In this document: one piece after another, positions 1 to 64,000 of the stretch
How positions within the stretch are numbered: position 1 is the stretch's first letter
How the letters are laid out: each line of letters begins with the position of its first letter
Assembly (NCBI GenBank): GCA_029550925.1
Contig: JAKPGL010000007.1
Location: 1-64,000 of the forward strand
Length of the DNA stretch: 64,000 bases
Reading direction: 5' to 3'
DNA from: Planctomycetota bacterium
Lineage (GTDB): Bacteria > Planctomycetota > Planctomycetia > Pirellulales > Thermoguttaceae
The notes under the pieces: model-generated
Databases searched by the model: none
Told to the model about the DNA's origin: nothing
Seen by the model: the letters and a program-made list of their open reading frames with translations, nothing else
Position numbers and translations under genes: made by a program

Positions 1-603
1 CTCGTACGATACAATGATGCTGTTAAAATTATACACAAAGTGCAGTCGAAGCAAGAGCCCAAAATTAGCAGCATTGATAGCGCTATTAATCCATTTGGTT
101 TTCCCAGATCTTATCGGGGCAGTTCAATTCAGACTCAAAATGCGTTTAGGTTATATTCGAGCGAAGGAGTTGGTTATGTACCAAAAGGCGAACTTGTTCA
201 GGGCAAGGATTTAGCACAAAAGTATAAGGTAATGGTAAGCCAGACCATATCCGAACACGCTGGTGAGCCTTCGAAAGACGGCAAGTACAAGGTCCTATCA
301 ACCGTTAGAGTTCTTAAGCCCGGAGAGATATGCACTTTTTCGTATATCACAATCGGCTCATTTGAAAGCGAATCAGAAGCAATCAATCTTAGAGACTACC
401 TGTACACCAAGTTTGCGCGGTTTTTGATATTGCAGGCGGTGTCTTCGATTAATTTGAGCAGAGAAAAATTTACGTTTTTGCCGATTCAAGATTTTGGCAA
501 GCGGTGGACTGATAAGCTGTTGTACGAGAAATACGGCCTCACAGACCAAGAGATAGAGTTTATTGAATCACTGATTCGTCCGATGGAGTCCTCCGATGAG
601 TAG
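1..603 (+). CDS. C-terminus of Eco57I-like restriction-modification methylase (partial)
   Basis: The reading frame is open from base 1, so only the last 200 residues of a larger protein are visible. The C-terminal pattern (KRWTDKLLYEKYGLT, then EIEFIESLIRPM) is one I associate with the specificity/C-terminal end of Eco57I-type or Type IIG/III-like methylase-restriction proteins. No SAM-binding or NPPF/Y motif lies in the visible part, so the methylase call rests on this C-terminus and on the neighbour. The stop overlaps the start of the downstream GIY-YIG/helicase gene by 8 bases, implying translational coupling and one restriction-modification unit. By eye the DNA is clearly more AT-rich than the downstream gene, which suggests transfer. 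The family call is moderately sure; the partial status is certain. Confidence 0.6.
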   Translation, partial: LVRYNDAVKIIHKVQSKQEPKISSIDSAINPFGFPRSYRGSSIQTQNAFRLYSSEGVGYVPKGELVQGKDLAQKYKVMVSQTISEHAGEPSKDGKYKVLSTVRVLKPGEICTFSYITIGSFESESEAINLRDYLYTKFARFLILQAVSSINLSREKFTFLPIQDFGKRWTDKLLYEKYGLTDQEIEFIESLIRPMESSDE

Positions 604-3103
604 CACCTTCTTCCCTCCCCGACCCAAGGTCGAGCCGAAGATCTACGCCTACGAGGACACGAACCCGCAGTACGCCGGCCTGCTCAAGATCGGCTACACC
701 ACCAAAGACGTGCGGGAGCGGGTGGCACAGCAGTATCCGACCCTCAGGCCAGGGGAACGGCCATACCGCATCGTGCTGGAAGAGCCGGCCATCCGCAGCG
801 ACGGCACAGGGTTTACCGACCATGACGTGCACCGGATGCTGCGCATCAACGGCATTCCACAGGTTGGCGGGGAATGGTTCCGTTGTACCGTGGAGCAGGT
901 CAAGGCAGCCATCCATGCAGTGCGCGAAGGGCAACTCTTTGAAGAGCAGCGCTCGCTCAATTTCACCATGCGCCCGGAGCAGGAAGCGGCGGTGGAAAAG
1001 ACCATGGCCTACTTCAAGAGCTACCGCCGGGAAAATAACAAGCCGCCCCATTTTCTGTGGAACTGCAAGATGCGCTTCGGCAAGACCTTTGCCGCCTATC
1101 AACTGGCCAAACGGATGCGATGGAAAAAGGTGCTTGTGCTTACCTTCAAGCCGGCGGTGCAGAGCGCCTGGGAAGAAGATTTGCGCTGTCACGTGGACTT
1201 TCAGGGCTGGCAATTCATCAAGCCCGGCGGGCTGACCTATGAACAGGCGGACAAGAAAAAGCCCATCGTCTGCTTCGGCTCGTTTCAGGATTATCTGGGC
1301 CGCAATCCGAGCACCGGCGGCATCAAAACCAAAAACGAATGGGTCCACGCCACAAACTGGGATTGCGTCATCTTCGATGAATACCACTTCGGCGCCTGGC
1401 GCGAGAAAGCCAAGGACCTTTTCGAAGCCGAGGATGAAGAGGAACGCGAAGCGGCGGAAGGCGAAGCCCTGGACTACTTCGATGAGGAGATTCTGCCCAT
1501 CACGTCCGATCACTATTTGTACCTTTCCGGCACGCCGTTCCGGGCCATTGCCACGGGGGAGTTCATCGAAGAGCAGATTTACAACTGGACCTATTCGGAT
1601 GAACAAAAAGCCAAAGAAGAGTGGCAAGGGCCGGACAACCCCTATGCCGCTCTGCCGCGTATGGTGCTGATGACCTATCAACTGCCGGACGCCATCCGCG
1701 AAGTGGCCATGAAGGGCGAGTTCAATGAGTTCGACCTGAACGTGTTCTTTTCGGCCGAGGGCGTCGGTGAACATGCGCGGTTCAAGTACGAGGAAGAGGT
1801 ACAGAAGTGGCTGGACCTCATTCGAGGAGCATACCTTCCCACGAACTTGGATAACCTGAAACTCGGGGCCCAGAAGCCGCCGTGGCCGTATTCGGATGTC
1901 CGGCTGTTGGGCGTGCTTTCGCATACCCTGTGGTTTTTGCCGAGCGTGGCCGCCTGCTATGCGATGCGGAATTTGTTGGCCAAGAAGCAAAACCGGTTTT
2001 ACCACGATTACAAGGTGATCGTAGCCGCCGGTGCTGCGGCAGGCATTGGGGTCAACGCTTTACCGCCGGTGCTAGAGGCGATGGGCGATCCCCTCAAGAC
2101 GAAAACCATCACCCTCACCTGCGGGAAGCTGACGACCGGCGTTACCGTTCGGCCCTGGACGGGGATATTCATGCTGCGCAATTGTTCTAGCCCAGAAACC
2201 TATTTCCAGGCCGCCTTCCGTGTGCAGAGCCCGTGGACGCTCAAGAATCCCGACGGAACCTCGCCCAATGAGGAGATGATCCTTAAAGAAGAGTGCTACG
2301 TCTTCGACTTCGCGCCGGATCGCGCCTTGCGTCAGATCGCCGACTACAGTTGCCGCTTGAACGTCAACGGCGATGACCCGGAAAAGAAGGTGGAGGAATT
2401 CATCCATTTCCTGCCGGTGCTGGCCTATGACGGCAGTTCCATGAAGCAGATTGACGCTGCGGGCGTGCTCGATATGGCCATGAGCGGCACCACCGCAACC
2501 CTACTGGCCCGTCGCTGGGAGAGCGCTCTCCTGGTGAATGTGGACAACGACACCTTGCGGCGGCTGATGAGCAGCGAACAGGCAATGCAGGCGCTAATGA
2601 ACATCGAAGGCTTCCGAAACCTCAATCAGGAGATCGAGACCATTATCAACAAATCCGAAGCCGTGAAAAAGGCCAAGAAAGAGGCAAACGACCGGAAACT
2701 TTCCGCCGAGGAAAAGAGACAACTCACGGAAGAAGAGAAGGAATACAAAAGCCTGAGAAAAAAGATTCAAGAAAAACTTATCAAACTCGCCACTCGAATA
2801 CCCATTTTCATGTATTTGACGGACTATCGAGAAAGAACCCTTCGGGATGTGATCACGCAACTGGAACCTGGCTTGTTCAAGAAAGTAACCGGGTTGACAG
2901 TGAAAGACTTTGAACTGCTGGTCAGTCTAGGAGTATTCAACAGCGCTTTGATGAATGATGCGGTTTATAAATTCAAAAGATACGAAGACCCGAGCCTTTC
3001 TTATACAGGTATCAATAAGCATGAGGGGGAAGACGTCGGACTTTATGATACCGTATTGCGTCGAAAGGACTATGAGACGATACTTGCAAGTGAAGAGAAG
3101 TAA
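596..3103 (+). CDS. GIY-YIG (T5orf172-like) nuclease fused to DEAD/DEAH helicase, restriction subunit
   Basis: 835 residues. Residues about 14-110 resemble a GIY-YIG/T5orf172 nuclease (IYAYE followed by LLKIGYT, then a conserved GGEWF). A superfamily 2 helicase core follows: Walker A GKT at 162-164, a DEYH box at 261-264 and a motif III-like LSGTPFR near 305-312. The last third is Lys/Glu-rich and probably helical. The ATG lies inside the last codons of the upstream methylase-like gene, so the two are probably co-translated and act as restriction translocase/nuclease and modification subunits. GC content drops again after about base 2620, so the gene appears mosaic. Start choice is supported by the overlap. 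Helicase assignment is firm; the cleavage role of the GIY-YIG domain is inferred. Confidence 0.8.
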   Translation: MSSTFFPPRPKVEPKIYAYEDTNPQYAGLLKIGYTTKDVRERVAQQYPTLRPGERPYRIVLEEPAIRSDGTGFTDHDVHRMLRINGIPQVGGEWFRCTVEQVKAAIHAVREGQLFEEQRSLNFTMRPEQEAAVEKTMAYFKSYRRENNKPPHFLWNCKMRFGKTFAAYQLAKRMRWKKVLVLTFKPAVQSAWEEDLRCHVDFQGWQFIKPGGLTYEQADKKKPIVCFGSFQDYLGRNPSTGGIKTKNEWVHATNWDCVIFDEYHFGAWREKAKDLFEAEDEEEREAAEGEALDYFDEEILPITSDHYLYLSGTPFRAIATGEFIEEQIYNWTYSDEQKAKEEWQGPDNPYAALPRMVLMTYQLPDAIREVAMKGEFNEFDLNVFFSAEGVGEHARFKYEEEVQKWLDLIRGAYLPTNLDNLKLGAQKPPWPYSDVRLLGVLSHTLWFLPSVAACYAMRNLLAKKQNRFYHDYKVIVAAGAAAGIGVNALPPVLEAMGDPLKTKTITLTCGKLTTGVTVRPWTGIFMLRNCSSPETYFQAAFRVQSPWTLKNPDGTSPNEEMILKEECYVFDFAPDRALRQIADYSCRLNVNGDDPEKKVEEFIHFLPVLAYDGSSMKQIDAAGVLDMAMSGTTATLLARRWESALLVNVDNDTLRRLMSSEQAMQALMNIEGFRNLNQEIETIINKSEAVKKAKKEANDRKLSAEEKRQLTEEEKEYKSLRKKIQEKLIKLATRIPIFMYLTDYRERTLRDVITQLEPGLFKKVTGLTVKDFELLVSLGVFNSALMNDAVYKFKRYEDPSLSYTGINKHEGEDVGLYDTVLRRKDYETILASEEK

Positions 3104-3446
3104 ATCTTAAAGAGTCTAACAAAACCGGTATTTACCAGTTTCGTCGATGTTCTGTACTTTCTAAAAATTCCCCACCAGAGGGAATGGAGCGATGGGGAGT
3201 TTAGAGGGGGCCTAATGCGAGAGACCGAGTAGGCAGCAGAGGTGTTGGAGCAATTTTTGGTCCAACGGGCTAGGATAATGAACAAAGAATAACTTTACTT
3301 TTTGACGACATCCGGCCCATGCCCCCTGGCCGCTATGGTCGAGGTACTGCATTCGGCTAAAATGTTGCGGATATTCAGAATCAGAACAGGATGACTCTTT
3401 GAGAGCAAGCCGACTCCAGAAGGCCCAACGGACCCCTTGGACAAGA
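3104..3446. other. Intergenic region between convergent genes, with one lone repeat end
   Basis: There is no convincing gene. The only recognisable element is one end of the dispersed repeat family at 3348-3369. The region separates the plus-strand restriction locus from the minus-strand DUF58 gene. Confidence 0.5.
3348..3369. repeat. Solo end of the dispersed TIR element
   Basis: CTGCATTCGGCTAAAATGTTGC is one base different from the right terminal repeat of the element at 9177-9370. No matching left end is visible within about 300 bases upstream, so this is a lone or truncated copy. Confidence 0.6.
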
Positions 3447-4355
3447 TTACCGCCGCCAGCGCCGTCGGCTCCGGGCGTTTAGATAATCGACCAGCACCCC
3501 GGCCATGTCCTGGCTCGTATCCACCAGGACCCGTTCGATCCGATTCCGCAGGCAGATTTCTTCCAGTTGCCCGTTGTGTCGTTCCACAGCGGCCAGGTAC
3601 GCCCGCCGGATCGCTTCCGGCTGGGCCAGCAGCTCCTCCGGCGCCTCCAGCCCCACAAACTTGGTCATCCCCTCCAGTTCAAAGGCCAGCTCATCATGGT
3701 GCATCACCTGAAACAACACCACCTCGTGCTGATGGTATCGGAACCGTTGCAGGGCCTTTTCCAGCGGCCCTAGCTCCGTGAAAAAATCGCTGAAAATCAT
3801 CACGATCTCCCGACGCTTCATCCGCCCGGTCAGTTCCCCCAGGCAACCGGCCATATCGGTCTTGGCCACCGGCTGGGTCTGGTCCAATACCTGAGTGATC
3901 CGCAGCAACTGGGCCATCGAATTGGTCGGCGAAATAAAATCCCGCACCCGGTCATCGAACACGGCCAGCGATACCTTATCGCTTTGCCGAAGCACCGCAT
4001 ACGCCAGGGCTGCCAGCATCTGGCAGGCATATCGCAATTTTTGCGTTCGTCCTTGGCCATACCGCATCGAAGCGCTGCTGTCCAGCACCAGATGGCAGAC
4101 CAGGTTGGTCTCCATCTCGTACTGCTTGATGAAGTAGCGATCCCGGCGGAAGTAGATCCGCCAGTCGATATGTTTCGGGTCGTCGCCCCAGACGTACTCC
4201 CGATGACCTGCAAACTCCACGGCAAACCCGGAAAGCGGCGACTTATGCGCCCCGGCCAAATTGCCCAGCACCAAGCCGCGCGGCTGCAATCGCCGCTTGG
4301 CCATCCGGCTCAGCACTTCCGGATCCAAATATCGGGACAAAATGCTCTGCGTCAT
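3447..4355 (-). CDS. DUF58 domain protein (VWA-like partner of MoxR ATPases)
   Basis: 302 residues. The DUF58 signature is clear: REYVWGDDPKHIDWR at 52-66, followed by a VWA-like fold with a MIDAS-type DSSAS at 92-96 and a second acidic strand IFSDF. DUF58 proteins normally sit directly beside a MoxR AAA+ ATPase and are thought to receive its chaperone or metal-insertion activity in envelope assembly. Here the only MoxR gene in view is about 13 kb away (17146-18177), on the same strand. No strong Shine-Dalgarno precedes the ATG at 4355, so the start is a little uncertain. Family assignment is firm; the exact role is unknown. Confidence 0.9.
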   Translation of the reverse strand: MTQSILSRYLDPEVLSRMAKRRLQPRGLVLGNLAGAHKSPLSGFAVEFAGHREYVWGDDPKHIDWRIYFRRDRYFIKQYEMETNLVCHLVLDSSASMRYGQGRTQKLRYACQMLAALAYAVLRQSDKVSLAVFDDRVRDFISPTNSMAQLLRITQVLDQTQPVAKTDMAGCLGELTGRMKRREIVMIFSDFFTELGPLEKALQRFRYHQHEVVLFQVMHHDELAFELEGMTKFVGLEAPEELLAQPEAIRRAYLAAVERHNGQLEEICLRNRIERVLVDTSQDMAGVLVDYLNARSRRRWRR

Positions 4356-4442
4356 AGGAGAGACCTAGCTAATCCGCAATTTTTTCTCGAGAACTATTGC
4401 AATCGGTTACCATGGGAACATAGGGGGCGGACCAGTTCGGAT

Positions 4443-4468
4443 TAAGACTTCAAACTAAGACTTCAAAC
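4443..4468. repeat. 13-bp tandem duplication at a stop codon
   Basis: TAAGACTTCAAAC occurs twice in tandem (4443-4455 and 4456-4468). The duplication covers the last codons and the stop of the minus-strand oxidoreductase gene, so it has slightly altered the C-terminus or the downstream region. Confidence 0.6.
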
Positions 4469-5771
4469 TTTGAAGGGGGAATTCCAGTTTTTCGTCGGCC
4501 CGGAGCATTTCTTCCCAGGAGACTTCGGCCCGACGATAGGCGGCGGTTCGGCCCAGGATGGTGGTCAGGTTGCTGCGCACGCTGGGCGCTACGGTCGGAT
4601 TACTGAAGTCGCCTTGGGTGATGGCCCGGTGGAAGGCAGCGATATTGGCCACGGCTCCGTCCGTGTAAAGGTTGCCCAATTTGCCGCCTTTGTACGACTT
4701 CTCGCCTCGGATGAGTACTTGGCCGAAGTAGTGGGTCTCCGCCGTGCCTTTGGGCCCAAAGACCCAGCAGCCAATGTCTTCAACGCCGGTCCCATATTGC
4801 TTGGACGCAAAACTGAGCGGAATGTCCTCCGGAAACACAAAGACGCAAGTAAAGGCGTCATGGCAAATCAGATCGGAGGCGGCGGCCGGGTCTTGTCGGC
4901 CTCGTTTGGTGCAGGCGCCGTAGGCCCGGATCGGGTCATGGTCTAAAAACCAGGTGGCGACATCTAAGGTATGGATGTTTTGTTCGGTGATGATGTCGCC
5001 GGAGAGGATGCGATCCCGACCCCACACCCGCATTCGCGTTTCCGGGTCTTTCAGGTCTGCTTGGCCGCCCCACGTACCGCCAGTGTAATAGACCGCTTCC
5101 GCGGAGACGATCGGACCGATGTCGCCCTGCCGGACCCGACGGACGCATTCCTGATAGAGTTCATTGGCCCGGGTTTGGAAATCCACCAGCACGCACCGCT
5201 TTTTTTCCGTGCCCCGCCGACCTGCTTCTAAAAACCGTTTGCAGCCGGGCGTATCCACGGCGATCGGCTTGGCCACAAAGGCATGGCAACCAGCCTCTAC
5301 CGCGTCCCAGGTCTGATCGGGATGGAAATACGGGGGACTTTCGATCACCACGGCGTCCGGTTTGGCGTCCAAGACCCGCTTGTACCCGGACAGGGTGCTA
5401 AAGCATTTGTCTTCTGGCAGACCGAGTCGTTTACCGGTGTTGACGGCCCGGTCGGGGAAATAGTCGGCCACGGCGACAAAGCGGTATCCGCCGTGCTGTT
5501 TGAAAAGATCGGCGATCCAGTTGCCCCGGCCTCCGCAGCCGATTAGCCCCAGGGTGATGGTCGAGGCGGCTTCGGCGCCACGGACCCACTGAGGTTTAGC
5601 CAGCAGGATGGCCGATGCCCCGGCCCCGGCCAAAAATTGCCGCCGATCCCACGCCCCCAAACCGGCGGCGGAGTCGATCGCTGGGCAACCAGGGCCATTG
5701 GCCCCACCAGTCGCCGCAAGGGACAGCGTAGCTCGTTTGCTCGAATCTTGCCTTGTGGCCGAATACCTCAT
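4455..5771 (-). CDS. Tat-exported Gfo/Idh/MocA family oxidoreductase
   Basis: 438 residues. A twin-arginine export motif DRRQFL at 42-47 is followed by a hydrophobic stretch and a cleavage-like region near residue 67. A Rossmann nucleotide-binding loop IGCGGRG follows at 77-83. The EKP-type catalytic motif is present as AKP near residue 167. Such enzymes oxidise or epimerise sugars or inositols with NAD(P), and planctomycetes carry many exported copies. The ATG at 5771 has an AAGGAG site 8 bases upstream; the roughly 40 residues before the twin arginine are long for a Tat leader. It follows a second Gfo/Idh/MocA gene on the same strand, so the pair may act on related substrates. The substrate cannot be told from sequence. 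Confidence 0.9.
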   Translation of the reverse strand: MRYSATRQDSSKRATLSLAATGGANGPGCPAIDSAAGLGAWDRRQFLAGAGASAILLAKPQWVRGAEAASTITLGLIGCGGRGNWIADLFKQHGGYRFVAVADYFPDRAVNTGKRLGLPEDKCFSTLSGYKRVLDAKPDAVVIESPPYFHPDQTWDAVEAGCHAFVAKPIAVDTPGCKRFLEAGRRGTEKKRCVLVDFQTRANELYQECVRRVRQGDIGPIVSAEAVYYTGGTWGGQADLKDPETRMRVWGRDRILSGDIITEQNIHTLDVATWFLDHDPIRAYGACTKRGRQDPAAASDLICHDAFTCVFVFPEDIPLSFASKQYGTGVEDIGCWVFGPKGTAETHYFGQVLIRGEKSYKGGKLGNLYTDGAVANIAAFHRAITQGDFSNPTVAPSVRSNLTTILGRTAAYRRAEVSWEEMLRADEKLEFPLQSLKS

Positions 5772-5982
5772 CGTGGGGTCTCCTTAAACAATACCAATAA
5801 AATAAGAAGAAACAGAGGGGCGTGTCCTCTACGGAATATATGTTTATATTCTAGGAACATGTTAGCCGATTGGAGGGGTGCAGTTTTGCCCTCTCCCTAC
5901 AAGGGACCAGAGGTATCTCCACAAGTTGGCGCCGCCGAAGGTTTTCCCACGGAAAGGGGCGGGCAATCCACTCATTTTATTA

Positions 5983-7362
5983 TTATGCATTCCAAAGGCC
6001 GGGTTGTCGAGCCGCGCCGCCGGCCAGCGGGGTGCTGAGCGTAGTAACACCCGGCGTAGGGACCGAATAGAGGCCGTCAGGGCCGGGTTTTACGGGCGGT
6101 TCGGTCTGCCAGGAGATCTCGCCTAGCGGCAGGAAAGCGAACTTGGAATCGACCGCCTCTTTCCAGGTTACCCGCTGGCCAGTGAAAACAGCTAATTGGC
6201 CCAACACGCACATCATGGCGCAGTCGGCCAGGATCTTTCCCCGATGGATCGGCTTGCCCGTGCGAACCGACTCCAGCAGTTCGATCTGCTCCTGTTCATA
6301 GGCCGACTTCTGGGCCAACGCCTCGTCGGCCCGCCAAACCACATCGCCTTTTAGATCCGTTATCTGCGGCGGAGAGAAGGCTCGGAAGTAGCATCGGCCT
6401 TTGGTCCCATGATAGATGTCCCGGTTGGAGTTGAAGCAGCCGTCGGCGTTCCGAATGAAGCCGTAGAGCATGAGTCCGTTGGGGAATTCATAGACGACGG
6501 CCTCGTGATCGTAGGAAGTGCCTCGGTTTGGGTGGATATGGGTGCTTCGGCCGCCCACGCCATAGGCCGACTCCGGCAGCACCTGGTCGCCCAAAGCCCA
6601 GAGGGCCGAATCCAGATTGTGGCTGAGTGTGTTGCCCACATGGCCGCCGTTGAGCCAGTTGAACCAATTCCAGTTCCTGATCTGGTATTCCAGTTCGCTC
6701 CACTCTGGTTTGTGGGGCAGGGGCCGATACCAGCCGCGCATGTAGTCGCACTGAATCGACGTGATCTGACCGATCTGGCCGTCGAGCATCCGTCGGACGG
6801 CCTCCCGGCGGGCCAGATGCGCCCGATACACATGGCCGTCCAGCAAACTCGTGCCGTTTTTGCGGGATAGTTCATCCGCCTCCAGGATCATCTGCACATT
6901 AGGTACATCGACGGCGCCGGTGATTTCAAAAAACACATGGCGTTTGGCCCGGACCGCCTCCAGGGCAATCTTGGCGGTGAACCGGGGCGGCGTGCAGACC
7001 AGCACCACGTCGCAGTTTTCGACCACTCCCCGGTAACCCTCGAATCCGGTAAACCGCCGCTCCGGCGGCGCCTGAACGCGGTCTTTAAACATGCCGGTCA
7101 GGTTTTTCAGCGAGGCCTCTAGATGTTGGGGGAACAGGTCGGCCATGGCCCAAAGTACGACATCTTTATTGCATTCTGGGGCCAGGGCATTGGTTGCCGC
7201 CCCGGTCCCCCGACCACCGCACCCGACCAGACCCAACCGCAGCCGGGCCGACTCGGCTGCATGGACATGGGGGACGCTTACGCCGGCCAGCGCGGAAACG
7301 CCTAGAGCCGTTCCGGAAAGTCTTAAAAACGTCCGCCGATTCGGATGGCTTGCTTCGTTCAT
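5983..7362 (-). CDS. Tat-exported Gfo/Idh/MocA family oxidoreductase, EKP motif altered
   Basis: 459 residues from the ATG at 7362, which has AAAGGA about 8 bases upstream; an earlier in-frame ATG at 7389 lacks a good site. A twin-arginine motif RRTFL lies at 9-13, followed by a hydrophobic signal ending near HAAES. The Rossmann loop VGCGGRG is intact. Where the family usually has EKP, this protein reads FFEITGAV near residue 145, so the catalytic lysine seems to be missing or moved. It shares only general family features with the neighbour at 4455, so it is not a recent duplicate. It is probably exported and may bind NAD(P) and sugar, but canonical dehydrogenase activity is doubtful. Confidence 0.88.
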   Translation of the reverse strand: MNEASHPNRRTFLRLSGTALGVSALAGVSVPHVHAAESARLRLGLVGCGGRGTGAATNALAPECNKDVVLWAMADLFPQHLEASLKNLTGMFKDRVQAPPERRFTGFEGYRGVVENCDVVLVCTPPRFTAKIALEAVRAKRHVFFEITGAVDVPNVQMILEADELSRKNGTSLLDGHVYRAHLARREAVRRMLDGQIGQITSIQCDYMRGWYRPLPHKPEWSELEYQIRNWNWFNWLNGGHVGNTLSHNLDSALWALGDQVLPESAYGVGGRSTHIHPNRGTSYDHEAVVYEFPNGLMLYGFIRNADGCFNSNRDIYHGTKGRCYFRAFSPPQITDLKGDVVWRADEALAQKSAYEQEQIELLESVRTGKPIHRGKILADCAMMCVLGQLAVFTGQRVTWKEAVDSKFAFLPLGEISWQTEPPVKPGPDGLYSVPTPGVTTLSTPLAGGAARQPGLWNA

Positions 7363-7675
7363 CCTTCGTTCCTTTCTGGATAGGGGCATCTCCGATGGAT
7401 TAGAAACACTGGGCGAACAGAATCACGAGTTCGGCTCATTCAAAGGGAAAAAGACTTTCGAAATGGGAAACGGGAAAAGCATATCGAGAATCCTCTCTAC
7501 CTGGGCGGGAAATGCCGGGCGGATCCAATAGGTGGAACTTGTCTCCGGCGGTATGGCAAGTAGAATAAAACGATTATAGCCGTTTTGGTCTGGGAAGCTA
7601 TCCTAAGCTCGGTTCCAGCCGATAGGTCATGAGCGCCCCTATCCATCCGATGCTTCTTGCTGAGGGATCCCACGG
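7363..7675. promoter_or_regulatory. Divergent intergenic region
   Basis: This 313-bp gap separates the minus-strand oxidoreductase from the plus-strand PLP enzyme, so both promoters should lie here. No operator or riboswitch is recognisable. Confidence 0.35.
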
Positions 7676-8884
7676 ATGAGTTCTGAAAAAAGCAGTTCCC
7701 CTGGGAATGCAAAGGCCCAGGGTTTTTCCACATTAGCGGTCCATGCGGGCGAGGCACGCCAAAAGCCCGGCAACTCCATGACCGATCCCATCTTCTGTAC
7801 GGCCACCTATACCTTCGAAAATACCCAGGCCGTCCTGGAATACCTGGACAAAAAGATTCCTCGAGAAGAATATGGCCGGTATGGGAACCCAATGGAAAAG
7901 GTCGTCGAACGGAAGTTGGCGGCGTTGGAGGGAGGCCAGTCGGCCATCCTGTTCGGCGCCGGCATGGCCGCCGTTGCTACCTTTCTATTGGCCAAGTTGC
8001 AGGCCGGCGACGAAATCGTGCTTTTTGATGAGTGCTATCATCGCACCCGGGAGTTTTGCGTGAAGGTATTGGGCCGATTCGGTGTGGTAACGCATCTGGT
8101 GCCGGCCTGCGACTACCAGAAGATGGAGGCCGTCATCACGCCGCGAACCAAACTCCTGTTGAGCGAATCGCCCACCAATCCGCACATGAGCGTGGTGGAT
8201 TTGGAGCGGTTTGCGGCCATTGGGCGTCGCCGGGGCATTGAAACGGCCATCGACGCCACGTTGGCCACTCCGTACAACCTTCGGCCTTTGGAGTGGGGGG
8301 TGGATTATGTGATCCATTCCTGCACCAAATACCTGGCTGGGCATAATGACATGTTGGGCGGGGTGATCGTCGGTCGGACCGAAGCCCTGGAGCCGGTGCG
8401 AAAACTTCGGGGCGTGATCGGCACGATCAGCGGGCCGCTCAGCATGTATCTATTGCTCCGGGGGCTGAAAACTTTTGCCCTTCGGATGGAGCGGCACAAC
8501 CAGAACGGCCTGGCCGTGGCCCAATTCCTGGCCGAGCATCCCCGGATCGAACGGGTCTATTATCCGGGCCTTCCGAGCCATCCGTATTACGAAGTGGCCC
8601 GGCGCACGATGCGAGGCTTTGGCGGCTTGGTTACTTTTTTGGTCAAAGACGCCGACGCCCAGCAGACGGCCCGGGTTGTCGATGCCCTTCGGCTGCCCCG
8701 GATCGGCCCCAGTTTCGGCGGCGTGGAATCCCTGGTCGAACAGCCCATCATCATGAGCTACCATGATTTTACCCCCGCCGAGCGCCGGGCGGTGGGCATC
8801 TACGACAACATGATCCGGCTATCTTGCGGCATCGAGGAGCCGGAAGACCTGATCGCCGACCTCCGCCAAGCCCTGGAAAAATAA
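7676..8884 (+). CDS. Cystathionine gamma-synthase/lyase family PLP enzyme
   Basis: 402 residues, the usual length for the Cys/Met metabolism PLP family. The motifs match: YGNP at 69-72, GAGMAA at 94-99, aspartate 193 in AIDATLATP, and the PLP lysine at 218 in SCTKYLAGH. It probably forms or cleaves C-S bonds in trans-sulfuration (cystathionine gamma-synthase, gamma-lyase or O-acylhomoserine sulfhydrylase). Sequence alone does not separate these activities. GAGG precedes the ATG. The gene stands alone and is followed by 1.4 kb of repeats. Confidence 0.9.
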   Translation: MSSEKSSSPGNAKAQGFSTLAVHAGEARQKPGNSMTDPIFCTATYTFENTQAVLEYLDKKIPREEYGRYGNPMEKVVERKLAALEGGQSAILFGAGMAAVATFLLAKLQAGDEIVLFDECYHRTREFCVKVLGRFGVVTHLVPACDYQKMEAVITPRTKLLLSESPTNPHMSVVDLERFAAIGRRRGIETAIDATLATPYNLRPLEWGVDYVIHSCTKYLAGHNDMLGGVIVGRTEALEPVRKLRGVIGTISGPLSMYLLLRGLKTFALRMERHNQNGLAVAQFLAEHPRIERVYYPGLPSHPYYEVARRTMRGFGGLVTFLVKDADAQQTARVVDALRLPRIGPSFGGVESLVEQPIIMSYHDFTPAERRAVGIYDNMIRLSCGIEEPEDLIADLRQALEK

Positions 8885-8886
8885 TC

Positions 8887-9109
8887 GTAATACTTCAGCC
8901 AAGTGAAGTAAGCCGCCGCTGCCCTGGCTGTCGAGAGGTCGGCCTCAGCAAAGCCGAGGGCGGGGGAGGGGGCTTTTATTGTCATTCCCGCGGAGGCGGG
9001 AATCCAGGCTTCTTTGTGCTGCCCACTTGTTCCCCTTCACCCTAACCCTCTCGACGACCAAGGGAGAGGGGAAGAAAAACAGTCCCACTCCATTCGGCTG
9101 GAATGTTAC
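8887..9109. repeat. Dispersed TIR-bounded element (type 2 interior)
   Basis: The left end at 8887-8908 (GTAATACTTCAGCC, then AAGTGAAG) and the right end at 9090-9109 (CCATTCGGCTGGAATGTTAC) are imperfect inverted repeats of the family consensus. The interior holds a dRS3-like palindrome but is unlike the interior of the 9177 element. It begins two bases after the stop of the PLP enzyme and could act as its terminator. Confidence 0.55.
8981..9008. repeat. dRS3-like palindrome
   Basis: GTCATTCCCGC, four bases, GCGGGAATCCAGG. It has the ATTCCC-N-GGGAAT core of the widespread dRS3-type repeats, and sits inside the 8887-9109 element. Confidence 0.7.
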
Positions 9110-9176
9110 TCCCTTTCTAAACGCTTCCTTTTGAAACCGTCGTAACTCGTGATGGTTCAATAGGTTAGCAAAGTTT

Positions 9177-9370
9177 GTAACATTTTAGCCGAATGCAGTA
9201 CCGTGTCACTGCCGCGCAAGCGCCCCATCTAGGCTTCTTGCAGCCTCTCCTTGGGAGGAATAACAACGTAGCCGCCTCATAGGACCCTGGATTCCCGCTA
9301 GAGCGGGAATGACCATTCTGGCAAATTTCGCCTTAAAATAAGCCTTCTTTGCATTCGGCTAAAATGTTAC
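9177..9370. mobile_element. MITE-like element with perfect 21-bp terminal inverted repeats
   Basis: The left end 9177-9197 and right end 9350-9370 are exact 21-bp inverted repeats (GTAACATTTTAGCCGAATGC plus A). The octamer CAAAGTTT directly flanks both sides (9169-9176 and 9371-9378), as expected of a target-site duplication. The 194-bp unit has no coding potential for a transposase and contains a dRS3-like palindrome (9288-9313). A GTAA terminus with 8-bp duplications fits IS66-family mobilisation, which is an inference. A related full copy lies at 44347-44540 and a truncated one at 41364-41531. Confidence 0.8.
9288..9313. repeat. dRS3-like palindrome inside the MITE
   Basis: CTGGATTCCCGC, TAGA, GCGGGAATGAC: the same palindrome as elsewhere but in the opposite orientation. 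It forms part of the interior of the 9177-9370 element. Confidence 0.7.
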
Positions 9371-9378
9371 CAAAGTTT

Positions 9379-9644
9379 TTTCTGAAAGTTCCTCATCGCA
9401 CTTTTTTCTTTTTCTCATTGCGGCCCTAGCCATCCCACCCAGAGGATTGTTTGGCCCCCTTGGTTCCTCATCTCGCTCTTTCTCTTTGGACCCCTTAAAT
9501 GGGAGCGTGCTGCCCCCATGTTGTTTCCCTTATTCCCCAAAAATTTTTTCCACATGCTTGACAACGCCATGGGAAGGTAAGTACGATAGAAAAGGTATCG
9601 ACAATGCATAATGTAAACGATTTCCGGTGATCCCTATTTCCCAG
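9379..9644. other. Intergenic DNA with no recognisable feature
   Basis: This spacer of about 265 bp lies between two repeat elements. I see no supported gene or RNA in it. Confidence 0.4.
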
Positions 9645-9890
9645 GAAACATTTCAGCCGAATGGAGTGGGTCTATTTATTCCCTCTCCCCTGGCGCCATA
9701 AGGATAGGAAGAGGAAAAAATTGGGGGAAGCAAGGATAAGGCGGGTCCCTAACAGGCAAGGAAGGTACCTTCGTCCGGCTATAGCGTTTGCTTAGCTGGG
9801 CTATGCGACGGTAGGAAGAGGCGGAAATACAAGACCACATCCATGGGGATGAGAAGAAGAGATCCTCCTGCATTGGGCTGAAATAGTGAA
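9645..9890. repeat. Dispersed TIR-bounded element
   Basis: The left end at 9645-9666 (GAAACATTTCAGCCGAATGG) and the right end at 9868-9888 (CTGCATTGGGCTGAAATAGTG) are imperfect inverted repeats of the family consensus. The interior is unlike the 9177 element. No flanking duplication is evident. Confidence 0.5.
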
Positions 9891-9911
9891 TAGATTGACT
9901 GGTTCCTTACC

Positions 9912-10150
9912 AAGGACGGGACGTACACTGGCGGTGTTACGCTCGGCGCTGCGGGAGGCCCGATGGGGGCAACGCGGCCAGCTTTGATGGGTGCGGCTAT
10001 GTTCAATTGCCGGGTACCTGGGGCGGCTCTGGCTGGTCGGCGCTTACCATTGAGGCATGGGTCAACACCGCCATTATGGATGATTTCCAGACCATTGTAG
10101 GTACGCCCGACGGGGGCTTCGCCCATTTCCCGTTGCATACGAGGGGCCTC
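9912..10150 (+). pseudogene. Fragment of a LamG (concanavalin A-like) exported protein gene
   Basis: One frame near 9918-9957 reads YTGGVTLGAAG. After a frameshift near 9960 another frame continues as DGGNAASFDGCGYVQLPG, then SALTIEAWVNT, ending near 10140. This is the start of a LamG domain, as in large planctomycete exported proteins. There is no start codon, no full domain and a frame break, so it is a gene remnant. It lies just upstream of the GH116-like gene but is not fused to it. A similar LamG domain is intact in the gene at 36824-38902. Confidence 0.65.
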
Positions 10151-10292
10151 TGGCGTGTACGCTACCGGGAGAAGTGGGAGGCGAGAACTCAACTGGTTTC
10201 GCCGGCCGGGGCCGAGTTGTGTCGGCCTTCGCAACCCATCAGATTAAAAACAGTTCAGAGGTTCTAGTGGACATGTAGGAAAGGAGACGACG

Positions 10293-12509
10293 ATGATGCA
10301 GACGATGTTGTTGGCAGCGATGTTGTTTCTTCCCGGCGGAGTGCCTCCGGCATGGTTCGATGCCTCGGCAGATCCTCAGCGGTTGCAAACGGTTCGGGTG
10401 GAGGGGTTGAGCATTCCGGTGCCTGGTACGGTTTATGGTCCGAAGCTGGAACAGGGCGGGATGCCCTTGGGCGGCCTGGGAACAGGGTATTTATGTCTGG
10501 ACCCGGACGGCCGGTTGGGGAAATGTTCGATTTTCAATCGACTCCCTCTTCCCCTGGTGCTCGGTCAGCCGTGTTTTTACTTGAAGCTTGGCGATCGCCG
10601 CCTGACGTTGGCTACGCCTAAAGACGGCCAAGGCGATGCAAAAACAGTCCACTATTTCGGGCATTTTCCGGTGGCGGATGTTCGCTTTGAACTGGCAGAG
10701 CCTCTTCGGGTAGAGATTCGGGCTTACAGCCCGTTTTTGCCGGGCGATGCCAATGAGAGCAATGTACCGGCGGCCGTTTTCCTGGTGCGGATAACCAATC
10801 TGGGCAACGAGCCTCAAAAAGGCAGTGTGATCTTTTCTCCAGGTGGGTTTCCTCAGGGCCAGGGCGAACAGTTTTCCCCTGGTCCCGGCTGGGCAGGTAT
10901 CCAGGTGCGTCATCCCCCGGTGGATCGGTTGCCCTCGTGGGTAGTGAGTACGTATGCATTGGCGGTGGAGAAGGGATCAGCGGAGGCGGCTGCTTCTGGG
11001 GCGCAGGCAGAGGCCCATTTCGAGCTAAAACCTGCTGAGGCCGCCGTGGTTCGCTTCATCCTTGCCTGGCATCAGCCGTTTCTCCGGGAAGTAAGCCGGG
11101 TAGAAAAACATCAATACGCCGAGCGGTTCGCCGACGCCAAGGCCGTGGCCGCCGCAGCCGTTCAGCGCCACGAGCAATGGCTCCGACGAGTATTGGCCTG
11201 GCAGGAGGTGATCTACGGAGCGGAACTGCCCGACTGGCTCAAAGAGGCACTGGTCAACGTATTATCTACCTTGACGAAAAATTCGGTTTGGCTGGCCCGA
11301 ACCCGGGCAGATGACTGGTGGGACCAGGAGGGGCTTTTCTTGGTGAGCGAAAGTTTCGCCACGTGTTCGCTCATAGAGACGATGCCTTGCCGATTCTTCG
11401 GCCATTGGCCTACGTTGTTCTTCTTCCCGGAACTGGAACGGACCACCTTGAAGGCCCTTCGTTATTTCCAGCTTCGGGACGGCCAGCCGCCGCATTGCTT
11501 CGGGATAGGGTTTGCCATCCGGGACCCCCGGTACCATTGCCAACATACCGCCGGGGCCGGGGAATACCCCCAGATCATTTACCGCTACTATCTCCGCACT
11601 GGCGACGAGGCGTTTTTGAAAGATTTTTGGCCCTCTGCCCGTGATAGTCTGAATTTTATGCTCTGGCTGGATCGGGATGGGGATGGACTGGTCGAAGATC
11701 ATCCCCATACAGTCGAAGGAGAATATTGGCCCGCGAACAATCCTATGGACAATTGGCCTTTCTACGGCGCCAGCAGTTACACCGCCGGCAAAGGGTTGGC
11801 CTCCTTGATCTGCGGCATCAAGATGGCAGAACTAGTAGGCGACCAAGCCCAGGCTGCCCGGTGGCGAAAGGTGCTCCAACAGGGCCAAAAAAGTTACGAG
11901 GAAAAGCTATGGACCGGCAGCTTCTACCGGACCTACAACGACCCAGCTACCGGCCGACGTAATGACTCCTCTCTGGCCGCCCAACTTCACAGCGTCTGGT
12001 GTACGCGTGTTTTAGGCTTGGAAGACCCGCTGCCCCAGGACCGGATTCAGAAATCGCTGGACAGCATCGCCCGGTTGAACATACCGGCTTCGCGATTCGG
12101 CATGGTGGACGCTGTTTTTGCGGACGGCAAGCCCTGCATCGAAGGCGGTCCGGGCGGCGATCGGATATGGTCTCGCGACATCTTCATCCAGTGCAACGCC
12201 ACGGCCGCTATGGTCTTTATGTATCACGGCCGGCGTCAGGAAGGCGAAAAGGCGGCCCAGACCATGCTCGATACCCTCTTCCGCGGCCCGCATGCGATGC
12301 CCTGGTCGCACCCGTGCGGAATTAACTCCCTGACGGGTGCCACGACCCACGGCCATGATTACTACGATCACATGGTGATCTGGACGTATCCGCTTGCTTT
12401 GGCAGGCCAGGACATTCGAGCGGCCATCGCCCCCGGAGGATTGATCGACCGGATTCTTCGGGCAGCCGCCCAAGGGAAATCTCCAAGCAGCGGCCCTTCC
12501 TCGCCTTGA
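10293..12509 (+). CDS. GH116/DUF608-like glycoside hydrolase, probably exported
   Basis: 738 residues with a hydrophobic N-terminus (MLLAAMLFLPGG) that may be a short signal peptide. The N-terminal domain begins with GGMPLGGLGTGY, the typical opening of the GH116/DUF608 (bile-acid beta-glucosidase type) family. The C-terminal (alpha/alpha)6 part includes ETMPCRFFGHWPTLFFFPELE near residue 360 and MDNWPFYG near 484, where the family's catalytic Glu and Asp are expected. GGAAAGGAG lies just before the ATG. It likely removes beta-linked glucose or xylose from glycans. The Asp and Glu assignments are by position only, and the substrate is unknown. Confidence 0.8.
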   Translation: MMQTMLLAAMLFLPGGVPPAWFDASADPQRLQTVRVEGLSIPVPGTVYGPKLEQGGMPLGGLGTGYLCLDPDGRLGKCSIFNRLPLPLVLGQPCFYLKLGDRRLTLATPKDGQGDAKTVHYFGHFPVADVRFELAEPLRVEIRAYSPFLPGDANESNVPAAVFLVRITNLGNEPQKGSVIFSPGGFPQGQGEQFSPGPGWAGIQVRHPPVDRLPSWVVSTYALAVEKGSAEAAASGAQAEAHFELKPAEAAVVRFILAWHQPFLREVSRVEKHQYAERFADAKAVAAAAVQRHEQWLRRVLAWQEVIYGAELPDWLKEALVNVLSTLTKNSVWLARTRADDWWDQEGLFLVSESFATCSLIETMPCRFFGHWPTLFFFPELERTTLKALRYFQLRDGQPPHCFGIGFAIRDPRYHCQHTAGAGEYPQIIYRYYLRTGDEAFLKDFWPSARDSLNFMLWLDRDGDGLVEDHPHTVEGEYWPANNPMDNWPFYGASSYTAGKGLASLICGIKMAELVGDQAQAARWRKVLQQGQKSYEEKLWTGSFYRTYNDPATGRRNDSSLAAQLHSVWCTRVLGLEDPLPQDRIQKSLDSIARLNIPASRFGMVDAVFADGKPCIEGGPGGDRIWSRDIFIQCNATAAMVFMYHGRRQEGEKAAQTMLDTLFRGPHAMPWSHPCGINSLTGATTHGHDYYDHMVIWTYPLALAGQDIRAAIAPGGLIDRILRAAAQGKSPSSGPSSP

Positions 12510-12542
12510 ACTGTTCGGGGACCTCTTCCCCGCACACAGAAA

Positions 12543-12772
12543 ACTTCAGCCGAGTGAAGGGGATACCTATTGGTAGGAATGGCCATAATGGTAAGAAGGG
12601 CCAACCGTTGACACTGCCAGGCAAGCGGTAGTCCAGGCTTGTTCCGGCAGCAGCGGAAATCCATATGGCGAAACAGTTTTTTACCTGGATCGGACGCTTT
12701 CAGCGGGATGACATAACTGGATCGAGAGCTTGCCCGGGGATGGCAAGAAAAGGCCCTTCATTCGGCTGAAGT
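12543..12772. repeat. Dispersed TIR-bounded element
   Basis: The left end ACTTCAGCCGAGTGAAGG (12543-12560) and right end CCTTCATTCGGCTGAAGT (12755-12772) are inverted repeats with one mismatch in 18. The interior has a diverged relative of the dRS3-like palindrome (GACACTGCCAGG, then GCGGTAGTCCAGG). Confidence 0.6.
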
Positions 12773-12909
12773 GCTATCCGCGCAGGTTTGCCGAGCGTAC
12801 CGCGGGAAAGAGGCCCCGGGAACGCTCTTTCCCAGGACCGGCCGATAGCCGTCTCCGGGCGCAAAATCTGCGCCGAGGGTTCGCCCGATTTCTTCGCTTC
12901 TTCTTTCCC

Positions 12910-12928
12910 GGCCCTTTTGTCAAGGGCC
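12910..12928 (-). terminator. Possible stem-loop terminator
   Basis: GGCCCTT, TTGTC, AAGGGCC is a 7-bp stem with a 5-base loop, 7 bases beyond the stop of the minus-strand gene at 12936. There is no T-run after the stem, so termination is only suggested. Confidence 0.35.
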
Positions 12929-12935
12929 TTCGTGT

Positions 12936-13433
12936 TTAGAAATCGTCCTTGTCGGTAAGCTCTTTCTCCATCTCGTCGGCGGTGCTGGTAACAGCTTGCA
13001 GAGCCAAGAGTAAGGTCTTTACGTCGGTGTTGGCGGCGATTTGGGCAGAGAAGACGGCCACATAGTTCTCGCCCATCTTACGAATCTGCCAGGCGCCGAG
13101 TTTGACTTGGCCGTTTTGTTCTAGGAGTCGAGCGGCAATCTTCGGCGGGATCGGCTCTTTCGACCGATAGCCGATCGACCAAATCTGCCGGATTTCCAAC
13201 GAGCCTAGTTGAGAGGTGTTGGACAAAATCCAGGCAAGCTGAGTCCTCTCTCCTTCCAACCGGTTTCCGAGCATGAAATCTCCGTCCTCGTCCACTTTGT
13301 ATTTCAGTTCCGCTTCCTGGAGGAGCTTTTCGACCCGTTGATCAGGGGTTTTCTTTACGCCCACTTGGGCATAGGCGGGACATACAAGTACGCCCCCTCC
13401 GATGACCAACAATCCTACGATAAGCTTTTTCAT
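12936..13433 (-). CDS. Small secreted YbjN-like protein
   Basis: 165 residues from the ATG at 13433, which has AAAGGAG about 7 bases upstream; an upstream extension of the frame has no such site. Residues 1-22 form a clear signal peptide (MKKLIVGLL, ending AYAQ). The mature part resembles YbjN-type sensory-transduction domains (a KYKVDEDGDF strand, then an alpha/beta pattern), but the match is by pattern only. It is probably periplasmic and monocistronic. The function is unknown; YbjN-like domains are thought to help protein stability or interactions. Confidence 0.75.
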   Translation of the reverse strand: MKKLIVGLLVIGGGVLVCPAYAQVGVKKTPDQRVEKLLQEAELKYKVDEDGDFMLGNRLEGERTQLAWILSNTSQLGSLEIRQIWSIGYRSKEPIPPKIAARLLEQNGQVKLGAWQIRKMGENYVAVFSAQIAANTDVKTLLLALQAVTSTADEMEKELTDKDDF

Positions 13434-13876
13434 CTGTAGGTCTCCTTTCTTGTTTCGGTAGGAGGCTCTGGTCCTTTGGGGCGCCAATCCGCCAGCCCGA
13501 CCAACAGAAGGCCGGAAAAGAAACCGAACGGGTGGTGATCCAAACATCCTCTTTCACTCGCCTCCTTTTCCTGAAAGACTCCCTGTAAGATACGCATTCT
13601 GCTATTTCTGTCAATAGGATTGCTCTTTTTTACTCTCTGGTCCTCCCCGCGACTCAACCGCCGCCGCCAAGCCGACTTGTATGGAACGCCGTCTGTCAGA
13701 CGGTAACGACGTCTGTTAGACGGTAATACAGCACCGTCTGTCAGACGGTACAACCAACCCAGTCTAACAGACTGTGTTAAAGCCGCCTGCGCAGCAATAA
13801 AAGATTCCTCCCTGCAGCGGAATGCTTCCCTTTTTTGGCGGGGACAAAACGGGCGAGGAGCAAACCAACCAGGTCC
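13434..13876. other. Palindrome-rich intergenic region
   Basis: This 443-bp gap contains four short palindromes of the CCGTCTG-N-CAGACGG type clustered at 13689-13773. The rest, including a TTTTTACTC-containing stretch near 13627, shows no gene. Confidence 0.45.
13689..13773. repeat. Cluster of four CCGTCTGTCAGACGG-type palindromes
   Basis: The units are CCGTCTGTCAGACGG (13689-13703), ACGTCTGTTAGACGGT (13709-13724), ACCGTCTGTCAGACGGT (13733-13749) and AGTCTAACAGACT (13761-13773). Related single or paired units occur at 23849-23865 and 48731-48773. They could form stem-loops in RNA from either strand, but lack T-runs. Confidence 0.7.
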
Positions 13877-15967
13877 CTATAGAAGGATACGTCCTGGCCC
13901 CTTCTTCGTGTTCACCTGGCGATCGAATTCCATTCGGATCTTCCGCCACAGGGTCTTCCAATCGGGGCTGGTCTGTGGGGGGAATTGTCGCACATAGGCC
14001 CGCAGAAACCGGCATAGGATCGTCGGAGAGACCCAAGGATGGGCTTGCAGCCCGACGGCCAATCGACCCAAATCCTTCAGATACCTTCGACTGTTGCGGC
14101 GTCCGATCCGGACCCCTTCTACATCCAGAAGCCAGACGCCAAGTTGGCCCGATCGGGGAGCGACCAAGATGTTGCTCATTTTCAGATCGCCATGACTGAT
14201 CTGAAAGGCATGGAGTCTGCCGACCAACCGGCCTAAACTTTCCGCACACCGGGCGGCAAGTCGATGGCGTTCTTTGGGAGGCAGTTGGGCGAGTTGCCAA
14301 CCCCAAAGATGGAGATTTTGAGCTTCAGAAATCCACTCCGTAACTAAATACGTGTAGTAGGGGCTTCCACGGAAACGGGGTTCACAAAAGGCGATCGGTC
14401 GGGGAGTGGCAATCCCCCGTTGGAGCAAAGCGTGGCCCGCCCGCCATGCCTTTTTTGCTCGGCTCGTTCGGAAAAGCTTCCAGCAGCCCGCCCAACCCAC
14501 CCGCTCTCGAAAGCGTTTCAGCACCACAGGAAAGGACGCTGGTTCGTTGTGTTCACCGGGTGGGCCTACTTCCGGTGTTGGAACCAAGTCGGCTTTCTCC
14601 GCCGCGGAAGAAGCCGTCCTATCGCCAACATGGCCGACAGAGGAGACGACTTCTTCTTTCTCTTCTTTGCCCGCCGCGGGACTGCGGAGCAGTCCGGGGG
14701 AGAGAGCAAAAATGGAAGCCGTTTCCCCGGCTGCCCCCATCTCGGAGGCGTCTAAATTTGGCGTCCTTAAAACCCTCTCGTGTTCTGAAGATGTAAGGAA
14801 TTCCTCTGAAGCCGTCGAGTAGGAACCGATCGAAAAATGAGGCGGAGGCACCGTAACCCTTCGGCGATTGTGGTTCTGGGGCGTCGGGCCCTCGGAGGCC
14901 ACCACAAAGGATTCGGAGTCTAAAGGCCAATCCGCCTCCACCACCAGACTGCGATGGCCCAGCTTCATGGCCCGATGCAGGAATTGGTCCACCAAAACCT
15001 CGGGCGCCAAGGCCCATAGGCGGAGCTGGTCCGGATTTTGGTCGGCCAAGGCGTAGATTTTTCCCCCAGCGGTTTTCAGGGCGATAAAGTCCCGATTGGT
15101 CGCCAAACAGCGGCGATCTCGGCGTCGGCAAATCCGCAGACGATGTTCCCATCCAAGCCGATCCAGCCGTTCCGCATCCCTCCGTAGATCAAAGGATACT
15201 TCCGGCCGACACTCGCAATACCTTTTCCAAAACCGCCATCGTTGGGCCGGGGTGGTCCTTTCTCGCCACGCCCCGGCCAGCAAGGAAAGGTTCTGCAAAC
15301 TGCGCTGGCGATCCAGCGCCCCTTGCAGCCGAACCGCCTGTACGTCGATAAGGAAAAAGTGGACCAATCCCGGCCGGAACGTCTCCGGCTGACAGAAGTT
15401 TTCTTCCACTTCGACAAAGAGATTGCCGGTGTGCAAATCCTGATGTAGCACCCCCGCCTGATGACACTTGGCCAGAAAATGCGCCAACTCTTCTAAAAGG
15501 ATGCGAAGAAGACGAGGTTGGTCTGCTTGGGCCAACCATTGCTGAAAAAATTGATCGAGAGCCATCGCGTTGGGAAGGGCCTCGGTCAGGAGCAGACTAT
15601 CCCCCAATCCCCGCCAACCGCCCGGCCTCCCCCAGGCGATAGGCCGAAGTGTGGGAATTCCTCGTTGGGCTAGCGCCAGCAAGGTCTCAAACTCCCGTCG
15701 AGCCGGGCAACCCCGGAATAGATTTCGCCATAGGTCCGTCCATCGGGGGGACCGATAATGTTTCGCATAGAAAACGCCCTGCGGCGTTTCCACCCGATAC
15801 ACCGCCCGATGCGAGCCTTCCTTTACGCATTCCACTTGGTATAGCCGGCGCCATCGGTCGATCGGCCGCTCTAGGCTTCCCAAAAGCACCGATTCCCACT
15901 CAGACAATAGATGCCATTGGAAACGGCCTTCCTGTCGCTGAGTCCAGGAGCACTTCCTAATGTCCAC
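13877..15967 (-). CDS. Tandem WaaP/InaA-type lipopolysaccharide kinase-like protein
   Basis: 696 residues, two kinase domains of the lipopolysaccharide kinase (Kdo/WaaP/InaA) type. Domain 1 has lysine 69, a catalytic loop HQDLHTGN at 175-182 and a metal aspartate 208 in LIDVQ. Domain 2 has lysine 484, HGDLKMSN at 592-599 and aspartate 615 in LLDVEG. A low-complexity stretch of about 120 residues (360-478), rich in Ser, Pro, Glu and Ala, lies inside the N-lobe of domain 2, before its lysine strand. The start is GTG at 15967 with AGGAAAAAG upstream. It probably phosphorylates a cell-envelope glycolipid or related substrate at the cytoplasmic membrane. Family call firm; substrate unknown. Confidence 0.85.
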   Translation of the reverse strand: MDIRKCSWTQRQEGRFQWHLLSEWESVLLGSLERPIDRWRRLYQVECVKEGSHRAVYRVETPQGVFYAKHYRSPRWTDLWRNLFRGCPARREFETLLALAQRGIPTLRPIAWGRPGGWRGLGDSLLLTEALPNAMALDQFFQQWLAQADQPRLLRILLEELAHFLAKCHQAGVLHQDLHTGNLFVEVEENFCQPETFRPGLVHFFLIDVQAVRLQGALDRQRSLQNLSLLAGAWRERTTPAQRWRFWKRYCECRPEVSFDLRRDAERLDRLGWEHRLRICRRRDRRCLATNRDFIALKTAGGKIYALADQNPDQLRLWALAPEVLVDQFLHRAMKLGHRSLVVEADWPLDSESFVVASEGPTPQNHNRRRVTVPPPHFSIGSYSTASEEFLTSSEHERVLRTPNLDASEMGAAGETASIFALSPGLLRSPAAGKEEKEEVVSSVGHVGDRTASSAAEKADLVPTPEVGPPGEHNEPASFPVVLKRFRERVGWAGCWKLFRTSRAKKAWRAGHALLQRGIATPRPIAFCEPRFRGSPYYTYLVTEWISEAQNLHLWGWQLAQLPPKERHRLAARCAESLGRLVGRLHAFQISHGDLKMSNILVAPRSGQLGVWLLDVEGVRIGRRNSRRYLKDLGRLAVGLQAHPWVSPTILCRFLRAYVRQFPPQTSPDWKTLWRKIRMEFDRQVNTKKGPGRILL

Positions 15968-16517
15968 TTCTTTTTCCTGTTTTATTTACTTTTCTTATCT
16001 TTCCCAAATTTCCATGACCTCTTCTTCCGAATCCCCTCAAAAGAGGAGTCCTTCGATTTAGGGGGGGAATGAGCGCACCCCCTCTTTAGAAGCAGATTCT
16101 TTGCAACGCTACGGTGCAAAGGAAACTAAAACACCGAGCTTAGCAGGCAAGCCTTCCGTTCCTATTACCTTTTACTTCCTAGGAGTTTGGCCTAGGGCTT
16201 TCTATAACGTAGAATTGAAATGGCATTTTGAGAAGATCAATTGCCCCGGACACCCACAGGGCTTTTCTTTACCCCGGTATCTTTTCCAGAGGGGTTGTGT
16301 GGGGGTTGGGCCTATTTCCAATTTTCCCGTGGAGCCCCCTCTTTCGGGTGGAAAAGGCTCCATTGCGCCTCGGCCAGTAGAGAGAGAACAAGGGAGAAAC
16401 AGAGAACAGGCGAAACGAGGTCGCATTTCTCCGCTTTTGTCTCTTTCAGCTACGAAAGGCCCTTCGGCCTGAAATCATGGGCGACATCTAATTTCGTTCC
16501 TTTTCGGGGAGGTGTTC
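15968..16517. other. Divergent intergenic region, no gene recognised
   Basis: 550 bp between the minus-strand WaaP-type kinase and the plus-strand PilZ-like gene. Short reading frames on both strands lack conserved features. Promoters for both genes should lie here. Confidence 0.4.
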
Positions 16518-16958
16518 ATGAATACCTTGGCTTTCCGAGCACCAGTGGAATATGCGTTGGAAAACCATCCTTCCGATCCGGAGATCATGGCTCGAGTCGC
16601 TTCTTTGGTAAGCAAACTCTTTCCCGCCGGTCGATTGCCGGAACGTCGGTCCCATCAACGGTATCCGTTTCCCTATCTGGTTCGGCTGATCCGAGTGGCC
16701 GATGATGGAATCACCCCCACCGAGGAATCGATCGTGGTTGTCGGCCGACATATTTCAGAGGCCGGGTTGGGTTTCTATCATGTGAAACCCTTGACTGATC
16801 GGCGAATGATCGCCTCTTTCGAGACTGCTGCTGGCCAATGGACTGCTTTTTTGTTGGACATCCATTGGTGTCGGTTTACCAAGGAAGGCTGGTATGAGAG
16901 CGGGGGCCGATTCCTCCGCACGGTACCCTGTCCAACACCACCTCCTCGAGAAGTCTAA
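16518..16958 (+). CDS. PilZ-like domain protein
   Basis: 146 residues from the ATG at 16518, which has GGGGAGG 5 bases upstream. Residues near 42-46 read RSHQR, matching the RxxxR half of the c-di-GMP-binding PilZ motif. Later HISEAGLGF resembles the (D/N)xSxxG half, with histidine in the first position. PilZ proteins bind c-di-GMP and control motility, exopolysaccharide or surface life. The gene is divergent from the double WaaP kinase, which fits an envelope theme but proves no link. The assignment rests on two short motifs. Confidence 0.6.
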   Translation: MNTLAFRAPVEYALENHPSDPEIMARVASLVSKLFPAGRLPERRSHQRYPFPYLVRLIRVADDGITPTEESIVVVGRHISEAGLGFYHVKPLTDRRMIASFETAAGQWTAFLLDIHWCRFTKEGWYESGGRFLRTVPCPTPPPREV

Positions 16959-17145
16959 CGAAATCGCTGGAGGCCCCGAGATAGATTCTCCCCTTCCTCG
17001 CAAATCGCCTTCCGTGGAAGCAGCCCAGGACTTCGGCGTCTAGGGGTAATGCAGCAACATTTCGTCCGCTTGAAACGAAGGCTTATTCTGCATCCGCCTG
17101 GGCGTCCTCCTCCTTGCGTCTGAAATGCCGCCGTTCATCGAGGGG

Positions 17146-18177
17146 TTACGCTGCTGGGCGTTCGTATTTTCGGTCGGCCGGCACGGCTTCCAGGAGCATG
17201 TCGATCAGCCGATCGCTGGTCAGTTCGTTAGCCTGGGCCGCATAGTTGCCGGCGATCCGGTGCCGAAGGGCCGGTTTGACCAGGGCCTGCACATCACCGA
17301 TCGTAGCGTGGTATCGGCCGTGGAGCATGGCCCGGGCCTTGGCGCAGGTAACCAGGGTCAATACACCCCGCGGCCCCGCGCCCCAATTGACCCAGCGGTT
17401 GACAAACTCCGGCGCTTCTGGCGCGCCTGGCCGACTGGCCCGCACCAGCGCCCAGGCATATCCCAGCACCTGGTCGCTCACCGGAATTCGGAGCAAAAGT
17501 TTTTGGAACTGAACGATCTCTTCGCCGGTAAGGACAGGCTGGATGCCGCCCAACTGGCCGGTGGTAACCTTACGGGCAATTTCCCATTCTTCGCCGCCGC
17601 TGGGGTAATCCATTCGGATGTACAGCAAAAATCGGTCCAGTTGGGCTTCCGGCAGCGGATAGGTGCCTTCTTGTTCCAGGGGGTTTTGGGTGGCCAGCAC
17701 AAAGAACGGATCGGGCAATTTGTAGATTTTTCCGCCCGACGAAACCTGCCGTTCTTGCATCGCTTCGAGCATGGCCGCCTGGGTTTTCGGCGGCGTACGG
17801 TTGATTTCGTCGGCCAGGATCATGTTGGCAAAAATCGGCCCCGGCAAAAACTTATACCGGCGTTCCCGCGTGGCGGGGTCTTCCTGAATGATCTCTGTGC
17901 CGGTGATGTCGCTGGGCATCAGGTCCGGCGTGAATTGGATGCGTTTGAAACTCAGGTGCATGGCCTCGGCCAACGAACTTACCAAAAGCGTCTTGGCCAG
18001 TCCCGGTACTCCTTCCAGCAGAGCATGCCCCCGGCTGAAAATGGCCGCTAGCACCTGTTCGATCACCTCCGATTGGCCAATAATGACCTTGGCCAGCTCC
18101 TGGCGAAGCCGATCGTAGGTCTGTTTGCACTGGGCCACTGCTTTCAAATCATCGTCTGTCGGCGTTTGGGTGCTCAT
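17146..18177 (-). CDS. MoxR-family AAA+ ATPase
   Basis: 343 residues from the ATG at 18177 (GGAG 8 bases upstream; a TTG three bases earlier is not needed). Walker A GVPGLAKT lies at 56-63 and Walker B LADEINR at 121-127, followed by the MoxR hallmarks ATQNPLEQEGTYPLPEAQLDRF. MoxR ATPases work with VWA/DUF58 proteins in maturation of envelope or secreted complexes. It is the last gene of a minus-strand cluster, 59 bp after the coiled-coil gene. Its usual DUF58 partner is absent here and lies about 13 kb downstream (3447-4355). Confidence 0.95.
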   Translation of the reverse strand: MSTQTPTDDDLKAVAQCKQTYDRLRQELAKVIIGQSEVIEQVLAAIFSRGHALLEGVPGLAKTLLVSSLAEAMHLSFKRIQFTPDLMPSDITGTEIIQEDPATRERRYKFLPGPIFANMILADEINRTPPKTQAAMLEAMQERQVSSGGKIYKLPDPFFVLATQNPLEQEGTYPLPEAQLDRFLLYIRMDYPSGGEEWEIARKVTTGQLGGIQPVLTGEEIVQFQKLLLRIPVSDQVLGYAWALVRASRPGAPEAPEFVNRWVNWGAGPRGVLTLVTCAKARAMLHGRYHATIGDVQALVKPALRHRIAGNYAAQANELTSDRLIDMLLEAVPADRKYERPAA

Positions 18178-18236
18178 CAACGCAGTCTCCGTAGTTCCAA
18201 GGAATGGATGTCTCTTTCGAGAGGGAAAAAAGTTGT

Positions 18237-21200
18237 TTACTCCTCCAGGTTTTGGAAGTATCGGCGCAGCCGGTCTTCATAGCCGCGGGGAGGCTGACCC
18301 TGAGCCTGCGCCCGGATAGCGGCGCGAAGTTCCGGCGGCAATCGGGCAAACCAAGGCGCCTCTTCCAATGCCTTTTCCGGGCTGGTGGTAATGTCGCCGG
18401 TGCGTCGGCCCGGCCCACTGGGAGTGCGTTGGCCCGGTTCGCTCTGCTGGGTCAACGGTGCTTCCGGCGGTTTGGGATTCTGGGCCTCCGACCCAGGCCG
18501 AGACAAGCCGCCCCCGCTAAGACCTTGCTGAGCCGGTTTGGCCGACGGCGGAGCGGTCGGACTACTTGACTGGGCGGCTGGGCTGAGCATTTGGGCGGCC
18601 GATTGCGCCATTTGGGCCAGGCTCTGTTCGGCGTTTTGCAGTTCGGCGGCTGCTTGTTGGAGGGCCTGGCTGACGGCCTGTTCTGCTCCGGGGATTTGTG
18701 CTGGCATTTGGCTGGCTTCTTGCGCCCCTTGTTGGGCCTCGGAAGCTGCCTGCTGAAGCGCCGCCGTAGCTTCTGGATCGACAGGTACGGCTTGCTGGGC
18801 CAATTGGTCGGCCTGAAGGGCTTGCTGGGCCAATTGGCGGGCAGCCTCGGCGGCCAATTTTTTTTGGGTCTCGGCCAATTGCTGGGCCGCCTCCTGAAGC
18901 TGTTGGGCGGTTTGCTGTTGCGACTGGGAAGCCGCCTGCTGACGGCCTTCGGCTGCCTGCTGGGCCGCCTGTTCGGAAGAGCGTTCCGCCTCCTGAAGCG
19001 TCTGGGCAGCTTGGGGAGCGTCCGGTTGGGCCAATTGGCGGGCCTCCTCGGCCGCCTGGCTTACCCGCTTCTGAGCCTCCGTATTGATCTCTCCGGTTGG
19101 CTGCTTGGATGCCTCTTGGACCTGCTGTTCCAATTGCCGAAGGGCCTCTTGGAGGGCCTGCCGGGTTTGGGCCTGGGCCTTTTGAGCTTCGGCGGCTTTT
19201 TGTTCGGCCAGGCGGCGAAGGGCTTCTTGGGCGGCCCGATGGGCCTGGGCCAATGCCTCGGCCGCCGGTCCCGGAACCTCCTTACCAGCCGGAGGTTCTT
19301 TGCCGGTCGGAGATTCTTTGCCAGCCGGAGTTTCCTTTCCCGCCGGAGTTTCCTCGCCGGATGGGGCTTGCTTCGACTCTTCGCCGCCCTTTTCCGATTC
19401 GGATGGACTGGGTTTTGCCTCTTCGCCCGCACTCGGTTTTTCTGTTTGGCCGGGACTTGGTTTCTCTGTTTCTCCAGGGGTCGGTTTTCCTTCCGCCGGA
19501 GCGGATTTTTCCGATTCACCAGCGGTCGGTTTTTCTTCCCCGGAAGTCGGTTTTTCCGCCAGGCCGGGAGTGGATGACTTGGCTTCAGTCGGTGTGGATT
19601 TTTCCGATTCGTTTTCCTGCTGGTCCTTGGCTGGGGCGGTTTCTGAGCGGGCGGCGGCCTGTTTGGCCAGTTGGGCGGTCTTTTCGGCTACCTGCTGTTG
19701 TTTTTCGACTGCCTGGGAGTGAGAGGCCCGGCCTTGTTGGGCGGCTTGGGCTGTCTTTTCGGCCGACTCCTGCCGACGGAGGGCGTCTCGGATCCGCTCG
19801 GCCAATTGGGCGGCTTCGGCAGCCTCGGGCCGACCAGCAGCCCGAAGTTGTTCGGCCTGGGCTTGGCGGACCTTTTGCTCGGCTTGGGCCAAACGGGCAA
19901 GCCGATCGGCGGTGCTGGGTCGATTGGTCAGGGCATCTTCTACCGCCTGGCGGACCTGGGCGGCCTGCTGGCGGGCCTGTTCGGCCGACCGGGCCAGTTG
20001 GGCCGCCGTCTCTGCGGCTTGCTTTTGAATCTCTTTAGCTGCCTGGTCTAACTTCTCGGCTGCCTTCTGGGCGGATTGGGCTGCCTCGGTAAGCGGCTGT
20101 TTGGACGCCTCTCCGGGTTGTTGGCTCGCCTTTGCCAATTGCTGAGCCGACTGCTCCATGTCTGGACGGGCTTGTTCAACTGCCTTGGCTGCCTCCGGTG
20201 CTACGTTAGCCGCCTGCTGGGCCGCTTGGCGAGCTTGGGCTTCGATCTGGTCCTGCTCATGGGCCATCTGTTTGGCCTGGTCAGCGGAAGCGCCTTCCGT
20301 CTGAGCCGCCTTCTGGGCTTCCTGAGCGAGTTGCCGCTCCTGCTCGGCCAATTGCTGAAGGTTTTGGGCGGCCTGGGCTAAGGCTTGGGCTTTGGCAGTC
20401 TGAGCCTGATGGTCGGCTTGCTGGAGGGCATGTTCCACTTCGGCCTGCGCCTGCTGGATGGCCTGATGGGCCTTTTCGGCGGCGGCCTGCCGTTGGGCGG
20501 CTGGAGTGGACCGATCCATAGTTTGGGCGGCTTCCTGGGCTTTTTGTTCGGCCCGCTCAATAGCCGACTCCACCCGAGGCGGCAACGGCTCCAACTTGCC
20601 CAACTTGTCCAACCGTTGAGCGATTTCCGCTTCGGCCGATTTTGCCTTTGCTGGTTCCGCGGCGGCCTGGTCGGATACCTCTTGCTGGGCTTTTTGCAAG
20701 GCATTCAATTCCTTTTTGGCCTCTTGCAAAGCCCGTTCTAATTCTGCCAGGTCTTCGGGGCTGGCGGCCTGCTGGGGGTGCTCAGCCGATTCGGGCAAGT
20801 TCCGGGCCGCCTCTTGCAAGTTTTTCAGCACCTGTTCTTGCTGGGCGAGGGCTTCCTCCCGCTTGGCCTCGAACAGTTCCCCCGCTGCATCCTCGGCTGC
20901 TTGCTCGGCTTGCTGGAGCGGTTTTGCCGCCGGGGACTCCTCCGGCAGTTGCCGACGAAGTTCATGGAGCTCCCGTCGCAGGGCGTTTTGCTCCTGGGCC
21001 AATTGTTCTGCTTTGGCCGAGGCCAAATCGCTCTGGGCAGTCTGCTGCCGAAGTTCCTGTTGGCGGTCGAGAAGCTCCTGGACCTTTTCCCGAAGGTTCG
21101 ACTGCTCCTCTGCCACCAGGCCCCGAACCCGTTCGATCCGCTCCAGGAGTTTCCGAAGGATGTCGATCGTGGTTTCGGCGTGGTTTTGGGCTTCGGCAAA

Positions 21201-21926
21201 TTTCAGGGCCTCCAGTTTGGTCAGCACGGCGGCCAGATGATCATCGGCCCGGTGCTCCTGGAGCAGTTTTACTGCCCGGTCGGCCTCGGCGCCGGCCGAC
21301 CCGCCCCAGGAGGCGAACTTAACAAGCAAATCCTTCATCTGAAGATACAGGGTCTGGGTGTCCCGCTGGTTTTCCTGGGCCGCCAGGGCCAGGTCCTCTT
21401 GACCAGTGGGTTGCTCGGCCAAGGTGCGACAGGATTTCCACACCCCGGTCTCCAGTTCGATCAGCCGACGCACCTGCTCGGCCAATTCCGAAATCCGAAG
21501 CCGCTGCAACAGCAGATGATGCTGAATGACCAATTCTAGAAGCACATTGCGACTTTTCGAGCGGACAGCCACAAACGCCTCTTTTTTCTGCCCCTGAGAA
21601 AGCTGGGCGATCTGATCCAGGAGGGCGATGAGGTCAGCCATTTCTTTTTCGGTCAGTTGATCGACCTTACCGCGCAGAAAGCGGATTTCCTGATACCAGG
21701 GATGTTTTTCCAGTTGGTTATCTTCGAGCTGGGCCAGTTGGTCGTCCAGGAGACGGACCACGGTTTGCCGGGCGCGGGCGCGCAATTGTTCCTGGATTTG
21801 CCGTTTGCGGGCTAGCCCGGCAGGGTCCAATGCCTGGGCAAAGACGGTTGGAACCACCAGCCCCACCGCACAGACGCAGAAAACCAGCACCCCATACCCG
21901 CAGAGACTCCTTCCTGATCGGTTCAT
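18237..21926 (-). CDS. Giant Ala/Gln/Glu-rich coiled-coil exported protein of the MoxR cluster
   Basis: 1229 residues. An N-terminal signal peptide (hydrophobic GVLVFCVCAVGLVV, then AQA) targets it to the envelope. Residues about 50-760 and 890-1140 are almost continuous coiled coil, built of Ala, Gln, Glu and Lys heptads. Residues about 760-885 are a Lys/Pro/Glu/Gly-rich linker with short repeats such as TPAGKE. The C-terminus (from about 1150) turns Pro/Gly-rich and ends in a short charged helix. The ATG overlaps the upstream stop (ATGA at 21923-21926), so it is co-translated with the DUF4175-like gene. It is probably a long structural or scaffold protein in the periplasm. Long plus-strand reading frames here are composition shadows. 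Confidence 0.85.
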   Translation of the reverse strand: MNRSGRSLCGYGVLVFCVCAVGLVVPTVFAQALDPAGLARKRQIQEQLRARARQTVVRLLDDQLAQLEDNQLEKHPWYQEIRFLRGKVDQLTEKEMADLIALLDQIAQLSQGQKKEAFVAVRSKSRNVLLELVIQHHLLLQRLRISELAEQVRRLIELETGVWKSCRTLAEQPTGQEDLALAAQENQRDTQTLYLQMKDLLVKFASWGGSAGAEADRAVKLLQEHRADDHLAAVLTKLEALKFAEAQNHAETTIDILRKLLERIERVRGLVAEEQSNLREKVQELLDRQQELRQQTAQSDLASAKAEQLAQEQNALRRELHELRRQLPEESPAAKPLQQAEQAAEDAAGELFEAKREEALAQQEQVLKNLQEAARNLPESAEHPQQAASPEDLAELERALQEAKKELNALQKAQQEVSDQAAAEPAKAKSAEAEIAQRLDKLGKLEPLPPRVESAIERAEQKAQEAAQTMDRSTPAAQRQAAAEKAHQAIQQAQAEVEHALQQADHQAQTAKAQALAQAAQNLQQLAEQERQLAQEAQKAAQTEGASADQAKQMAHEQDQIEAQARQAAQQAANVAPEAAKAVEQARPDMEQSAQQLAKASQQPGEASKQPLTEAAQSAQKAAEKLDQAAKEIQKQAAETAAQLARSAEQARQQAAQVRQAVEDALTNRPSTADRLARLAQAEQKVRQAQAEQLRAAGRPEAAEAAQLAERIRDALRRQESAEKTAQAAQQGRASHSQAVEKQQQVAEKTAQLAKQAAARSETAPAKDQQENESEKSTPTEAKSSTPGLAEKPTSGEEKPTAGESEKSAPAEGKPTPGETEKPSPGQTEKPSAGEEAKPSPSESEKGGEESKQAPSGEETPAGKETPAGKESPTGKEPPAGKEVPGPAAEALAQAHRAAQEALRRLAEQKAAEAQKAQAQTRQALQEALRQLEQQVQEASKQPTGEINTEAQKRVSQAAEEARQLAQPDAPQAAQTLQEAERSSEQAAQQAAEGRQQAASQSQQQTAQQLQEAAQQLAETQKKLAAEAARQLAQQALQADQLAQQAVPVDPEATAALQQAASEAQQGAQEASQMPAQIPGAEQAVSQALQQAAAELQNAEQSLAQMAQSAAQMLSPAAQSSSPTAPPSAKPAQQGLSGGGLSRPGSEAQNPKPPEAPLTQQSEPGQRTPSGPGRRTGDITTSPEKALEEAPWFARLPPELRAAIRAQAQGQPPRGYEDRLRRYFQNLEE

Positions 21927-23743
21927 GGCTTTTCTCCTCCGACTTCGAGTTGGCGGTCGATCATTTCCTGATATTCTTGGACGAGTTGGCGGTCGGCTTC
22001 GGTGATGGCGGCCAAGATGCCGGCCAAATCGGTAACCTGGAATACAAGCGGTTCGCTCAAGCCCACCTGCCCGGGCCGAGGTCCCCGGTAGTCTTCTGCC
22101 CGGACCGTCAGACGCAATTGGTCGCCCGGTTTCAGCCCCAGCGAATCCAGCGGCACTTGCACTGTAGCCTGTCGGTTCTTCGTCGGCTTTTCCTCGGGGG
22201 CCAATTGATAGACTACCAGTTCGTCTTCCGCTGTAGAACCGTCGGATCGGACGACCTGCCGGAGGAGGCTCACCTTAGCGACGCCGAAATCATCGGACGC
22301 CTCGTAGAGAATCCGCGGCCGGGCGGTGGGTAGTATCCGCGGCGTGCGTTGGTTGGCCGAGATCCGGGGCGCCAAATCGGGTAAAATCCGCAAAAAGGCT
22401 TGCACCGGATGCTCCAAACTCAAACCATGTTCATCTTTGACTTGGATGGTAAATTGCAGGGGGGCGGTAACGGCTTCCAGCGGGGCGCCTGCCGGCGGTA
22501 AGGTCCACCATTGGGTTGGGCCGCCCTCTGCTCGCCCTGGGTCGGGTTGCTCCTGGGAAGAAGAGACGCCTTGGACGCCTTCGCTTGAATCCACCAGACG
22601 CATAGGATACGTTTTCTCTTCGATCCGGACGCTGGCTTCCTGGAGGCGTTTATCCGAAGAGATATAGACCCGTACCTGAGACCCCTCCACCACGGCCAAT
22701 TGACACAGGCCGGGAAATCGCCCCTTAGGTATATCGCCGTCCAGGGCGTAATCCGGCGGCTGGACTTCCATCACAAGTTCGATCCGGGGCAGAGGCGTCA
22801 GACGCAGCAGGATCGGTTCGGTCCAGGCGTCGCCCAGATAGATTTTCATCCAGGCTGGGTCTGAAAGCCGATCCAATCCGCCTCCGTACAAAGCAGAATC
22901 CGAGGGATTCTCTTCTTGTTGCTGTTTTGTCGGAGGGCCGGAGGGGATGGGAGGAGTCCCAGGGGCCGGTTGCCCACTGGATTCCGCCGGGGAGATCGGT
23001 TGTAAAGGTATCTTTGTTCGCGCCCCGGTGGAACTGAGGGCCAGTTCCAATCGGCCTTCTTCGGGCAGTTGGCCGCTGGCAAGGACTTCCACACGGATCG
23101 GCTGGCCTTCGATCACCCAACACTCGGCCATTTCAGCCGGCACGATCTGCCCGTTGACTTTGACCCACTGAATCTGGGTCCGGGTCGGATAATGGCGGTT
23201 GCTCAGAAAGAACCGGGCAAGAAAGGTCTCCACATACACCGGCCAAATGGTCCAAACTGCCAAAGCGACGGCCGCCGTGCAGGCCAGTACAACGGTTCGC
23301 CGCTGGATCGGCTTTTTGGGCAGACCTTCGTCCATAGGCAACTGGGGGACCAATTGGACGGCCTGCTCAATGACCGCTTGTTCCAATTGCACCGACCCCC
23401 AATCAGGCGCCTCGGGCGATTCAAATTGCAAGGCGGCCACCACATCGCTATCGACCCGTGCTTTGCGTTCCACCCACAAGGCAATGTCCAACTCGGATTC
23501 TTTGCCGTGGACCCAGGGCCAACCATAGCGTCGATAGGCCCAGACCAAACCGACCGCCCCAACCAACCAGACGACCAAACGCTGGGCCCGGTTCAGGTCC
23601 AAAAGCCAATCCAACAAGAAAGCAACGACCAGAAACCACAAGACGGCCGTTGCCAGGGGCGTAAGCCCAGCCAACCACCGGAGCCGACGCCGCCTGCGCA
23701 TTAACCGCCGCAACTGCCAATGTAATGGGGCCAACGAGGTCAT
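21923..23743 (-). CDS. Two-TM membrane protein with large periplasmic part (DUF4175-like)
   Basis: 606 residues. Basic N-terminus (RRLMRRRRRLRW) followed by two transmembrane helices at about 25-45 and 52-68, then a third hydrophobic segment near 150-170. The rest is predicted extracytoplasmic, with beta-rich stretches and Pro-rich linkers, and the C-terminus is helical. This resembles DUF4175-type proteins found in VWA/MoxR clusters, but the match is by layout. The start lacks a strong Shine-Dalgarno. The stop overlaps the start of the coiled-coil gene (ATGA), so the two are probably made together and may interact in the envelope. Confidence 0.75.
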   Translation of the reverse strand: MTSLAPLHWQLRRLMRRRRRLRWLAGLTPLATAVLWFLVVAFLLDWLLDLNRAQRLVVWLVGAVGLVWAYRRYGWPWVHGKESELDIALWVERKARVDSDVVAALQFESPEAPDWGSVQLEQAVIEQAVQLVPQLPMDEGLPKKPIQRRTVVLACTAAVALAVWTIWPVYVETFLARFFLSNRHYPTRTQIQWVKVNGQIVPAEMAECWVIEGQPIRVEVLASGQLPEEGRLELALSSTGARTKIPLQPISPAESSGQPAPGTPPIPSGPPTKQQQEENPSDSALYGGGLDRLSDPAWMKIYLGDAWTEPILLRLTPLPRIELVMEVQPPDYALDGDIPKGRFPGLCQLAVVEGSQVRVYISSDKRLQEASVRIEEKTYPMRLVDSSEGVQGVSSSQEQPDPGRAEGGPTQWWTLPPAGAPLEAVTAPLQFTIQVKDEHGLSLEHPVQAFLRILPDLAPRISANQRTPRILPTARPRILYEASDDFGVAKVSLLRQVVRSDGSTAEDELVVYQLAPEEKPTKNRQATVQVPLDSLGLKPGDQLRLTVRAEDYRGPRPGQVGLSEPLVFQVTDLAGILAAITEADRQLVQEYQEMIDRQLEVGGEKP

Positions 23744-23871
23744 AAATCTTTACCATTTAGCTGGCAAGTTCGGTTTGTCCTTGGCCCTCCAGTATGGCCA
23801 GGAATGATGTAGCCCTGTTGGTTACACTAGGTGGGCCAGTATATATGTACCGTCTGACGGACGGTGTTACG
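23744..23871. other. Spacer in the MoxR cluster with a palindrome
   Basis: This 128-bp gap holds the palindrome at 23849-23865. It is the largest break within the otherwise tightly packed cluster and could hold an internal promoter or attenuator. Confidence 0.35.
23849..23865. repeat. CCGTCTG-type palindrome
   Basis: ACCGTCTGACGGACGGT belongs to the palindrome family seen at 13689-13773 and 48731-48773. It lies just after the stop of the VWA-like gene in the direction of transcription. Confidence 0.6.
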
Positions 23872-26364
23872 TCACGGCAGATTGATCCATTTTCGTCCGA
23901 GCCATTCACCCAAAAGCAGCAGTACCACCAGGCCGAACATGGCCCAGGTGTCCCACAGCGAGACGACCACCACGGAAGTTTCTCGGCGGTCGTCAGGTTG
24001 CAAGTTTTCCAAAAGTCGGGCGGCGTCGGTCAAGTCGGCGGTTTGGCCGCCGGTTGCCTGCGCCAAGGCCTCCTGTAACGCCAGGTTTCGTACCGCCTGT
24101 TGGCGTTCCACAGAGATTGATTCTACCTGAAACGTCGTTTCTGCATAAGTTTCTGTCAGGGGGTCTTTCACCCGGAGCCGGTAGCGCCCCGGGGCGTAAA
24201 CCGGCAATCGGGCCTCAAAAACGCCTTCCCGTAACTGGGCAATCCGCACCGGCAGGATGCGAGCGGTCCTCTGTCCTGGTTCTTCTGGTGCAAGGCATTG
24301 CGCTTCCAAGGCGCCGCCGGGAACCTTGTCGGCCGAAAGCGGCTTGAACTCTGCATCATAGGCTTCGACCGTTACCAGCACCTGTTCTTCCGGCCTGTAC
24401 TGGGTCCGATCGGTCCGGACAACAAACCGTTTCTCCTGCCCGAGGGCATGGCGCAGGGCCAACCGATGGATCATCTGCCCCCAAAACTGCCGGTAGTAGA
24501 GTTCGCCGTATTGACGACGCAGGCGCCAGGTTTCGTTAAACCCGATGTAGATCACCTCGCCGCGCTGGTATTTACCGACGGCGATGATCGGCTGCGGAGA
24601 GCCGTCGATGCAGGTATCGGTGGGATGAACGGCCAAGGCAGTGGCCAAAGGCTGCAATCGTTCGACCGGCTGGTACCAGTACAGCGGCCCCAGGTTGTTC
24701 CAGGCTTTGCGGTGTTCGGCGGCGCTAGAGCCGAGTTGCATGAAGTCGTATTGTTCCGCCTCGGCCGTCAGTTGCAGCCGGAAAGGATGAGCTTGGCGGA
24801 TGCGGGCCTGGGGGTTGACTTTTACGGGCAGGAGTTCTTCCAGCGGGGTACCGGCCAACTGTCCCGGCCCAAACCGTGGTCCCGCCGCCACCACCAGACC
24901 GCCGCCAAATTGACCGACAAACTCTTTGGTCATCTGGCAAAACCCGGCGCTTAAGGCCGAGGCAGGCATATCGCCCAATATAATCACATCGTGGGTGAAA
25001 AACTCAGTGCGGGGCAGGGTCATGGTCGGCTCGAACAGCGGGTTGCTCTGCCGAACCTTCGGGTCGGCCGACCGTAAAAAGGTGCGAAATCCTTTCATGC
25101 CGACCAGTTTGTCCCGATGGAAGACTTCTTTAATGAATCGCCATTCCCAGGTCGGTTCATATTCGACAAAAAGCACTCGAAGGAAATCGTCCCGAACGTT
25201 AGTTTCTCGGACGGCCTGGTTATTTTGGTGGACGATTTCGCCCGGTTGGACTTCCACGGACGCCCGCAGCAAGTATCGGCCAGTTTCTGTGGGCGTAAAT
25301 GGAAGCTCCGCCATTTGCACCGGGCCTTCTAGCAGCAGTTGTTTGACGCCGATGGGTGTTGCGGGTTTGGGTTCGCCGGCGCCGCCGAGCAGTTGGGCGG
25401 TAAATTGGACGGCAACGGTTTTTCCGGCAAGGCCCTCTTGGCGCACGGTAGCCAGGAGGTTGGTGCGTTCGTCTTTTTTCAGCAGCGGCGGCGCCTGGAG
25501 GTCTAAGGCCAAATCGACGGCGGCTGTTGGACCGACGCCAATGGTGTGTATTTTTGCGCCTAGTCGTTGGGCCGCCTCCAGAGCAGAGGGACCAGCATTC
25601 TGGTTAAAATCGCTGAAAATGACCACCCCCGCCAATTGGCTGGTTGCCTGTCGGCGCGCCAAATCGTCCAAGGCGGCGCCGATGGCGGTCAGTTGTCCCT
25701 GGGTGGTCAGTTGGTCGGCCAGATGGGCCGGGTCGAGCGACTCCACTCCCCGCAGCGGCAATTCCGGCGCAAGTTCCAAGGGGCGAACCCCTTCCAGCCG
25801 ATCGAACAAAAAGGCCTTCAGGCGAAAACGTTTGGCCAACTGGGCCAGGAGTTGGCCCTGGTCTTTTCGTAAGAAGGCTTTGACCCAGGCGATCCGAGTC
25901 GGGGCAACTTGGGCTTGACCAGCCGGCTGAGGTTGGGCGTCCGAGGGAGGCTCTTTTTGGGGACCGGTTTCGGGCTGGCCCACAGCAGCCGCTAACCGAT
26001 CCCATTCCGGCTGGGTCAAAATGTCCGGGATGGCCATGCTGTCGGTGCCGTCGAAAAGAAGCCACAAGTTGGGCCGGACCCGGCTAGTAAGTTGGAAGGT
26101 GGCGACCGGCTCGGCCAAGATAAGCACCAAGAGTAGGACGACGATGGTGCGCATGGCCGCCAGCAGCAGCCGGGGAAGCAGGCGTCGGCCAGGCTGGGCC
26201 TTAGTATAAAAAAGAACAACGACCAGCGCCGCCCCTACCGCGGCAAACACCACCCAGGCCAACCCTTCGGCGGCCCAGGGCGCGGCTAGTGAAAGACGTA
26301 CCCGTTCGATCCGCTCCGGGTCTTCCAGTCCGATCAGTCGGCCTAATAGACTGCTGAGGTTCAT
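23872..26364 (-). CDS. VWA-like membrane protein with glutamine-amidotransferase-like region
   Basis: 830 residues from the ATG at 26364, which overlaps the upstream stop (ATGA). The longer open frame to 26454 lies inside the upstream gene and is not needed. Two transmembrane helices occur at about 34-52 and 65-84. A VWA-like domain then carries a weakened MIDAS, DGTDS at 105-109. Later parts (about 440-650) resemble the glutamine-amidotransferase-like domain of BatA-type relatives. A C-terminal helix (MFGLVVLLLLGEWLG) anchors the end. It is paired with the BatA-type gene just upstream, and both are probably clients or partners of the MoxR ATPase. Confidence 0.82.
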   Translation of the reverse strand: MNLSSLLGRLIGLEDPERIERVRLSLAAPWAAEGLAWVVFAAVGAALVVVLFYTKAQPGRRLLPRLLLAAMRTIVVLLLVLILAEPVATFQLTSRVRPNLWLLFDGTDSMAIPDILTQPEWDRLAAAVGQPETGPQKEPPSDAQPQPAGQAQVAPTRIAWVKAFLRKDQGQLLAQLAKRFRLKAFLFDRLEGVRPLELAPELPLRGVESLDPAHLADQLTTQGQLTAIGAALDDLARRQATSQLAGVVIFSDFNQNAGPSALEAAQRLGAKIHTIGVGPTAAVDLALDLQAPPLLKKDERTNLLATVRQEGLAGKTVAVQFTAQLLGGAGEPKPATPIGVKQLLLEGPVQMAELPFTPTETGRYLLRASVEVQPGEIVHQNNQAVRETNVRDDFLRVLFVEYEPTWEWRFIKEVFHRDKLVGMKGFRTFLRSADPKVRQSNPLFEPTMTLPRTEFFTHDVIILGDMPASALSAGFCQMTKEFVGQFGGGLVVAAGPRFGPGQLAGTPLEELLPVKVNPQARIRQAHPFRLQLTAEAEQYDFMQLGSSAAEHRKAWNNLGPLYWYQPVERLQPLATALAVHPTDTCIDGSPQPIIAVGKYQRGEVIYIGFNETWRLRRQYGELYYRQFWGQMIHRLALRHALGQEKRFVVRTDRTQYRPEEQVLVTVEAYDAEFKPLSADKVPGGALEAQCLAPEEPGQRTARILPVRIAQLREGVFEARLPVYAPGRYRLRVKDPLTETYAETTFQVESISVERQQAVRNLALQEALAQATGGQTADLTDAARLLENLQPDDRRETSVVVVSLWDTWAMFGLVVLLLLGEWLGRKWINLP

Positions 26365-29003
26365 CCTATCTTCGCTCCCCGCACTACGGGCCAGGCCAAC
26401 AAAACGCCTTCGATCAGTAAGCCTGCCAGCACCGCTGCGATCAGCCAGCGCCAATAGTCTTCCCGCAAAACCGCCGCTCCGGTAACCGAAAGGGTTTCCT
26501 CAGCCTGTCGGAGGGCCAGCGGCACAGCGCCCGCCCGCTCCAGAATCTCTCCGTCCGAAATAGGCGTGAGGTCCGATTCCTCGGAAGGTCCGTTGATTGC
26601 AAGCGGCGTCTCCCAGAGTTTCGACTCCGGCGCTGTACCAGCGGCTCGGTTGACGCCGGGAGTCGATCCGCCGGGGACGGATCCGCCTGAGACCGCTGTC
26701 GGAAGGTTCTCCTGGCTGTACGCAGCCAAGCGCCAAACGCCCCGTCGGTCAAGCGGAGGGATTCGGATTCCGTATCGGTCGGCGGCTAGGGCCTCGACGG
26801 CCAAGGTCTCGGTCTGTCCGTCCGGATCGGTCAGCAGAATCCGAGCCGATCGCTCCGCCGCCGAGACTGGAACCACCAAGCTCTGCGAGGCGCTTACGTT
26901 CCGGCGGGGAATGCTGTGCTCCAACCCGCGGCGCAATATCCGATCGAACACTACGACCGCATACTCCGCCGTCATATTGTTCCAATCTCGAAATACGCCG
27001 GAAGAGACAAAAAGCACCCGGCCTCGGCCGATTGGCCGCTCGACCAAAAACGGGAGCCGATCTTTCGTATATCGGGCCAGGGTGGTAAAGGCCATCTGTT
27101 GGATAAGCGGTTCGGGCAAGGCCGAGGGAGCGGTCCCCGACGGAGACTCAGAAGAAGCGGGGCCGGATGCGGTACTGCCAGCGATGGCCGGCGATTCGGC
27201 CCGATCGCCCAGCAGCGGATCGGCCGGCGGCCCAAAGGCGGCCTCGGCCCACAGGAGCCAATGAGGTTGGATCGCCGCCCGACGCTGATCCAGGGCCAAA
27301 CGCCGCTGGCGGTCCTGGTCGGTAAGAACGGACTTGGCCCGCAGCTCGGACAACTCCTGCTCGATTTGCCGAAGCTCCGCCTGCTGGTGTTGCCAGTGCT
27401 GGGACAGGTTCTCGAGCAATTGCCGACGGACCTGGGGGCTGTCATCTACGGCCACGGCTTTGAAAAAGAACACCCGGCCGTAGAGTTCTTTAAGGGTTTC
27501 CTCCGGTTCGTGTTCCATGAAGAAATAGTGGCCCATCAGGCTAGAGAAATCCAGGAAGAAGGGTTCCAGCCGACCTAGAGTTTCCTGAGGGGTTCGTCCG
27601 ACCGGTTGGGGTTTAAGCGGAGCGGGCAGGATACCTAAACCGTCCTGCCAAGCCGACTGGTTCCAAGCCTGGGGGTCAAATTGGCCGCCGGCGGCAATCA
27701 GCAGAGTGCCGCCCTGCTGGACATACTCCCGCAAAAGCGGCGTCGTCGCACCGGGACTTGGCAGGCCCGCCATCACCACCACACGAGCGTCCTGCAAAAG
27801 CCGACGGCCTTCCGATTCCAATTGGGAAAGGTTTCCATGACGGACTTCGACCAGTTCCGGCTGAGTAGATCGGCCCATCGCGCCAGGCGCTAGCAGCCGA
27901 CGAAGCCGATATGTCTCGCCGTATCGGCCCAGGCGCGGCTCTTCGGCTTTTCCCAGGGAATCGACAAAGACCACAGGCAAGCCGGCGGCCACCGGAACAG
28001 CCAACGCCCGGCGGTCGTCCATCGGGAGCCGATCCGCTGAAATCTGCACCTCCACCGGCGCAAAAACCACTTGACCTGGTTCGACGCGTTTGGAGAACCG
28101 ATACGGTGGAAATCGGACTTCGGCGGTTTGGCCTGGCAGGAGAGTTAGGCGCTCCACAGCCGCCGACGCCCCTTCCACCAAAAGAGTTACTTGCACATCG
28201 CGCCGAGGCGTCTGGCCTCCATAGCGAATCCTGGCCAAAAATACAGCAGGGACATTGACATCGGCCAGCCCGTCCAACACCTCCACCGTTTCCACCCAGG
28301 CGTTTTCCCGTTGCTGCGGCCCAAGCCGAAGCACCTGCAACGCCCCAGGCAACCGTTTCAAATCCTCCTCCAAAGAACCGACCCGCCAAGGCAAAGCCTG
28401 ATGATCGGTAACTAGGAGAATTTGCTTTAGGGTCGGCTGAGCTACTCGTGCGCAGGCCTGTCGGGCCAAGTCGATCGCCTGGGGCGCCGTAGCTTGGCGA
28501 TCCACTACTTCTACCGTCTGGAGGGCTTCCAGGGCGTCCTGTTTGGTGCGATAGGCCGGCGCTGGCCCGGACAACCGCCGACCGCCGCAAAGCGGCACAA
28601 TCGAAATCACGCTTCCGGGCGGTAGCTGCTCAATGGCTTCGACGAGCTTTTCCTTGGCCTCGTCCAGAAGGCTTCGGCCCAACTGTTCGTAGCCCATGCT
28701 GAGGCTGTTGTCGAGCAGAAAGACGGCATGGACCGGCTGATTGGGATCGGCGGCGGCGGGGGCGGCCAGTCGATACGGCTGCGCCAAGGCCAAAGCAAAC
28801 GCTAAAATGCACCCGCACCGCACCAGCAAAAGCACCAAGTCCCGCAGGCGAAGCCAACGTCGGCTTCGGTGGATCGCCTGGCGAAGAAAGTCCATCGCCG
28901 CCCACTCGACGACTCGGTACCGCTGCCGGTTTAGCAGGTGAATGATGACCGGGCCGGCCGCCGCCGCTAACCCAGCGATGACAAACCAAGGCGCATAAAA
29001 CAT
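26361..29003 (-). CDS. BatA-type VWA membrane protein
   Basis: 880 residues. The N-terminus matches the BatA/aerotolerance-type leader (FYAPWFVIAGLAAAAGPVIIHLLNR) with transmembrane helices at about 7-24 and 55-77. A VWA domain follows with a full MIDAS DNSLS at 98-102. The long middle part is periplasmic-like, and one helix near the C-terminus (WLIAAVLAGLLIEGVLLAW) anchors the end. Planctomycetes carry such proteins beside MoxR and prenyltransferase-repeat genes. The start has no strong Shine-Dalgarno. The stop overlaps the next start. The likely role is envelope integrity or complex assembly with MoxR; the exact function is not known. Confidence 0.88.
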   Translation of the reverse strand: MFYAPWFVIAGLAAAAGPVIIHLLNRQRYRVVEWAAMDFLRQAIHRSRRWLRLRDLVLLLVRCGCILAFALALAQPYRLAAPAAADPNQPVHAVFLLDNSLSMGYEQLGRSLLDEAKEKLVEAIEQLPPGSVISIVPLCGGRRLSGPAPAYRTKQDALEALQTVEVVDRQATAPQAIDLARQACARVAQPTLKQILLVTDHQALPWRVGSLEEDLKRLPGALQVLRLGPQQRENAWVETVEVLDGLADVNVPAVFLARIRYGGQTPRRDVQVTLLVEGASAAVERLTLLPGQTAEVRFPPYRFSKRVEPGQVVFAPVEVQISADRLPMDDRRALAVPVAAGLPVVFVDSLGKAEEPRLGRYGETYRLRRLLAPGAMGRSTQPELVEVRHGNLSQLESEGRRLLQDARVVVMAGLPSPGATTPLLREYVQQGGTLLIAAGGQFDPQAWNQSAWQDGLGILPAPLKPQPVGRTPQETLGRLEPFFLDFSSLMGHYFFMEHEPEETLKELYGRVFFFKAVAVDDSPQVRRQLLENLSQHWQHQQAELRQIEQELSELRAKSVLTDQDRQRRLALDQRRAAIQPHWLLWAEAAFGPPADPLLGDRAESPAIAGSTASGPASSESPSGTAPSALPEPLIQQMAFTTLARYTKDRLPFLVERPIGRGRVLFVSSGVFRDWNNMTAEYAVVVFDRILRRGLEHSIPRRNVSASQSLVVPVSAAERSARILLTDPDGQTETLAVEALAADRYGIRIPPLDRRGVWRLAAYSQENLPTAVSGGSVPGGSTPGVNRAAGTAPESKLWETPLAINGPSEESDLTPISDGEILERAGAVPLALRQAEETLSVTGAAVLREDYWRWLIAAVLAGLLIEGVLLAWPVVRGAKIG

Positions 29004-29071
29004 GGTGCGATCAAGGGGATGGAAGGATTTGGGTTATGAGGTCGATGAATCCCTTTGGGATCATCCGGGGA

Positions 29072-30376
29072 CTAGCGTCCCCGGCTCTTTAAGGGGCGTT
29101 TGTTTTTCGGTGTTGGGTTGGCGGCGTCGGGGTTGAAATCGCCGCCGAATTGGGCCTGGAGGCTGCCGATTCGGCCCTCCTGGAGGATGGGCAAGTATCG
29201 GTTGGGGATGGCCAGTACAAAACAGCAGACGCTCGTCAAGTACAGGTCGCCTGGTTTGCCGCCCACACGGGTTTCGCCCACCCATTTGCCATGATCGTCG
29301 GGCCGATCCGGTGCGACGATCTGACTGGCGACCACGGCGTCTCGGAGAACCGGATAATGTTCCTGCCAGGCCGGGCCGCCCACTTGGTACAGAGCTTGGG
29401 CCACGTAGTACATCGTATAGGCGTCCATCGGCGCCCGTCGTTCCCGACGTACACGTTCCATCTTACACTCTTCCCGGATGGCCCGCAGCACAACCTCCAT
29501 GCTTTTCGGAATCCGCCAATCGTCGTATTGGCCGAACTCCTGGAGGCAGACTACGCCGGCGGCAGCCATGGCAACGGTAGCGTTACCGCCGCCTTTGCTA
29601 TAGGTGAATTGGCCGGGATACTTTTTCAGTTCTTCTTCCGGCGCTTCTCGGCGCACGCCGCGAGGGGTATAGTGTTCGCGTACGCTGCGGATGGCTTTTT
29701 CGACCACTTCGGGCGGAACCTCCAGACCGCTATCCACCGCGCTGCGCAGGGCCAGCGCCTGCATGACCGCCAGACTCAAATCGTGGCCGTTCGGCTGGCG
29801 TCGGGCCACATAGTCCCAGCCGCCGTCCAAGCACTGGGTATAGGCGATCAGCTTCAAACTGCGATCCAGTACCGTACCCACCCGACTATCGCCGGTCATC
29901 CCATAAACCTGCCCCAGCATGAAGGCCGACAGGCCGTGGTTGTACATGTCCCGCCGTTGGTCGGCGATATTCAGAAGGCCGGAAGGTTGGCCGTTTCGCA
30001 CCACATAGTCCAAGGCCCGTTGCACGGTTTCGCCGTAGGGCCCCCGACCGGGCAGATGCCCAGCCGCCAAAAAAGCCAAGACCCCGGTGCTCACCAGGCC
30101 CAGGTCGTCAGAACTCCAATTGCCTTCGGGGCCTTGATGGCGGGCAAGCCATTGGAGACCACGTTCCAGCGCCTCGGCGCTTTGGGGCGTAATTTCCCAA
30201 TCGCCTTGGGCTAGGCCCACCGTGGGCAACCCCGCCCAAAGCAACGCAAAAAGCCAGAACCCCCTCAACACCCGACCACACCAGAGAGAACGCCGGGGGG
30301 CCGATGGTTTTGGGCCGATTTTGGGAAAAGCCCTTGAAAGAAATACGCTTTCTGAGCCGCCCCAGGAATGGGTCAT
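29072..30376 (-). CDS. Exported prenyltransferase/squalene-oxidase-repeat protein
   Basis: 434 residues from the ATG at 30376, with AGGAGG 8 bases upstream; the frame extends to 30484 without a better site. A signal peptide (LRGFWLFALLWAGLPTVGLAQG) spans about residues 33-56. The mature part is an alpha/alpha toroid with repeats such as LQWLARHQGPEGNW and YTQCLDGGWDY. These resemble squalene-hopene cyclase or prenyltransferase repeats. I see no DxDD motif, so it is probably not a true terpene cyclase. It is the first gene of the MoxR/VWA cluster, 68 bp before the BatA-type gene. Confidence 0.85.
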   Translation of the reverse strand: MTHSWGGSESVFLSRAFPKIGPKPSAPRRSLWCGRVLRGFWLFALLWAGLPTVGLAQGDWEITPQSAEALERGLQWLARHQGPEGNWSSDDLGLVSTGVLAFLAAGHLPGRGPYGETVQRALDYVVRNGQPSGLLNIADQRRDMYNHGLSAFMLGQVYGMTGDSRVGTVLDRSLKLIAYTQCLDGGWDYVARRQPNGHDLSLAVMQALALRSAVDSGLEVPPEVVEKAIRSVREHYTPRGVRREAPEEELKKYPGQFTYSKGGGNATVAMAAAGVVCLQEFGQYDDWRIPKSMEVVLRAIREECKMERVRRERRAPMDAYTMYYVAQALYQVGGPAWQEHYPVLRDAVVASQIVAPDRPDDHGKWVGETRVGGKPGDLYLTSVCCFVLAIPNRYLPILQEGRIGSLQAQFGGDFNPDAANPTPKNKRPLKSRGR

Positions 30377-30520
30377 CGTCGCGGCCTCCTCTTGCTGTTC
30401 CTGAAAAGGGCCGGAGTTCGGCGGCTGCAAATACGGCGGCCCGCCCAAAAGACAATCCGGCCAGAAAGAACGCCTTTCGGGCAAACAATTGCTTCCAATG
30501 TCCAGTCTCAGGCCGAGTGA

Positions 30521-31117
30521 TTATTGCTCCAGTTCCACGTTCCAATAGACTTCGCTCAAGAATTTAGACCAACTTTTGATGTGGAGTTCCCGCCACACGT
30601 AGATCGGTCGCCAGGTGGGTCGAAACGGCTGGCGGCGCAGTTTCATGCCGGATTGTTGAGGGGTGCGGTCGGCTTTTCGCTTATTGCAGGCCACACAGGC
30701 AACCACGCAATTCGTCCAGGTGGTGGCCCCGCCCTGAGACCGCGGAATCACATGGTCGATGGTCAGTTCTTCGGTGCCCGGCTGGGCGCCGCAGTATTGG
30801 CAGGTGTTATGGTCCCGTTTGAAGAGGTTCCGTCGGCTGAAGGTAACGTAGGTATCCGGCACCCGGTCGTAATGGGGCAAGGTTACCACTTCGGGCACTC
30901 GCAGGCGAACGCTGACGGCCTGGATGAACTTTTCGCCTTCGCGGGGTTGCAGCTTCGACCAATGTTCCCATGTATAGGTCTGGAAATCCTCCGGATCCAC
31001 GACCATAGCCCGGTGGTTCCAAAGGAGGACCAGAGCCCGCGCAACGGTGGCCACGTGTACGGGCTGCCAATTCCGGTTCAGGACCAGCGTGGGCTGTTGG
31101 AGGATTTCGGCAGGCAT
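30521..31117 (-). CDS. HNH endonuclease
   Basis: 198 residues. The HNH/zinc module is complete: CQYC at 106-109, the DH pair at 121-122 in TIDHVIPRS, asparagine 136, and CVAC at 141-144. The N-terminal half is a basic, mostly beta domain starting with LVLNRNWQPV, common to a widespread family of chromosomal HNH proteins. AAAGG lies about 9 bases before the ATG. These proteins cut DNA, but a physiological target is not known for this subgroup. It stands alone on the minus strand. Confidence 0.9.
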   Translation of the reverse strand: MPAEILQQPTLVLNRNWQPVHVATVARALVLLWNHRAMVVDPEDFQTYTWEHWSKLQPREGEKFIQAVSVRLRVPEVVTLPHYDRVPDTYVTFSRRNLFKRDHNTCQYCGAQPGTEELTIDHVIPRSQGGATTWTNCVVACVACNKRKADRTPQQSGMKLRRQPFRPTWRPIYVWRELHIKSWSKFLSEVYWNVELEQ

Positions 31118-31425
31118 GATGGGGACCTTTCTGCCGCCAAGGAGCCGATAACATCCAAACCAGGCAACCCATCCCGTGGGCGTTGGCTCTCCTTCCGACC
31201 GAAGCCGACGACAGGAACTGTCCGCACTCGGTCTTGCAGGATCGACGGATTTCCTTCTCTATTTTTTCCCGAAACCTCTGTTTCTGCAATCCCCCCACCA
31301 GCAATCCAGGAGGCGTTGGGTGCTTAACCAGACTCCACAGAACCCCTAAGCGGAAAACCAGTGGACGGGAAATCGCCCGCCTCCACGAAAGGGGGGATTG
31401 TCGCCTTCCTGAAACCAAGCCTCTT
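31118..31425. other. Intergenic, no feature recognised
   Basis: 308 bp between the HNH gene start and the end of the site-2 protease gene, both minus strand. The promoter of the HNH gene should be here. No gene or repeat is evident. Confidence 0.35.
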
Positions 31426-32445
31426 TTACCGGATCACCGGCATCGGCGTCAGGCCGATGAAAAGAAACGCCAGCATCAACCAGCCGAGCACTTTCCGAAA
31501 CGGCCCTATCCCAATATGGTCTTGATAGGTAGGCGGATGGCCCGGCCCAATCAGATAGAGCAAAATGACCATGAGCATCCAGCCGGGGTTTCCATACCGG
31601 ATGGTGGTATAAAGGACCAGTCCGGTCGCGGCGGCCAAGACGAGTTGCGCTACGCGCCGGGCAGCCTTGCGCCCCACCAGGGCGTACAACACATGGCCGC
31701 CGTCCAATTGACCGACCGGCAAAAGATTCAGCGACGTAATCAGCAACCCTACCCAACCGGCAAACAGGATCGGATTGAGCAGGATTTCATGCCCCTCGGG
31801 CCGAGGACCTAAAAGCCAACCGGCCAACCAGTGGAAAAGAAGCGGATCGCCGAAAATCATGGCCTCCTGGCCGGGCGACGCATACCGGGCCTGCTGCATC
31901 CCCCAGAGACAACAAACAAAGGTGGGGATAAGCCCCGCCAAAGGTCCAGTAACGCCAATGTCGAAAAGCACCCTTCGGTTCGGCACTCGGGCGTCCATAG
32001 CGATCACCGCCCCCAGCGTACCGATGGGCGTCAGCGGCATAGGAATAAAATAGGGCAAACTGACCCGCACCCCATAGCGCCGGGCTTGCAAAAAATGGCC
32101 CGCCTCATGAGCCGTCAGAATCACCATCACCGCCAAGGCGTAACTGCCCGCCGATTGCATCAATTGCCAAAAAACCTCCCTCGGCAATCCTTCGTCCTTC
32201 GCCCAGTATGCGACGACCAGACCCGACTCGGGGGCCATCGTCATCCCAGCCAAAAAAGTCGTGCAACAAGTGGCGGCAAACAACAGACCGGCCACAATCG
32301 CTTGACGGCGGGTAATCCCCCACGCCGGTTTCCGGTCTGCCGGCCCCGGTTCTGGAACCACCTCTGCGATAAAAATCCTTTCCTTTTCCACAGCGGGGTC
32401 CAAAAGATGGGAAGATTCAAAAAAAGGGTCTTCTGAAGATCGCAT
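31426..32445 (-). CDS. Site-2 protease family (M50) membrane metalloprotease
   Basis: 339 residues from the ATG at 32445, which puts a GAGGA 9 bases upstream; an ATG at 32454 would give almost no spacing. The zinc motif HEAGH is at 113-117 in a hydrophobic helix. The second signature GQLDGGH near residue 247 supplies the third zinc ligand. Several other membrane helices surround these. The family cleaves membrane-embedded substrates, often anti-sigma factors. No sigma or anti-sigma gene is next to it here. Confidence 0.9.
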   Translation of the reverse strand: MRSSEDPFFESSHLLDPAVEKERIFIAEVVPEPGPADRKPAWGITRRQAIVAGLLFAATCCTTFLAGMTMAPESGLVVAYWAKDEGLPREVFWQLMQSAGSYALAVMVILTAHEAGHFLQARRYGVRVSLPYFIPMPLTPIGTLGAVIAMDARVPNRRVLFDIGVTGPLAGLIPTFVCCLWGMQQARYASPGQEAMIFGDPLLFHWLAGWLLGPRPEGHEILLNPILFAGWVGLLITSLNLLPVGQLDGGHVLYALVGRKAARRVAQLVLAAATGLVLYTTIRYGNPGWMLMVILLYLIGPGHPPTYQDHIGIGPFRKVLGWLMLAFLFIGLTPMPVIR

Positions 32446-32843
32446 CCGATTCATTCCTCAAAGGCGACAATCTCTAAACGCTAAACTGCTAAACTAAGGA
32501 GCGGAAGCAATGGTTTCTGGTCTCCGCAGGCAAGAGACGAATGTGTTTCTAGTAGGGACGGATTCCCGAAACTCAGCCTCCCCGACAGACCGGCGGCCGT
32601 ACCCAGGACCATCTCCCGTCCAAAGCCGCGTCTTCGTATCGTACTGTTTTCGCCGACTCCTACCCAGGCATAGAGCGACTTTCTTCTATTTTACCCAACG
32701 GAAGGGCTGTGGAAATGCAATTCTACGCCGGGGAGGTACTTGCACTCCTCCCTGTAATCCGTAACGATCAAGCATAGCTTACCATCTTATCCGGAAAGGC
32801 TGTCCTGCTAAAGGCCAACTTCCTTTGCCAAGAGGGCCCGCTT
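32446..32843. other. Divergent intergenic region
   Basis: About 400 bp between the minus-strand protease gene and the plus-strand purine permease. No riboswitch-like fold or gene is apparent to the eye. Confidence 0.35.
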
Positions 32844-34367
32844 ATGTTCGACCGCTATTTTGAACTTTCCAAGCACGGAACCAATCTACGCACCGAACTC
32901 TTGGCCGGGCTGACCACGTTTCTGACCATGGCTTATATCATTTTTGTGCAGCCCGGGGTACTTTCCGGGGCGATGTTCGGCCAGAACACGGGATTGGATT
33001 TCGGGGCGGTGATGACGGCCACCTGTTTGGCCGCCGCCTTGGCCACGGGGATTATGGGCTTGTATGCCCGGCTTCCGGTAGCGCAGGCCCCCGGGATGGG
33101 CGAAAACTTCTTTTTCGTATTTTCGTTGCTGCCGGCGGCCAGTGCGCTCATGGCCGCCCAGATCGACCGAGGCCAGCTTCAGCCCGCGCAAACTACCCCC
33201 TGGCAAATCGGCCTGGGGGTAATCTTTATTTCGGGCGTGCTGTTTCTGATCCTTTCCCTACTGGGAGTGCGGGAGATGCTGCTGGAGGCGATTAGCCCCA
33301 CCATGCGTCATGGTATTGCCGTGGGAATTGGGCTTTTTATCGCCTTTATCGGTTTGGAGAACGGTTCTTTGGTGATCGGCGATCCGGGCACCCTAGTGAA
33401 ACTGAATCCTCGATTTGCCGCTCCGGACCTGATCGTGTTTGGTTTTGGTCTTTTGGTCACCGCGGGGCTGCACGCCCGACGAGTTCGGGGGGCCATTGTC
33501 TGGGGCATCCTGGCGGCTACCGTGTTGGCTCTCCTGATACTTCATTTTTATCCACGTCCTGAAATCGTCCAGGATTTGGAAACAGGCAAAGTCAAAACAG
33601 AACAACTTTCTGCCGAACAAAAGTCTCAGGCGGCAGAATGGGAAAAAGAATGGGCAAAACTCCAAAAACTGGCCGAGGCCAAAAGCCGGCTTTTAACGGA
33701 AGGCCCGGTGGCTACGCCGCCTTCGCTAACGCCCACCTTCCTGAAAATGGACCTCCGCCGAGCGATAAGCTGGGCCATGTGGCCCTTTATCTTGATCTTC
33801 CTCTTTATGAACCTGTTCGATACGCTCGGCACGCTGATCGGTGTTACGGAACAGGCCGGGCTGGTCCGGGACAACAAAATCCCCCGGATCAAGCAGGCCC
33901 TGGTCTCGGATGCCATCGGTACGGTGGCCGGGGCTGCTATGGGTACCAGTACGGTGGTCAGCTTCGTGGAAAGCGCTTCCGGCGTGGCCCAGGGCGGACG
34001 CACCGGCCTGACGGCTCTGGTCGTAGCCGGCCTGTTTCTGGTAGCCCTCTGTTTTAGCCCCATTGTGGCCCTGGTGGGCAGTTATCCGCCGATCACCGCC
34101 CCCGCCCTGGTGGTCATCGGTTCCATGATGATCCGGGGCGTTACCCGCATGGATTGGTCGAACGAGGCGGAAATCGCGCCGGCCTTCCTGATCATCCTGG
34201 GCATCCCGCTGACCTATTCGATCGCCGACGGCCTGGCGCTGGGATTTATCGCCTATCCGATTATCAAGCTGTTGGCCGGTCAGGGCCGGGATGTCCGCTG
34301 GCTTATGTACCTGCTAGCCCTGGTCCTTTTGGCTTATTTCATCTTCGTTCGCGTGCAGGCCGCTTAG
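32844..34367 (+). CDS. AzgA-type purine permease (NCS2 family)
   Basis: 507 residues, with more than ten transmembrane helices. The N-terminus (FELSKHGTNLRTELLAGLTTFLTMAYIIFVQP) and the helix with APGMGENFFF are the hallmarks of the AzgA/PbuG hypoxanthine-guanine permeases. GTSTVVSFVESASGVAQGGRTGLT is the second conserved block. A charged soluble loop at about 245-290 (rich in Glu, Lys, Gln) interrupts the helices and is longer than in E. coli-type members. GAGGG lies about 8 bases before the ATG. It imports purine bases by proton symport. The gene stands alone. Confidence 0.92.
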   Translation: MFDRYFELSKHGTNLRTELLAGLTTFLTMAYIIFVQPGVLSGAMFGQNTGLDFGAVMTATCLAAALATGIMGLYARLPVAQAPGMGENFFFVFSLLPAASALMAAQIDRGQLQPAQTTPWQIGLGVIFISGVLFLILSLLGVREMLLEAISPTMRHGIAVGIGLFIAFIGLENGSLVIGDPGTLVKLNPRFAAPDLIVFGFGLLVTAGLHARRVRGAIVWGILAATVLALLILHFYPRPEIVQDLETGKVKTEQLSAEQKSQAAEWEKEWAKLQKLAEAKSRLLTEGPVATPPSLTPTFLKMDLRRAISWAMWPFILIFLFMNLFDTLGTLIGVTEQAGLVRDNKIPRIKQALVSDAIGTVAGAAMGTSTVVSFVESASGVAQGGRTGLTALVVAGLFLVALCFSPIVALVGSYPPITAPALVVIGSMMIRGVTRMDWSNEAEIAPAFLIILGIPLTYSIADGLALGFIAYPIIKLLAGQGRDVRWLMYLLALVLLAYFIFVRVQAA

Positions 34368-34440
34368 CAATGCCAACCCGCGGCCAATTTCACCCGGCAA
34401 GAAATGGGCAGGTTCTATTTCAGCCGAACGAAGGAGCTCC

Positions 34441-34488
34441 ATTGAGAAGGAGCTCAACTGAGAAGGAGGTCGATTGAGAAGGAAATCC
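34441..34488. repeat. Three 16-bp tandem repeats
   Basis: ATTGAGAAGGAGCTCA, ACTGAGAAGGAGGTCG and ATTGAGAAGGAAATCC follow one another, with a partial unit before them. Confidence 0.65.
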
Positions 34489-34495
34489 ATAAATT

Positions 34496-34523
34496 GTCAT
34501 TCCCGCGCAGGCGGGAATCCAGG
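34496..34523. repeat. dRS3-like palindrome
   Basis: GTCATTCCCGC, GCAG, GCGGGAATCCAGG. Nearly identical to the copy at 8981-9008. Confidence 0.7.
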
Positions 34524-34692
34524 CTTCTGTGTGTCTGCTTCCGTAGGGGAAAATATCAGAGGAGCCGATTCACGGGCGCCTGGATCGGGCGTTTTCACAG
34601 AGATGACAAGACGGGGCCTCACCATTCGGCTGAAATGTTACAAAGCGGCATTATTGCGGCCGTTGCACCGGGCTGGGCTTGAGGGCGAAAGG

Positions 34693-35118
34693 TTAAAGGT
34701 TAATGTCGAACGGCGGATTCTTGCCCGATTTGATGGTGGTCTTCAGGCCGCTGGTCGTGGGCTGAAGATATTTGGGCGGAATGGCCGGGCCGCTAGAAGC
34801 GGCGCCCGGCGTGGGTTTTTCGACCAGGGGCATCTCTCCACTGCCTACCCCGGTCGGACTGATCGAAACCAGATATTCGCCCGGCGGCAGCCCGCCCAAT
34901 TGATACGTCTTGGCCGTATAGGAACCATCCGGTCCGAGCGGGGCGGCCACCACAATGCCTTTGCTCGGATTGTGGAAGACGACGGCCCCTTGCCCTAGCG
35001 GCTTGCCGCCGAGCGTAACCTTGCCCGACACATAGCCGACATCCTGCCCGCCGCCGCAACCGGAATAAGCAAGCAACCACACACCTACCATTGCCCAGAA
35101 ACAATCTAGTTTTCTCAT
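34693..35118 (-). CDS. Lipoprotein with carboxypeptidase-regulatory-like fold
   Basis: 141 residues. The N-terminus ends in a lipobox LAYSGC (cysteine near 21), so it is a lipoprotein. The mature part (VSGKVTLGGKPLGQGAVVFHN, then GSYTAKTY and LPPGEYLVSI) is the small beta-sandwich common in planctomycete DUF1559 operons. GGAGG precedes the ATG by 8 bases. It starts 25 bp after the DUF1559 gene ends, so the two form an operon. The pair is a common planctomycete arrangement of unknown function. Confidence 0.85.
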   Translation of the reverse strand: MRKLDCFWAMVGVWLLAYSGCGGGQDVGYVSGKVTLGGKPLGQGAVVFHNPSKGIVVAAPLGPDGSYTAKTYQLGGLPPGEYLVSISPTGVGSGEMPLVEKPTPGAASSGPAIPPKYLQPTTSGLKTTIKSGKNPPFDINL

Positions 35119-35143
35119 CAGGCTGTCCTCCGGATACCGCCTT

Positions 35144-36244
35144 TTAGAAATCCTTGACCATGCCGCCGTCGTCTCGGTTGGCCAAGTTGAACAGTGTTTG
35201 CAGGTCGATGCTTTCGTTCACAAATCGCACGGAGCCGTCGCCCAAAAGCACATGGGCGCCTCCGGGATGAGCCGACTGGATCGGCCGATTGCAGCCGTAG
35301 TAGGGGCTGCCAACGCCCACCGATTCCCATGTTCGATGGTTGATCGGATACCGCACACAGGTGGTGTTGAACCATCGGTTATCCGGGTGGGCCTCCGGCG
35401 TAGCACCCATGGTGAACGAATGGCCAAAATCGCTCCGGCAATAGACTTTTTCTCCCGCCGACGTGTAGCACCAGCCGGACTGTTCGCCCACCATCATCGT
35501 ATTGGACGACCCGTCGGTCATGTCCCGGAAACTCAGCCACTGGTTGCCGATCAGCACCCCGCCGGCGCAGATAATACCTGTGGAGTAGTGGGGATAGGTT
35601 TCGCCGTCCCGATTGATGGCCGTTGGATGGAGCTGGCCCGTGGCCACGTTCAAATACGCCCCGCCGGCAATGGCCGTATAATCCGGCGCCATGGCCCCAG
35701 CAGAACCAGGCACAATGCTACCGGTCATCACAAACCGGGTTACCGGCGACGAGGGGCAAGCTAAATACGGGATCGACACCCCGGCCACCAATTTGCCGTT
35801 GTATATGTTGTAGGTTACCGAAGACGTCTGATAGATTAGCCCCGTGTGGCCGCCGTAGTCCTTGCCGCTAAAGTCGAACTTTTCATAGAGGGCGTTTTGC
35901 TCGGCAAAGGGCAACAGGGCCACATGCCAGGCATGGCCCCAAACCCATACGTTGTCCCTCCGGGGAGACATGCTGCCGGCAGGAAACCGGTTATGGGCGC
36001 TATTATAATTGTGCAGGGCTAGGCCGATCTGCTTGAGGTTATTGGAGCACTGTGCCCGCCGGGCCGCCTCCCGGGCCGCCTGCACCGCCGGCAGCAGCAG
36101 CGCAATTAAAATGCCGATAATCGCAATCACCACCAAGAGTTCCACTAGCGTGAAGGCATATCGCCCCGGCTGGAAAGCGAAACGCATTTGGCTCTTCGGC
36201 CAGCCCCACTCGAAGCACCCTCTACCGATCCTACCTCCCTTCAT
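35144..36244 (-). CDS. DUF1559 protein with type IV pilin-like N-terminus
   Basis: 366 residues from the ATG at 36244, which has AAAGGAG 6 bases upstream; an ATG eight codons earlier lacks one. A prepilin-type motif AFTLVELLVVIAIIGILIALLLP (FTLVE at 31-35) is followed by the DUF1559 hallmark AAREAARRAQCSNNLKQIGLALHNY. The residue before the phenylalanine is Ala, not the usual Gly. The C-terminus has an HPGGAHVLLGDGSVRF block, the H-x9-DG motif of the family. It is probably a surface or secretion-related pseudopilin-like protein, very abundant in planctomycetes. It is transcribed with the lipoprotein at 34693. Confidence 0.95.
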   Translation of the reverse strand: MKGGRIGRGCFEWGWPKSQMRFAFQPGRYAFTLVELLVVIAIIGILIALLLPAVQAAREAARRAQCSNNLKQIGLALHNYNSAHNRFPAGSMSPRRDNVWVWGHAWHVALLPFAEQNALYEKFDFSGKDYGGHTGLIYQTSSVTYNIYNGKLVAGVSIPYLACPSSPVTRFVMTGSIVPGSAGAMAPDYTAIAGGAYLNVATGQLHPTAINRDGETYPHYSTGIICAGGVLIGNQWLSFRDMTDGSSNTMMVGEQSGWCYTSAGEKVYCRSDFGHSFTMGATPEAHPDNRWFNTTCVRYPINHRTWESVGVGSPYYGCNRPIQSAHPGGAHVLLGDGSVRFVNESIDLQTLFNLANRDDGGMVKDF

Positions 36245-36823
36245 ACCCGACTCCTTTGGAAAAGCCAAGAAAAGAAAAAGATAGGGAAGAGCGAAAAGGC
36301 CCCACCCATGTACTCGAAAAAAAACCTTGTATTTTATTTTCTCCTATTGTTGCCTGTGTTGTCGAGGGGGCGTCAAAATTCCTTCCTCTTGGTACAAGCC
36401 TCTTGGTACGAGGCATTGCCGCCGGAACCTGGGCTATCAGCCTGGGGTCGTGCCCAACGGCCCGGCTACTCGCCGACTAACAGTCAACGTTACGTACCTT
36501 AGGCTGTCTAGCCTGAGGGACACATAATTTAGCCTGTCCAGGCTGAGGGACCCGTAACTTAGGCTGAGCCAATTCGCCCGCTAAACAGCGGGCGTTACGG
36601 CGACAGGTACCTTAGGCTGTCTAGTCTGAGTAATCGCCGACTAACAGTCGGCGTTACGTACCTTAGGCTGTCTAGCCTGAGGGACACATAATTTAGCCTG
36701 TCCAGGCTGAGCCTGCGGCCGCCTAAACAGGCGGCGCTACAGGACGCCGGCTAACAGCCGACGTTACACTCGCCGGCTAACAAGCGGGCGTTACGGCACT
36801 GGCTGGACAGACGACGTTCCAAT
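36245..36823. other. Intergenic region dominated by palindrome array
   Basis: 579 bp between the PEP-CTERM gene and the DUF1559 gene, both minus strand. Bases 36471-36840 are a palindrome array (listed separately). The DUF1559 promoter should lie nearer 36250-36430. Confidence 0.5.
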
Positions 36824-36840
36824 CTAACAGCCGGCGTTCC
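36471..36840. repeat. Array of short palindromes with a 77-bp direct duplication
   Basis: Units such as CTTAGGCTGTCTAGCCTGAG, TTTAGCCTGTCCAGGCTGAG and GCCGACTAACAGTCGGCGTT repeat along 370 bp. The stretches 36471-36547 and 36635-36711 are 77-bp direct repeats with only two differences. The last units reach into the 3' end of the PEP-CTERM gene. Unit lengths and sequences vary, so it is not a CRISPR array. Confidence 0.75.
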
Positions 36841-38902
36841 GTTTCCGGCGGCGGAAGCCCCAGCTTGCCAAGGCAAGGCCGCCCAGGGCCAAAAGCAGCC
36901 CGCTCGTAGGCTCCGGAATCGACGCCGTGTAGATCATTAGGTTGTCAAACGCATGGCCTATGCTGGCATTTTGACTCACCCCCAACCCCAAGAGAGTAAT
37001 ATAGTTATCCTGGAATCCATTGGTTCTGGTATAACTCCAAAACGGCGAGACGCTGCCGTCGGCATAGGCCCGAATAGTGGCTGGGCTACCGTTGAATTCC
37101 AACATATCCATCTCAATTCGGATGGTATGGAATCCCTCCGCCTCAGTAAATGCTGGCCCAAAGCCTACGGATGTCCCGCCATCCCATGCGGCAAAATAAC
37201 CATTATTCCAGAATATCATTCCAATCCCTCCCGGGTTGAGGACCCATTGGAGCGGCTCACTATCGCCGAACCGGATACCAACCCAGTCATCCTCTCCGCT
37301 ACCGCCGATGTAGGGATCTACATCAAACTCAATGACCATCTGGTCGATCCGAATGCCGCGGAGATTGAAGTTCTGGTTGGGAGACACCATGGTAAGGTTA
37401 TAGCCCAATCCACCGATCAGGACCAAAGCATCCGGGACCGCAGAATAATTCGTCCCCGCGATCGTGCCTCCGGCAAAATCCACCTGGCTGAAACTATCGT
37501 AAGTTCCGCCGGGGGCGGTGGCGGCCTGTTCTATATAAGGCGTGCCGGCATAGTAACCGGCCTGGCGGAAGGCCAAATTAGTGTTGATATTCAAGCTGCC
37601 CGCCGGGATATGGGGGGTGCTGGGGTTATTGCGCAGATCGAAGCTATCCTGGAATACCAGATAGCCGATCTGCCGGACCGAAACCTTATCCACCAGCAAG
37701 GTGTTATCGCCCTGGATGCCGGTATTACTGATTTCCAGCAGGGCAGTCTCCCCAGCGGCGGTAAACGGTCGGCTCACGACGCGCCGGAACTGCGGCGTAC
37801 GGATCAGTTCGGTCATGGGCACCACCGTCTGGCCGCCCAGACGGACCGACGGCCCAGCCACCGCATAACCGGCATGATTGGCCCCGCGTTCATCCTGGTA
37901 GTATTCCACGATGTAGGTTTTGCCCGGCGTCAGACCATAAACGGTCTGGGACATCGTGCCGGTACCCCCCACCCCACACTGGATGAATCCAGCATGGGTG
38001 CCATCAGGCGGGGTCAGGCCGTTGAGGAACGGGGCGTTGTCGTCGCCCGTCGGATTGACGCCACCGCCGCCAATCCAACCAGGAATGTCCCCATAGCCCG
38101 GATAATTGGGCGGATACGGCGGGTCTTCAAAGCTCGGGTTGAGCACCGTAATTCCCACGTTGAATGGGGATAAGGTGCCGTTGTACAGTCCCAGAACCTG
38201 GGCGCTATTGAGCGGCTGGTTGAAGATCATGACCTCGTCCATGACGCCATTAAGATACCCGTAGGTGCCGCCGCCGACCTGAATTGGGCTGTAGGGTGTT
38301 TTGGGAGATTTTAGTCCGGTATGGACCCGCTGGCCGTTTAAGTAGATGGCCGGCTGCTTCTCGCCGTCATAAACGACCATCACATGGACCCAGTCGGAGC
38401 CGACCGTGCCATTATACACGGCCAAAGGAGGCATGTAGCTGTCGGCATGTTCATAGACGGAAATGCCGTTGGTGCCGATGGAAAGGCCAGCACCGGCCGG
38501 ATTGCCACCCCCGCCCATGTAGCTTGCCCCGAAGGCGTATTTTTGGCCGCTGGTACCGGCCGTGCCATAGTCGCGCTGCGTATCAATCTCGTGAGTATCC
38601 GAGGTTTTGATCCATCCGCCGAAGGCGAAACTGGTATTGGCCCGGCCAGCCGTGCCTATCTGAACATAGTCGTTGGTACCGTCAAACTGAATGGCGGAAT
38701 TGGAGTTCCCGTTGCGATCGGCCACATAACTCGCGCTGCCGTTGTAGAATGTCCCGTGGTTACCCAAGCCGGAGGAATCTTGCAGGTTGCCGTCGAACTT
38801 AAAGTAGCCGACCAGACCTGCCTCGGACGGGTGGTTGCTGACCAACCAAAAGGCGATTGCCGCCAACAGCACCACAGGACCATCTCCCCATCTCTTTCTC
38901 AT
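36824..38902 (-). CDS. LamG-domain exported protein with PEP-CTERM anchor
   Basis: 692 residues from the ATG at 38902, with AAAGGG about 6 bases upstream. The frame is open to 39574, but that extension has no signal peptide and no site. A signal peptide (VVLLAAIAFWLVSNHPSEA) is followed by a LamG/concanavalin A-like domain at about 30-210 (LVGYFKFDGNLQDSSG, FAFGGWIKTSD). Beta-rich jelly-roll-like regions follow. The C-terminus has PEPTSGLLLALGGLALASWGFRRRKR, a textbook PEP-CTERM sorting signal. It is probably sorted to the outer surface by an exosortase, which is not in this window. Confidence 0.88.
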   Translation of the reverse strand: MRKRWGDGPVVLLAAIAFWLVSNHPSEAGLVGYFKFDGNLQDSSGLGNHGTFYNGSASYVADRNGNSNSAIQFDGTNDYVQIGTAGRANTSFAFGGWIKTSDTHEIDTQRDYGTAGTSGQKYAFGASYMGGGGNPAGAGLSIGTNGISVYEHADSYMPPLAVYNGTVGSDWVHVMVVYDGEKQPAIYLNGQRVHTGLKSPKTPYSPIQVGGGTYGYLNGVMDEVMIFNQPLNSAQVLGLYNGTLSPFNVGITVLNPSFEDPPYPPNYPGYGDIPGWIGGGGVNPTGDDNAPFLNGLTPPDGTHAGFIQCGVGGTGTMSQTVYGLTPGKTYIVEYYQDERGANHAGYAVAGPSVRLGGQTVVPMTELIRTPQFRRVVSRPFTAAGETALLEISNTGIQGDNTLLVDKVSVRQIGYLVFQDSFDLRNNPSTPHIPAGSLNINTNLAFRQAGYYAGTPYIEQAATAPGGTYDSFSQVDFAGGTIAGTNYSAVPDALVLIGGLGYNLTMVSPNQNFNLRGIRIDQMVIEFDVDPYIGGSGEDDWVGIRFGDSEPLQWVLNPGGIGMIFWNNGYFAAWDGGTSVGFGPAFTEAEGFHTIRIEMDMLEFNGSPATIRAYADGSVSPFWSYTRTNGFQDNYITLLGLGVSQNASIGHAFDNLMIYTASIPEPTSGLLLALGGLALASWGFRRRKRNAGC

Positions 38903-39329
38903 GGTTTGCCCTTTCTGTAGGAAAAGACCAGAAGAAAAGACCCCGGAACACTCCCATCGGGTTACCCACGACGTCGGCAAGATATACAAAAGAGAAGTAC
39001 GAGCACGAATAACGTCCCCCGTACTGAAAGACGTTTTCCCCCAAAAAACCTTCCCCAAAAAGATCCCACGGAGCTGAAAAGTTTTCCAAAGGGTTAGAAT
39101 ACTTTCTTTTTTCTTTCTGTCAAGCATTTTGTAAAGAAAATTTCCCCTGTGGATCAGCGGACGGGTTGGGGGTAAAATCGGCGGAAGTATTTCCCCAGGA
39201 GGCTGTCCCCAGACATAGGGGGGATTTGTTGCCCGTGCATTGGCAGGCAAGCTACGGAGAAGTCCCCCCGGAGCTACCCTTCGACTCAAAAGCCTCCAGC
39301 CGAAAAACCTGAGAGCCGGAGAGAAAACG
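38903..39329. other. Divergent intergenic region
   Basis: 427 bp between the minus-strand PEP-CTERM gene and the plus-strand membrane-anchored protein. It includes AT-rich stretches near 39095-39145 that could hold promoters. No gene is supported. Confidence 0.35.
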
Positions 39330-39995
39330 GTGCGGAAACTGGTGCGGCGATTGTTTTGGGTGGTGGGTTTTCTGGCGGCAGGCGGGATGCTGGTGCTATT
39401 GGGTGTATGGCTGGCGGTGCGGCATGTGCCGGCCGGGTACCGGCGTCTGGCCCAGGCCGAACAGGCCGAGGCCAAAAAGTCAAGCGACGAAATGGTCCGC
39501 CGTATGTTGGCCCTACGTAACGACTTAGCGAAGCCGGGCCGATGGCAAGCCTGTTTCTCCCAAGAGCATCTCAACGGCTGGTTTGCCGTGGATATGCTTC
39601 AGAACCATCCCGGCGCCTTGCCGACAGGCTGGTCCGATCCACGGGTGCAGATTGGGCCGGACGGAATCATCGGCTATTGCCGATGGCAGAGGGGGATGGT
39701 CGATTGCGTGGTTTCGATCCACGGCGAAGTCTCTTTGGTCGAGCCAAATGTGTTGGCAGTGCGGATTCGGCGGGTGCGGGCCGGGGCGTTGCCTCTGCCG
39801 CTCAAAGAGGTGATCGACCGAATGACCCAACTAGCGGCCCAGCATCAAATTCGCTTAGAATGGCGTCAGACGGGCGGCGATCCGGTGGCTCTGATCCGCC
39901 TGGATTTCCGGCATCCAGAAACCCGTCGCCAAGTGCAGGTGGAATCCCTCGGAGTGCAAGAGGGCGTCCTCTGCGTGTCTGGCGCCACCAAATAA
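39330..39995 (+). CDS. Single-TM membrane-anchored protein of unknown function
   Basis: 221 residues from a GTG at 39330 that has GGAG about 8 bases upstream; the frame is open from an ATG at 39240 without a site. One transmembrane helix at about 7-28 (LFWVVGFLAAGGMLVLLGVWL) is followed by a soluble domain, so it is probably anchored with the rest outside. I do not recognise the family. Its surface part has a helical start (AQAEQAEAKKSSDEMVRRML), then alternating strands. It lies 136 bp upstream of the MoaD-like gene, on the same strand. Confidence 0.7.
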   Translation: MRKLVRRLFWVVGFLAAGGMLVLLGVWLAVRHVPAGYRRLAQAEQAEAKKSSDEMVRRMLALRNDLAKPGRWQACFSQEHLNGWFAVDMLQNHPGALPTGWSDPRVQIGPDGIIGYCRWQRGMVDCVVSIHGEVSLVEPNVLAVRIRRVRAGALPLPLKEVIDRMTQLAAQHQIRLEWRQTGGDPVALIRLDFRHPETRRQVQVESLGVQEGVLCVSGATK

Positions 39996-40131
39996 GGAGG
40001 CACGGCGTCTCGTCCGCCAGGACGAAGGTTGGATTAGAATGCCTACCGAGCCGCGCCCGTAAGGAAGCGGTTGACCCAGCCTTGCCCATCAGGGAATGGA
40101 CGGCTCGTAGGGAGTAGGGAGTCGAGGACCG

Positions 40132-40389
40132 ATGGATGATCGGATGGAGGTGGAAGTTCGGCTTTTTGCCCAGGTTCGAGAGATCGTGGGCGGGGATCGG
40201 GTTCGGCTGGAGGTTGGGGCGACGGCGTGTATCGGAACCCTTCGCGAAGAGATGATCCGTAAAATTCCCGTGCTTGCGGCGTGGAAGCATCTGCTCCTGT
40301 TTGCCGTCAACGAAGAATACGCCGACGATTCCACCCCGATCGAGCCGGGCGCCGCGATTGCCTGTTTTCCGCCCGTAGGGGGCGGGTGA
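40132..40389 (+). CDS. moaD: MoaD/ThiS-family sulfur carrier protein
   Basis: 85 residues, the size of molybdopterin synthase small subunits. The beta-grasp pattern (VEVRLFAQVREIVGG, then LLFAVNEEYAD and the end FPPVGGG) ends in the GG required for thiocarboxylation. The E-Y-A-D-D and PPVGGG features suit MoaD better than ThiS. It would carry sulfur to molybdopterin precursor with MoaE, whose gene is not here. GAGG lies 4 bases before the ATG. It is followed 41 bp later by an MqnD-like gene on the same strand. Confidence 0.85.
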   Translation: MDDRMEVEVRLFAQVREIVGGDRVRLEVGATACIGTLREEMIRKIPVLAAWKHLLLFAVNEEYADDSTPIEPGAAIACFPPVGGG

Positions 40390-40430
40390 AAGGTTTTCGT
40401 GGAACCGTTCCCTGAGGAGCGTCTGGAGAA

Positions 40431-41321
40431 TTGCCAGTGGAAATGAATGGTACGATGAATGAGGGCGTCCAGAAACTGGTCCGTGTGGGCCATAGCCCGG
40501 ACGCCGACGATGCGTTTATGTTTTATGCGTTGGCTAAAGGCTGCATCGAAACCCAAGGGTATCAATTCCAGCATCAATTGGCCGACATCGAAACGCTGAA
40601 CCGCTGGGCCTTGGAGGGTCGATTGGAACTGACCGCCCTGAGCGTCCATGCCTACGCCTATGCGGCGGATCGGTACGCTCTTTGCCCCTGCGGGGCCAGC
40701 GTGGGCGATGGCTACGGGCCGATCGTGGTCGCCCCAAAAACCGCAGATTTAGAAACCCTTCGGACAGCCACCATTGCCGTGCCAGGCCTGATGACCACCG
40801 CCTATTTGGCCCTGCGTCTGTGCCTAGGCGGGCGGTTTCAGCCGGTGGTGGTTCCGTTTGACAAGATCATCCAAGCGGTTCAGGAAGGTTCCTATGGCGG
40901 GCAAGCCGTTCAGGCCGGGCTGCTGATCCATGAAGGCCAACTTACCTATGCCCAGGAAAAGTTGTCCTTGGTAGTCGATCTAGGCGTATGGTGGCAGAAC
41001 CAGACCGGCTTGCCGCTGCCGTTGGGCGTCAATGGCGTCCGAAAAGACCTGGGACAGCAAACGATGGCAGAAATTACCCAGGTGTTTCAGGAAAGCATTC
41101 GGTACGGCCTAGAGCATCGGGAAGAGGCGTTGGAATATGCGTTGGGGTTTTCCCGTGGCTTGGCCCGTTCCCAGGCCGACCAGTTTGTCGGCATGTACGT
41201 CAACCATTGGACCCTGGACCTAGGCCAGCGCGGACGAGAGGCGATCGAGGAATTACTTACCCGGGGGTTTAAGGCTGGGTTGATTCCCGCTTCGGTCCGG
41301 CCAGAATTCGCACCCCTCTAA
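40431..41321 (+). CDS. MqnD-like protein (futalosine menaquinone pathway family)
   Basis: 296 residues from a TTG at 40431 preceded by GGAG; an ATG at 40443 or 40455 is also possible. The N-terminus SPDADDAFMFYAL matches the SPCPNDTF-like opening of the MqnA/MqnD family. CGASVGDGYGPIVVAP and AGLLIHEGQLTYAQE (the histidine in IHE being the presumed catalytic one of MqnD) are further hallmarks. MqnD makes 1,4-dihydroxy-6-naphthoate for menaquinone. The usual SPCPN residues are partly replaced (SPDAD), so it may be a related solute-binding-type enzyme. No other mqn gene is adjacent. Confidence 0.72.
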   Translation: MPVEMNGTMNEGVQKLVRVGHSPDADDAFMFYALAKGCIETQGYQFQHQLADIETLNRWALEGRLELTALSVHAYAYAADRYALCPCGASVGDGYGPIVVAPKTADLETLRTATIAVPGLMTTAYLALRLCLGGRFQPVVVPFDKIIQAVQEGSYGGQAVQAGLLIHEGQLTYAQEKLSLVVDLGVWWQNQTGLPLPLGVNGVRKDLGQQTMAEITQVFQESIRYGLEHREEALEYALGFSRGLARSQADQFVGMYVNHWTLDLGQRGREAIEELLTRGFKAGLIPASVRPEFAPL

Positions 41322-41363
41322 GCCCGGCCCCCAGCCAGAAGGCTTCCTATTGGGAATCCATTT

Positions 41364-41531
41364 GTCATTCCCACAAAAGGTCCCAATCTATGCTTCTTGC
41401 AGCCTCTACTTGGGAGGAATAACAACGTAGCCTCCTCATAGGACCCTAGATTCCTGCTAGAGCGGCAGTAACAATCGTGGGTAAATTTCGCCCTAAAAAT
41501 AAGTCTTCTTTGCATTCGGCTAAAATGTTAC
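41364..41531. mobile_element. 5'-truncated copy of the MITE-like element
   Basis: The interior (GCTTCTTGCAGCCTCTACTT, GGAGGAATAACAACGTAGCC) and the right end TGCATTCGGCTAAAATGTTA plus C (41511-41531) match the element at 9177-9370. The left terminal repeat is missing. The right end stops 6 bases short of the stop of the CheV-type gene, so it lies between convergent genes. Confidence 0.7.
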
Positions 41532-41537
41532 TGCCGA

Positions 41538-43334
41538 TCAGGAAGCCATCTCTTGTTCTAGCCGGGCGGCAGTGGCCAGGATCAGGTTCGGATCATTGCC
41601 CGGGGTGAGAAGCTGCTGGACCCACTCCAGGAACCAGTGGAGACGAGCCTGCGGCCATCTGTTTCGATCTTCGTCTCTGGCGCGAATGACCTGCCCTTCG
41701 ATCAAGTGGACCAGTCGCACCACGGGATCCACCGGCACGACCATAGCGGCCGACTTCATCGTATGAAGAGTTCGGAGAGTCTCGGTGATCACTTCGTCGC
41801 TTGGCGGTCCCGATTCCACCTGATCGAGGAGACGGCGAAGTTGCTCGGCCAAGTCGCCAAGCTCTCCGGTAAATACCTTCCAGAGTTTTGCATCGACCCC
41901 TCGGGGCGGCGGAATTTCCCCAGAGAGAACTTTGAGAACTTTCGCCCCTGAATTCTGCTCCTCCTCGCGGAGTTTTTGCTTTATCAGTTCCTGATTTTCC
42001 GAAGACGGAACGTTGGGAGAAACCACCTCCGGCGTCGTTTGGGAAATCGGCTCATTGGCTGGCGTAGATGGGGCGCAAACCGTGAGACTATTCGGTCCCG
42101 GGGCAGACGCCGTCTCAGAGGGGGATACCTGGACGGCTGTCGCCTCACAGGTCGGCTTACAGGGAGCAGTCGATTCCTGTTGGGACGCCGTGGGCGTTGT
42201 TCGGGGGCAAGAGACCGCGGTCTGCGAAACCGCCTGCCCATCGGGAAGTTGCTCCGCTGCATCGGCGAGGCCGGTTGTCAGGGAACCCGCAGACTCTTTT
42301 TTCTCCAAAGGACTTGGATCCGATTCCGCCGGCAACCCCATCTCGCGGGAAAGTTCTTTCGATAGTGCAGCCACTTGTTGCCACTGGGTGGAACGGTGTT
42401 CTTGTTTGGCCTTGGCGATCAACTCGTCGGCCAATCGGACCACTTCGCGTAACTGGGGTTTGGAGACCTGGGCGTCCGCCCCAACGGCCTGGCCCTTTTT
42501 CCGGTTGTCGGGAGTAATGATCGAGGAATACAACAGCACCGGCAGAGTGCGAAGTTGGGGATGGTCTTTAATTCGTTTGGTCAGATGGAAACCGTCCATT
42601 TGGGGCATTTCGACGTCGCAGATCAACAGGTCGGCAAACGCCTCCACCTGTTCCGATTCGGCTAACCGCTGTTCAAACCATTTCCAGGCTTCCATGCCAT
42701 TTTCAAAAAACTCAAGTTGAACGTACCCACTTTTCCGAAGCGTGGCGCCGATCGCTTCGCGAACCGTGGGCGAATCCTCGGCCAAAAGGATTTTGAGCGT
42801 TTCCCTGGGCAAACCCAGAGGGTTTTCTACCGCATCGGTGCGAAAATACTGAGAGGTAATTTCATCGAGGATCATTTCAAAATCGAGCATCACCACTAGG
42901 CGATCCTCACAACGAGCCAGCGCCGTTACCGGCGTATGGGAAAGCGCCTCTAAATTGGGCACCGCCAAAATGTTCTGCCAACTAAGCCGATGGATTCGCT
43001 CCACTTCATCGACCAAAAATGCAGTTTGCTGCTGGTTGAGGTCCGTCAAGATCATCGTCGATTCGGATCGCTCCCCGACGGCCTCGATTCCCAGATAGTC
43101 TAACAGGGAAACGCAGGGAATCACTTGGTCGCGGAGTTTGAATACTCCCCGGATCGAAGGATGCGCCTTGGGCAAATGGGTAATCGATGTCGTGGGCAAT
43201 ACTTCACGCACCTTGGCCACATTGATCCCGAAGCAATACCCCCCTACATGAAACACGAGGACCTCCAACTCATTGGTCCCGCTTTCCAAAAGGATTTCTT
43301 TTTCCAAAAGAATGTTTGCCAAGGTACTACTCAT
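41538..43334 (-). CDS. CheV-type protein: CheW, receiver and HPt domains in one chain
   Basis: 598 residues. Residues about 20-165 are a CheW coupling domain (LVFHVGGYCFGINVAKVREV). Residues 180-305 are a receiver domain with acidic pair ED at 186-187, phospho-acceptor aspartate 240 (ICDVEMPQMDG) and lysine 292. A Pro/Ser/Thr-rich linker (about 335-450) follows. Residues about 480-598 form an HPt domain with the histidine at 524 in RTLHTMKSAA. CheV normally lacks an HPt, so this fusion could relay phosphate from a histidine kinase. No other chemotaxis gene is in view. The domain calls are firm. Confidence 0.88.
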   Translation of the reverse strand: MSSTLANILLEKEILLESGTNELEVLVFHVGGYCFGINVAKVREVLPTTSITHLPKAHPSIRGVFKLRDQVIPCVSLLDYLGIEAVGERSESTMILTDLNQQQTAFLVDEVERIHRLSWQNILAVPNLEALSHTPVTALARCEDRLVVMLDFEMILDEITSQYFRTDAVENPLGLPRETLKILLAEDSPTVREAIGATLRKSGYVQLEFFENGMEAWKWFEQRLAESEQVEAFADLLICDVEMPQMDGFHLTKRIKDHPQLRTLPVLLYSSIITPDNRKKGQAVGADAQVSKPQLREVVRLADELIAKAKQEHRSTQWQQVAALSKELSREMGLPAESDPSPLEKKESAGSLTTGLADAAEQLPDGQAVSQTAVSCPRTTPTASQQESTAPCKPTCEATAVQVSPSETASAPGPNSLTVCAPSTPANEPISQTTPEVVSPNVPSSENQELIKQKLREEEQNSGAKVLKVLSGEIPPPRGVDAKLWKVFTGELGDLAEQLRRLLDQVESGPPSDEVITETLRTLHTMKSAAMVVPVDPVVRLVHLIEGQVIRARDEDRNRWPQARLHWFLEWVQQLLTPGNDPNLILATAARLEQEMAS

Positions 43335-43737
43335 AGGTTGGGATTCCTTACTATGAGAGAGGTTTTGGATAGGGGAAACACCTCTTGAAGCCAGTCTAAG
43401 ATGTTAATTTGCACCCCCAATAAGAAGTAATTTATGTCCCGCAAAGATTCTCCAAGTTCTCTATTTTCATATCGAAACTCTTTGAGGATTCGTTCAAAGC
43501 TTCTTCCCAATCCCCCACAACCGGGAAGAACTGAGCAATCGGAAGGGAAGAGACCCTCAGAATATACCTCCAAAGAGGTACAAAATCACCTTCCTGTGGC
43601 GGTATCGTATCCTAGAGATCATTTCCCAGCAACGTTAGGGGTAGATAAGTTCCCCGTAGATTGAACGCGAGTGCCGAGCCGACCCTGCCGGCCGGTGTGG
43701 GAGGAGCCGAAGATAAATCCCCAAAGCGTCGGTTGTT
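43335..43737. other. Intergenic region, possible small ORF only
   Basis: 403 bp between the CheV-type gene start and the XRE-type gene end, both minus strand. It is AT-rich. A TTG-started reading frame of 80 codons (43331-43573) ends in an ATGA overlap with the CheV-type start, but has no recognisable domain. Confidence 0.35.
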
Positions 43738-44202
43738 TTAAGAAGAAGCAGGAGGTTTTCCGTTGGCCAAGAGCGCCAATCGAGCACGGGCTTCCCGGCG
43801 GCCGATCTTTCGCAGAGCGGCCAAAGCTTCCAACAGCGCCGCCCGAGGCCGACTCTTTCCCTTCTCCCAGTGATACACCGTCAGCCGAGACACGCCTAAG
43901 AGCTTTCCATATTCTTCCGCCGAAAGCCCCAAGCGAGCCCGCTGAGATCGAACCCAACGGGGAGAAAAACGGAACTTCGGTTGAGTTTCTGTCAGGGGAA
44001 ACTGCTTTTCCGCCCCTCCTTCACGCTGCAAGTCCTCGAACAGGGCCAGCCGTTTTTCTGCAATTTGAAGCTGGCGTTTCAATTGGCCGATCTCCCTGCG
44101 GTATTGGGCCAAGGCCCGCCTCGCCTTTTTACTTTCCGCTCGCACTTCCCGCCGAGCAATCCGACGAATCGTTTCTCTGAGCGTCGTTGCAAGGTTTGCC
44201 AT
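43738..44202 (-). CDS. XRE-type HTH protein with basic coiled-coil N-terminus
   Basis: 154 residues. Residues about 1-65 are a basic helical/coiled-coil region (ETIRRIARREVRAESKKARRAL). Residues about 85-130 form an XRE-type helix-turn-helix (RARLGLSAEEYGKLLGVSRLTVYHWEKGKSRP). GGAGGAG precedes the ATG by about 9 bases. It probably binds DNA as a dimer through the N-terminal helix. Target genes are unknown. Having the HTH at the C-terminal side after a coiled coil is unusual for XRE repressors. Confidence 0.82.
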   Translation of the reverse strand: MANLATTLRETIRRIARREVRAESKKARRALAQYRREIGQLKRQLQIAEKRLALFEDLQREGGAEKQFPLTETQPKFRFSPRWVRSQRARLGLSAEEYGKLLGVSRLTVYHWEKGKSRPRAALLEALAALRKIGRREARARLALLANGKPPASS

Positions 44203-44939
44203 TTGCTATACTCCTCCGGATCACAATACAGAAAAATATGGCAACGGTCCGATGTTCCAGGAAGTGTTATCCCTAACGTAAACATATACTATAACCTTAT
44301 TATAATCTATTTGCCAGAATAAAAAGACGAAAATTTTAGCATTTTTGTAACATTTTAGCCGAATGCAGACCTTGTCGCTGCCGCACAATCGTCCAATCTA
44401 GGCTTCTTGCAGCCTCTCCTTGGGAGGAATAACAATGTAGTCGCCTCAGAGGACCCTGGGTTGAGAGCTTTCGCGGGAATGACAATTCTGGCAAATTTCG
44501 CCCCAAAATAAGCCTCCTTTGCATTCGGATGAAATGTTACGATGTTTCGAGGTTTTTTTCGGAGATATTTTATAAAAGCAGGCGTTTCCCGCAAAATAGC
44601 CAGGCGGGTTGTATCCAAGCGAACAGGATTGGGCCAAGATGTTCTGTTTGTTAGACTGTACTTTATCCTATCCTGAACGGTATCACCCCTCAAGCAGGCC
44701 AACAAAGGGAGGTGCTAGAGTGTTCTGAGAGTTGACCGCCTTGGCCGCCCTGGTTGGAGGTCTGCCTTGTTTATGGGGGATAGGCCGACGCCGAGGACAT
44801 ACGAAAAACAAGAGTTTTTCTTAGGTTCGACCGTTTCGATCTTAACTCTTGTCTCGTTCCTGTTGCTATCCGTCCGCCCAGCGGTTTGGGATATAAGCAG
44901 CGTCAAAGTGAATCCAAACCTCGAAAAAAGGGATCATCT
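44203..44939. other. Divergent intergenic region with a full MITE copy
   Basis: 737 bp. It holds the element at 44347-44540. The remaining stretch 44541-44939 contains no supported gene and should carry the promoter of the xseA gene. Confidence 0.45.
44347..44540. mobile_element. Second full copy of the MITE-like element
   Basis: The left end at 44347-44367 is the same perfect GTAACATTTTAGCCGAATGC plus A; the right end at 44520-44540 (TGCATTCGGATGAAATGTTA plus C) differs at two positions. The 194-bp length equals that of the 9177 copy, and the interior is clearly homologous (GGCTTCTTGCAGCCTCTCCT, TTGGGAGGAATAACAA). The flanking octamers are not identical, so any target duplication has decayed. 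Confidence 0.75.
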
Positions 44940-46190
44940 ATGGGAGCATCAGTCGGTCCCGACTTGCCGGAAACGATTCTGACGGTCTCCCAATTGACCG
45001 CTGAGATCAAGGACTTGCTAGAAAGCGCGTATCCTCTGGTATGGGTACAAGGAGAGATTTCGAATGTTTCTCGTTCGGCATCTGGGCATTACTACATGGA
45101 CCTAAAAGACCAGTCCGCCCAACTCCGAGCGGTAATGTGGCGGAGCACGGCGAGTCGATTGGCATTCCAATTGCGTGATGGTTTCGAAGTCATCTGCCGG
45201 GGCCGCCTTGAGGTCTATGAGCCGAGAGGCGCTTACCAGTTGGTCGTCGAACAAATCTATCCGAAAGGAGTGGGGGCCTTAGAATTGGCCCTTCGGCAAC
45301 TGCGGGAAAAATTGGCTCGAGAAGGGCTCTTTGATCCTCAGCGAAAGCGGGGTTTACCCCGTTTCGTCCACCGAATTGCTTTGATTACGAGTCCCACCGG
45401 GGCGGCCATTCGTGACTTTCTGGAAGTGCTTCGGAACCGATGGTGGACTGGCCGGTTATGGATTGTGCCCGCTCGGGTCCAGGGCGAAGGCGCCGCGGAA
45501 GAAATGGCCGCCGCCATCGCACTGTTGAATCGCCTTCCTGAACCGCCCCAGTGCATTGTGCTGGCCCGCGGCGGAGGAAGTCTGGAAGACCTTTGGGCCT
45601 TTAACGAAGAGACGTTGGTGCGGGCCATCGTCGCTTCCAAAACGCCGATCGTTACGGGGGTAGGGCATGAGATCGATGTTACCTTGGCCGATCTGGCGGC
45701 CGATCTGCGCGCATTGACTCCGACCCACGCCGCCATGCTTCTTGCGCCGACTAAAGAGGAGTTGCTACAAGAGATCCAAGGATTTCAGAAACGGCTAGCG
45801 GGGTGTTTGCGACATCGGCTCCGCGCGGTGCGAGTGCGGTACGAAGCCCTCGCCTCCAGCCGGGCCTTCCGCCGTCCTTGGGATCGGCTGCACACCTTGG
45901 CTCAAAAAGTAGATGAATATGAAGCCCGATTAAAACGCGCCTTGGGATTTCGAGTAGATCAAGTCGGCCAAAAGATTCGGCTTTTGGCCGCCCAAATCGA
46001 ATCGCTTAGTCCGTTGGCGGTCCTTGGGCGTGGATATTCCCTGACCTGGCGGACGGCGGACCGGCAACTGGTGCGAGACGCCGCCCAATTGCAGCCGGGA
46101 GACGAACTTTTGACTCGTTTCGCCCGCGGCGAAGCCACAAGCCGAGTCGAACAGATCCGGAACTCCTCCCCGACGCTCTCCGAGACCTAA
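44940..46190 (+). CDS. xseA: Exonuclease VII large subunit
   Basis: 416 residues from the ATG at 44940 with AAAGGG about 8 bases upstream; the longer frame to 44886 has no support. The OB-fold region LVWVQGEISNVSRSASGHYYMDLKD is diagnostic, as is the later RGGGSLEDLWAFNEE. Length is normal for XseA, which with small subunit XseB degrades single-stranded DNA to oligonucleotides. XseB (about 80 residues) is not found nearby. The C-terminus contains SPLAVLGRGYSLT, also conserved. The gene is monocistronic, with the converging efpL downstream. Confidence 0.95.
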   Translation: MGASVGPDLPETILTVSQLTAEIKDLLESAYPLVWVQGEISNVSRSASGHYYMDLKDQSAQLRAVMWRSTASRLAFQLRDGFEVICRGRLEVYEPRGAYQLVVEQIYPKGVGALELALRQLREKLAREGLFDPQRKRGLPRFVHRIALITSPTGAAIRDFLEVLRNRWWTGRLWIVPARVQGEGAAEEMAAAIALLNRLPEPPQCIVLARGGGSLEDLWAFNEETLVRAIVASKTPIVTGVGHEIDVTLADLAADLRALTPTHAAMLLAPTKEELLQEIQGFQKRLAGCLRHRLRAVRVRYEALASSRAFRRPWDRLHTLAQKVDEYEARLKRALGFRVDQVGQKIRLLAAQIESLSPLAVLGRGYSLTWRTADRQLVRDAAQLQPGDELLTRFARGEATSRVEQIRNSSPTLSET

Positions 46191-46341
46191 ATGGGGAAAA
46201 CCTCCCCGATCAATGCCTCCCCGATCAATGCCTCGCTCTCGTGGCGGGCCGATATGTCAGCCCCTATGGGCAAGCCGGGAGCGTAAAAGCAGAAAGCAGT
46301 AGTTAGATTCCAGAGGATGCAACGAATGGGCGAAATGGGCA

Positions 46342-46905
46342 TTACGCCCGGGAGAGATACTCGCCGGTTCGAGTATCGACCTTGACCAATTCGCCCGGTT
46401 CGAGATATTCCGGTACTTGCACTATCAGACCGGTTTCCAATTTGGCGGGTTTGGTCCGCGAAGTGGCGGAGTTGCCTCGGACGCCCGGTTCACACTCCAC
46501 CACCCGGAGCGTTACCGTCCAAGGGACCTGAATGCTCACACACTCGCCGTTAAAGATCAATGCTTGAACGCCTTCCAACTCTTCGGTTACATACTGCATT
46601 TGCTCGGCGATGACCTCCTGGGGGAGGGCGTAGTCGTTATAATCCGTCTGGTCGAGAAAATGATGATGCGAGGCGTCGGAATAGATGTATTTGACCGGAC
46701 GACGGATGAAATCCGCTTCTTCCAGCGACTCGCCGCCGCGAAGGGTAATATCGACCTTTTGCCGGGTGATCAAGTTACGCGCCCTATATTTATAGAACGT
46801 CTGAGCGCCACGGGCCGAAGGACTCTGCACCGAAACCGTCTCGATCAGACAAGGGGCATCGTTATACACGACAATAACGCCTGGTTTAATATCTTTGGCT
46901 ATCAT
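46342..46905 (-). CDS. efpL: Elongation factor P-like protein EfpL
   Basis: 187 residues from the ATG at 46905, with GGAAAGG upstream; an ATG four codons earlier has no spacing to a site. The N-terminal loop SPSARGAQT has Arg where EF-P has its modified Lys, as in EfpL (YeiP). The C-terminal SRTKPAKLETGLIVQVPEYLEPGE is the KOW/OB hallmark of the family. EfpL acts on the ribosome to relieve stalling, as EF-P does. A true EF-P gene is not in view. An upstream TIR-bounded element (46959-47207) sits directly before its promoter region. Confidence 0.9.
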   Translation of the reverse strand: MIAKDIKPGVIVVYNDAPCLIETVSVQSPSARGAQTFYKYRARNLITRQKVDITLRGGESLEEADFIRRPVKYIYSDASHHHFLDQTDYNDYALPQEVIAEQMQYVTEELEGVQALIFNGECVSIQVPWTVTLRVVECEPGVRGNSATSRTKPAKLETGLIVQVPEYLEPGELVKVDTRTGEYLSRA

Positions 46906-46958
46906 CGAAAAGATCATCCTTTCCGAAAGTCTTTATATGGTTTCCGCCGGGAAAAAGA

Positions 46959-47207
46959 GTAATACTTTAACCGTTCGAAGGGATGTCTATTCTGGAATTA
47001 TCTAGGGAAACCTCCCTTGTCATTCCCGCTCTAGCGGGAATCCAGAAATTCTGCCTCTCCTGACCGCACCAAGAGGCCGCACTGCGCCTCGTCCGCAAAG
47101 GCGAGGGTTGCCCGGAACGCTAGTCCGGTGGTTGCCCGGCCGGGTAAGGGGGAACGGGACTGCTGCTTGCGAAGGGATGACCTTTGGCCATTCGGCTAAA
47201 ATGATAC
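46959..47207. repeat. Dispersed TIR-bounded element upstream of efpL
   Basis: The left end GTAATACTTTAACCGTTCGA (46959 on) and right end CCATTCGGCTAAAATGATAC (47188-47207) are imperfect inverted repeats. A dRS3-like palindrome is inside. No flanking duplication is visible. Confidence 0.5.
47019..47045. repeat. dRS3-like palindrome
   Basis: GTCATTCCCGC, TCTA, GCGGGAATCCAG, like the copies at 8981 and 34496. Confidence 0.7.
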
Positions 47208-47214
47208 CAACGTT

Positions 47215-47694
47215 TTACACAAAGGTTCCGGACTGGGGATCGACAGCGATCCCGCCCGTCAGATTGGCCAGCGATTCCAACACAATCAGCAACGTACTCG
47301 GATCCAGCATGTCTTCGTCGTCTTCCTCGTCGAGAACTTGTTCAAAATGCAGGACTTCGAATCGGGCGGTAGCCCGCCGGAGTTTTTCCAGACGTGCTCG
47401 GTCTCCTTTAGAACAATCCGGGCCGGCCAGTTCCCGGAAAAGTTCTTCCGCCTCTTCGGTAACTTCTTTGCCGGCGGTGTAGCAAATATCTAGGGCCGCA
47501 AAATCGTCCGGCGAAAGCACCGTCATAGAGGAAAATCGGCCTCGGCCGTCGGCCTCTTGGTTCCGAAAGATCAAGCGACATTGCAGGCTTTCCAACGCCT
47601 CTTCGACCTGTTCCAACGTGGGCCGATTCCGTGCGTCAAACAACACGAAATAGGTTTCCCGCCACCGATACTGAGTATCTTCGAACATGGACAT
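47215..47694 (-). CDS. Uncharacterised acidic protein, possibly planctomycete-specific
   Basis: 159 residues. I do not recognise a family. The N-terminal half (RWRETYFVLFDARNRPTLEQVEEAL, SMTVLSPDDFAALDICY) looks like an alpha/beta fold; the C-terminal half is acidic and helical (LDEEDDEDMLDPSTLL). No signal peptide or membrane helix, so it is probably cytoplasmic. It lies 164 bp after proC on the same strand and may be transcribed with it. Confidence 0.6.
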   Translation of the reverse strand: MSMFEDTQYRWRETYFVLFDARNRPTLEQVEEALESLQCRLIFRNQEADGRGRFSSMTVLSPDDFAALDICYTAGKEVTEEAEELFRELAGPDCSKGDRARLEKLRRATARFEVLHFEQVLDEEDDEDMLDPSTLLIVLESLANLTGGIAVDPQSGTFV

Positions 47695-47858
47695 AGGCCA
47701 CGGGACTCCCTAAAACCAAGAAAAGAATGGTCCCCACCGTCCGGCCCCTTGGGAACAGAAAAACCACGTCTTCCCGTTGCCAGGACTTCCAAAGCCGGAT
47801 TGCCCTCCTTCAGATATTGGAAAAATCTCTCCCGCAGCAACACACGCCTTGGTAAGGA

Positions 47859-48674
47859 TCAGAACCATTGGGCCAATTCCGCACTGCGCCGGGCAGCCGC
47901 CTCCACCGCCTCCATCAACGTCGCCCGCAGACCGCCGCGTTCCAAGGCATGAAGTCCCATGATTGTGGTTCCGCCGGGGCTGGCCACCCGATCTTTTAAC
48001 ACCGCCGGATGTTCTCCCGTGGCAATGACCATCTGCGCAGCCCCCAACAAGGTATGGGCCGCCAAACCGACGGCCACCTCCCGAGGCAATCCCAATCGGA
48101 CGCCCGCGTCGGCTAATGCCTCCAAAATGACGAATCCAAAAGCAGGCCCGGAGCCGGAAAGTCCCGTTACCGCGTCCATCCAGGCTTCTTGAACCTGATA
48201 GGTTTGGCCCACCGCCCCAAAAAGTCGAGCCGTCAACCGGCCATCCGCTTCGGCGGCGGCAGGTCCCAGGCAATACGCAGAGACGCCGCACCCCACCAAG
48301 CAGGGGGTATTGGGCATCACCCGGACAATCCGGATGCTCGGCCCCAAAGCCTGTTGCAACTTCTCCAATCGAAGCCCCGCCACTATCGAAAGTACTAAGT
48401 GTTGGGGAGTCAGTTTTCCTCGGAGTTCCTCTAAAACCCTTCCCGCATGTTGAGGTTTCACCGCCAGCACAATCACCTGGGATTGCTGAAGCACTTCCAG
48501 ATTATTGGCTATTGTAGGGGCTTGAGTGGCCTGGGTAAATCGTTTCCTCGCCTCTTCCGAGGGGTCCGAGGCTACAAGACTGCCCGGTCGGACCAATTCC
48601 GCCCGAATCCACCCACACGCCAGCGCCGTGGCCATCTGCCCGGCCCCGATCAACCCGATCCGCTCGGTGAGCAT
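47859..48674 (-). CDS. proC: Pyrroline-5-carboxylate reductase
   Basis: 271 residues, normal for ProC. The Rossmann loop GLIGAGQMATAL is at the N-terminus. The middle motif RVMPNTPCLVGCGVSAY and the C-terminal block TGLSGSGPAFGF, later VASPGGTTIMGLHALE, are the family signature. It makes proline from pyrroline-5-carboxylate with NAD(P)H in the cytoplasm. The gene is transcribed toward the uncharacterised protein at 47215. Confidence 0.96.
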   Translation of the reverse strand: MLTERIGLIGAGQMATALACGWIRAELVRPGSLVASDPSEEARKRFTQATQAPTIANNLEVLQQSQVIVLAVKPQHAGRVLEELRGKLTPQHLVLSIVAGLRLEKLQQALGPSIRIVRVMPNTPCLVGCGVSAYCLGPAAAEADGRLTARLFGAVGQTYQVQEAWMDAVTGLSGSGPAFGFVILEALADAGVRLGLPREVAVGLAAHTLLGAAQMVIATGEHPAVLKDRVASPGGTTIMGLHALERGGLRATLMEAVEAAARRSAELAQWF

Positions 48675-49202
48675 AAGTCTGGGATTGCTCCTTGGGGGTC
48701 TTTAGGAAAGACAAGTCGCTCGGATGGACCACCGTCTCCCAGACGGTAAATCCAAGCCAGTCTGAAAGACTGGGTTACCACGCAATAACTCTAACTCTGA
48801 CGTTTTGCCAAAGCGTTCTACCCTGATCCGTTTTTTGCCCTTTTATGCTATTGCCCCCCCGCCTTTTTGTAAAGCACCCCCCGCATGGAGATAAAACCGA
48901 TAGGGGGGACTCTGTAGAAACAACTCTTTTGTGGCACCTGAAAAACGGTCCGGGTGTCTGCGCCTTCTCTAAAACAGCATCATACCACCCGCCCAGCTAA
49001 AATGGCCCGCCGCTCCAAGGAATACTGTCTGTTAGAAGAGGATGCTGATCAGAGAAGAGAGATAGCCAGCCGCTTCTCCCCGTCTGAGATATACGGGATT
49101 CCAAGACACTCTAACAGACTGCGCGACAAAAGGTTACAGCCTGCCAGAGCATGTTACCCCATACAGGCACACAGTCCGGGGTGCCCACCCGCTCTCAGCC
49201 TT
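48675..49202. other. Intergenic, palindromes near proC start
   Basis: 528 bp between two minus-strand genes. Two palindromes at 48731-48773 lie upstream of proC. The rest (48780-49200) shows no supported gene; a plus-strand frame there overlaps the next gene and looks like a shadow. Confidence 0.4.
48731..48773. repeat. Pair of CCGTCT/CAGTCT-type palindromes
   Basis: ACCGTCTCCCAGACGGT (48731-48747) and CCAGTCTGAAAGACTGG (48757-48773) match the cluster at 13689-13773 in sequence and spacing. Confidence 0.65.
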
Positions 49203-49862
49203 TTAATGCATGACAGCAGCGTCCTGGGCAAAATCCCGATACGGGTCGTAGCCATAGAAATATCGCCCCACACACTCGGCCAAATGGGCGATAAACTCCC
49301 GTCGGAACTGGGCCTCCGGCTTTTCCCATGCGGGAATACTATGATTCGGTGGATAGCGGATTTGCGGCAAAGCGCGTTCAAAGACCACTTTGCCGCCTGC
49401 TGCGCAGTCGATTACCTTGACCGTGAGGCTGGCTTTCCCTTGATAGAGGGTTTGGCTTTGGTAGAGATTGAATTCCTCTAAATCCACCCCGACGACTATG
49501 TCTGCCTGGAGGGCTTTGCCGATATCGATATACTCATCCCAACTGTTTTGGTCCATCCAATTTTCCACTTTTTGAGAAGAAACCACCTGAATTTTGGAAA
49601 CATTTTGTTGCAGCAGGGTGCTAATCTGCCGGGCTAAATCCCGGGCTGCCGTGCTATTGCGTACCTGCATGGCGACCATCGGCTGGCAAACCACCACCAC
49701 CTTTTTGCCCTTCAGGCCGTTGAACTCGGCAGGTACGTCGGTTCCCCGGAGTAGATAGGCGGCGGTGGTCAGTGCTCCCATACACCCCGCCGAAACCGCC
49801 AGGAGCAATCCCCCACAAACGCCTACCACTCCCCAAAGACCCACCGATTGTTTGCCATCCAT
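49203..49862 (-). CDS. Putative lipoprotein of unknown function
   Basis: 219 residues from the ATG at 49862; the frame extends to 49934 but the extra residues would make the leader atypical. A leader with lipobox AVSAGC (cysteine near 26) marks a lipoprotein. The mature part has an alternating strand-helix pattern starting with KKVVVVCQPMVAMQ and resembles a Rossmann-like half, but I do not recognise the family. It is probably anchored in the outer or cytoplasmic membrane, facing the periplasm. Confidence 0.6.
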   Translation of the reverse strand: MDGKQSVGLWGVVGVCGGLLLAVSAGCMGALTTAAYLLRGTDVPAEFNGLKGKKVVVVCQPMVAMQVRNSTAARDLARQISTLLQQNVSKIQVVSSQKVENWMDQNSWDEYIDIGKALQADIVVGVDLEEFNLYQSQTLYQGKASLTVKVIDCAAGGKVVFERALPQIRYPPNHSIPAWEKPEAQFRREFIAHLAECVGRYFYGYDPYRDFAQDAAVMH

Positions 49863-50376
49863 AGCGCCAACTCGCTTTAGAGAAAAAAGGAGATTGGAAA
49901 GATAAAAAAGAAGTAGGAAAAGTTTGCCCCTCATCCCCCATTCGATGGGAAAACGCCCTGCTCAGACACTCCATCCAGGAGGGCAGGAGCCTACCTTAAA
50001 AACTCCCTCAAAGCAAGAGCGGTTTTTACGTCAATGCCTTCTGATAATCTTTTCCCGCTGCGGCAAAGGCTGGGACAGAATGAAAATACTAAGGATCGTG
50101 CTAAGGGGAATTTCCCCCCAGGCTCCAGATTGACGAATGGGCCGCATCATGTTAAAAGAAAAAATCTTGGGCCTTATCGAGAAGATGAGGCTGGTGTATC
50201 AGTAACTCAACGAATTGGCAATCTAGGAAACTTAAAACAGATAGATAAACTAAAAGGCTTTTAAATCCGATTCCCTGGATCCACTTTCGACCTAGGAATC
50301 GGCAGTTTTGGAAGAGTTGGTTTCTAAAATACTAAATACTAACGTTAGGACACCCTATTGATTGAGGAGAGCTCGT
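49863..50376. other. Divergent AT-richer intergenic region
   Basis: 514 bp between a minus-strand lipoprotein gene and a plus-strand small gene. Short plus-strand frames (such as 50034-50264) have no domain or ribosome-binding site. Promoters for both sides should be here. Confidence 0.35.
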
Positions 50377-50562
50377 GTGGGAATCATTGAAAGGAAAAGA
50401 GAACTCCGACGGCGTCGGCATCGAAGAGAGAAATTGCGTCGATGGGCGCGACGGTTAGCCAAAGCCACTGCCTCCGAAAAGGCCCTGATCGCTCAAAAGA
50501 TTCGCGCCCTAACGCCTGGGTATCTTCAGGTGTTGAAAAACTTCGGTCTGGAAGAACGCTGA
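50377..50562 (+). CDS. Small basic protein, DUF6800-like
   Basis: 61 residues from a GTG at 50377 with GAGGAG 7 bases upstream. The sequence is strongly basic (ERKRELRRRRHRREKLRRW), helical, and matches my memory of the DUF6800 small proteins of planctomycetes. It could bind nucleic acid or the ribosome, but no function is established. A short palindrome AAGTTTCC-T-GGAAACTT (50562-50578) overlaps the stop. Confidence 0.65.
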   Translation: MGIIERKRELRRRRHRREKLRRWARRLAKATASEKALIAQKIRALTPGYLQVLKNFGLEER

Positions 50563-50578
50563 AGTTTCCTGGAAACTT
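50562..50578 (+). terminator. Possible palindromic terminator
   Basis: AAGTTTCC, T, GGAAACTT overlaps the stop codon of the DUF6800-like gene. The one-base loop makes a good hairpin unlikely, and no T-run follows, so this is weak. Confidence 0.25.
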
Positions 50579-50771
50579 TAGGGAAAGAAAGGATTTTGCC
50601 TGCGTCTGGTCCCCGGGAACGGAAGAACGTTTTGGGTAAGCAGTCGGGGGCGAGCAACGAGCAGGGTCCGAAGCGGAGAGGACGTGGGCTAAAACCAAAC
50701 CCCGGTCTGGATGGCCTTCTGGAAAAGATAGACTCGATCCGGTTAGGCGAGGACAGGGGACTTGCTGTGTT

Positions 50772-51299
50772 CTAATCGAAATACCCGGGCAAATCCGGCC
50801 ATATCAGCCCTGTGGGTTCATGATACAGCCAGCCTCCCACGCCGCTGGGAGCGGTTGGGGGATTCGTCGAGGCGGCAGTTACAACATTGACTCCGGTATA
50901 GGGATTCGGAGGAATTCCAGCGGGTAGATATGGGCCATAGGGATGGTTTTTTCCGGCGGGGCCGGGTTCTCCTTCTCCGTTGGTAGATTCGAGGAGTTGA
51001 GGGAGGGTACCTTCAAAAAGGACGGGCGATCTCCCCCCATGCTCAATCCGATATTTTTGGATTTGCATCCGAAGGGTATAGAGGGTTTGGTCTAAAGCGG
51101 AGCCTTTTGCTTGGTTGGAGGCCTTCGAGACCACCGGATACCCAATGGCGGAGGCCATTGCCCAAATGACCACCGCTAATAGCCCGTCCAGAAAAGTAAA
51201 ATCCCCTTGGCGATACCGAAGGCAAGCCAAGATGTAGGCCCCTGTTGCCAAGGCACCTAGAGCGATCGCCGCCAGGAAATGGCTCCCTTCAATACCCAT
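50772..51299 (-). CDS. Degenerate type II secretion pseudopilin-like protein (GspG-like)
   Basis: 175 residues. A first hydrophobic helix (about 8-27) precedes a second one that starts with FTFLDGLLAVVI at 34-45. This resembles the prepilin motif, but the conserved Glu at position 5 is Asp, and Asp rather than Gly precedes the phenylalanine. The C-terminal region (LYTLRMQIQKYRIEHGGRSP, then PYGPYLPAGIPPNP, and GWLYHEPTGLIWPD) is like GspG. It is probably membrane-bound but may not be processed by a prepilin peptidase. Confidence 0.7.
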   Translation of the reverse strand: MGIEGSHFLAAIALGALATGAYILACLRYRQGDFTFLDGLLAVVIWAMASAIGYPVVSKASNQAKGSALDQTLYTLRMQIQKYRIEHGGRSPVLFEGTLPQLLESTNGEGEPGPAGKNHPYGPYLPAGIPPNPYTGVNVVTAASTNPPTAPSGVGGWLYHEPTGLIWPDLPGYFD

Positions 51300-51753
51300 A
51301 CGTGATGACCCAAGCGGAGATGAGCGAACTAGTACTCCCGAGAAGGGTTTGGCAAAACGCCCCTCGTTTTAGTGTATCTTTATAACTCTGAAGGAGTATT
51401 GTTCATCTTCCTCCCCCTCCTCAAATTTACGGTATGCTCCGTTAGAAAGAGGTATAAGAATGAGGTAAATTCTCAAATTTCTGAAGAAATCCATATATCA
51501 CTAAAATAATTGAATTAGTAGTATTTCAACGGAGTGAAAAGACTATCTAAATTTTTGGCGGGAATAAGCCCGATTGGCACTGCCGTGCAAGCGGCAGTCC
51601 AGGCTTCTTTCCGCGGCCTGTTTCCTGGGTTCCTTTGGGCTGTTGGGTACCGGGGTAGCAGGTCCATAGGCTTTCTGGACCCCGCCTTTATGGGGATGAC
51701 AAGAAAGGGTTCTTTTTACCTTGAGCCTTTAGCCCCAGCCTGGAATCGCTTCT
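51300..51753. other. Divergent intergenic region with a repeat end
   Basis: 454 bp, AT-rich around 51370-51530. TAGTATTTCAACGGAGTGAA (51519-51538) resembles a left repeat end, and a GGCACTGCCGTGCAAGCGGC stretch follows, but no matching right end is visible. No gene is supported. Confidence 0.35.
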
Positions 51754-53409
51754 ATGAATACCCCCCAGGAAAGCCCCCTTCTATCGGCGGCATCGGAGAA
51801 AAGCCCGCCCTCGGATTTCCAGATAGAATTCCCGCCTAGGAGTGTGTTGGGGGTATTGGCTCGGCTTGGGCCCGGGTTGATTATTGCAGCGGCTATTGTT
51901 GGTTCTGGGGAGTTGATTTTAACCCCCAAAACGGGGGCGCAGGCGGGGTTCAGCTTGTTGTGGCTGATTATCCTGGGCTGTGTGATCAAGGTGTTTGTGC
52001 AGGTGGAATTGGGGCGGTATGCAATTTCTTCCAGCCAGGCCACCATGGATGCTTTGCAAGAGGTACCCGGTCCCCGGTTGCTGGGGACTCGGTGGATTCT
52101 GTGGTATTGGCTGGTGATGTTCACCGTAAGCATTGCCCAGTTGGGGGGGATTGTACATGGGGTGGGGCAGTCGCTAGCCATCAGCCTGCCGATCAGCGGC
52201 GATTTCAAACACCTTTTGGAGGAACAAATCGCCTGGGACGCCGCAGCTTGGGAGTACTTGCAACAGATGCCGGAGGAAGACAAAAGGGCCTTGGCCAGTC
52301 GGGATGCCACGGTACGGCAATCGGCCCGGGAGCGTATCCGGGCCTGTTTGGAACAGGCGATAGGTCGGCCTCGGCCAAAAGCCCAGGATCGGCCCACCCA
52401 GGATGACATTGTTTGGGCTGGCTTGGTTACCGTGGTTACCATTGGACTTTTAGTGGTGGGTCGATACGGCTTGGTGCAGAATGTGTCGGCCTTTTTGGTG
52501 GCGGCGTTTACCGGGGTAACCATTTTTTGTGTGGCGGCGTTGCAGCGGACCGAATACGCTATTGGCTGGGCGGACCTGATCGAAGGATTCAAAGGTCGTA
52601 CGCCTCGGTGGGAGGAATTGACCCATTCCTTGATGGCCCTAGTGCGGAGCGAACCGAAAAATGCGGTCGCCACGGCTCTGGCCGCCTTCGGCATTATCGG
52701 CGTCGGCGCCAATGAATTGATTTCGTACCCTTACTGGTGCATTGAAAAGGGCTACGCCCGATGGACGGGGCCTCGAACTTCGAATTCGTCTTGGATCCAG
52801 CGCGCCCAAGGCTGGATGCGAGTCATGCGATGGGATTCTTTTCTTTCGATGGCAATCTATACATTTGCTACGGTTGCCTTTTACATTCTGGGAGCGGCGG
52901 TGCTCTATCGAGAAGGGCTTGATCCGGAAGGCAATCAGATGGTCTATGCGCTGAGCCAGCCTTATGTGAAGGTCTTTGGACCCTGGGCGCATTGGGTGTT
53001 TCTATTTGGCGCTTTTGCCGTGCTTTATTCCACCTTTTTTGTAGCGAATGCGGGACACGCCCTGGTGGCGACCGATGCGGTGAAGGTGTTCGGCGTGGGC
53101 GCCCGGGATCCGAAAACTCGCCGACGTTGGGTGAAAGGTTTCTGTGTGTTTTTGCCAAGTTTGGCGTTGGCGTTTTGTTTGTGGCTTCGGCGTCCGGAAA
53201 AACTCATCTTGGCCAGCGGGGTGATGCAGGGGATCATGCTCCCCATGTTGGCGGGGGCCGCGTTGTATTATCGCTATCGGCGGTGCGACGAACGGATTCG
53301 GCCTGGTCGGCTGTGGGACCTCTTTCTGTGGATTTCGGCCCTAGGGATGTTGGTGGCGGGGCTTTGGACTGCTTGGAACGAGCTGTTGCCCGTCCTGCAA
53401 AGAGGATGA
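51754..53409 (+). CDS. Nramp-family-like transporter lacking the canonical metal motifs
   Basis: 551 residues with about eleven transmembrane helices. The first helix (GPGLIIAAAIVGSGELILT) aligns with Nramp TM1, but the DPGN metal motif is replaced by GSGE. The TM6 counterpart (GIIGVGANELISYPYW) lacks the MPH motif. The overall fold assignment is from helix 1, GAQAGFSLLW and length. Proteins of this type may carry another cation or solute. It is plus strand, convergent with the BASS gene, with a 16-bp inverted repeat between them. Confidence 0.78.
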   Translation: MNTPQESPLLSAASEKSPPSDFQIEFPPRSVLGVLARLGPGLIIAAAIVGSGELILTPKTGAQAGFSLLWLIILGCVIKVFVQVELGRYAISSSQATMDALQEVPGPRLLGTRWILWYWLVMFTVSIAQLGGIVHGVGQSLAISLPISGDFKHLLEEQIAWDAAAWEYLQQMPEEDKRALASRDATVRQSARERIRACLEQAIGRPRPKAQDRPTQDDIVWAGLVTVVTIGLLVVGRYGLVQNVSAFLVAAFTGVTIFCVAALQRTEYAIGWADLIEGFKGRTPRWEELTHSLMALVRSEPKNAVATALAAFGIIGVGANELISYPYWCIEKGYARWTGPRTSNSSWIQRAQGWMRVMRWDSFLSMAIYTFATVAFYILGAAVLYREGLDPEGNQMVYALSQPYVKVFGPWAHWVFLFGAFAVLYSTFFVANAGHALVATDAVKVFGVGARDPKTRRRWVKGFCVFLPSLALAFCLWLRRPEKLILASGVMQGIMLPMLAGAALYYRYRRCDERIRPGRLWDLFLWISALGMLVAGLWTAWNELLPVLQRG

Positions 53410-53488
53410 AAAGGGGCGCCATTCCAGGAGGCGAAGAGTACCACGCCAAGCGGACGCACTGGCGATTCAACGTACCCAAGATATATTT

Positions 53489-53574
53489 GCCTCTAACAAA
53501 ATGAAGCCGCCAAAGAATTGAGGGGGCGTCCCCTACCGGGGCATGGAGATCGGAAAAGTCATTTTGTTAGAGGC
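53489..53574. repeat. 16-bp perfect inverted repeat at convergent gene ends
   Basis: GCCTCTAACAAAATGA at 53489-53504 and its exact complement at 53559-53574 enclose 54 bases. The right arm lies within the last codons of the BASS gene. It could form a long hairpin that ends both transcripts, or it may be the remains of a small inserted element. Confidence 0.65.
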
Positions 53575-54573
53575 TGTTACACCTTTTGCATCGAGGAAGT
53601 TTTCTTCCGCCTGAGAGGGGGATTCTTTGGGCTGGCAGGCGACTTCGGGCGTTGGAAGGAGTCGCCACAGACCGGCCAAGATGCTGCCCAGGACGGAGTG
53701 GCAAGTGGCCGAGATGGCGCACGGCAGGGCCGTTAGGGGCATTTGGGGGAAATGTTTCTTGGCCAGAGCCGCTCCCAGGCCAGAGTTTTGCATCCCGACT
53801 TCGATCGAGATGGTTTGCCGATCCCGACGGCTAAACCGCAAAATCCATGCGAAAATATATCCCAACAGAAAACCGCCGGCGTGAAGCAGAAAGACGGCCA
53901 GCAGGAGTTTGAAGCCGGACTGTTTCAGCGCATCGGCGCTACTGCCGATGATGCTGGCGCAAATGAGCACAATGGTTGCTACAGAAATCAGCGGCGCCGC
54001 CGGCAGCACCAGTTTCACAAAACGAGGCGTCAGGTGATGAAGCGTTAGCCCCAACACCAACGGCGCCAATACAATCTGTACGGTGCTGAGGAACATTTCC
54101 CAAGCGGGCACAGGAACATAGGCCCCGGCCAGCCAATCGGTTAGTAGCGGTGTCATCACGATCGCCCCAAAGGTGGAACACATGGTCATCAGCACCGACA
54201 AGGCCACGTTGGCCCCAGCCAGATAGGTAACGACGTTGGAGGCCGTGCCGCCCGGACAACAGGAGACCAAAATCAACCCAACGGCCAACGGCGTTGGCAG
54301 TCGGAACAACTGGGCGATCGTCCAGCCCAGCAGAGGCATGATGCCGTATTGGGCGACAAACCCCGCAGCCACCGACCAGGGGGTTTTCAGCACGGCTTTG
54401 AAATCGCCCACGCTCAGAGTAATTCCCATGCCGAGCATGATCACCGCCAACCCCCAGGTGATCCACGGCCCGCTGAACCACGTGAACCAAGCAGGGTGGA
54501 TTAAGGCCAACGCGCCGCCCAGCAAAACCCACACCGGAAAAAGATTGGTAAGTAGAGAAAGAACTCGATTCAT
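53533..54573 (-). CDS. BASS-family (bile acid:sodium symporter-like) transporter
   Basis: 346 residues with about nine transmembrane helices. The block VSCCPGGTASNVVTYLAGANVALSV and the later EVGMQNSGLGAALA are the BASS hallmarks for sodium binding. BASS proteins in bacteria often export or import small organic acids rather than bile acids. The last roughly 35 residues after the membrane part are not conserved-looking, and the end is encoded by one arm of the inverted repeat. It starts 33 bp after glgB, so the two probably form an operon, although no strong Shine-Dalgarno is seen. Confidence 0.88.
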   Translation of the reverse strand: MNRVLSLLTNLFPVWVLLGGALALIHPAWFTWFSGPWITWGLAVIMLGMGITLSVGDFKAVLKTPWSVAAGFVAQYGIMPLLGWTIAQLFRLPTPLAVGLILVSCCPGGTASNVVTYLAGANVALSVLMTMCSTFGAIVMTPLLTDWLAGAYVPVPAWEMFLSTVQIVLAPLVLGLTLHHLTPRFVKLVLPAAPLISVATIVLICASIIGSSADALKQSGFKLLLAVFLLHAGGFLLGYIFAWILRFSRRDRQTISIEVGMQNSGLGAALAKKHFPQMPLTALPCAISATCHSVLGSILAGLWRLLPTPEVACQPKESPSQAEENFLDAKGVTASNKMTFPISMPR

Positions 54574-54606
54574 GGGTGCGGGGGTTTGTGCGGCCTAGGG
54601 GTTGGT

Positions 54607-56826
54607 TTATCCCCGGCGGGGTTTGAAAACGATTGTGGCCAACGGGGGCAGGATGACTTGGATGGATGCAGGCCGACCGTGGTTAGGGATCGGCTCGGCC
54701 TGGACGCCCGGACCATTCCCCAGGTTGCTCCCGCCGTAATACATGGAGTCCGAGTTGAAAATTTCCTCGTACCAGCAGACTTCCGGCACTCCAAGACGAT
54801 GTTGGAATCGCGGCACCGGCGTAAAATTGCAGGCGACCACTAAAAAGTCATTCGGGTCCAAGGCGCGCCGGATATAGCTCAACGTACTATCTTCGTAGTT
54901 ATGGCAGTCGATCCACTCGAAGCCCCGCCCTTCGAAATCGACCTCGTGCAGGGCGGGTTCCCGGATAAGCAGGCGGTTCAGATCGGCCACCATCTTCTGG
55001 ACGCCCCGGTGCGTGTCCCATTGCAGCAGGTGCCACTGGAGGCTGGAGTCGAAATCCCATTCATTCCATTGGCCGAAGTCGCCCCCCATGAACAGCAACT
55101 TCTTGCCCGGATGGGTCCACATGTAGCTCAGCAGAAGCCGCAAGTTGGCAAACCGTTGCCACAGGTCGCCCGGCATCTTGTCCAAAAGCGATCCCTTGCC
55201 GTGTACCACTTCATCGTGCGAGAGCGGCAGGATGAAATTCTCGTGAAACGCATAGATCAGACTGAAGGTCAACTCGTCATGGTGGTATTTGCGGTGGATG
55301 GGATCATGACGCATGTAGCGGAGCGTATCGTTCATCCAGCCCATGTTCCACTTCATGCTGAACCCAAGACCGCCGACATACGTGGGACGGGAGACGCTCG
55401 GCCAGGCCGTCGATTCCTCGGCGATCGTCAGCACCCCGGGAAATTGCAGATGGACCTGTTCGTTCATCTCCCGCAAAAAGGCGATCGCTTGCAGGTTCTC
55501 CCGACCGCCGTATTCGTTGGGTATCCATTCGCCGTCCCGTCGGCTGTAGTCCAAGTAGAGCATCGAAGCCACCGCATCGACCCGCAGGCCATCCACATGA
55601 TACTTGTCGAACCAGAACAGGGCGTTGGCCGTCAGGAAATTGCGGACCTCATGCCGACCGTAATTGAAGATCAGCGTACCCCAGTCTTTGTGCTCTCCCT
55701 GCCGAGGGTCTTCGTGCTCGTACAAAGCAGTGCCGTCAAATCGGCGAAGTCCATGCCCATCTTTCGGGAAATGCGCCGGCACCCAGTCAATGATTACCCC
55801 AATGCCGTTCTGATGGCACAGATCGACAAGATACATGAAATCGTGCGGTGTACCGTATCGGCTGGTAACCGCATAATAACCCAGGGTCTGGTAACCCCAA
55901 CTGGCGGTAAGCGGATGCTCGCTCACAGGCAGCAGCTCAATATGGGTGTAGCCCATCTGTTTGACGTATTCGACCAACTGATGGGCCAGTTCTCGATAAC
56001 TCAGCCAACGGTGCGGATCGTCGCCGGGCCGACGCCAACTGCCCAGATGCACCTCATAAATCGACAACGGCTTTCGGAACCAGTCGGTTTGCGGCCGGCG
56101 GGCCAGCCACTCCGCATCGTGCCATTTATACCGGTTTAAATCGACCACCTTCGAGGCGGTTCGCGGCGGCACTTCGGCGGCAAATCCAAAGGGGTCCGAT
56201 TTGTCGCAAACCTGGTCATGATACCGGACTTGATACTTATAAAGCGTCCCTTCCCCCAGACCGGGAATAAAAAGTTCCCAGAACCCGGCGGGGATGTGTT
56301 TACGCATCGGGTGCCGACGACCGTCCCAGCCGTTAAAGTCCCCAATGACGCTCACACTGGCGGCGTTGGGCGCCCAGACGGCAAAATTCACTCCATCCAC
56401 CCCGTCGATGGTTCTCAACTGGGCGCCGAGCTTCTCATAAGCCCGGTAATGTTTCCCCTCGTTCAATAGATACAGATCATAGTCTGTTAATAGCGGTGGG
56501 AATCGATAGGGGTCATGCATGGTGGTCTTGTTCCCACTGGCATCGGCCACACACAATTGATAGTGAACACGCCCATTCCCATTGCTCGAGGGGCACAACG
56601 CCTCGAACAGGCCCGCAGGATGGACCCGCCGCATAGGCCGAAAAATCTCCTGCCCGTGCGGGCCATCCACGACCCATGCCTGGGTACCATGAGGCAGATA
56701 AGCTCGGATGGCCAGCATTTTTCGGCCATCGGCTTCCACCTCATGAGGACCTAAAATTGCAAAAGGATTTTCGTGTCGTTGTTCGACCAGTAAGGAAATC
56801 TGATCCAAAGGTGCTGTGGTTCGCAC
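54607..56826 (-). CDS. glgB: 1,4-alpha-glucan branching enzyme
   Basis: 739 residues from a GTG at 56826 with AAGGAGG 8 bases upstream; the frame extends to 56874 without a better site. The N-terminal CBM48-type region ([10 protein letters not shown] and [22 protein letters not shown]) is followed by the GH13 barrel. The nucleophile is in [12 protein letters not shown] (near residue 414), the acid/base Glu in TIAEEST (near 467) and the third Asp in [13 protein letters not shown]. It makes alpha-1,6 branches in glycogen. The BASS gene follows closely on the same strand. Confidence 0.96.
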
Positions 56827-57073
56827 GAAAAATGCCTCCTTGCGCCATTTCACTATATGACACAATTTACCCAAGAAGCCCTTTTTAGAACAGTACCCTA
56901 TGATTAAAACATGTCAATCTTTTCTTAATAATTCTTTTTCTCGTTGCTTGCCTGTTTTGTTCTGCCGCCCCATTTTACCTCCCTAGACTAGGTGGAAAAA
57001 CACCAGTCCCTCATGCCCCCATCTTAAAGCGGGCTAAAAGGAAAACCCTGAGCCTCTGCGATCAGCCCGGAAT

Positions 57074-58000
57074 CTAAAGCGGAAAGACATTTCCCAGCAT
57101 GGGCCGGAGCTTGCCTATCCACCCCTGCAATAAGCTCCAAAGCCTTTTCCCAAAGGGAAAAAATACCCCTGAGCCGGGTCTCCAAAACGCCCCCAACAGG
57201 CTATACGAGAAACCAGGGAAAAGCCCAACGAAAAAGATCGGTATCTCCTCTTCCCCCCTACAGCCGGGTGAAACCTTTGAAGATGGTTCTTGTGGTTCTT
57301 GGTCCGGAATCCTTTCTCCGGAGTAAATATCTATGCTCCGAAGGGGGGAATTTGCAGATAGAGGAACCGGAACATTTTTCTTAGAGATACCTTCCTGAGG
57401 TGTTGCAGGTTCGGCATCTGGTTCCGCAACCTCCTCTTTACGAGGTGTGGATGGATTCATCTGTCGGGGGGGAAAGCTGGGGGAAGGCGGTACCCAATCT
57501 CCGGCTCGGCTTCCTCCGGAAAATCCCAAGAGGTTCTGAGGAGTTTGGGGAGCAATAGGCATACCTTGGGGAGGGGTAAGATTTTTCCCCGGAGGTATCC
57601 GATGCGGAGGATCAATTCTCAAAAATCGACATTCCACCTGATGGAATCGCATCGCTCGTTCGATCCGTTGCCAGAGGTCCCGATTTTTTACCGGCGTCAT
57701 TTCGCCGAAAAACTCCCACAGCCATCCGTTGGCCCGCCATTCCGCTAGTCCAAACCGAAGCCCTTCCTGGACATATCGGCTGGGGGTCCAGAGGGTGATT
57801 TTGGAGGGTTGTTCCAGGGCTTCTAAGCCCAGCACCACCGGCAGCAAATCTAACCGGTCTCCCTGCGCCTCCGGTTCCCGATCCGATACCTCCAAGATGG
57901 GGGTCCCTGTGGGGGAACAGATTGAAAAACGCCAGGTTCCCTGGACGCGATCGGAAGAGGAAAAAAGGATATATTGAGGTTTTGATGCGGCCAAATTCAT
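57074..58000 (-). CDS. Protein with degenerate RNase HI-like domain and Pro-rich C-terminal extension
   Basis: 308 residues from the ATG at 58000 with AAGGAG 8 bases upstream; the frame is open to 58039 without support. Residues about 8-130 follow RNase HI closely: LDLLPVVLGLEALEQPSKITLWTPSRYVQEGL, then WRANGW, then PVKNRDLWQRIERAM and VECRFLRID. The catalytic residues seem gone: no DGS strand at the start, Asp 51 for the usual Glu, and TPS (Pro 73) where RNase HI has TDS. Residues about 135-250 are Pro/Glu/Ser-rich, and the C-terminus is hydrophobic. It is likely a nucleic-acid- or protein-binding relative. Confidence 0.7.
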   Translation of the reverse strand: MNLAASKPQYILFSSSDRVQGTWRFSICSPTGTPILEVSDREPEAQGDRLDLLPVVLGLEALEQPSKITLWTPSRYVQEGLRFGLAEWRANGWLWEFFGEMTPVKNRDLWQRIERAMRFHQVECRFLRIDPPHRIPPGKNLTPPQGMPIAPQTPQNLLGFSGGSRAGDWVPPSPSFPPRQMNPSTPRKEEVAEPDAEPATPQEGISKKNVPVPLSANSPLRSIDIYSGERIPDQEPQEPSSKVSPGCRGEEEIPIFFVGLFPGFSYSLLGAFWRPGSGVFFPFGKRLWSLLQGWIGKLRPMLGNVFPL

Positions 58001-58102
58001 TCCGTGGCTCCTTGCCGAACCACTTTTCTTTATCGGCAAGGGCTACTTATTTTCTCCAGTTTATCTAAACAATCCATTTTATTGCTCGGCTTTTCCCAAA
58101 GG

Positions 58103-58126
58103 GTATAACATTTTAGCCGAGTGAAG
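58103..58126. repeat. Solo left end of the dispersed TIR element
   Basis: GTATAACATTTTAGCCGAGT followed by GAAG is the family left end; no matching right end is found before 58380. Confidence 0.5.
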
Positions 58127-58216
58127 CACACCTATGGGAAACAAGCCCCATAAATTGCACAAACAAGCCTTATAAATTGCAAACTAGCCCCATAAAAACA
58201 AACCCCACAAAAGAAT

Positions 58217-58243
58217 GTCATTCCCGCGCAAGCGGAAATCCAG
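58217..58243. repeat. dRS3-like palindrome
   Basis: GTCATTCCCGC, GCAA, GCGGAAATCCAG, one base off a perfect GCGGGAAT. Confidence 0.6.
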
Positions 58244-58315
58244 CCATCTTGTACCCGCACCTTGGCAGGAATAGGTAACGAGTGAAGAAACTTGCCTCTC
58301 CCCCCGTGGGAGAGA

Positions 58316-58339
58316 CCGGCTAGCCGTCAGGCTAGCCGG
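58316..58339 (-). terminator. Perfect 10-bp stem-loop
   Basis: CCGGCTAGCC, GTCA, GGCTAGCCGG lies 42 bp beyond the stop of the large minus-strand secreted-protein gene. There is no T-run, so it may be a factor-dependent terminator or an RNA-stabilising hairpin. Confidence 0.4.
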
Positions 58340-58380
58340 GTGGGGGGGAAAAGGCGATTTCCATCCTGCCTTTTCCCTTC

Positions 58381-61296
58381 TCACCGGGAATTATTTTCCC
58401 CCAAGCCTGGAAATACACCGGCTCCTGTTACTGCCGGTATTACAGGCTGAATGACAATGTCATCCAGCCGAGCTTCCCCCAACCCGGTCAGCACAAATCG
58501 TATCTGAAGCGTTCCCGGTTGGCCCACCACCCGATACATTTCAAACGGTTGCCAGTCAGAGGTTTTCTGAATCCGCCATGCCAGGCATTCCCCCCCTATG
58601 GAGTCGGTAATCACCAGACCATCTACACTTCCCTGGATCGGTTGGGGAATCTGAACCCATCCTTGGATATGAAGATACTGGCCAGGTTGTACCCGAATGG
58701 GGGGACTTATTACCCATACAGGAGGTGAATCAATCACCTCCGGCGGCGATTCTCTTTGCCGCGGTACGGCCACTAATCGGAGCCCATATCGTCCTGAACG
58801 GGCCGCCTCCTGGGCCAACTCCACGGCCCCATCCGCTGTTTCCGACCCTCCTTGGCCGTTCCGCCATCCAGCGGCCAACATCGTCTGCAAATCCTCAAAA
58901 TCGCTGCCAGCCAGCAGGTTCGGCCCGGCTGCCGAATACCGCACTCGGCGGGTCATTTCCAGGTGTTCCGGTAGCATCCGAAAGCAGCCTGCCAAGGGCC
59001 AAATGACGGTTGCTTCCACGCCGCCGACCGCTGATTCCCAAATCCTGCGTTCCGAAAGCCGCTGGGCGCGCTGCGCCCGCTGTGCCGCTAAAACCGCAGC
59101 AACATATTCCCGGGTTTGAAGCCGTTGGCTACAAAAGGTCAATTGCTCCCGTGCCTGGCCTAGCCCTTGGTTTATCTGGGAAACAACCGACGGCGTCTGC
59201 CCTTCCAGCAGTCCGGAGGGGAGGCGGTTCAGGACGGTTTGGACCTCTTGAAGTTTCTGGAGGGCCAATTGATGATGCAATTCGGCCAATCGACGTTCGA
59301 CCGTCTGGGCTCGCCGGGTGGTAGCGCTAATGGCCAACGTATCTTGGCTCAGTACGACCGCCGCCGTAAGATCGAATTCCTCCAGCGTTACTCGGACCCC
59401 TCCCGCAGTCCGATCCCGACGTAAAGGTCGCAATGTTCCGCCCAGAATCTGATAGGCTTCGTGGGTCTCTGGAAGACCTGGAAGGGTAAAGTTCATTTGT
59501 TGGGCGGCCGCTTGACCAACCACATAGGATGCCGCCGGGCCGGTCCAAAAAAGAAGGGCCAACCGGGCGCGCTCCGTACGCAATAGAGCGGTTTGGACCT
59601 CTGGTTGGCTGGTTCGGCCTCCCCCAACCCCGGTTCCAGCCGCCAACCACGGTTCCAAAATCTCCATTTCCCGATTCAACAGTTCCAGGGCGGCTGCCCT
59701 AGTTTGGGTTTCTGAATCTTGGGCGTCCAATGCTCGATCCGATTCATACACTACCCCACGAACTCCCCCCGCCAATCCGCTATAAAGAGCCAGCCGAATC
59801 TGTTCTGGAGAAAGATGGTCCGGAATCTGCCGGCCTGAACTGAACTGCATCCATTGGGCTCGAATGGCCGGGGGCAATTGGGTGGGAATCGAAACCCACA
59901 GAGGTGTGCCCGGCCGAACCAATAGCTCCCGCTGGCGAATCCACCGGGTATAGTCGGCCAATTCTAAACCAGCGCCGATCGGCGGACGGATGAGCCAAAG
60001 AATATCGACCACCCGGCTGAGAGCTTGGAAGTTTCCCTCCGCCCGACACACCAAAGGTCGAGCGGCTCGACTCTCTGCACGCCGGACTTTATCTGCCCAT
60101 TGGGCGATGCGATCCAGTTGGCTGCTGACCGGTGTCAGGGTAACATCCCAGGCCAAAACCCGATCGAAATCAGGAGGAATCTTTTCCCGGATTCCAGAAA
60201 GGGTTGAAGATTCTCCCTCTCTTATCGGGTCGGGAGAAATCGGCGGTGGACAAATAAACCACATCCCTAGTTGTTCTGCTTGGCCTAGAAGTTCCGGCCC
60301 GGGAGGCGATGGAAGCCACACCACATTGAATCCCAGATTTTGCAAAAAGGCCAACGATTCCCCTTGGTAGGAAATAATCCGCGGAAAGAACTCCCGGCCT
60401 TGGACCATGAAGACCGAACCGACCAAACGGGGAGCTGGTTGTTCCCCGATCGTCTCCCCCAAGGGTAGGCTAGGTCCGGCGGAGATCATCGGCCCCCCAG
60501 AATGCAAAGGTCCTCCTGAATGGATGGAAGGGGTGCCCATTCCCAAAGAACCAGCGGAATTGGAACCGGTTGGCTCTGCACTTGGGGGGAAGATTTTTGC
60601 GATCGGCTGCGACTGGATCACCCCGGCCACATCCAAGTCGTCGATCCACAGGTTGGTTACTCCAGGGCCGCCGTAGATATTGAGCACCACATGGGAAATG
60701 TACGCCTCTCGTTCGTCGATTTGAGGGCCGTATTGGCTTCGTAGAACCCGGACCTGACGAGCTACCTGTTGGGGGACATCTTGAAGCCTCAGTTGCTCCC
60801 AACGCCCTAGTTGGGTGTAAGAAGTCCCGGTGATCAGGGCTGTCAATGGTGCTCCTGTTTGGGGGTGGCGAGTGCGGGGAAATACTACCTGGGCTAAAAG
60901 CCGCACCCCTGCCCGATCGGATTTCACCCATAGACTGACCAGAAGTTCGTCGATGACAGGCGCTCGGCCAATCGGGTGGGCCAGATAGACATAACTGCCA
61001 TGCCCGGCCGCCAGGCGGAGTCGCTCACAGCCTTGGCCTACATGGGCTTCCCCCTGAATGCGGGCATGAAACTCAATCCGATGGGGGGTGTCTGCGCCTG
61101 CCTGTTGCCAAGAGACCTCCGGGCCTTCAAATCCTTCGTAAAAGGCAGAGCGTCCCCCTTCTGGCCAACCTTCTGCCGCCAAGATCAGCCAGACAAGAAA
61201 AGTCCAGAACGTGATGGGCCGTTCCTTCGGCTGGGGAGTAGGCCGGTTTCTACCCGGAGGAAGCACCCCCCTCTCCAGATGTAGCAAAAAGCCCAC
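58381..61296 (-). CDS. Large secreted planctomycete protein with carbohydrate-binding-like domains
   Basis: 971 residues from a GTG at 61296 with AAGGAGG 6 bases upstream. The N-terminus has a hydrophobic stretch (WTFLVWLILAAEG) after a basic leader, so it is probably exported. Residues about 50-230 form a jelly-roll-like domain (FYEGFEGPEVSW, later IDDLDVAG). The middle (about 300-560) looks like a TIM-barrel-type region, and residues about 800-970 another jelly-roll-like domain (LLAGSDFEDLQTM, ARLDDIVIQP). I do not recognise a named family. It is divergent from the small gene at 61532. Confidence 0.68.
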   Translation of the reverse strand: MGFLLHLERGVLPPGRNRPTPQPKERPITFWTFLVWLILAAEGWPEGGRSAFYEGFEGPEVSWQQAGADTPHRIEFHARIQGEAHVGQGCERLRLAAGHGSYVYLAHPIGRAPVIDELLVSLWVKSDRAGVRLLAQVVFPRTRHPQTGAPLTALITGTSYTQLGRWEQLRLQDVPQQVARQVRVLRSQYGPQIDEREAYISHVVLNIYGGPGVTNLWIDDLDVAGVIQSQPIAKIFPPSAEPTGSNSAGSLGMGTPSIHSGGPLHSGGPMISAGPSLPLGETIGEQPAPRLVGSVFMVQGREFFPRIISYQGESLAFLQNLGFNVVWLPSPPGPELLGQAEQLGMWFICPPPISPDPIREGESSTLSGIREKIPPDFDRVLAWDVTLTPVSSQLDRIAQWADKVRRAESRAARPLVCRAEGNFQALSRVVDILWLIRPPIGAGLELADYTRWIRQRELLVRPGTPLWVSIPTQLPPAIRAQWMQFSSGRQIPDHLSPEQIRLALYSGLAGGVRGVVYESDRALDAQDSETQTRAAALELLNREMEILEPWLAAGTGVGGGRTSQPEVQTALLRTERARLALLFWTGPAASYVVGQAAAQQMNFTLPGLPETHEAYQILGGTLRPLRRDRTAGGVRVTLEEFDLTAAVVLSQDTLAISATTRRAQTVERRLAELHHQLALQKLQEVQTVLNRLPSGLLEGQTPSVVSQINQGLGQAREQLTFCSQRLQTREYVAAVLAAQRAQRAQRLSERRIWESAVGGVEATVIWPLAGCFRMLPEHLEMTRRVRYSAAGPNLLAGSDFEDLQTMLAAGWRNGQGGSETADGAVELAQEAARSGRYGLRLVAVPRQRESPPEVIDSPPVWVISPPIRVQPGQYLHIQGWVQIPQPIQGSVDGLVITDSIGGECLAWRIQKTSDWQPFEMYRVVGQPGTLQIRFVLTGLGEARLDDIVIQPVIPAVTGAGVFPGLGENNSR

Positions 61297-61531
61297 AGTG
61301 TCCTCCTTCCACCGCCAAATCGTAACTTGAGGTTGTATCAGCAGTTGTGATCTTTGGCTAGATCAACTGTGGAATTTCGGCAACATTCCGAACCGGCCCG
61401 AAATTGGCCAAAAGATGCCAACTCCTTGTTATACAAGGAGTTAGGACAAATTTTGGGTTGACCTATTGCTTGGGCATGGGGAGTGCTTCCACCAAATAAA
61501 CTACTGGCAAGCACCTCTGGAGACACCACCT
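61297..61531. promoter_or_regulatory. Divergent control region with two palindromes
   Basis: The gap between the large secreted-protein gene and the small plus-strand gene holds CAGTTGTGATCT...AGATCAACTG (61342-61369, imperfect) and a perfect 10-bp inverted repeat AACTCCTTGT, TAT, ACAAGGAGTT (61420-61442). Their place between divergent starts suggests operators. No known regulator matches. Confidence 0.45.
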
Positions 61532-61855
61532 ATGAGTCAGCCCATTCAATCCCCAAAACCAGAAGCTGAACCACTCCCCGGCGAAATCACCGATTTGGCC
61601 AACGCCATTGAGCAATTGCCGCCGCCCTATCGGTCCCAAATGACGCCGCTGATGGTGCGGGTCATAGAAAGCACCCGGCGTCGGCGACGGATTCTCAACA
61701 TGGTCCAAGAGGCCCTGGCCCAATTACGCTTGGACATGAAATATCTGATCTTCGACCTAGAAGCCACCCGCAGAGAACGGGATAGCTATCGCCAGCAATT
61801 GGAAGACCAGAACAACCATTTCGAGGGAGATGAATCTCCCCCACTAGACTCTTAA
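61532..61855 (+). CDS. Small helical protein of unknown function
   Basis: 107 residues from the ATG at 61532 (GGAG about 11 bases upstream). After a Pro-rich N-terminus comes a helical region (ITDLANAIEQLPPPYRSQM, VIESTRRRRRILNMVQEAL) and a coiled-coil-like end (LEATRRERDSYRQQLED). It is probably cytoplasmic. I do not recognise the family. It is followed after about 190 bp by a strong terminator. Confidence 0.6.
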   Translation: MSQPIQSPKPEAEPLPGEITDLANAIEQLPPPYRSQMTPLMVRVIESTRRRRRILNMVQEALAQLRLDMKYLIFDLEATRRERDSYRQQLEDQNNHFEGDESPPLDS

Positions 61856-62042
61856 TCTCCCAGGACAATTTCTAAGCGACTTGTGCGACCAGATGTCCGT
61901 TCTCCCTGCACAGAGAGAGAAACACACCCGAAAAATAATGCGACGGGACGCCCAAGAGAAACACCTTCTCTTTTGCCTTGTTCCGTTCTATCGAATCATC
62001 ATGCGGCCTCGGTCTTAAGCAGACTCTTTACCGCTGGCTGGG

Positions 62043-62085
62043 AACACTCCGGTACTTAGACCCGAAAGTACCGGAGTGTTTTTTT
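62043..62085 (+). terminator. Strong rho-independent terminator
   Basis: AACACTCCGGTACTT, AGACCCGA, AAGTACCGGAGTGTT is a perfect 15-bp stem with an 8-base loop, followed by a run of T (62079-62085). It is the clearest intrinsic terminator in the window. It would end the transcript of the small gene at 61532 or of an RNA just before it. Confidence 0.85.
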
Positions 62086-62088
62086 ATT

Positions 62089-62110
62089 GGTACTATTTAG
62101 CCGGATGAAG
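62089..62110. repeat. Solo end of the dispersed TIR element
   Basis: GGTACTATTTAGCCGGATGA followed by AG matches the family left end with two or three differences. No partner end is seen downstream. Confidence 0.4.
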
Positions 62111-62563
62111 AAACCAGTCATGCCGATGCAAGGAGCGACGTTGGTACGTACCGTATGACAGACGGCACCGATATATACAAGATACAAGACGGCCGAACTG
62201 CCGCTACCGTAGAAACGACGCCATCCAGTATTTTCTCAAAGAAAGCAGCAGGGCCTGCTTCCCATGGCGGAAGTGTTCGGAAGAGCGGGATTACCGATTT
62301 CATAGGCCAATTACGTGAAAAACCCGGAGAATAGGCGGTTTTTTTGATACACCCGGCAGGGCAGAATCCATGCCGTTCTTGATGGCAGGGACTTTTCCGG
62401 GGCTTCCACCCTTAAAGGGGGGGGCGGCTGGAAAAATTTCCAAACCATTGCAGAAACACTGTGTCTGACTTAGCATAAAAAGAAAGTGATGGGCCGATCT
62501 TTATTTTCCTTCCCCCCATTGAAGGGCAAAGAGCATCGTTGAGGCAGGAGGAACACGAGTAGC

Positions 62564-64000
62564 ATGGGTCAAATGAGTGCGGAGCAATTCGGCCAACGGG
62601 CTTTTGATCTTGGATTGCTTACAGACCGGCAACTGAGAGAGGCATGGGCCGCTTTTGGAACTCGTAATGTGTCGGCGGCGGATTTCATTCAATACCTGGT
62701 TGGCCGAGAGATTTTGACCAACTACCAGGTGGAGAAGATTCAGAAGGGGGACAAGAGCGGCTTTTTTTACGGAGAGTACAAGATTCTGTATCTCGTGGGG
62801 GCCGGGACGTTTGCTCGGGTGTTCCGGGCCCTTCACCAGCAAACAGGGCAAGTGGTGGCCCTGAAGGTGCTTCGACGCCGGTATAGCGATAATCCGACCC
62901 AATACGAACCTTTTGTTCGGGAAGGACGGGTGGGGTTGACGTTACGGCATCCGAACATTGTGCCCGTGTATGAAGTCGTCTCGGAGGGCCATACCCATTA
63001 TCTGGTCATGGAGTTTGTGGAAGGCCAGAATCTGCGGGATTTTGTGAAAATTCGAGGTCGGCTTTCTCCCGAAGAGGCCACCCGGCTTATGTGCGACATT
63101 GCCAGCGGATTGCAATACGCCTTCGAGCATGGGCTAACGCACCGGGATTTGAAAATGACCAACGTGTTGGTTTCCGCGGAAGGGCGGGCCAAGCTGGTGG
63201 ATTTCGGATTGGCGGCTGTGGATGAATCCGCCGACGACGACCTGTTGAGCGAATTTTCCAATCCTCGCACCATTGATTATGCCGGGCTGGAGCGCGCTAC
63301 CGGCGTCCGCAAAGACGATACCCGAAGCGACATCTATTTTGCCGGCTGCATTTATTACCACATGCTTACAGGACAGGCCCCGCTATTGGAAACGAAAGAC
63401 CGGATTCAACGGCTCTCCAAACAGCGTTTTTTAGATGTGCCTCCGATTCAGAAAGTCTTGCCCGATCTGCCCAGCTCGGTGGCCCTGGTGGTCAATAAGG
63501 CGATGTCGTTGGATGTCAACCGGCGGTATCAGACGCCCGGCGCCATGCTGGTCGATCTGAAGATAGCGGCCAAGCGACTTCGAGAGGAAACAGAAAAGGG
63601 AAAGGCAACGGCCCGCAAAGCAGAGTCTTGCCCCACGCCAAAACATACGGTCATGGTGGTCGAATCCAATAGCCGAATGCAGGACCTATTCCGGGAACAA
63701 CTCAAAAAAGCCGGGTATCGAGTCCTGCTTACCAGTGATCCGGAGCGGGCTTTGGAACGCTTTCAAGACGAGCCGGGGACGGCCGAATGTATCATCCTGA
63801 ACGCCCAGCAGATCGGTCGGCCTGCGCTGGAGGTTTTTAATCTTTTTGGCCAAGAGAATAAAATCCAACATGTTCCCGCCATTTTATTGCTGGACGAAAG
63901 CCAGCAAGGATGGATGGACCAGGCGGTTACGGACGCCCATCGGCTGGTGCTGAAGATGCCGCTTACGGTTCGTCAACTCCGGCAGGCCATTGCACAATTG
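62564..64000 (+). CDS. Ser/Thr protein kinase with degenerate receiver domain (partial)
   Basis: The frame is open from the ATG at 62564 to the window end, 479 codons so far. AGGAGG lies 13 bases upstream. After an N-terminal region of about 70 residues (LLTDRQLREAW, EILTNYQVEKI), typical of planctomycete kinases, comes a Hanks-type kinase: LVGAGTFARVF at 78-88, lysine 101, HRDLKMTN at 193-200 and VDFG at 212-215. The usual APE is replaced (DYAGLERAT). From about 360 a receiver-like domain starts (HTVMVVESNSRM), but the phospho-acceptor Asp is Asn 413 (IILNAQQ), so it is probably not phosphorylated. No membrane helix is seen so far. Confidence 0.88.
   Translation, partial: MGQMSAEQFGQRAFDLGLLTDRQLREAWAAFGTRNVSAADFIQYLVGREILTNYQVEKIQKGDKSGFFYGEYKILYLVGAGTFARVFRALHQQTGQVVALKVLRRRYSDNPTQYEPFVREGRVGLTLRHPNIVPVYEVVSEGHTHYLVMEFVEGQNLRDFVKIRGRLSPEEATRLMCDIASGLQYAFEHGLTHRDLKMTNVLVSAEGRAKLVDFGLAAVDESADDDLLSEFSNPRTIDYAGLERATGVRKDDTRSDIYFAGCIYYHMLTGQAPLLETKDRIQRLSKQRFLDVPPIQKVLPDLPSSVALVVNKAMSLDVNRRYQTPGAMLVDLKIAAKRLREETEKGKATARKAESCPTPKHTVMVVESNSRMQDLFREQLKKAGYRVLLTSDPERALERFQDEPGTAECIILNAQQIGRPALEVFNLFGQENKIQHVPAILLLDESQQGWMDQAVTDAHRLVLKMPLTVRQLRQAIAQL

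Follow-up and report, generated by a model that had tools for sequence, protein, structure and literature searches.

The window analysed here is a stretch of 64,000 nucleotides from the draft genome of a Planctomycetota bacterium. Between two co-directional ORFs (7676-8884 and 10293-12509), it contains a non-coding unit of 194 bp at positions 9177-9370. The initial annotation had described perfect 21-bp inverted ends and an 8-bp target-site duplication (TSD), CAAAGTTT, on both sides of this unit, and direct reading of the sequence confirmed this. The left TSD occupies positions 9169-9176 and the right TSD positions 9371-9378. The left terminal inverted repeat (TIR), GTAACATTTTAGCCGAATGCA, lies on the forward strand at 9177-9197 and consists of the same letters as the start of an IS66 element on another contig of this genome, C224. 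The right TIR (9350-9370, reverse strand) is its exact reverse complement. As had been proposed, the unit cannot encode a transposase, since the ORF list of the window has no ORF of at least 60 aa within 9177-9370. An Rfam scan of positions 8900-10300 yielded no RNA family and only a single sub-threshold match.

Two REP-like sequences are found between the ends. The left block, GTCACTGCCGCGCAAGCGCCCCATCTAGG (9205-9233, forward strand), is degenerate in the window copy, whereas some sister copies have a perfect palindrome of the CGTC type there. The right REP, GTCATTCCCGCTCTAGCGGGAATCCAG, at 9287-9313 (C167) on the reverse strand, is perfect in the window copy; it has an 8-bp stem and a 4-base loop and is inverted with respect to the left block.

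The window holds further units of this kind. A second full-length member of the family, without a matching duplication, lies on the forward strand at 44347-44540. Units at 8887-9109 (ends with 5 and 2 mismatches, REP at 8981-9007), at 9645-9889 (ends with 2 and 5 mismatches) and at 34412-34641 have ends of the same kind and are older and diverged. The unit at 8887-9109 begins 3 bases past the stop codon of the ORF at 7676-8884.

Copy number, target sites and an empty site

The genome search with the 21-bp end that the initial annotation had recommended was carried out with up to 2 mismatches allowed. The end was found at 308 places (157 + 151) in the 4.9-Mb draft genome, as opposed to none (0 + 0) for the reversed pattern, which corresponds to roughly 150 copies. 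There were 39 other full or near-full matches to the whole unit, with identities of 83-93%, and many ends in the genome are orphaned. The draft consists of 233 contigs, and several copies lie at contig ends.

From approximately 560 kb of contigs and a number of individual loci, 61 end-bounded units of 80-300 bp were extracted. Their commonest length was 194-196 bp, and 37 of the 61 were full-length members of the family. The 8-bp duplication was perfect in 20 of these 37 copies, had 1-2 mismatches in five and at least 3 mismatches in twelve. Recombination or joins made in the draft assembly could account for the 12 copies without a recognisable duplication. The duplications have an A+T content of 62%, compared to 43% for the window. 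Two hybrid units (L085:13113-13319 and L086:340-546) combine one end of the GTAACATTTTAGCC type with another of the GTAATTATTCAGCC / GTAATTGTTCAGCC type, the latter being followed by related subterminal sequence.

Comparison with two genomes of the same genus, G001 and G002, revealed an empty site. The copy on contig C14 (L035:1501-1696, TSD GAAAAACC) has flanks that are orthologous in both genomes. The orthologous locus in G002 lacks it and has a single copy of the target, GGAAAACC. When the element and one duplication are removed from the C14 sequence, its flanks align to G002 without a gap across the junction (CCAAGGAAAACCGGACTTTTTCT in G002 versus CCAAGAAAAACC-element-GAAAAACCAGACTCTTTCT in this genome). 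G001 also lacks the element, with a right side that aligns less well. The empty site that the initial annotation had suggested looking for was thus found for the C14 copy, in a congener of another species, and not for the window copy. At the window locus, the upstream gene is present in G001 and G002, and the intergenic DNA is not alignable. A junction match of locus L113 in G002 was discarded, as it is a related repeat and not a clean empty site. With its length of 194 bp, its non-coding sequence, TIRs, constant 8-bp TSD, many copies and an empty site in relatives, the unit has the attributes of a MITE.

Ends shared with an IS66 element

Ends that start with GTAA and target duplications of 8 bp are traits of the IS66 family, and the initial annotation had therefore suggested an IS66-type transposase as the mobiliser. 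This suggestion gained support from an IS66 transposase gene at C224:3454-4632, which scores 91.8 bits with PF03050 and 196 bits (cut-off 180) with NF033517, the equivalog model for IS66 transposases. The ORF starts at L076:997, which is 65 bp past L076:932, where a perfect 21-bp end begins. On this evidence, the MITE would be mobilised in trans by the IS66 enzyme. The first 60 bases of the element are common to the IS66 copies on contigs C224, C149 and C123, while the flanks differ, and so the IS66 element has been inserted at least three times. The draft genome contains no IS66 element assembled with both of its ends: contig C224 breaks off within the gene, and on C232 the 3' portion of an IS66 gene precedes a right end with 3 mismatches, the sole right end of an IS66 copy seen in this genome. 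The copy on C149 (L105:1-619) is internally deleted; its matches cover residues 1-88 and 323-393 and are separated by other sequence.

Genes that do lie between two ends of this type were found in two distantly related genomes, G099 and G066, in units of 1,677 and 1,063 bp, respectively. The matched parts of these IS66 genes are 41% (G099) and 56% (G066) identical to that of this genome, and neither element has a matching duplication at its flanks. The proposed search for an IS66 gene bounded by the same ends thus gave genes between ends of similar type in G099 and G066 and, in this genome, incomplete copies with the C224 gene behind a perfect end. In G034, G001 and G002, no homologue of this transposase was detected at E ≤ 1e-20, although the ends are present. 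In genome G067 (L124), an IS66 gene with 82% identity is joined upstream to what appears to be part of a different transposase gene, and only its right end is recognisable. A second IS66 fragment in this genome, on contig C4 (L078), was rejected as a partner, its ends resembling GTAACCGTTCACGCC by eye. Its IS66-like gene at about 1370-2140 has an open but internally shortened frame of 244 aa.

The unit resembles insertion sequences of the IS66 family (PF03050 / NF033517) in its GTAA-starting ends and its 8-bp duplications, and it has the 21-bp end of the resident IS66. In contrast to them, it comprises only 194 bp and no gene. It has only about 23 bp per end in common with the C224-type IS66 found here and is thus no plain deletion derivative of that copy. 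Like the bacterial MITEs RUP, NEMIS/Correia, Nezha and MITEPsy1, the unit is short and non-coding and has inverted ends, target duplications and a resident transposase; unlike them, it has IS66-type ends and contains REP pairs. No IS66-derived MITE family was found in the open-access literature searched (a corpus that excludes ISfinder), and a string search of the literature with GCGGGAATGAC returned unrelated papers only. The combination of an IS66-type MITE family and roughly 150 copies was likewise not found in this literature.

Inverted REP pairs between the ends

By its letters, the interior of the unit is an inverted pair of REPs of the CGTC-1/dRS3 type, a feature that the initial annotation did not contain; nor did it mention that the interiors of the family are mosaic. 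Many copies have the sequence GTCATTCCCGC-NNNN-GCGGGAATCYAG near each end, in opposite orientations. CGTC-1 REPs are defined by a CGTC or TGTC tag, an 8-bp stem beginning with AT, a 4-base loop and a CCA tail, and their Neisseria members have been equated with dRS3 (PMC3733652). The interior palindromes show these characteristics, with T preceding GTC in the family copies, and they also resemble CGTC-1 and dRS3 in forming inverted pairs. What differs is their enclosure by IS66-type ends. In Halothiobacillus neapolitanus, CGTC-1 dimers are likewise placed within a longer inverted repeat, a palindrome of 41 bp, but the sequence around the dimers bears no relation to GTAACATTTTAGCC, and it has not been linked to a transposase there (PMC3733652). 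Planctomycetes are absent from the phyla listed there as having CGTC repeats.

The REP pattern GTCAYTSCCGCNNNNGCGGSARTCYAG occurs at 116 places in the genome, mostly with the stem ATTCCCGC, and the reversed control at none. Among 38 REPs in regions of this genome that had been chosen for their ends, 31 lie inside end-bounded units, six beside a single end and one elsewhere. A set free of this bias comprised the first 30 matches to the REP pattern, taken regardless of any ends. Inward-facing ends were present on both sides of 15 of them, on one side of nine and on neither side of six. For 111 control positions 600-900 bp away from REPs, the corresponding numbers were 1, 12 and 98. In the congeners, the proportion of REPs inside end-bounded units (9 of 25) is lower than in this genome.

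It has been reported that CGTC REPs have no dedicated transposase, that none is flanked by them and that various transposases may move them; the question of their mover was left open (PMC3733652). The IS66-type ends provide a concrete and testable carrier for CGTC-1 REPs in this lineage, because most of the REPs tested sit between or beside such ends, and the family concerned shows 8-bp duplications and has an empty site. Judging from their position, the majority of these REPs would have been dispersed in this genome as MITE cargo.

Matched as well as mixed arms occur for the stem variants TTCCCGC/GCGGGAA and CTGCCGC/GCGGCAG, and selection for stem pairing is not claimed. A stable hairpin as a conserved function was also considered and dropped, the z values being 0.2 for the window copy and +1.2 to -9.2 for other copies of this genome.

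Mode of dispersal, age and wider occurrence

We regard the window unit as very probably a copy of a high-copy non-autonomous MITE that is moved in trans by a resident IS66-family DDE transposase, with a few elements encoding the enzyme. The IS66 transposase would recognise the roughly 21-bp GTAAC...GCA ends and insert the unit at sites that are AT-rich and mostly intergenic, leaving an 8-bp duplication. The inverted pair of CGTC-1/dRS3-type REPs would thereby be dispersed between the ends, and recombination among the copies would then probably shuffle the interiors. While the mechanism, a MITE with IS66-type ends, is ordinary, the content is unusual, with REPs as cargo and with interiors that differ across genera.

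The inverted pairs of REP palindromes inside the unit could instead indicate a REP/REPIN-type element whose mover is a RAYT (Y1 tyrosine transposase) and whose GTAAC ends are incidental. However, 8-bp duplications and 21-bp ends are not among the features of RAYT-moved REPs, and here both are present, with ends common to a DDE-type IS66 element. Ends of the same type surround different interiors elsewhere, which makes the ends and not the palindromes the shared unit, and no transposase gene with flanking CGTC REPs is described in PMC3733652. We therefore give a RAYT as the mover very little credence. It is also highly improbable that the unit is an immobile functional element, such as a terminator, an RNA hairpin or a protein-binding site, that is fixed in the intergenic region by selection. 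The window copy does lie between genes, and many copies fold better than shuffled sequences, down to z -9, but the window copy itself folds no better than shuffled sequence, the interiors vary by 11% compared to about 4-5% for the ends, and the target duplications and the empty site show insertion.

The age of the insertions was assessed with 25 full-length copies that have recognisable duplications. Their duplication pairs differ at 7 of 200 positions (3.5%), whereas the ends deviate from the consensus by 4.6% and the interiors by 11%. If all of the interior divergence had arisen after insertion, approximately 4 of the 25 duplications would be expected to be perfect, but 20 are. Hence, either diverse sources were mobilised or interiors were exchanged among copies, and the insertions are younger than the variety carried in the interiors. 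The mean pairwise identity of the full-length interiors, only 81%, and the many orphan ends would also suit a dead relic, i.e. copies that were all inserted long ago and whose ends were kept alike by gene conversion. This is quite unlikely in view of the excess of perfect duplications, and conversion between copies at different sites cannot restore target duplications. For the window copy, the earlier description as recently inserted holds for the intact TIRs and TSD; of 152 interior positions, 12 deviate from the consensus of the family, and the family-wide variety is older than the insertion.

Among 29 two-state sites in the interiors, all four combinations occur in 346 of the 406 pairs, which points to mosaic interiors, with recurrent mutation adding to the count. 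Draft-assembly joins could be behind part of the mosaicism and part of the copies that lack duplications. That these two features are artefacts of the assembly altogether and do not reflect recombination is a real but lesser possibility. The fragmentation of the draft and the copies at contig ends speak for it, as do the copies on C8 and C182, which have a near-identical right flank, the same duplication and 12 left-flank bases in common, while their interiors and the sequence beyond those 12 bases are different. On the other hand, copies that lie far from contig ends and have perfect duplications show mosaic combinations as well.

A wider search across the order detected ends of this type in 32 of the 246 genomes sampled, and the reversed control gave hardly any matches. 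Their number is high in this genus and in G047, which belongs to a different family. In both G034 and G047, end-bounded units have 8-bp TSDs, but their interiors are quite unlike those of this genome and in many cases palindromic. Between ends of the same type, there are CGTC REPs in the present genome, GCCGCCGGGTTTATCCCGGCG hairpins in G034 and CGAAATCCGAA and CCACGGATTGACACGG repeats in G047, and these differing interiors span several genera, which belong to two or more families of the order. We tentatively suggest, though with more doubt than conviction, that IS66-type ends are a general carrier for palindromic repeats and that the widespread orphan REP-like repeats spread as cargo of DDE-MITEs, without a REP-specific enzyme. 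Among named contigs, the exact end was found only in the Planctomycetota MAG casp40-mb.109, in which one unit has a perfect 8-bp duplication. This occurrence and the appearance of the proteins encoded in the window both suggested a planctomycete host. Ends of the same type also enclose other repeats in the units of G034 and G047 (L162-L180), for example CCACGGATTGACACGGATG at L175:11026-11211.

Follow-up and report, generated by a model that had tools for sequence, protein, structure and literature searches.

A periplasmic arm of a planctomycete MoxR-VWA envelope complex is predicted to be encoded as two overlapping genes

The protein P0001 (hereafter the coil protein), encoded on the minus strand of a planctomycete contig, probably represents, as judged from its sequence, the second half, towards the C-terminus, of a DUF4175-like membrane protein encoded as a single chain in related clusters. 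It and the upstream protein P0003 are predicted, with a probability of roughly 0.7, to be the two chains of a single periplasmic arm in a MoxR-VWA envelope complex. We call this arrangement split without implying a direction, as the tree has long branches and no outgroup. The features concerned are located as follows in the window, which is the whole stretch of 64,000 nucleotides analysed.

3447 to 4355, minus strand: DUF58 protein, about 12.8 kb from the MoxR gene
17146 to 18180, minus strand: P0002, MoxR AAA+ ATPase (PF07726 (AAA_3), 209 bits; AAA_lid_2, 52 bits)
18237 to 21926, minus strand: P0001, the coil protein of 1229 aa, an ORF that fills the interval exactly
18240 to 18365, minus strand: C-terminal tail box of the coil protein, PWFARLPPELRAAIRAQAQGQPPRGYEDRLRRYFQNLEE (dN/dS 0.05), homologous to the tails of the sister clusters
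19257 to 19676, minus strand: degenerate TPAGKE / Pro-Gly-Lys-Glu linker, residues 751-890 (dN/dS 0.26), of low occupancy in relatives
20766 to 21023, minus strand: helical stretch, residues 302-387, matching PF13779 DUF4175 (profile positions 664-750 of 825)
21027 to 21830, minus strand: conserved Leu-rich helical head, residues 33-300 (dN/dS 0.07), with helices in the AlphaFold2 model
21834 to 21926, minus strand: signal-peptide-like N-terminus, residues 1-31 (...VVPTVFA-QA)
21923 to 21926, minus strand: ATGA, the coil start codon overlapping the stop of P0003 by 4 nt
21923 to 23743, minus strand: P0003, with hydrophobic helices (two strong, one weak), Ig-like β domains and a C-terminal helix (residues 573-602)
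23872 to 26454, minus strand: P0004, membrane protein, VWA-like by motif only, with sub-cutoff matches to DUF7408 and MG2
26361 to 29003, minus strand: P0005, with a BatA N-terminus (PF07584, 52.8 bits) and VWA_2 (33.7 bits)
29072 to 30484, minus strand: P0006, squalene-cyclase-like (toroid) repeat protein, from sub-cutoff matches

The 1229-residue frame proposed at 18237-21926 in the earlier note is real and lies on the minus strand; on the plus strand, the same frame over this interval is interrupted by stops. Comparison with a same-genus relative gave an overall dN/dS of 0.14, indicative of purifying selection, and full-length homologues are found in other genomes. The ATGA overlap with the upstream gene was also correctly noted, and it involves the stop codon of P0003. 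The start of the coil gene is in frame at this four-nucleotide overlap in 46 of 55 loci (42 with ATG, 4 with GTG). Similar overlaps are frequent at the P0004-P0003 (36/63) and P0005-P0004 (44/66) junctions, but are rare at the coil-MoxR (2 of 36) and P0006-P0005 (5 of 58) junctions. Coupling of the coil gene to that of the upstream membrane protein, which the note had put forward as co-translation, is probable. As to the putative export, which the note had also claimed, the start is signal-peptide-like by inspection and hydropathy: the N-terminal hydropathy peak reaches 3.23 over 13 residues starting at residue 13, and in 50 of 55 loci a hydrophobic segment falls within the N-terminal 50 residues.

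P0003 and the coil protein are closely linked in occurrence and in position. In a set of 147 genomes from the order, both occur in 35, P0003 alone in one, the coil protein alone in none and neither in 111; the two genes are adjacent in 34 of the 35 genomes having both. A cultured carrier of the pair is Blastopirellula marina DSM 3645 (locus L158). The earlier note had named a consistent lack of the coil protein in relatives of the cluster as its refutation; they do not lack it, as 35 of the 36 genomes with P0003 at E ≤ 1e-60 carry it, the remaining one (G062) giving no coil match. Speaking against a paired arm, the two genes are apart in two genomes (loci L122/L190 and L136/L181), and one further locus (L180) has a coil gene without P0003 beside it.

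Profile comparison revealed that the two chains are jointly colinear with single-chain proteins. A profile of P0003 plus the coil protein, built from 14 loci, aligns end to end with 12 single-chain relatives over 997 columns with an E of 2e-51, and on this alignment we assign the coil protein to the C-terminal half of such a single chain. P0003 alone aligns over 514 columns (E=1.5e-40), and the coil protein alone over 460 columns (probability 96.8, E=2.2e-10), by its first half only; the reversed-profile controls gave probabilities of 0.3-0.4 and E of 0.15-0.23. Against four tail-bearing one-chain proteins (L039, L040, L042 and L045), the coil protein alone aligns by its tail only (probability 9.8, E 0.0033), and the pair over 768 columns. 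The 12 single chains come from sister MoxR/DUF58/VWA clusters and all belong to 15 scanned sister-cluster proteins, nine of which match PF13779 at E ≤ 0.01, the highest score being 37.6 bits and above the cut-off, the members of the 12 that match being known for the first, L054, only.

The coil protein itself scores 25.8 bits against PF13779 by hmmscan and 28.0 bits in a six-frame search, around the gathering cut-off of 27.3; its relationship to the family is by profile, the pair being homologous to relatives of the group that contains the family matches (E=2e-51). P0003 has no Pfam match, and none of six proteins from the sister clusters of this genome (C14, C79 and C172) matches PF13779 at E ≤ 0.1. 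We take the layout of PF13779 to be N-terminal transmembrane helices followed by a long low-complexity helical C-terminus, which resembles P0003 plus the coil protein. In contrast to that family, the arm in the window is encoded by two genes, and its coil protein has a signal-like start of its own, an Ala/Gln-rich spacer and a tail box. As the family is defined on one polypeptide and none of the 55 loci having both genes shows a fusion, we describe the pair as a split relative, and not as an ordinary member. The layout of TIGR02302 is presumably similar too, but the model matched neither P0001-P0006 (E ≤ 1) nor the 15 sister-cluster proteins (E ≤ 0.01); a TIGR02302-type gene has reportedly been deleted in an Azorhizobium study, going by its title as cited in PMC6842974.

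The coil protein is constrained at both ends, with the tail box as its most constrained part, and evolves faster in the middle. It had been described as made almost wholly of Ala/Gln/Glu heptads. Helical periodicity is indeed near-heptad in parts: it peaks at 3.50-3.56 in residues 150-300, 450-600 and 600-750, shifts to 3.62 for residues 300-450 and to 3.64-3.72 for 900-1110, and falls below significance between 750 and 900. But Ala, Gln and Glu make up 47% of the protein, residues 33-300 are Leu-rich rather than rich in these three, and the protein is no uniform heptad rod. The reported TPAGKE-repeat linker exists, but the exact motif occurs only twice (residues 860 and 866), followed by SPTGKE and PPAGKE in a degenerate Pro/Gly/Thr/Lys/Glu linker; the mean occupancy of residues 781-900 is 31-39% across 14 aligned sequences. 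An AlphaFold2 monomer of residues 28-480 (pLDDT 83.7, pTM 0.55) consists of helices of 13-61 residues with turns between them, and part of it resembles four-helix bundles. Structural similarity search of the head with Foldseek gave no match at E ≤ 0.001, and VIA-align found generic helical bundles, the top one being a designed protein with a Z of 16.1 over 121 residues; the tool itself notes such values as common for helical models. In a sequence search of solved structures, P0003 reached an E of 0.0095 at best and the coil head one of 0.023, and these matches were not relied on.

These data bear on the proposal of an independent giant whose length gives its periplasmic span, that is, a coiled-coil rod acting as a long strut between the inner membrane and the cell wall or outer membrane. 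Such a rod would fit the signal-peptide-like start, the mostly helical model of residues 28-480, the conserved ends with a faster-evolving middle, the near-heptad periodicity in parts, and the length of at least 968 aa in 38 of 40 complete coil proteins. Nevertheless, the first half of the coil protein is homologous to half of a single-chain protein, the complete coil proteins vary from 649 to 1604 aa (n=40, window included), the modelled helices have 13-61 residues and partly match four-helix bundles, and the Pro/Gly linker breaks the coil. The strut as proposed is disfavoured by the homology, the modelled helices and the variable length, and we consider an independent rod unlikely.

P0003 was modelled by AlphaFold2 with a pLDDT of 89.9. 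Its structural matches, all of generic Ig, Fn3 or macroglobulin-like types, span about residues 188-572 for the Ig/Fn3-like part, and the model terminates in a helix at the point where a single chain would continue into the coil. Hydropathy of the window protein shows strong peaks at 30 and 151 with a weak helix in the middle, and several relatives have three helices. Should P0003 cross the membrane with only two of its helices, its Ig domains would lie in the cytoplasm, where the coil protein could not reach them.

The neighbouring genes support membership of the coil protein in a MoxR-BatA/VWA cluster; the earlier note had named MoxR and VWA neighbours. The MoxR protein is confirmed by PF07726, P0002 having both the AAA_3 core and the AAA lid of a MoxR AAA+ ATPase. 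Of the two VWA proteins claimed, P0005 is firm, with the BatA N-terminus and VWA that mark a Bat operon, whereas for P0004 the Pfam scan at E ≤ 0.1 gave no VWA domain, and there is only a DGTDSM motif seen by eye. The toroid-repeat assignment of P0006 agrees with squalene-cyclase matches, but all of them are below cut-off (E 0.014). A Pfam scan of P0001-P0006 at E ≤ 0.1 gave no other Bat-named match (BatB-BatE). The DUF58 protein of the window is 92.5% identical to the MoxR-adjoining DUF58 protein of a same-genus locus (L059), and DUF58 usually lies within such MoxR/VWA clusters. Similar to the Bat operon and cmdA-D (RL3499-RL3502) of Rhizobium leguminosarum, the genome has MoxR, BatA-VWA and DUF58, although the last is 12.8 kb off, and the cluster differs in adding the squalene-cyclase-like protein and the split arm.

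According to PMC5700661 and PMC3893208, cmdA-D mutants of R. leguminosarum show defects in envelope and morphology, and RL3499 and RL3500 are listed with growth-impaired genes in PMC5118466; PMC4287336 cites the operon. By contrast, PMC3557215 reports no growth or morphology phenotype for Leptospira biflexa with all bat genes deleted. A TIGR02302 member appears in a Rhodobacter CenKR regulon table (PMC9275681). DUF4175 also comes up in the Acinetobacter AdvA paper (PMC7481262), to which we draw no link. A literature search on DUF4175, TIGR02302, MoxR clusters and RL3499 gave no title on such a split among those listed.

PMC3893208 ascribes to MoxR ATPases a chaperone-like action with VWA proteins as cofactors, and the coil protein could accordingly be a substrate, e.g. 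a surface protein, that is matured or inserted by MoxR/VWA and stands outside the machine. In keeping with this, the coil gene lies beside MoxR without an adjoining P0003 in 3 of the 13 genomes with scattered clusters; in 9 of these 13, however, it stays with P0003 instead of MoxR, and in the sister clusters a membrane-anchored component contains a part homologous to the coil protein. A client role appears quite improbable.

The same genome has three sister clusters (C14, C79 and C172) whose DUF4175-like proteins share with the window pair the order of modules, the kinds of neighbour (DUF58, BatA/VWA and P0004-like) and a final tail box, but differ in how they are cut. In C14 the arm is in two chains, the second being a small protein with the tail box. 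C79 has three chains and is broken at another point than the window pair, its 859-aa protein matching template columns 18-742 and its 623-aa coil columns 753-1189. In C172 the arm is one chain, the alignment covering the anchor-Ig part and the tail only, with the helical middle outside it. MoxR is within the cluster in three of the four DUF58/BatA-VWA clusters. The tail box, of the form LP...Y...Y(F/Y), ends the last chain in all four; genome-wide, the box was matched at four sites with E<1e-6, the copy in the window among them. Run against 17 sister proteins, a window-type tail HMM alone stayed short of significance (best E 0.026), and only a profile-profile comparison with a larger sister set was significant, with a probability of 94 and an E of 1e-7, which none of 200 column shuffles reached.

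That the similarity to single chains merely reflects shared coiled-coil composition, the coil protein being an unrelated spacer or stress-protective protein, is the least probable alternative: its low-complexity A/Q/E-rich middle, its sub-cutoff hmmscan score, its tail-only alignment to the short one-chain group and the comparison of the C79 coil with window-type coils, with no signal above the reversed control (E 0.0015 versus 0.0011), would fit, but the reversed controls fail against the 12 single chains, the head is Leu-rich, the colinearity spans both chains and the tail boxes are homologous, and an artefact is disfavoured by the reversed profiles and the tail column shuffles.

For the two-chain arm, we propose that a DUF4175-like membrane protein is encoded as two overlapping genes, with the coil protein as its C-terminal half. 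The membrane anchor, about three Ig-like domains and a short terminal helix would come from P0003. The coil protein, exported via its own signal peptide, would contribute a helical part, an Ala/Gln-rich spacer that varies in length, and the conserved tail box. The two chains would be made side by side and assemble in the periplasm into one arm; we infer both this assembly and the periplasmic location. By analogy with the literature on related operons, the arm, the BatA/VWA proteins, DUF58 and, on the cytoplasmic side, the MoxR ATPase may together form a machine that maintains the envelope.

More tentatively, and at somewhat less than even odds, the arm could belong to a periplasmic machine whose modules are freely re-cut, with the tail box as docking point and the Ala/Gln-rich part as adjustable tether. 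On this reading, an anchor-Ig-helix-tail arm would be encoded as one, two (in two ways) or three chains across the four clusters of one genome. Each chain separated from the membrane anchor starts with a signal-peptide-like segment. If the arm is indeed re-cut in this way, the tail box would couple it to a partner. The comparison of the four clusters suggests that this C-terminal box of 40 residues is probably a working end.

Relatively little has been explained about the membrane and periplasmic partners of the widespread MoxR-VWA clusters. As a related arm is cut differently in four sister clusters, the genome offers a natural “Rosetta stone” that suggests which proteins assemble and where the modules start and stop. 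Altogether, a vague “coiled-coil giant” gives way to defined protein pairs and truncations that can be tested in a planctomycete.

The coil, a 1229-residue protein, is encoded by a single open reading frame that fills 18237-21926 on the minus strand; the same interval read on the plus strand in the same frame is interrupted by stops. It is the fifth of six minus-strand genes, listed here in gene order:

29072-30484, minus strand, P0006, weakly squalene-cyclase-like protein
26361-29003, minus strand, P0005, BatA+VWA_2 protein
23872-26454, minus strand, P0004, membrane protein, VWA-like by motif only
21923-23743, minus strand, P0003, membrane protein
18237-21926, minus strand, the coil (P0001)
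17146-18180, minus strand, P0002, MoxR

The ATG of the coil lies inside an ATGA that overlaps the stop codon of P0003, exactly as the earlier note had read it. The N-terminus is signal-peptide-like by inspection and hydropathy, and the composition includes Ala at 20%, Gln at 15% and Glu at 12%. The claim that the protein is built almost wholly of Ala/Gln/Glu heptads is overstated: the segment-wise periodicity is near 3.5 in some segments, but 3.6-3.7 in others and without significance in the linker (residues 750-900).

Profile comparison revealed that P0003 and the coil are colinear with single-chain DUF4175-like proteins. Seventeen related ORFs (781-1268 residues) were collected from other MoxR/VWA-type loci via weak P0003 matches, 12 of which (all except L039, L040, L042, L043 and L046) form the main template profile. 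The concatenated P0003+coil profile from 14 loci aligned with these 12 chains over 997 columns (E=2e-51). Taken singly, P0003 aligned with template columns 14-549 (E=1.5e-40), whereas columns 566-1084 were covered by the coil (E=2.2e-10, probability 96.8), against probabilities of 0.3-0.4 and E-values of 0.15-0.23 with either coil or template reversed. The aligned part is approximately the first half of the coil, the Ala/Gln-rich second half being additional. With a small set of four one-chain proteins that carry the tail in the same chain (L039, L040, L042 and L045), P0003 aligned over 501 columns (E=9e-32) and P0003+coil over 768 columns (E=1.7e-32); the coil alone aligned only by its tail (41 columns, probability 9.8, E=0.0033). 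Pfam DUF4175 was matched by nine of the 15 scanned sister-cluster proteins at E<=0.01, at best with 37.6 bits (cut-off 27.3), and the window coil matched the C-terminal part of this model with 25.8 or 28.0 bits, on either side of the cut-off. Six proteins from the sister clusters of the window's own genome gave no DUF4175 match at E<=0.1, and TIGR02302 matched neither the window cluster proteins nor the scanned sister-cluster proteins. Given the colinear alignments and the DUF4175 matches, the pair is best interpreted as two halves of a DUF4175-like protein; the core observation of the earlier note is real, but its interpretation has to be changed in this respect.

The AlphaFold2 model of P0003 (55 alignment rows, pLDDT 89.9, pTM 0.69) has helices at residues 5-48, 52-78 and 143-166 with shorter ones between; the β domains span approximately residues 189-570, and the chain closes with a helix at 573-602. 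Fold searches with the β part returned generic matches to Ig/Fn3/macroglobulin-type domains. Hydropathy of the window P0003 shows strong peaks at residues 30 and 151 with a weak middle segment, and several relatives, both single-chain and split, have three hydrophobic peaks. Three membrane-crossing helices, starting from a cytoplasmic, positively charged N-terminus, would place the Ig domains in the periplasm, which is also where a signal peptide would send the coil; with two crossing helices instead, these domains would not be periplasmic. Residues 28-480 of the coil (49 rows, pLDDT 83.7, pTM 0.55) were modeled as entirely helical, with helices of 13-61 residues joined by turns and resembling generic bundles in fold searches, in a monomer model of the kind that can miss oligomeric coiled coils.

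The pair is conserved and tightly linked. The best 80 of 122 relatives, from named genomes scanned with the P0004 profile, make 81 stretches together with the window; 75 of the 80 records belong to Planctomycetota and five have no phylum, one of these being titled Nealsonbacteria. Counting the window, 63 of the 81 stretches have a P0003 homologue and 18 have neither P0003 nor coil. The coil head (residues 33-300) is present in 55 of the 63, as a separate ORF each time, with no fusion among these 55 loci. In five of the remaining eight (L092, L095, L100, L152 and L159) the stretch stops at a contig end or close to one; the other three (L112, L122 and L136) offer enough room yet show no coil beside P0003. 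An in-frame start at the 4-nt overlap position was found in 46 of the 55 loci (ATG 42, GTG 4), the chosen start being 9-183 nt downstream in the other nine. The same overlap occurs at 36/63 P0004-P0003, 44/66 P0005-P0004, 5/58 P0006-P0005 and 2/36 coil-MoxR junctions. Fifty of the 55 coils have a hydrophobic segment within residues 1-50; the five lacking one there (L085, L091, L116, L143 and L153) may have their true start further in. Complete coils range from 649 to 1604 residues (n=40, including the window and excluding L162).

Of 147 genomes from the order (requested completeness 90% or higher; E<=1e-60), 36 have P0003 and 35 have the coil head; all 35 have both, and none has a coil without P0003; the consistent absence from relatives that would speak against the earlier note is thus not seen. 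Thirty-four of the 35 pairs have both matches on the same contig and strand, separated by 63-369 nt; the remaining pair (G280) is sited near two contig starts. The single genome with P0003 but no coil match, G046, has a shorter coil-like ORF adjoining P0003; this locus (L074, 4875-7990) encodes a diverged P0003 and a 588-residue coil-like ORF with a tail-like end (PPGYVSRLRRYFSSLP), and may represent an intermediate. In each of G306, G055, G298, G303 and G046 a single in-frame stop falls within the P0003 match, which may mean that the match extends beyond the true stop or that the gene is broken.

Fourteen loci with an incomplete cluster around P0004 were followed further: 11 of the 18 that lack P0003, plus the three with P0003 but no coil. 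Thirteen of these genomes have one coil elsewhere, and G062 (L112) has no coil match in the genome. The coil adjoins P0003 in nine of the 13, MoxR without P0003 in three, and neither in one; at L189, one of the three, the contig ends within the coil ORF, so that the presence of P0003 cannot be judged. In an evenly drawn sample of 197 genomes of the phylum (at least 80% completeness requested), eight have strong coil matches (E<1e-100) and 16 more have weak ones only.

In comparison with the same-genus locus L059, the whole coil gene has a dN/dS of 0.14; the lowest values are those of the last 42 residues (0.05) and the head (0.07), followed by the Ala/Gln-rich parts (0.15) and the linker (0.26).

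The window's genome contains three sister clusters:

C14: MoxR, DUF58, BatA-like, P0004-like, then a 1259-residue anchor-Ig-coil chain, a 251-residue protein and a P0006-like protein
C79: MoxR, DUF58, BatA-like, P0004-like, then an 859-residue chain, a 623-residue coil and a 446-residue protein
C172 (L205, G000): a 1150-residue chain at 6915-10367, minus strand; DUF58, BatA-like and P0004-like at 10925-17229, plus strand

The 1259-residue chain of C14 matches the template over 1165 columns (E=2e-147); the 251-residue protein has a signal-like start and a 4-nt overlap with that chain, and the likeness of the following protein to P0006 was judged by eye. In C79 the 859-residue chain covers template columns 18-742 (E=1.8e-28) and the 623-residue coil columns 753-1189 (E=3.1e-21; reversed control 0.003), the coil and the 446-residue protein both having signal-like starts. 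The C172 chain matches the template by its N-terminal part (residues 6-566, E=7.8e-23) and the sister tails by its end (E=3e-6), the alignments leaving out the helical middle; MoxR was not seen within the 20 kb fetched. The chain breaks near template column 565 in the window and near 750 in C79, and the two cuts therefore differ. In a tree of the N-terminal region, which is unrooted with long branches and leaves the position of C172 unsure, the 17 rows of the window type and the three of the C79 type form separate branches, each with support of 100/100. The two-gene group also encloses four fully fused rows, and the fork that links these to two two-gene rows has support of 100/97.

The last chain of all four clusters ends in a box LP...R.......Y...I..Y(F/Y)R.L or its window-type variant LPPELR.AIR.....P.GYE.RLRRYFQ. 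The window-type and sister tails align with a probability of 94.3 (E=1e-7), a score reached by none of 200 column shuffles. Among 9,890 ORFs from the fetched loci, which are related and overlap one another, a regular expression derived from these tails has 65 occurrences, all of them no more than 70 residues from a C-terminus. An 11-row tail profile found four matches below E=1e-7 in the genome (window, C79, C14 and C172; next E=0.2), the first three being rows of the profile and C172 independent (E=7e-8). A significant box is present in 18 of 21 sister loci, five of them rows of the profile, and absent from L038, L043 and L047; it lies in the same chain in five, in the next ORF in ten and two ORFs on in three. 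For L045, L046, L053 and L055 the matched segment is a secondary one, and the C-terminal box is seen in L045, L046 and L055.

Around the cluster, a DUF58 orthologue (3447-4355, minus strand) lies about 12.8 kb from MoxR and is adjacent to it in L059. Of 32 related loci with enough sequence, 29 have DUF58 after MoxR, and the interval 4356-17145 looks inserted or rearranged. A 696-residue protein within it (13877-15967, minus strand) has two Kdo/WaaP-type kinase stretches on one chain. Upstream of the cluster, genes for an HNH endonuclease and an M50 peptidase (30521-32454, minus strand) match the order in L059.

Beyond the observed homology, split, linkage and constraint of the pair, we propose that coupled translation would set the two chains together, that both would be exported and that they would assemble as one arm with P0003 as anchor. 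The tail box might dock this arm to a partner, and MoxR, in the cytoplasm, would act on the VWA partners. For the physiological role of the cluster we rely on analogy with related operons. We take a DUF4175/TIGR02302 protein to be part of the Rhizobium operon. Mutants of R. leguminosarum RL3499-RL3502 (cmdA-D) have envelope and morphology defects (PMC5700661, PMC3893208), and a CenR table lists one TIGR02302 gene together with a MoxR gene (PMC9275681), but Leptospira biflexa deleted for all bat genes showed unchanged growth and morphology (PMC3557215). Altogether, within the MoxR-VWA/DUF4175 kind, the proposed arm is cut into different genes across clusters and bears a distinctive tail box.
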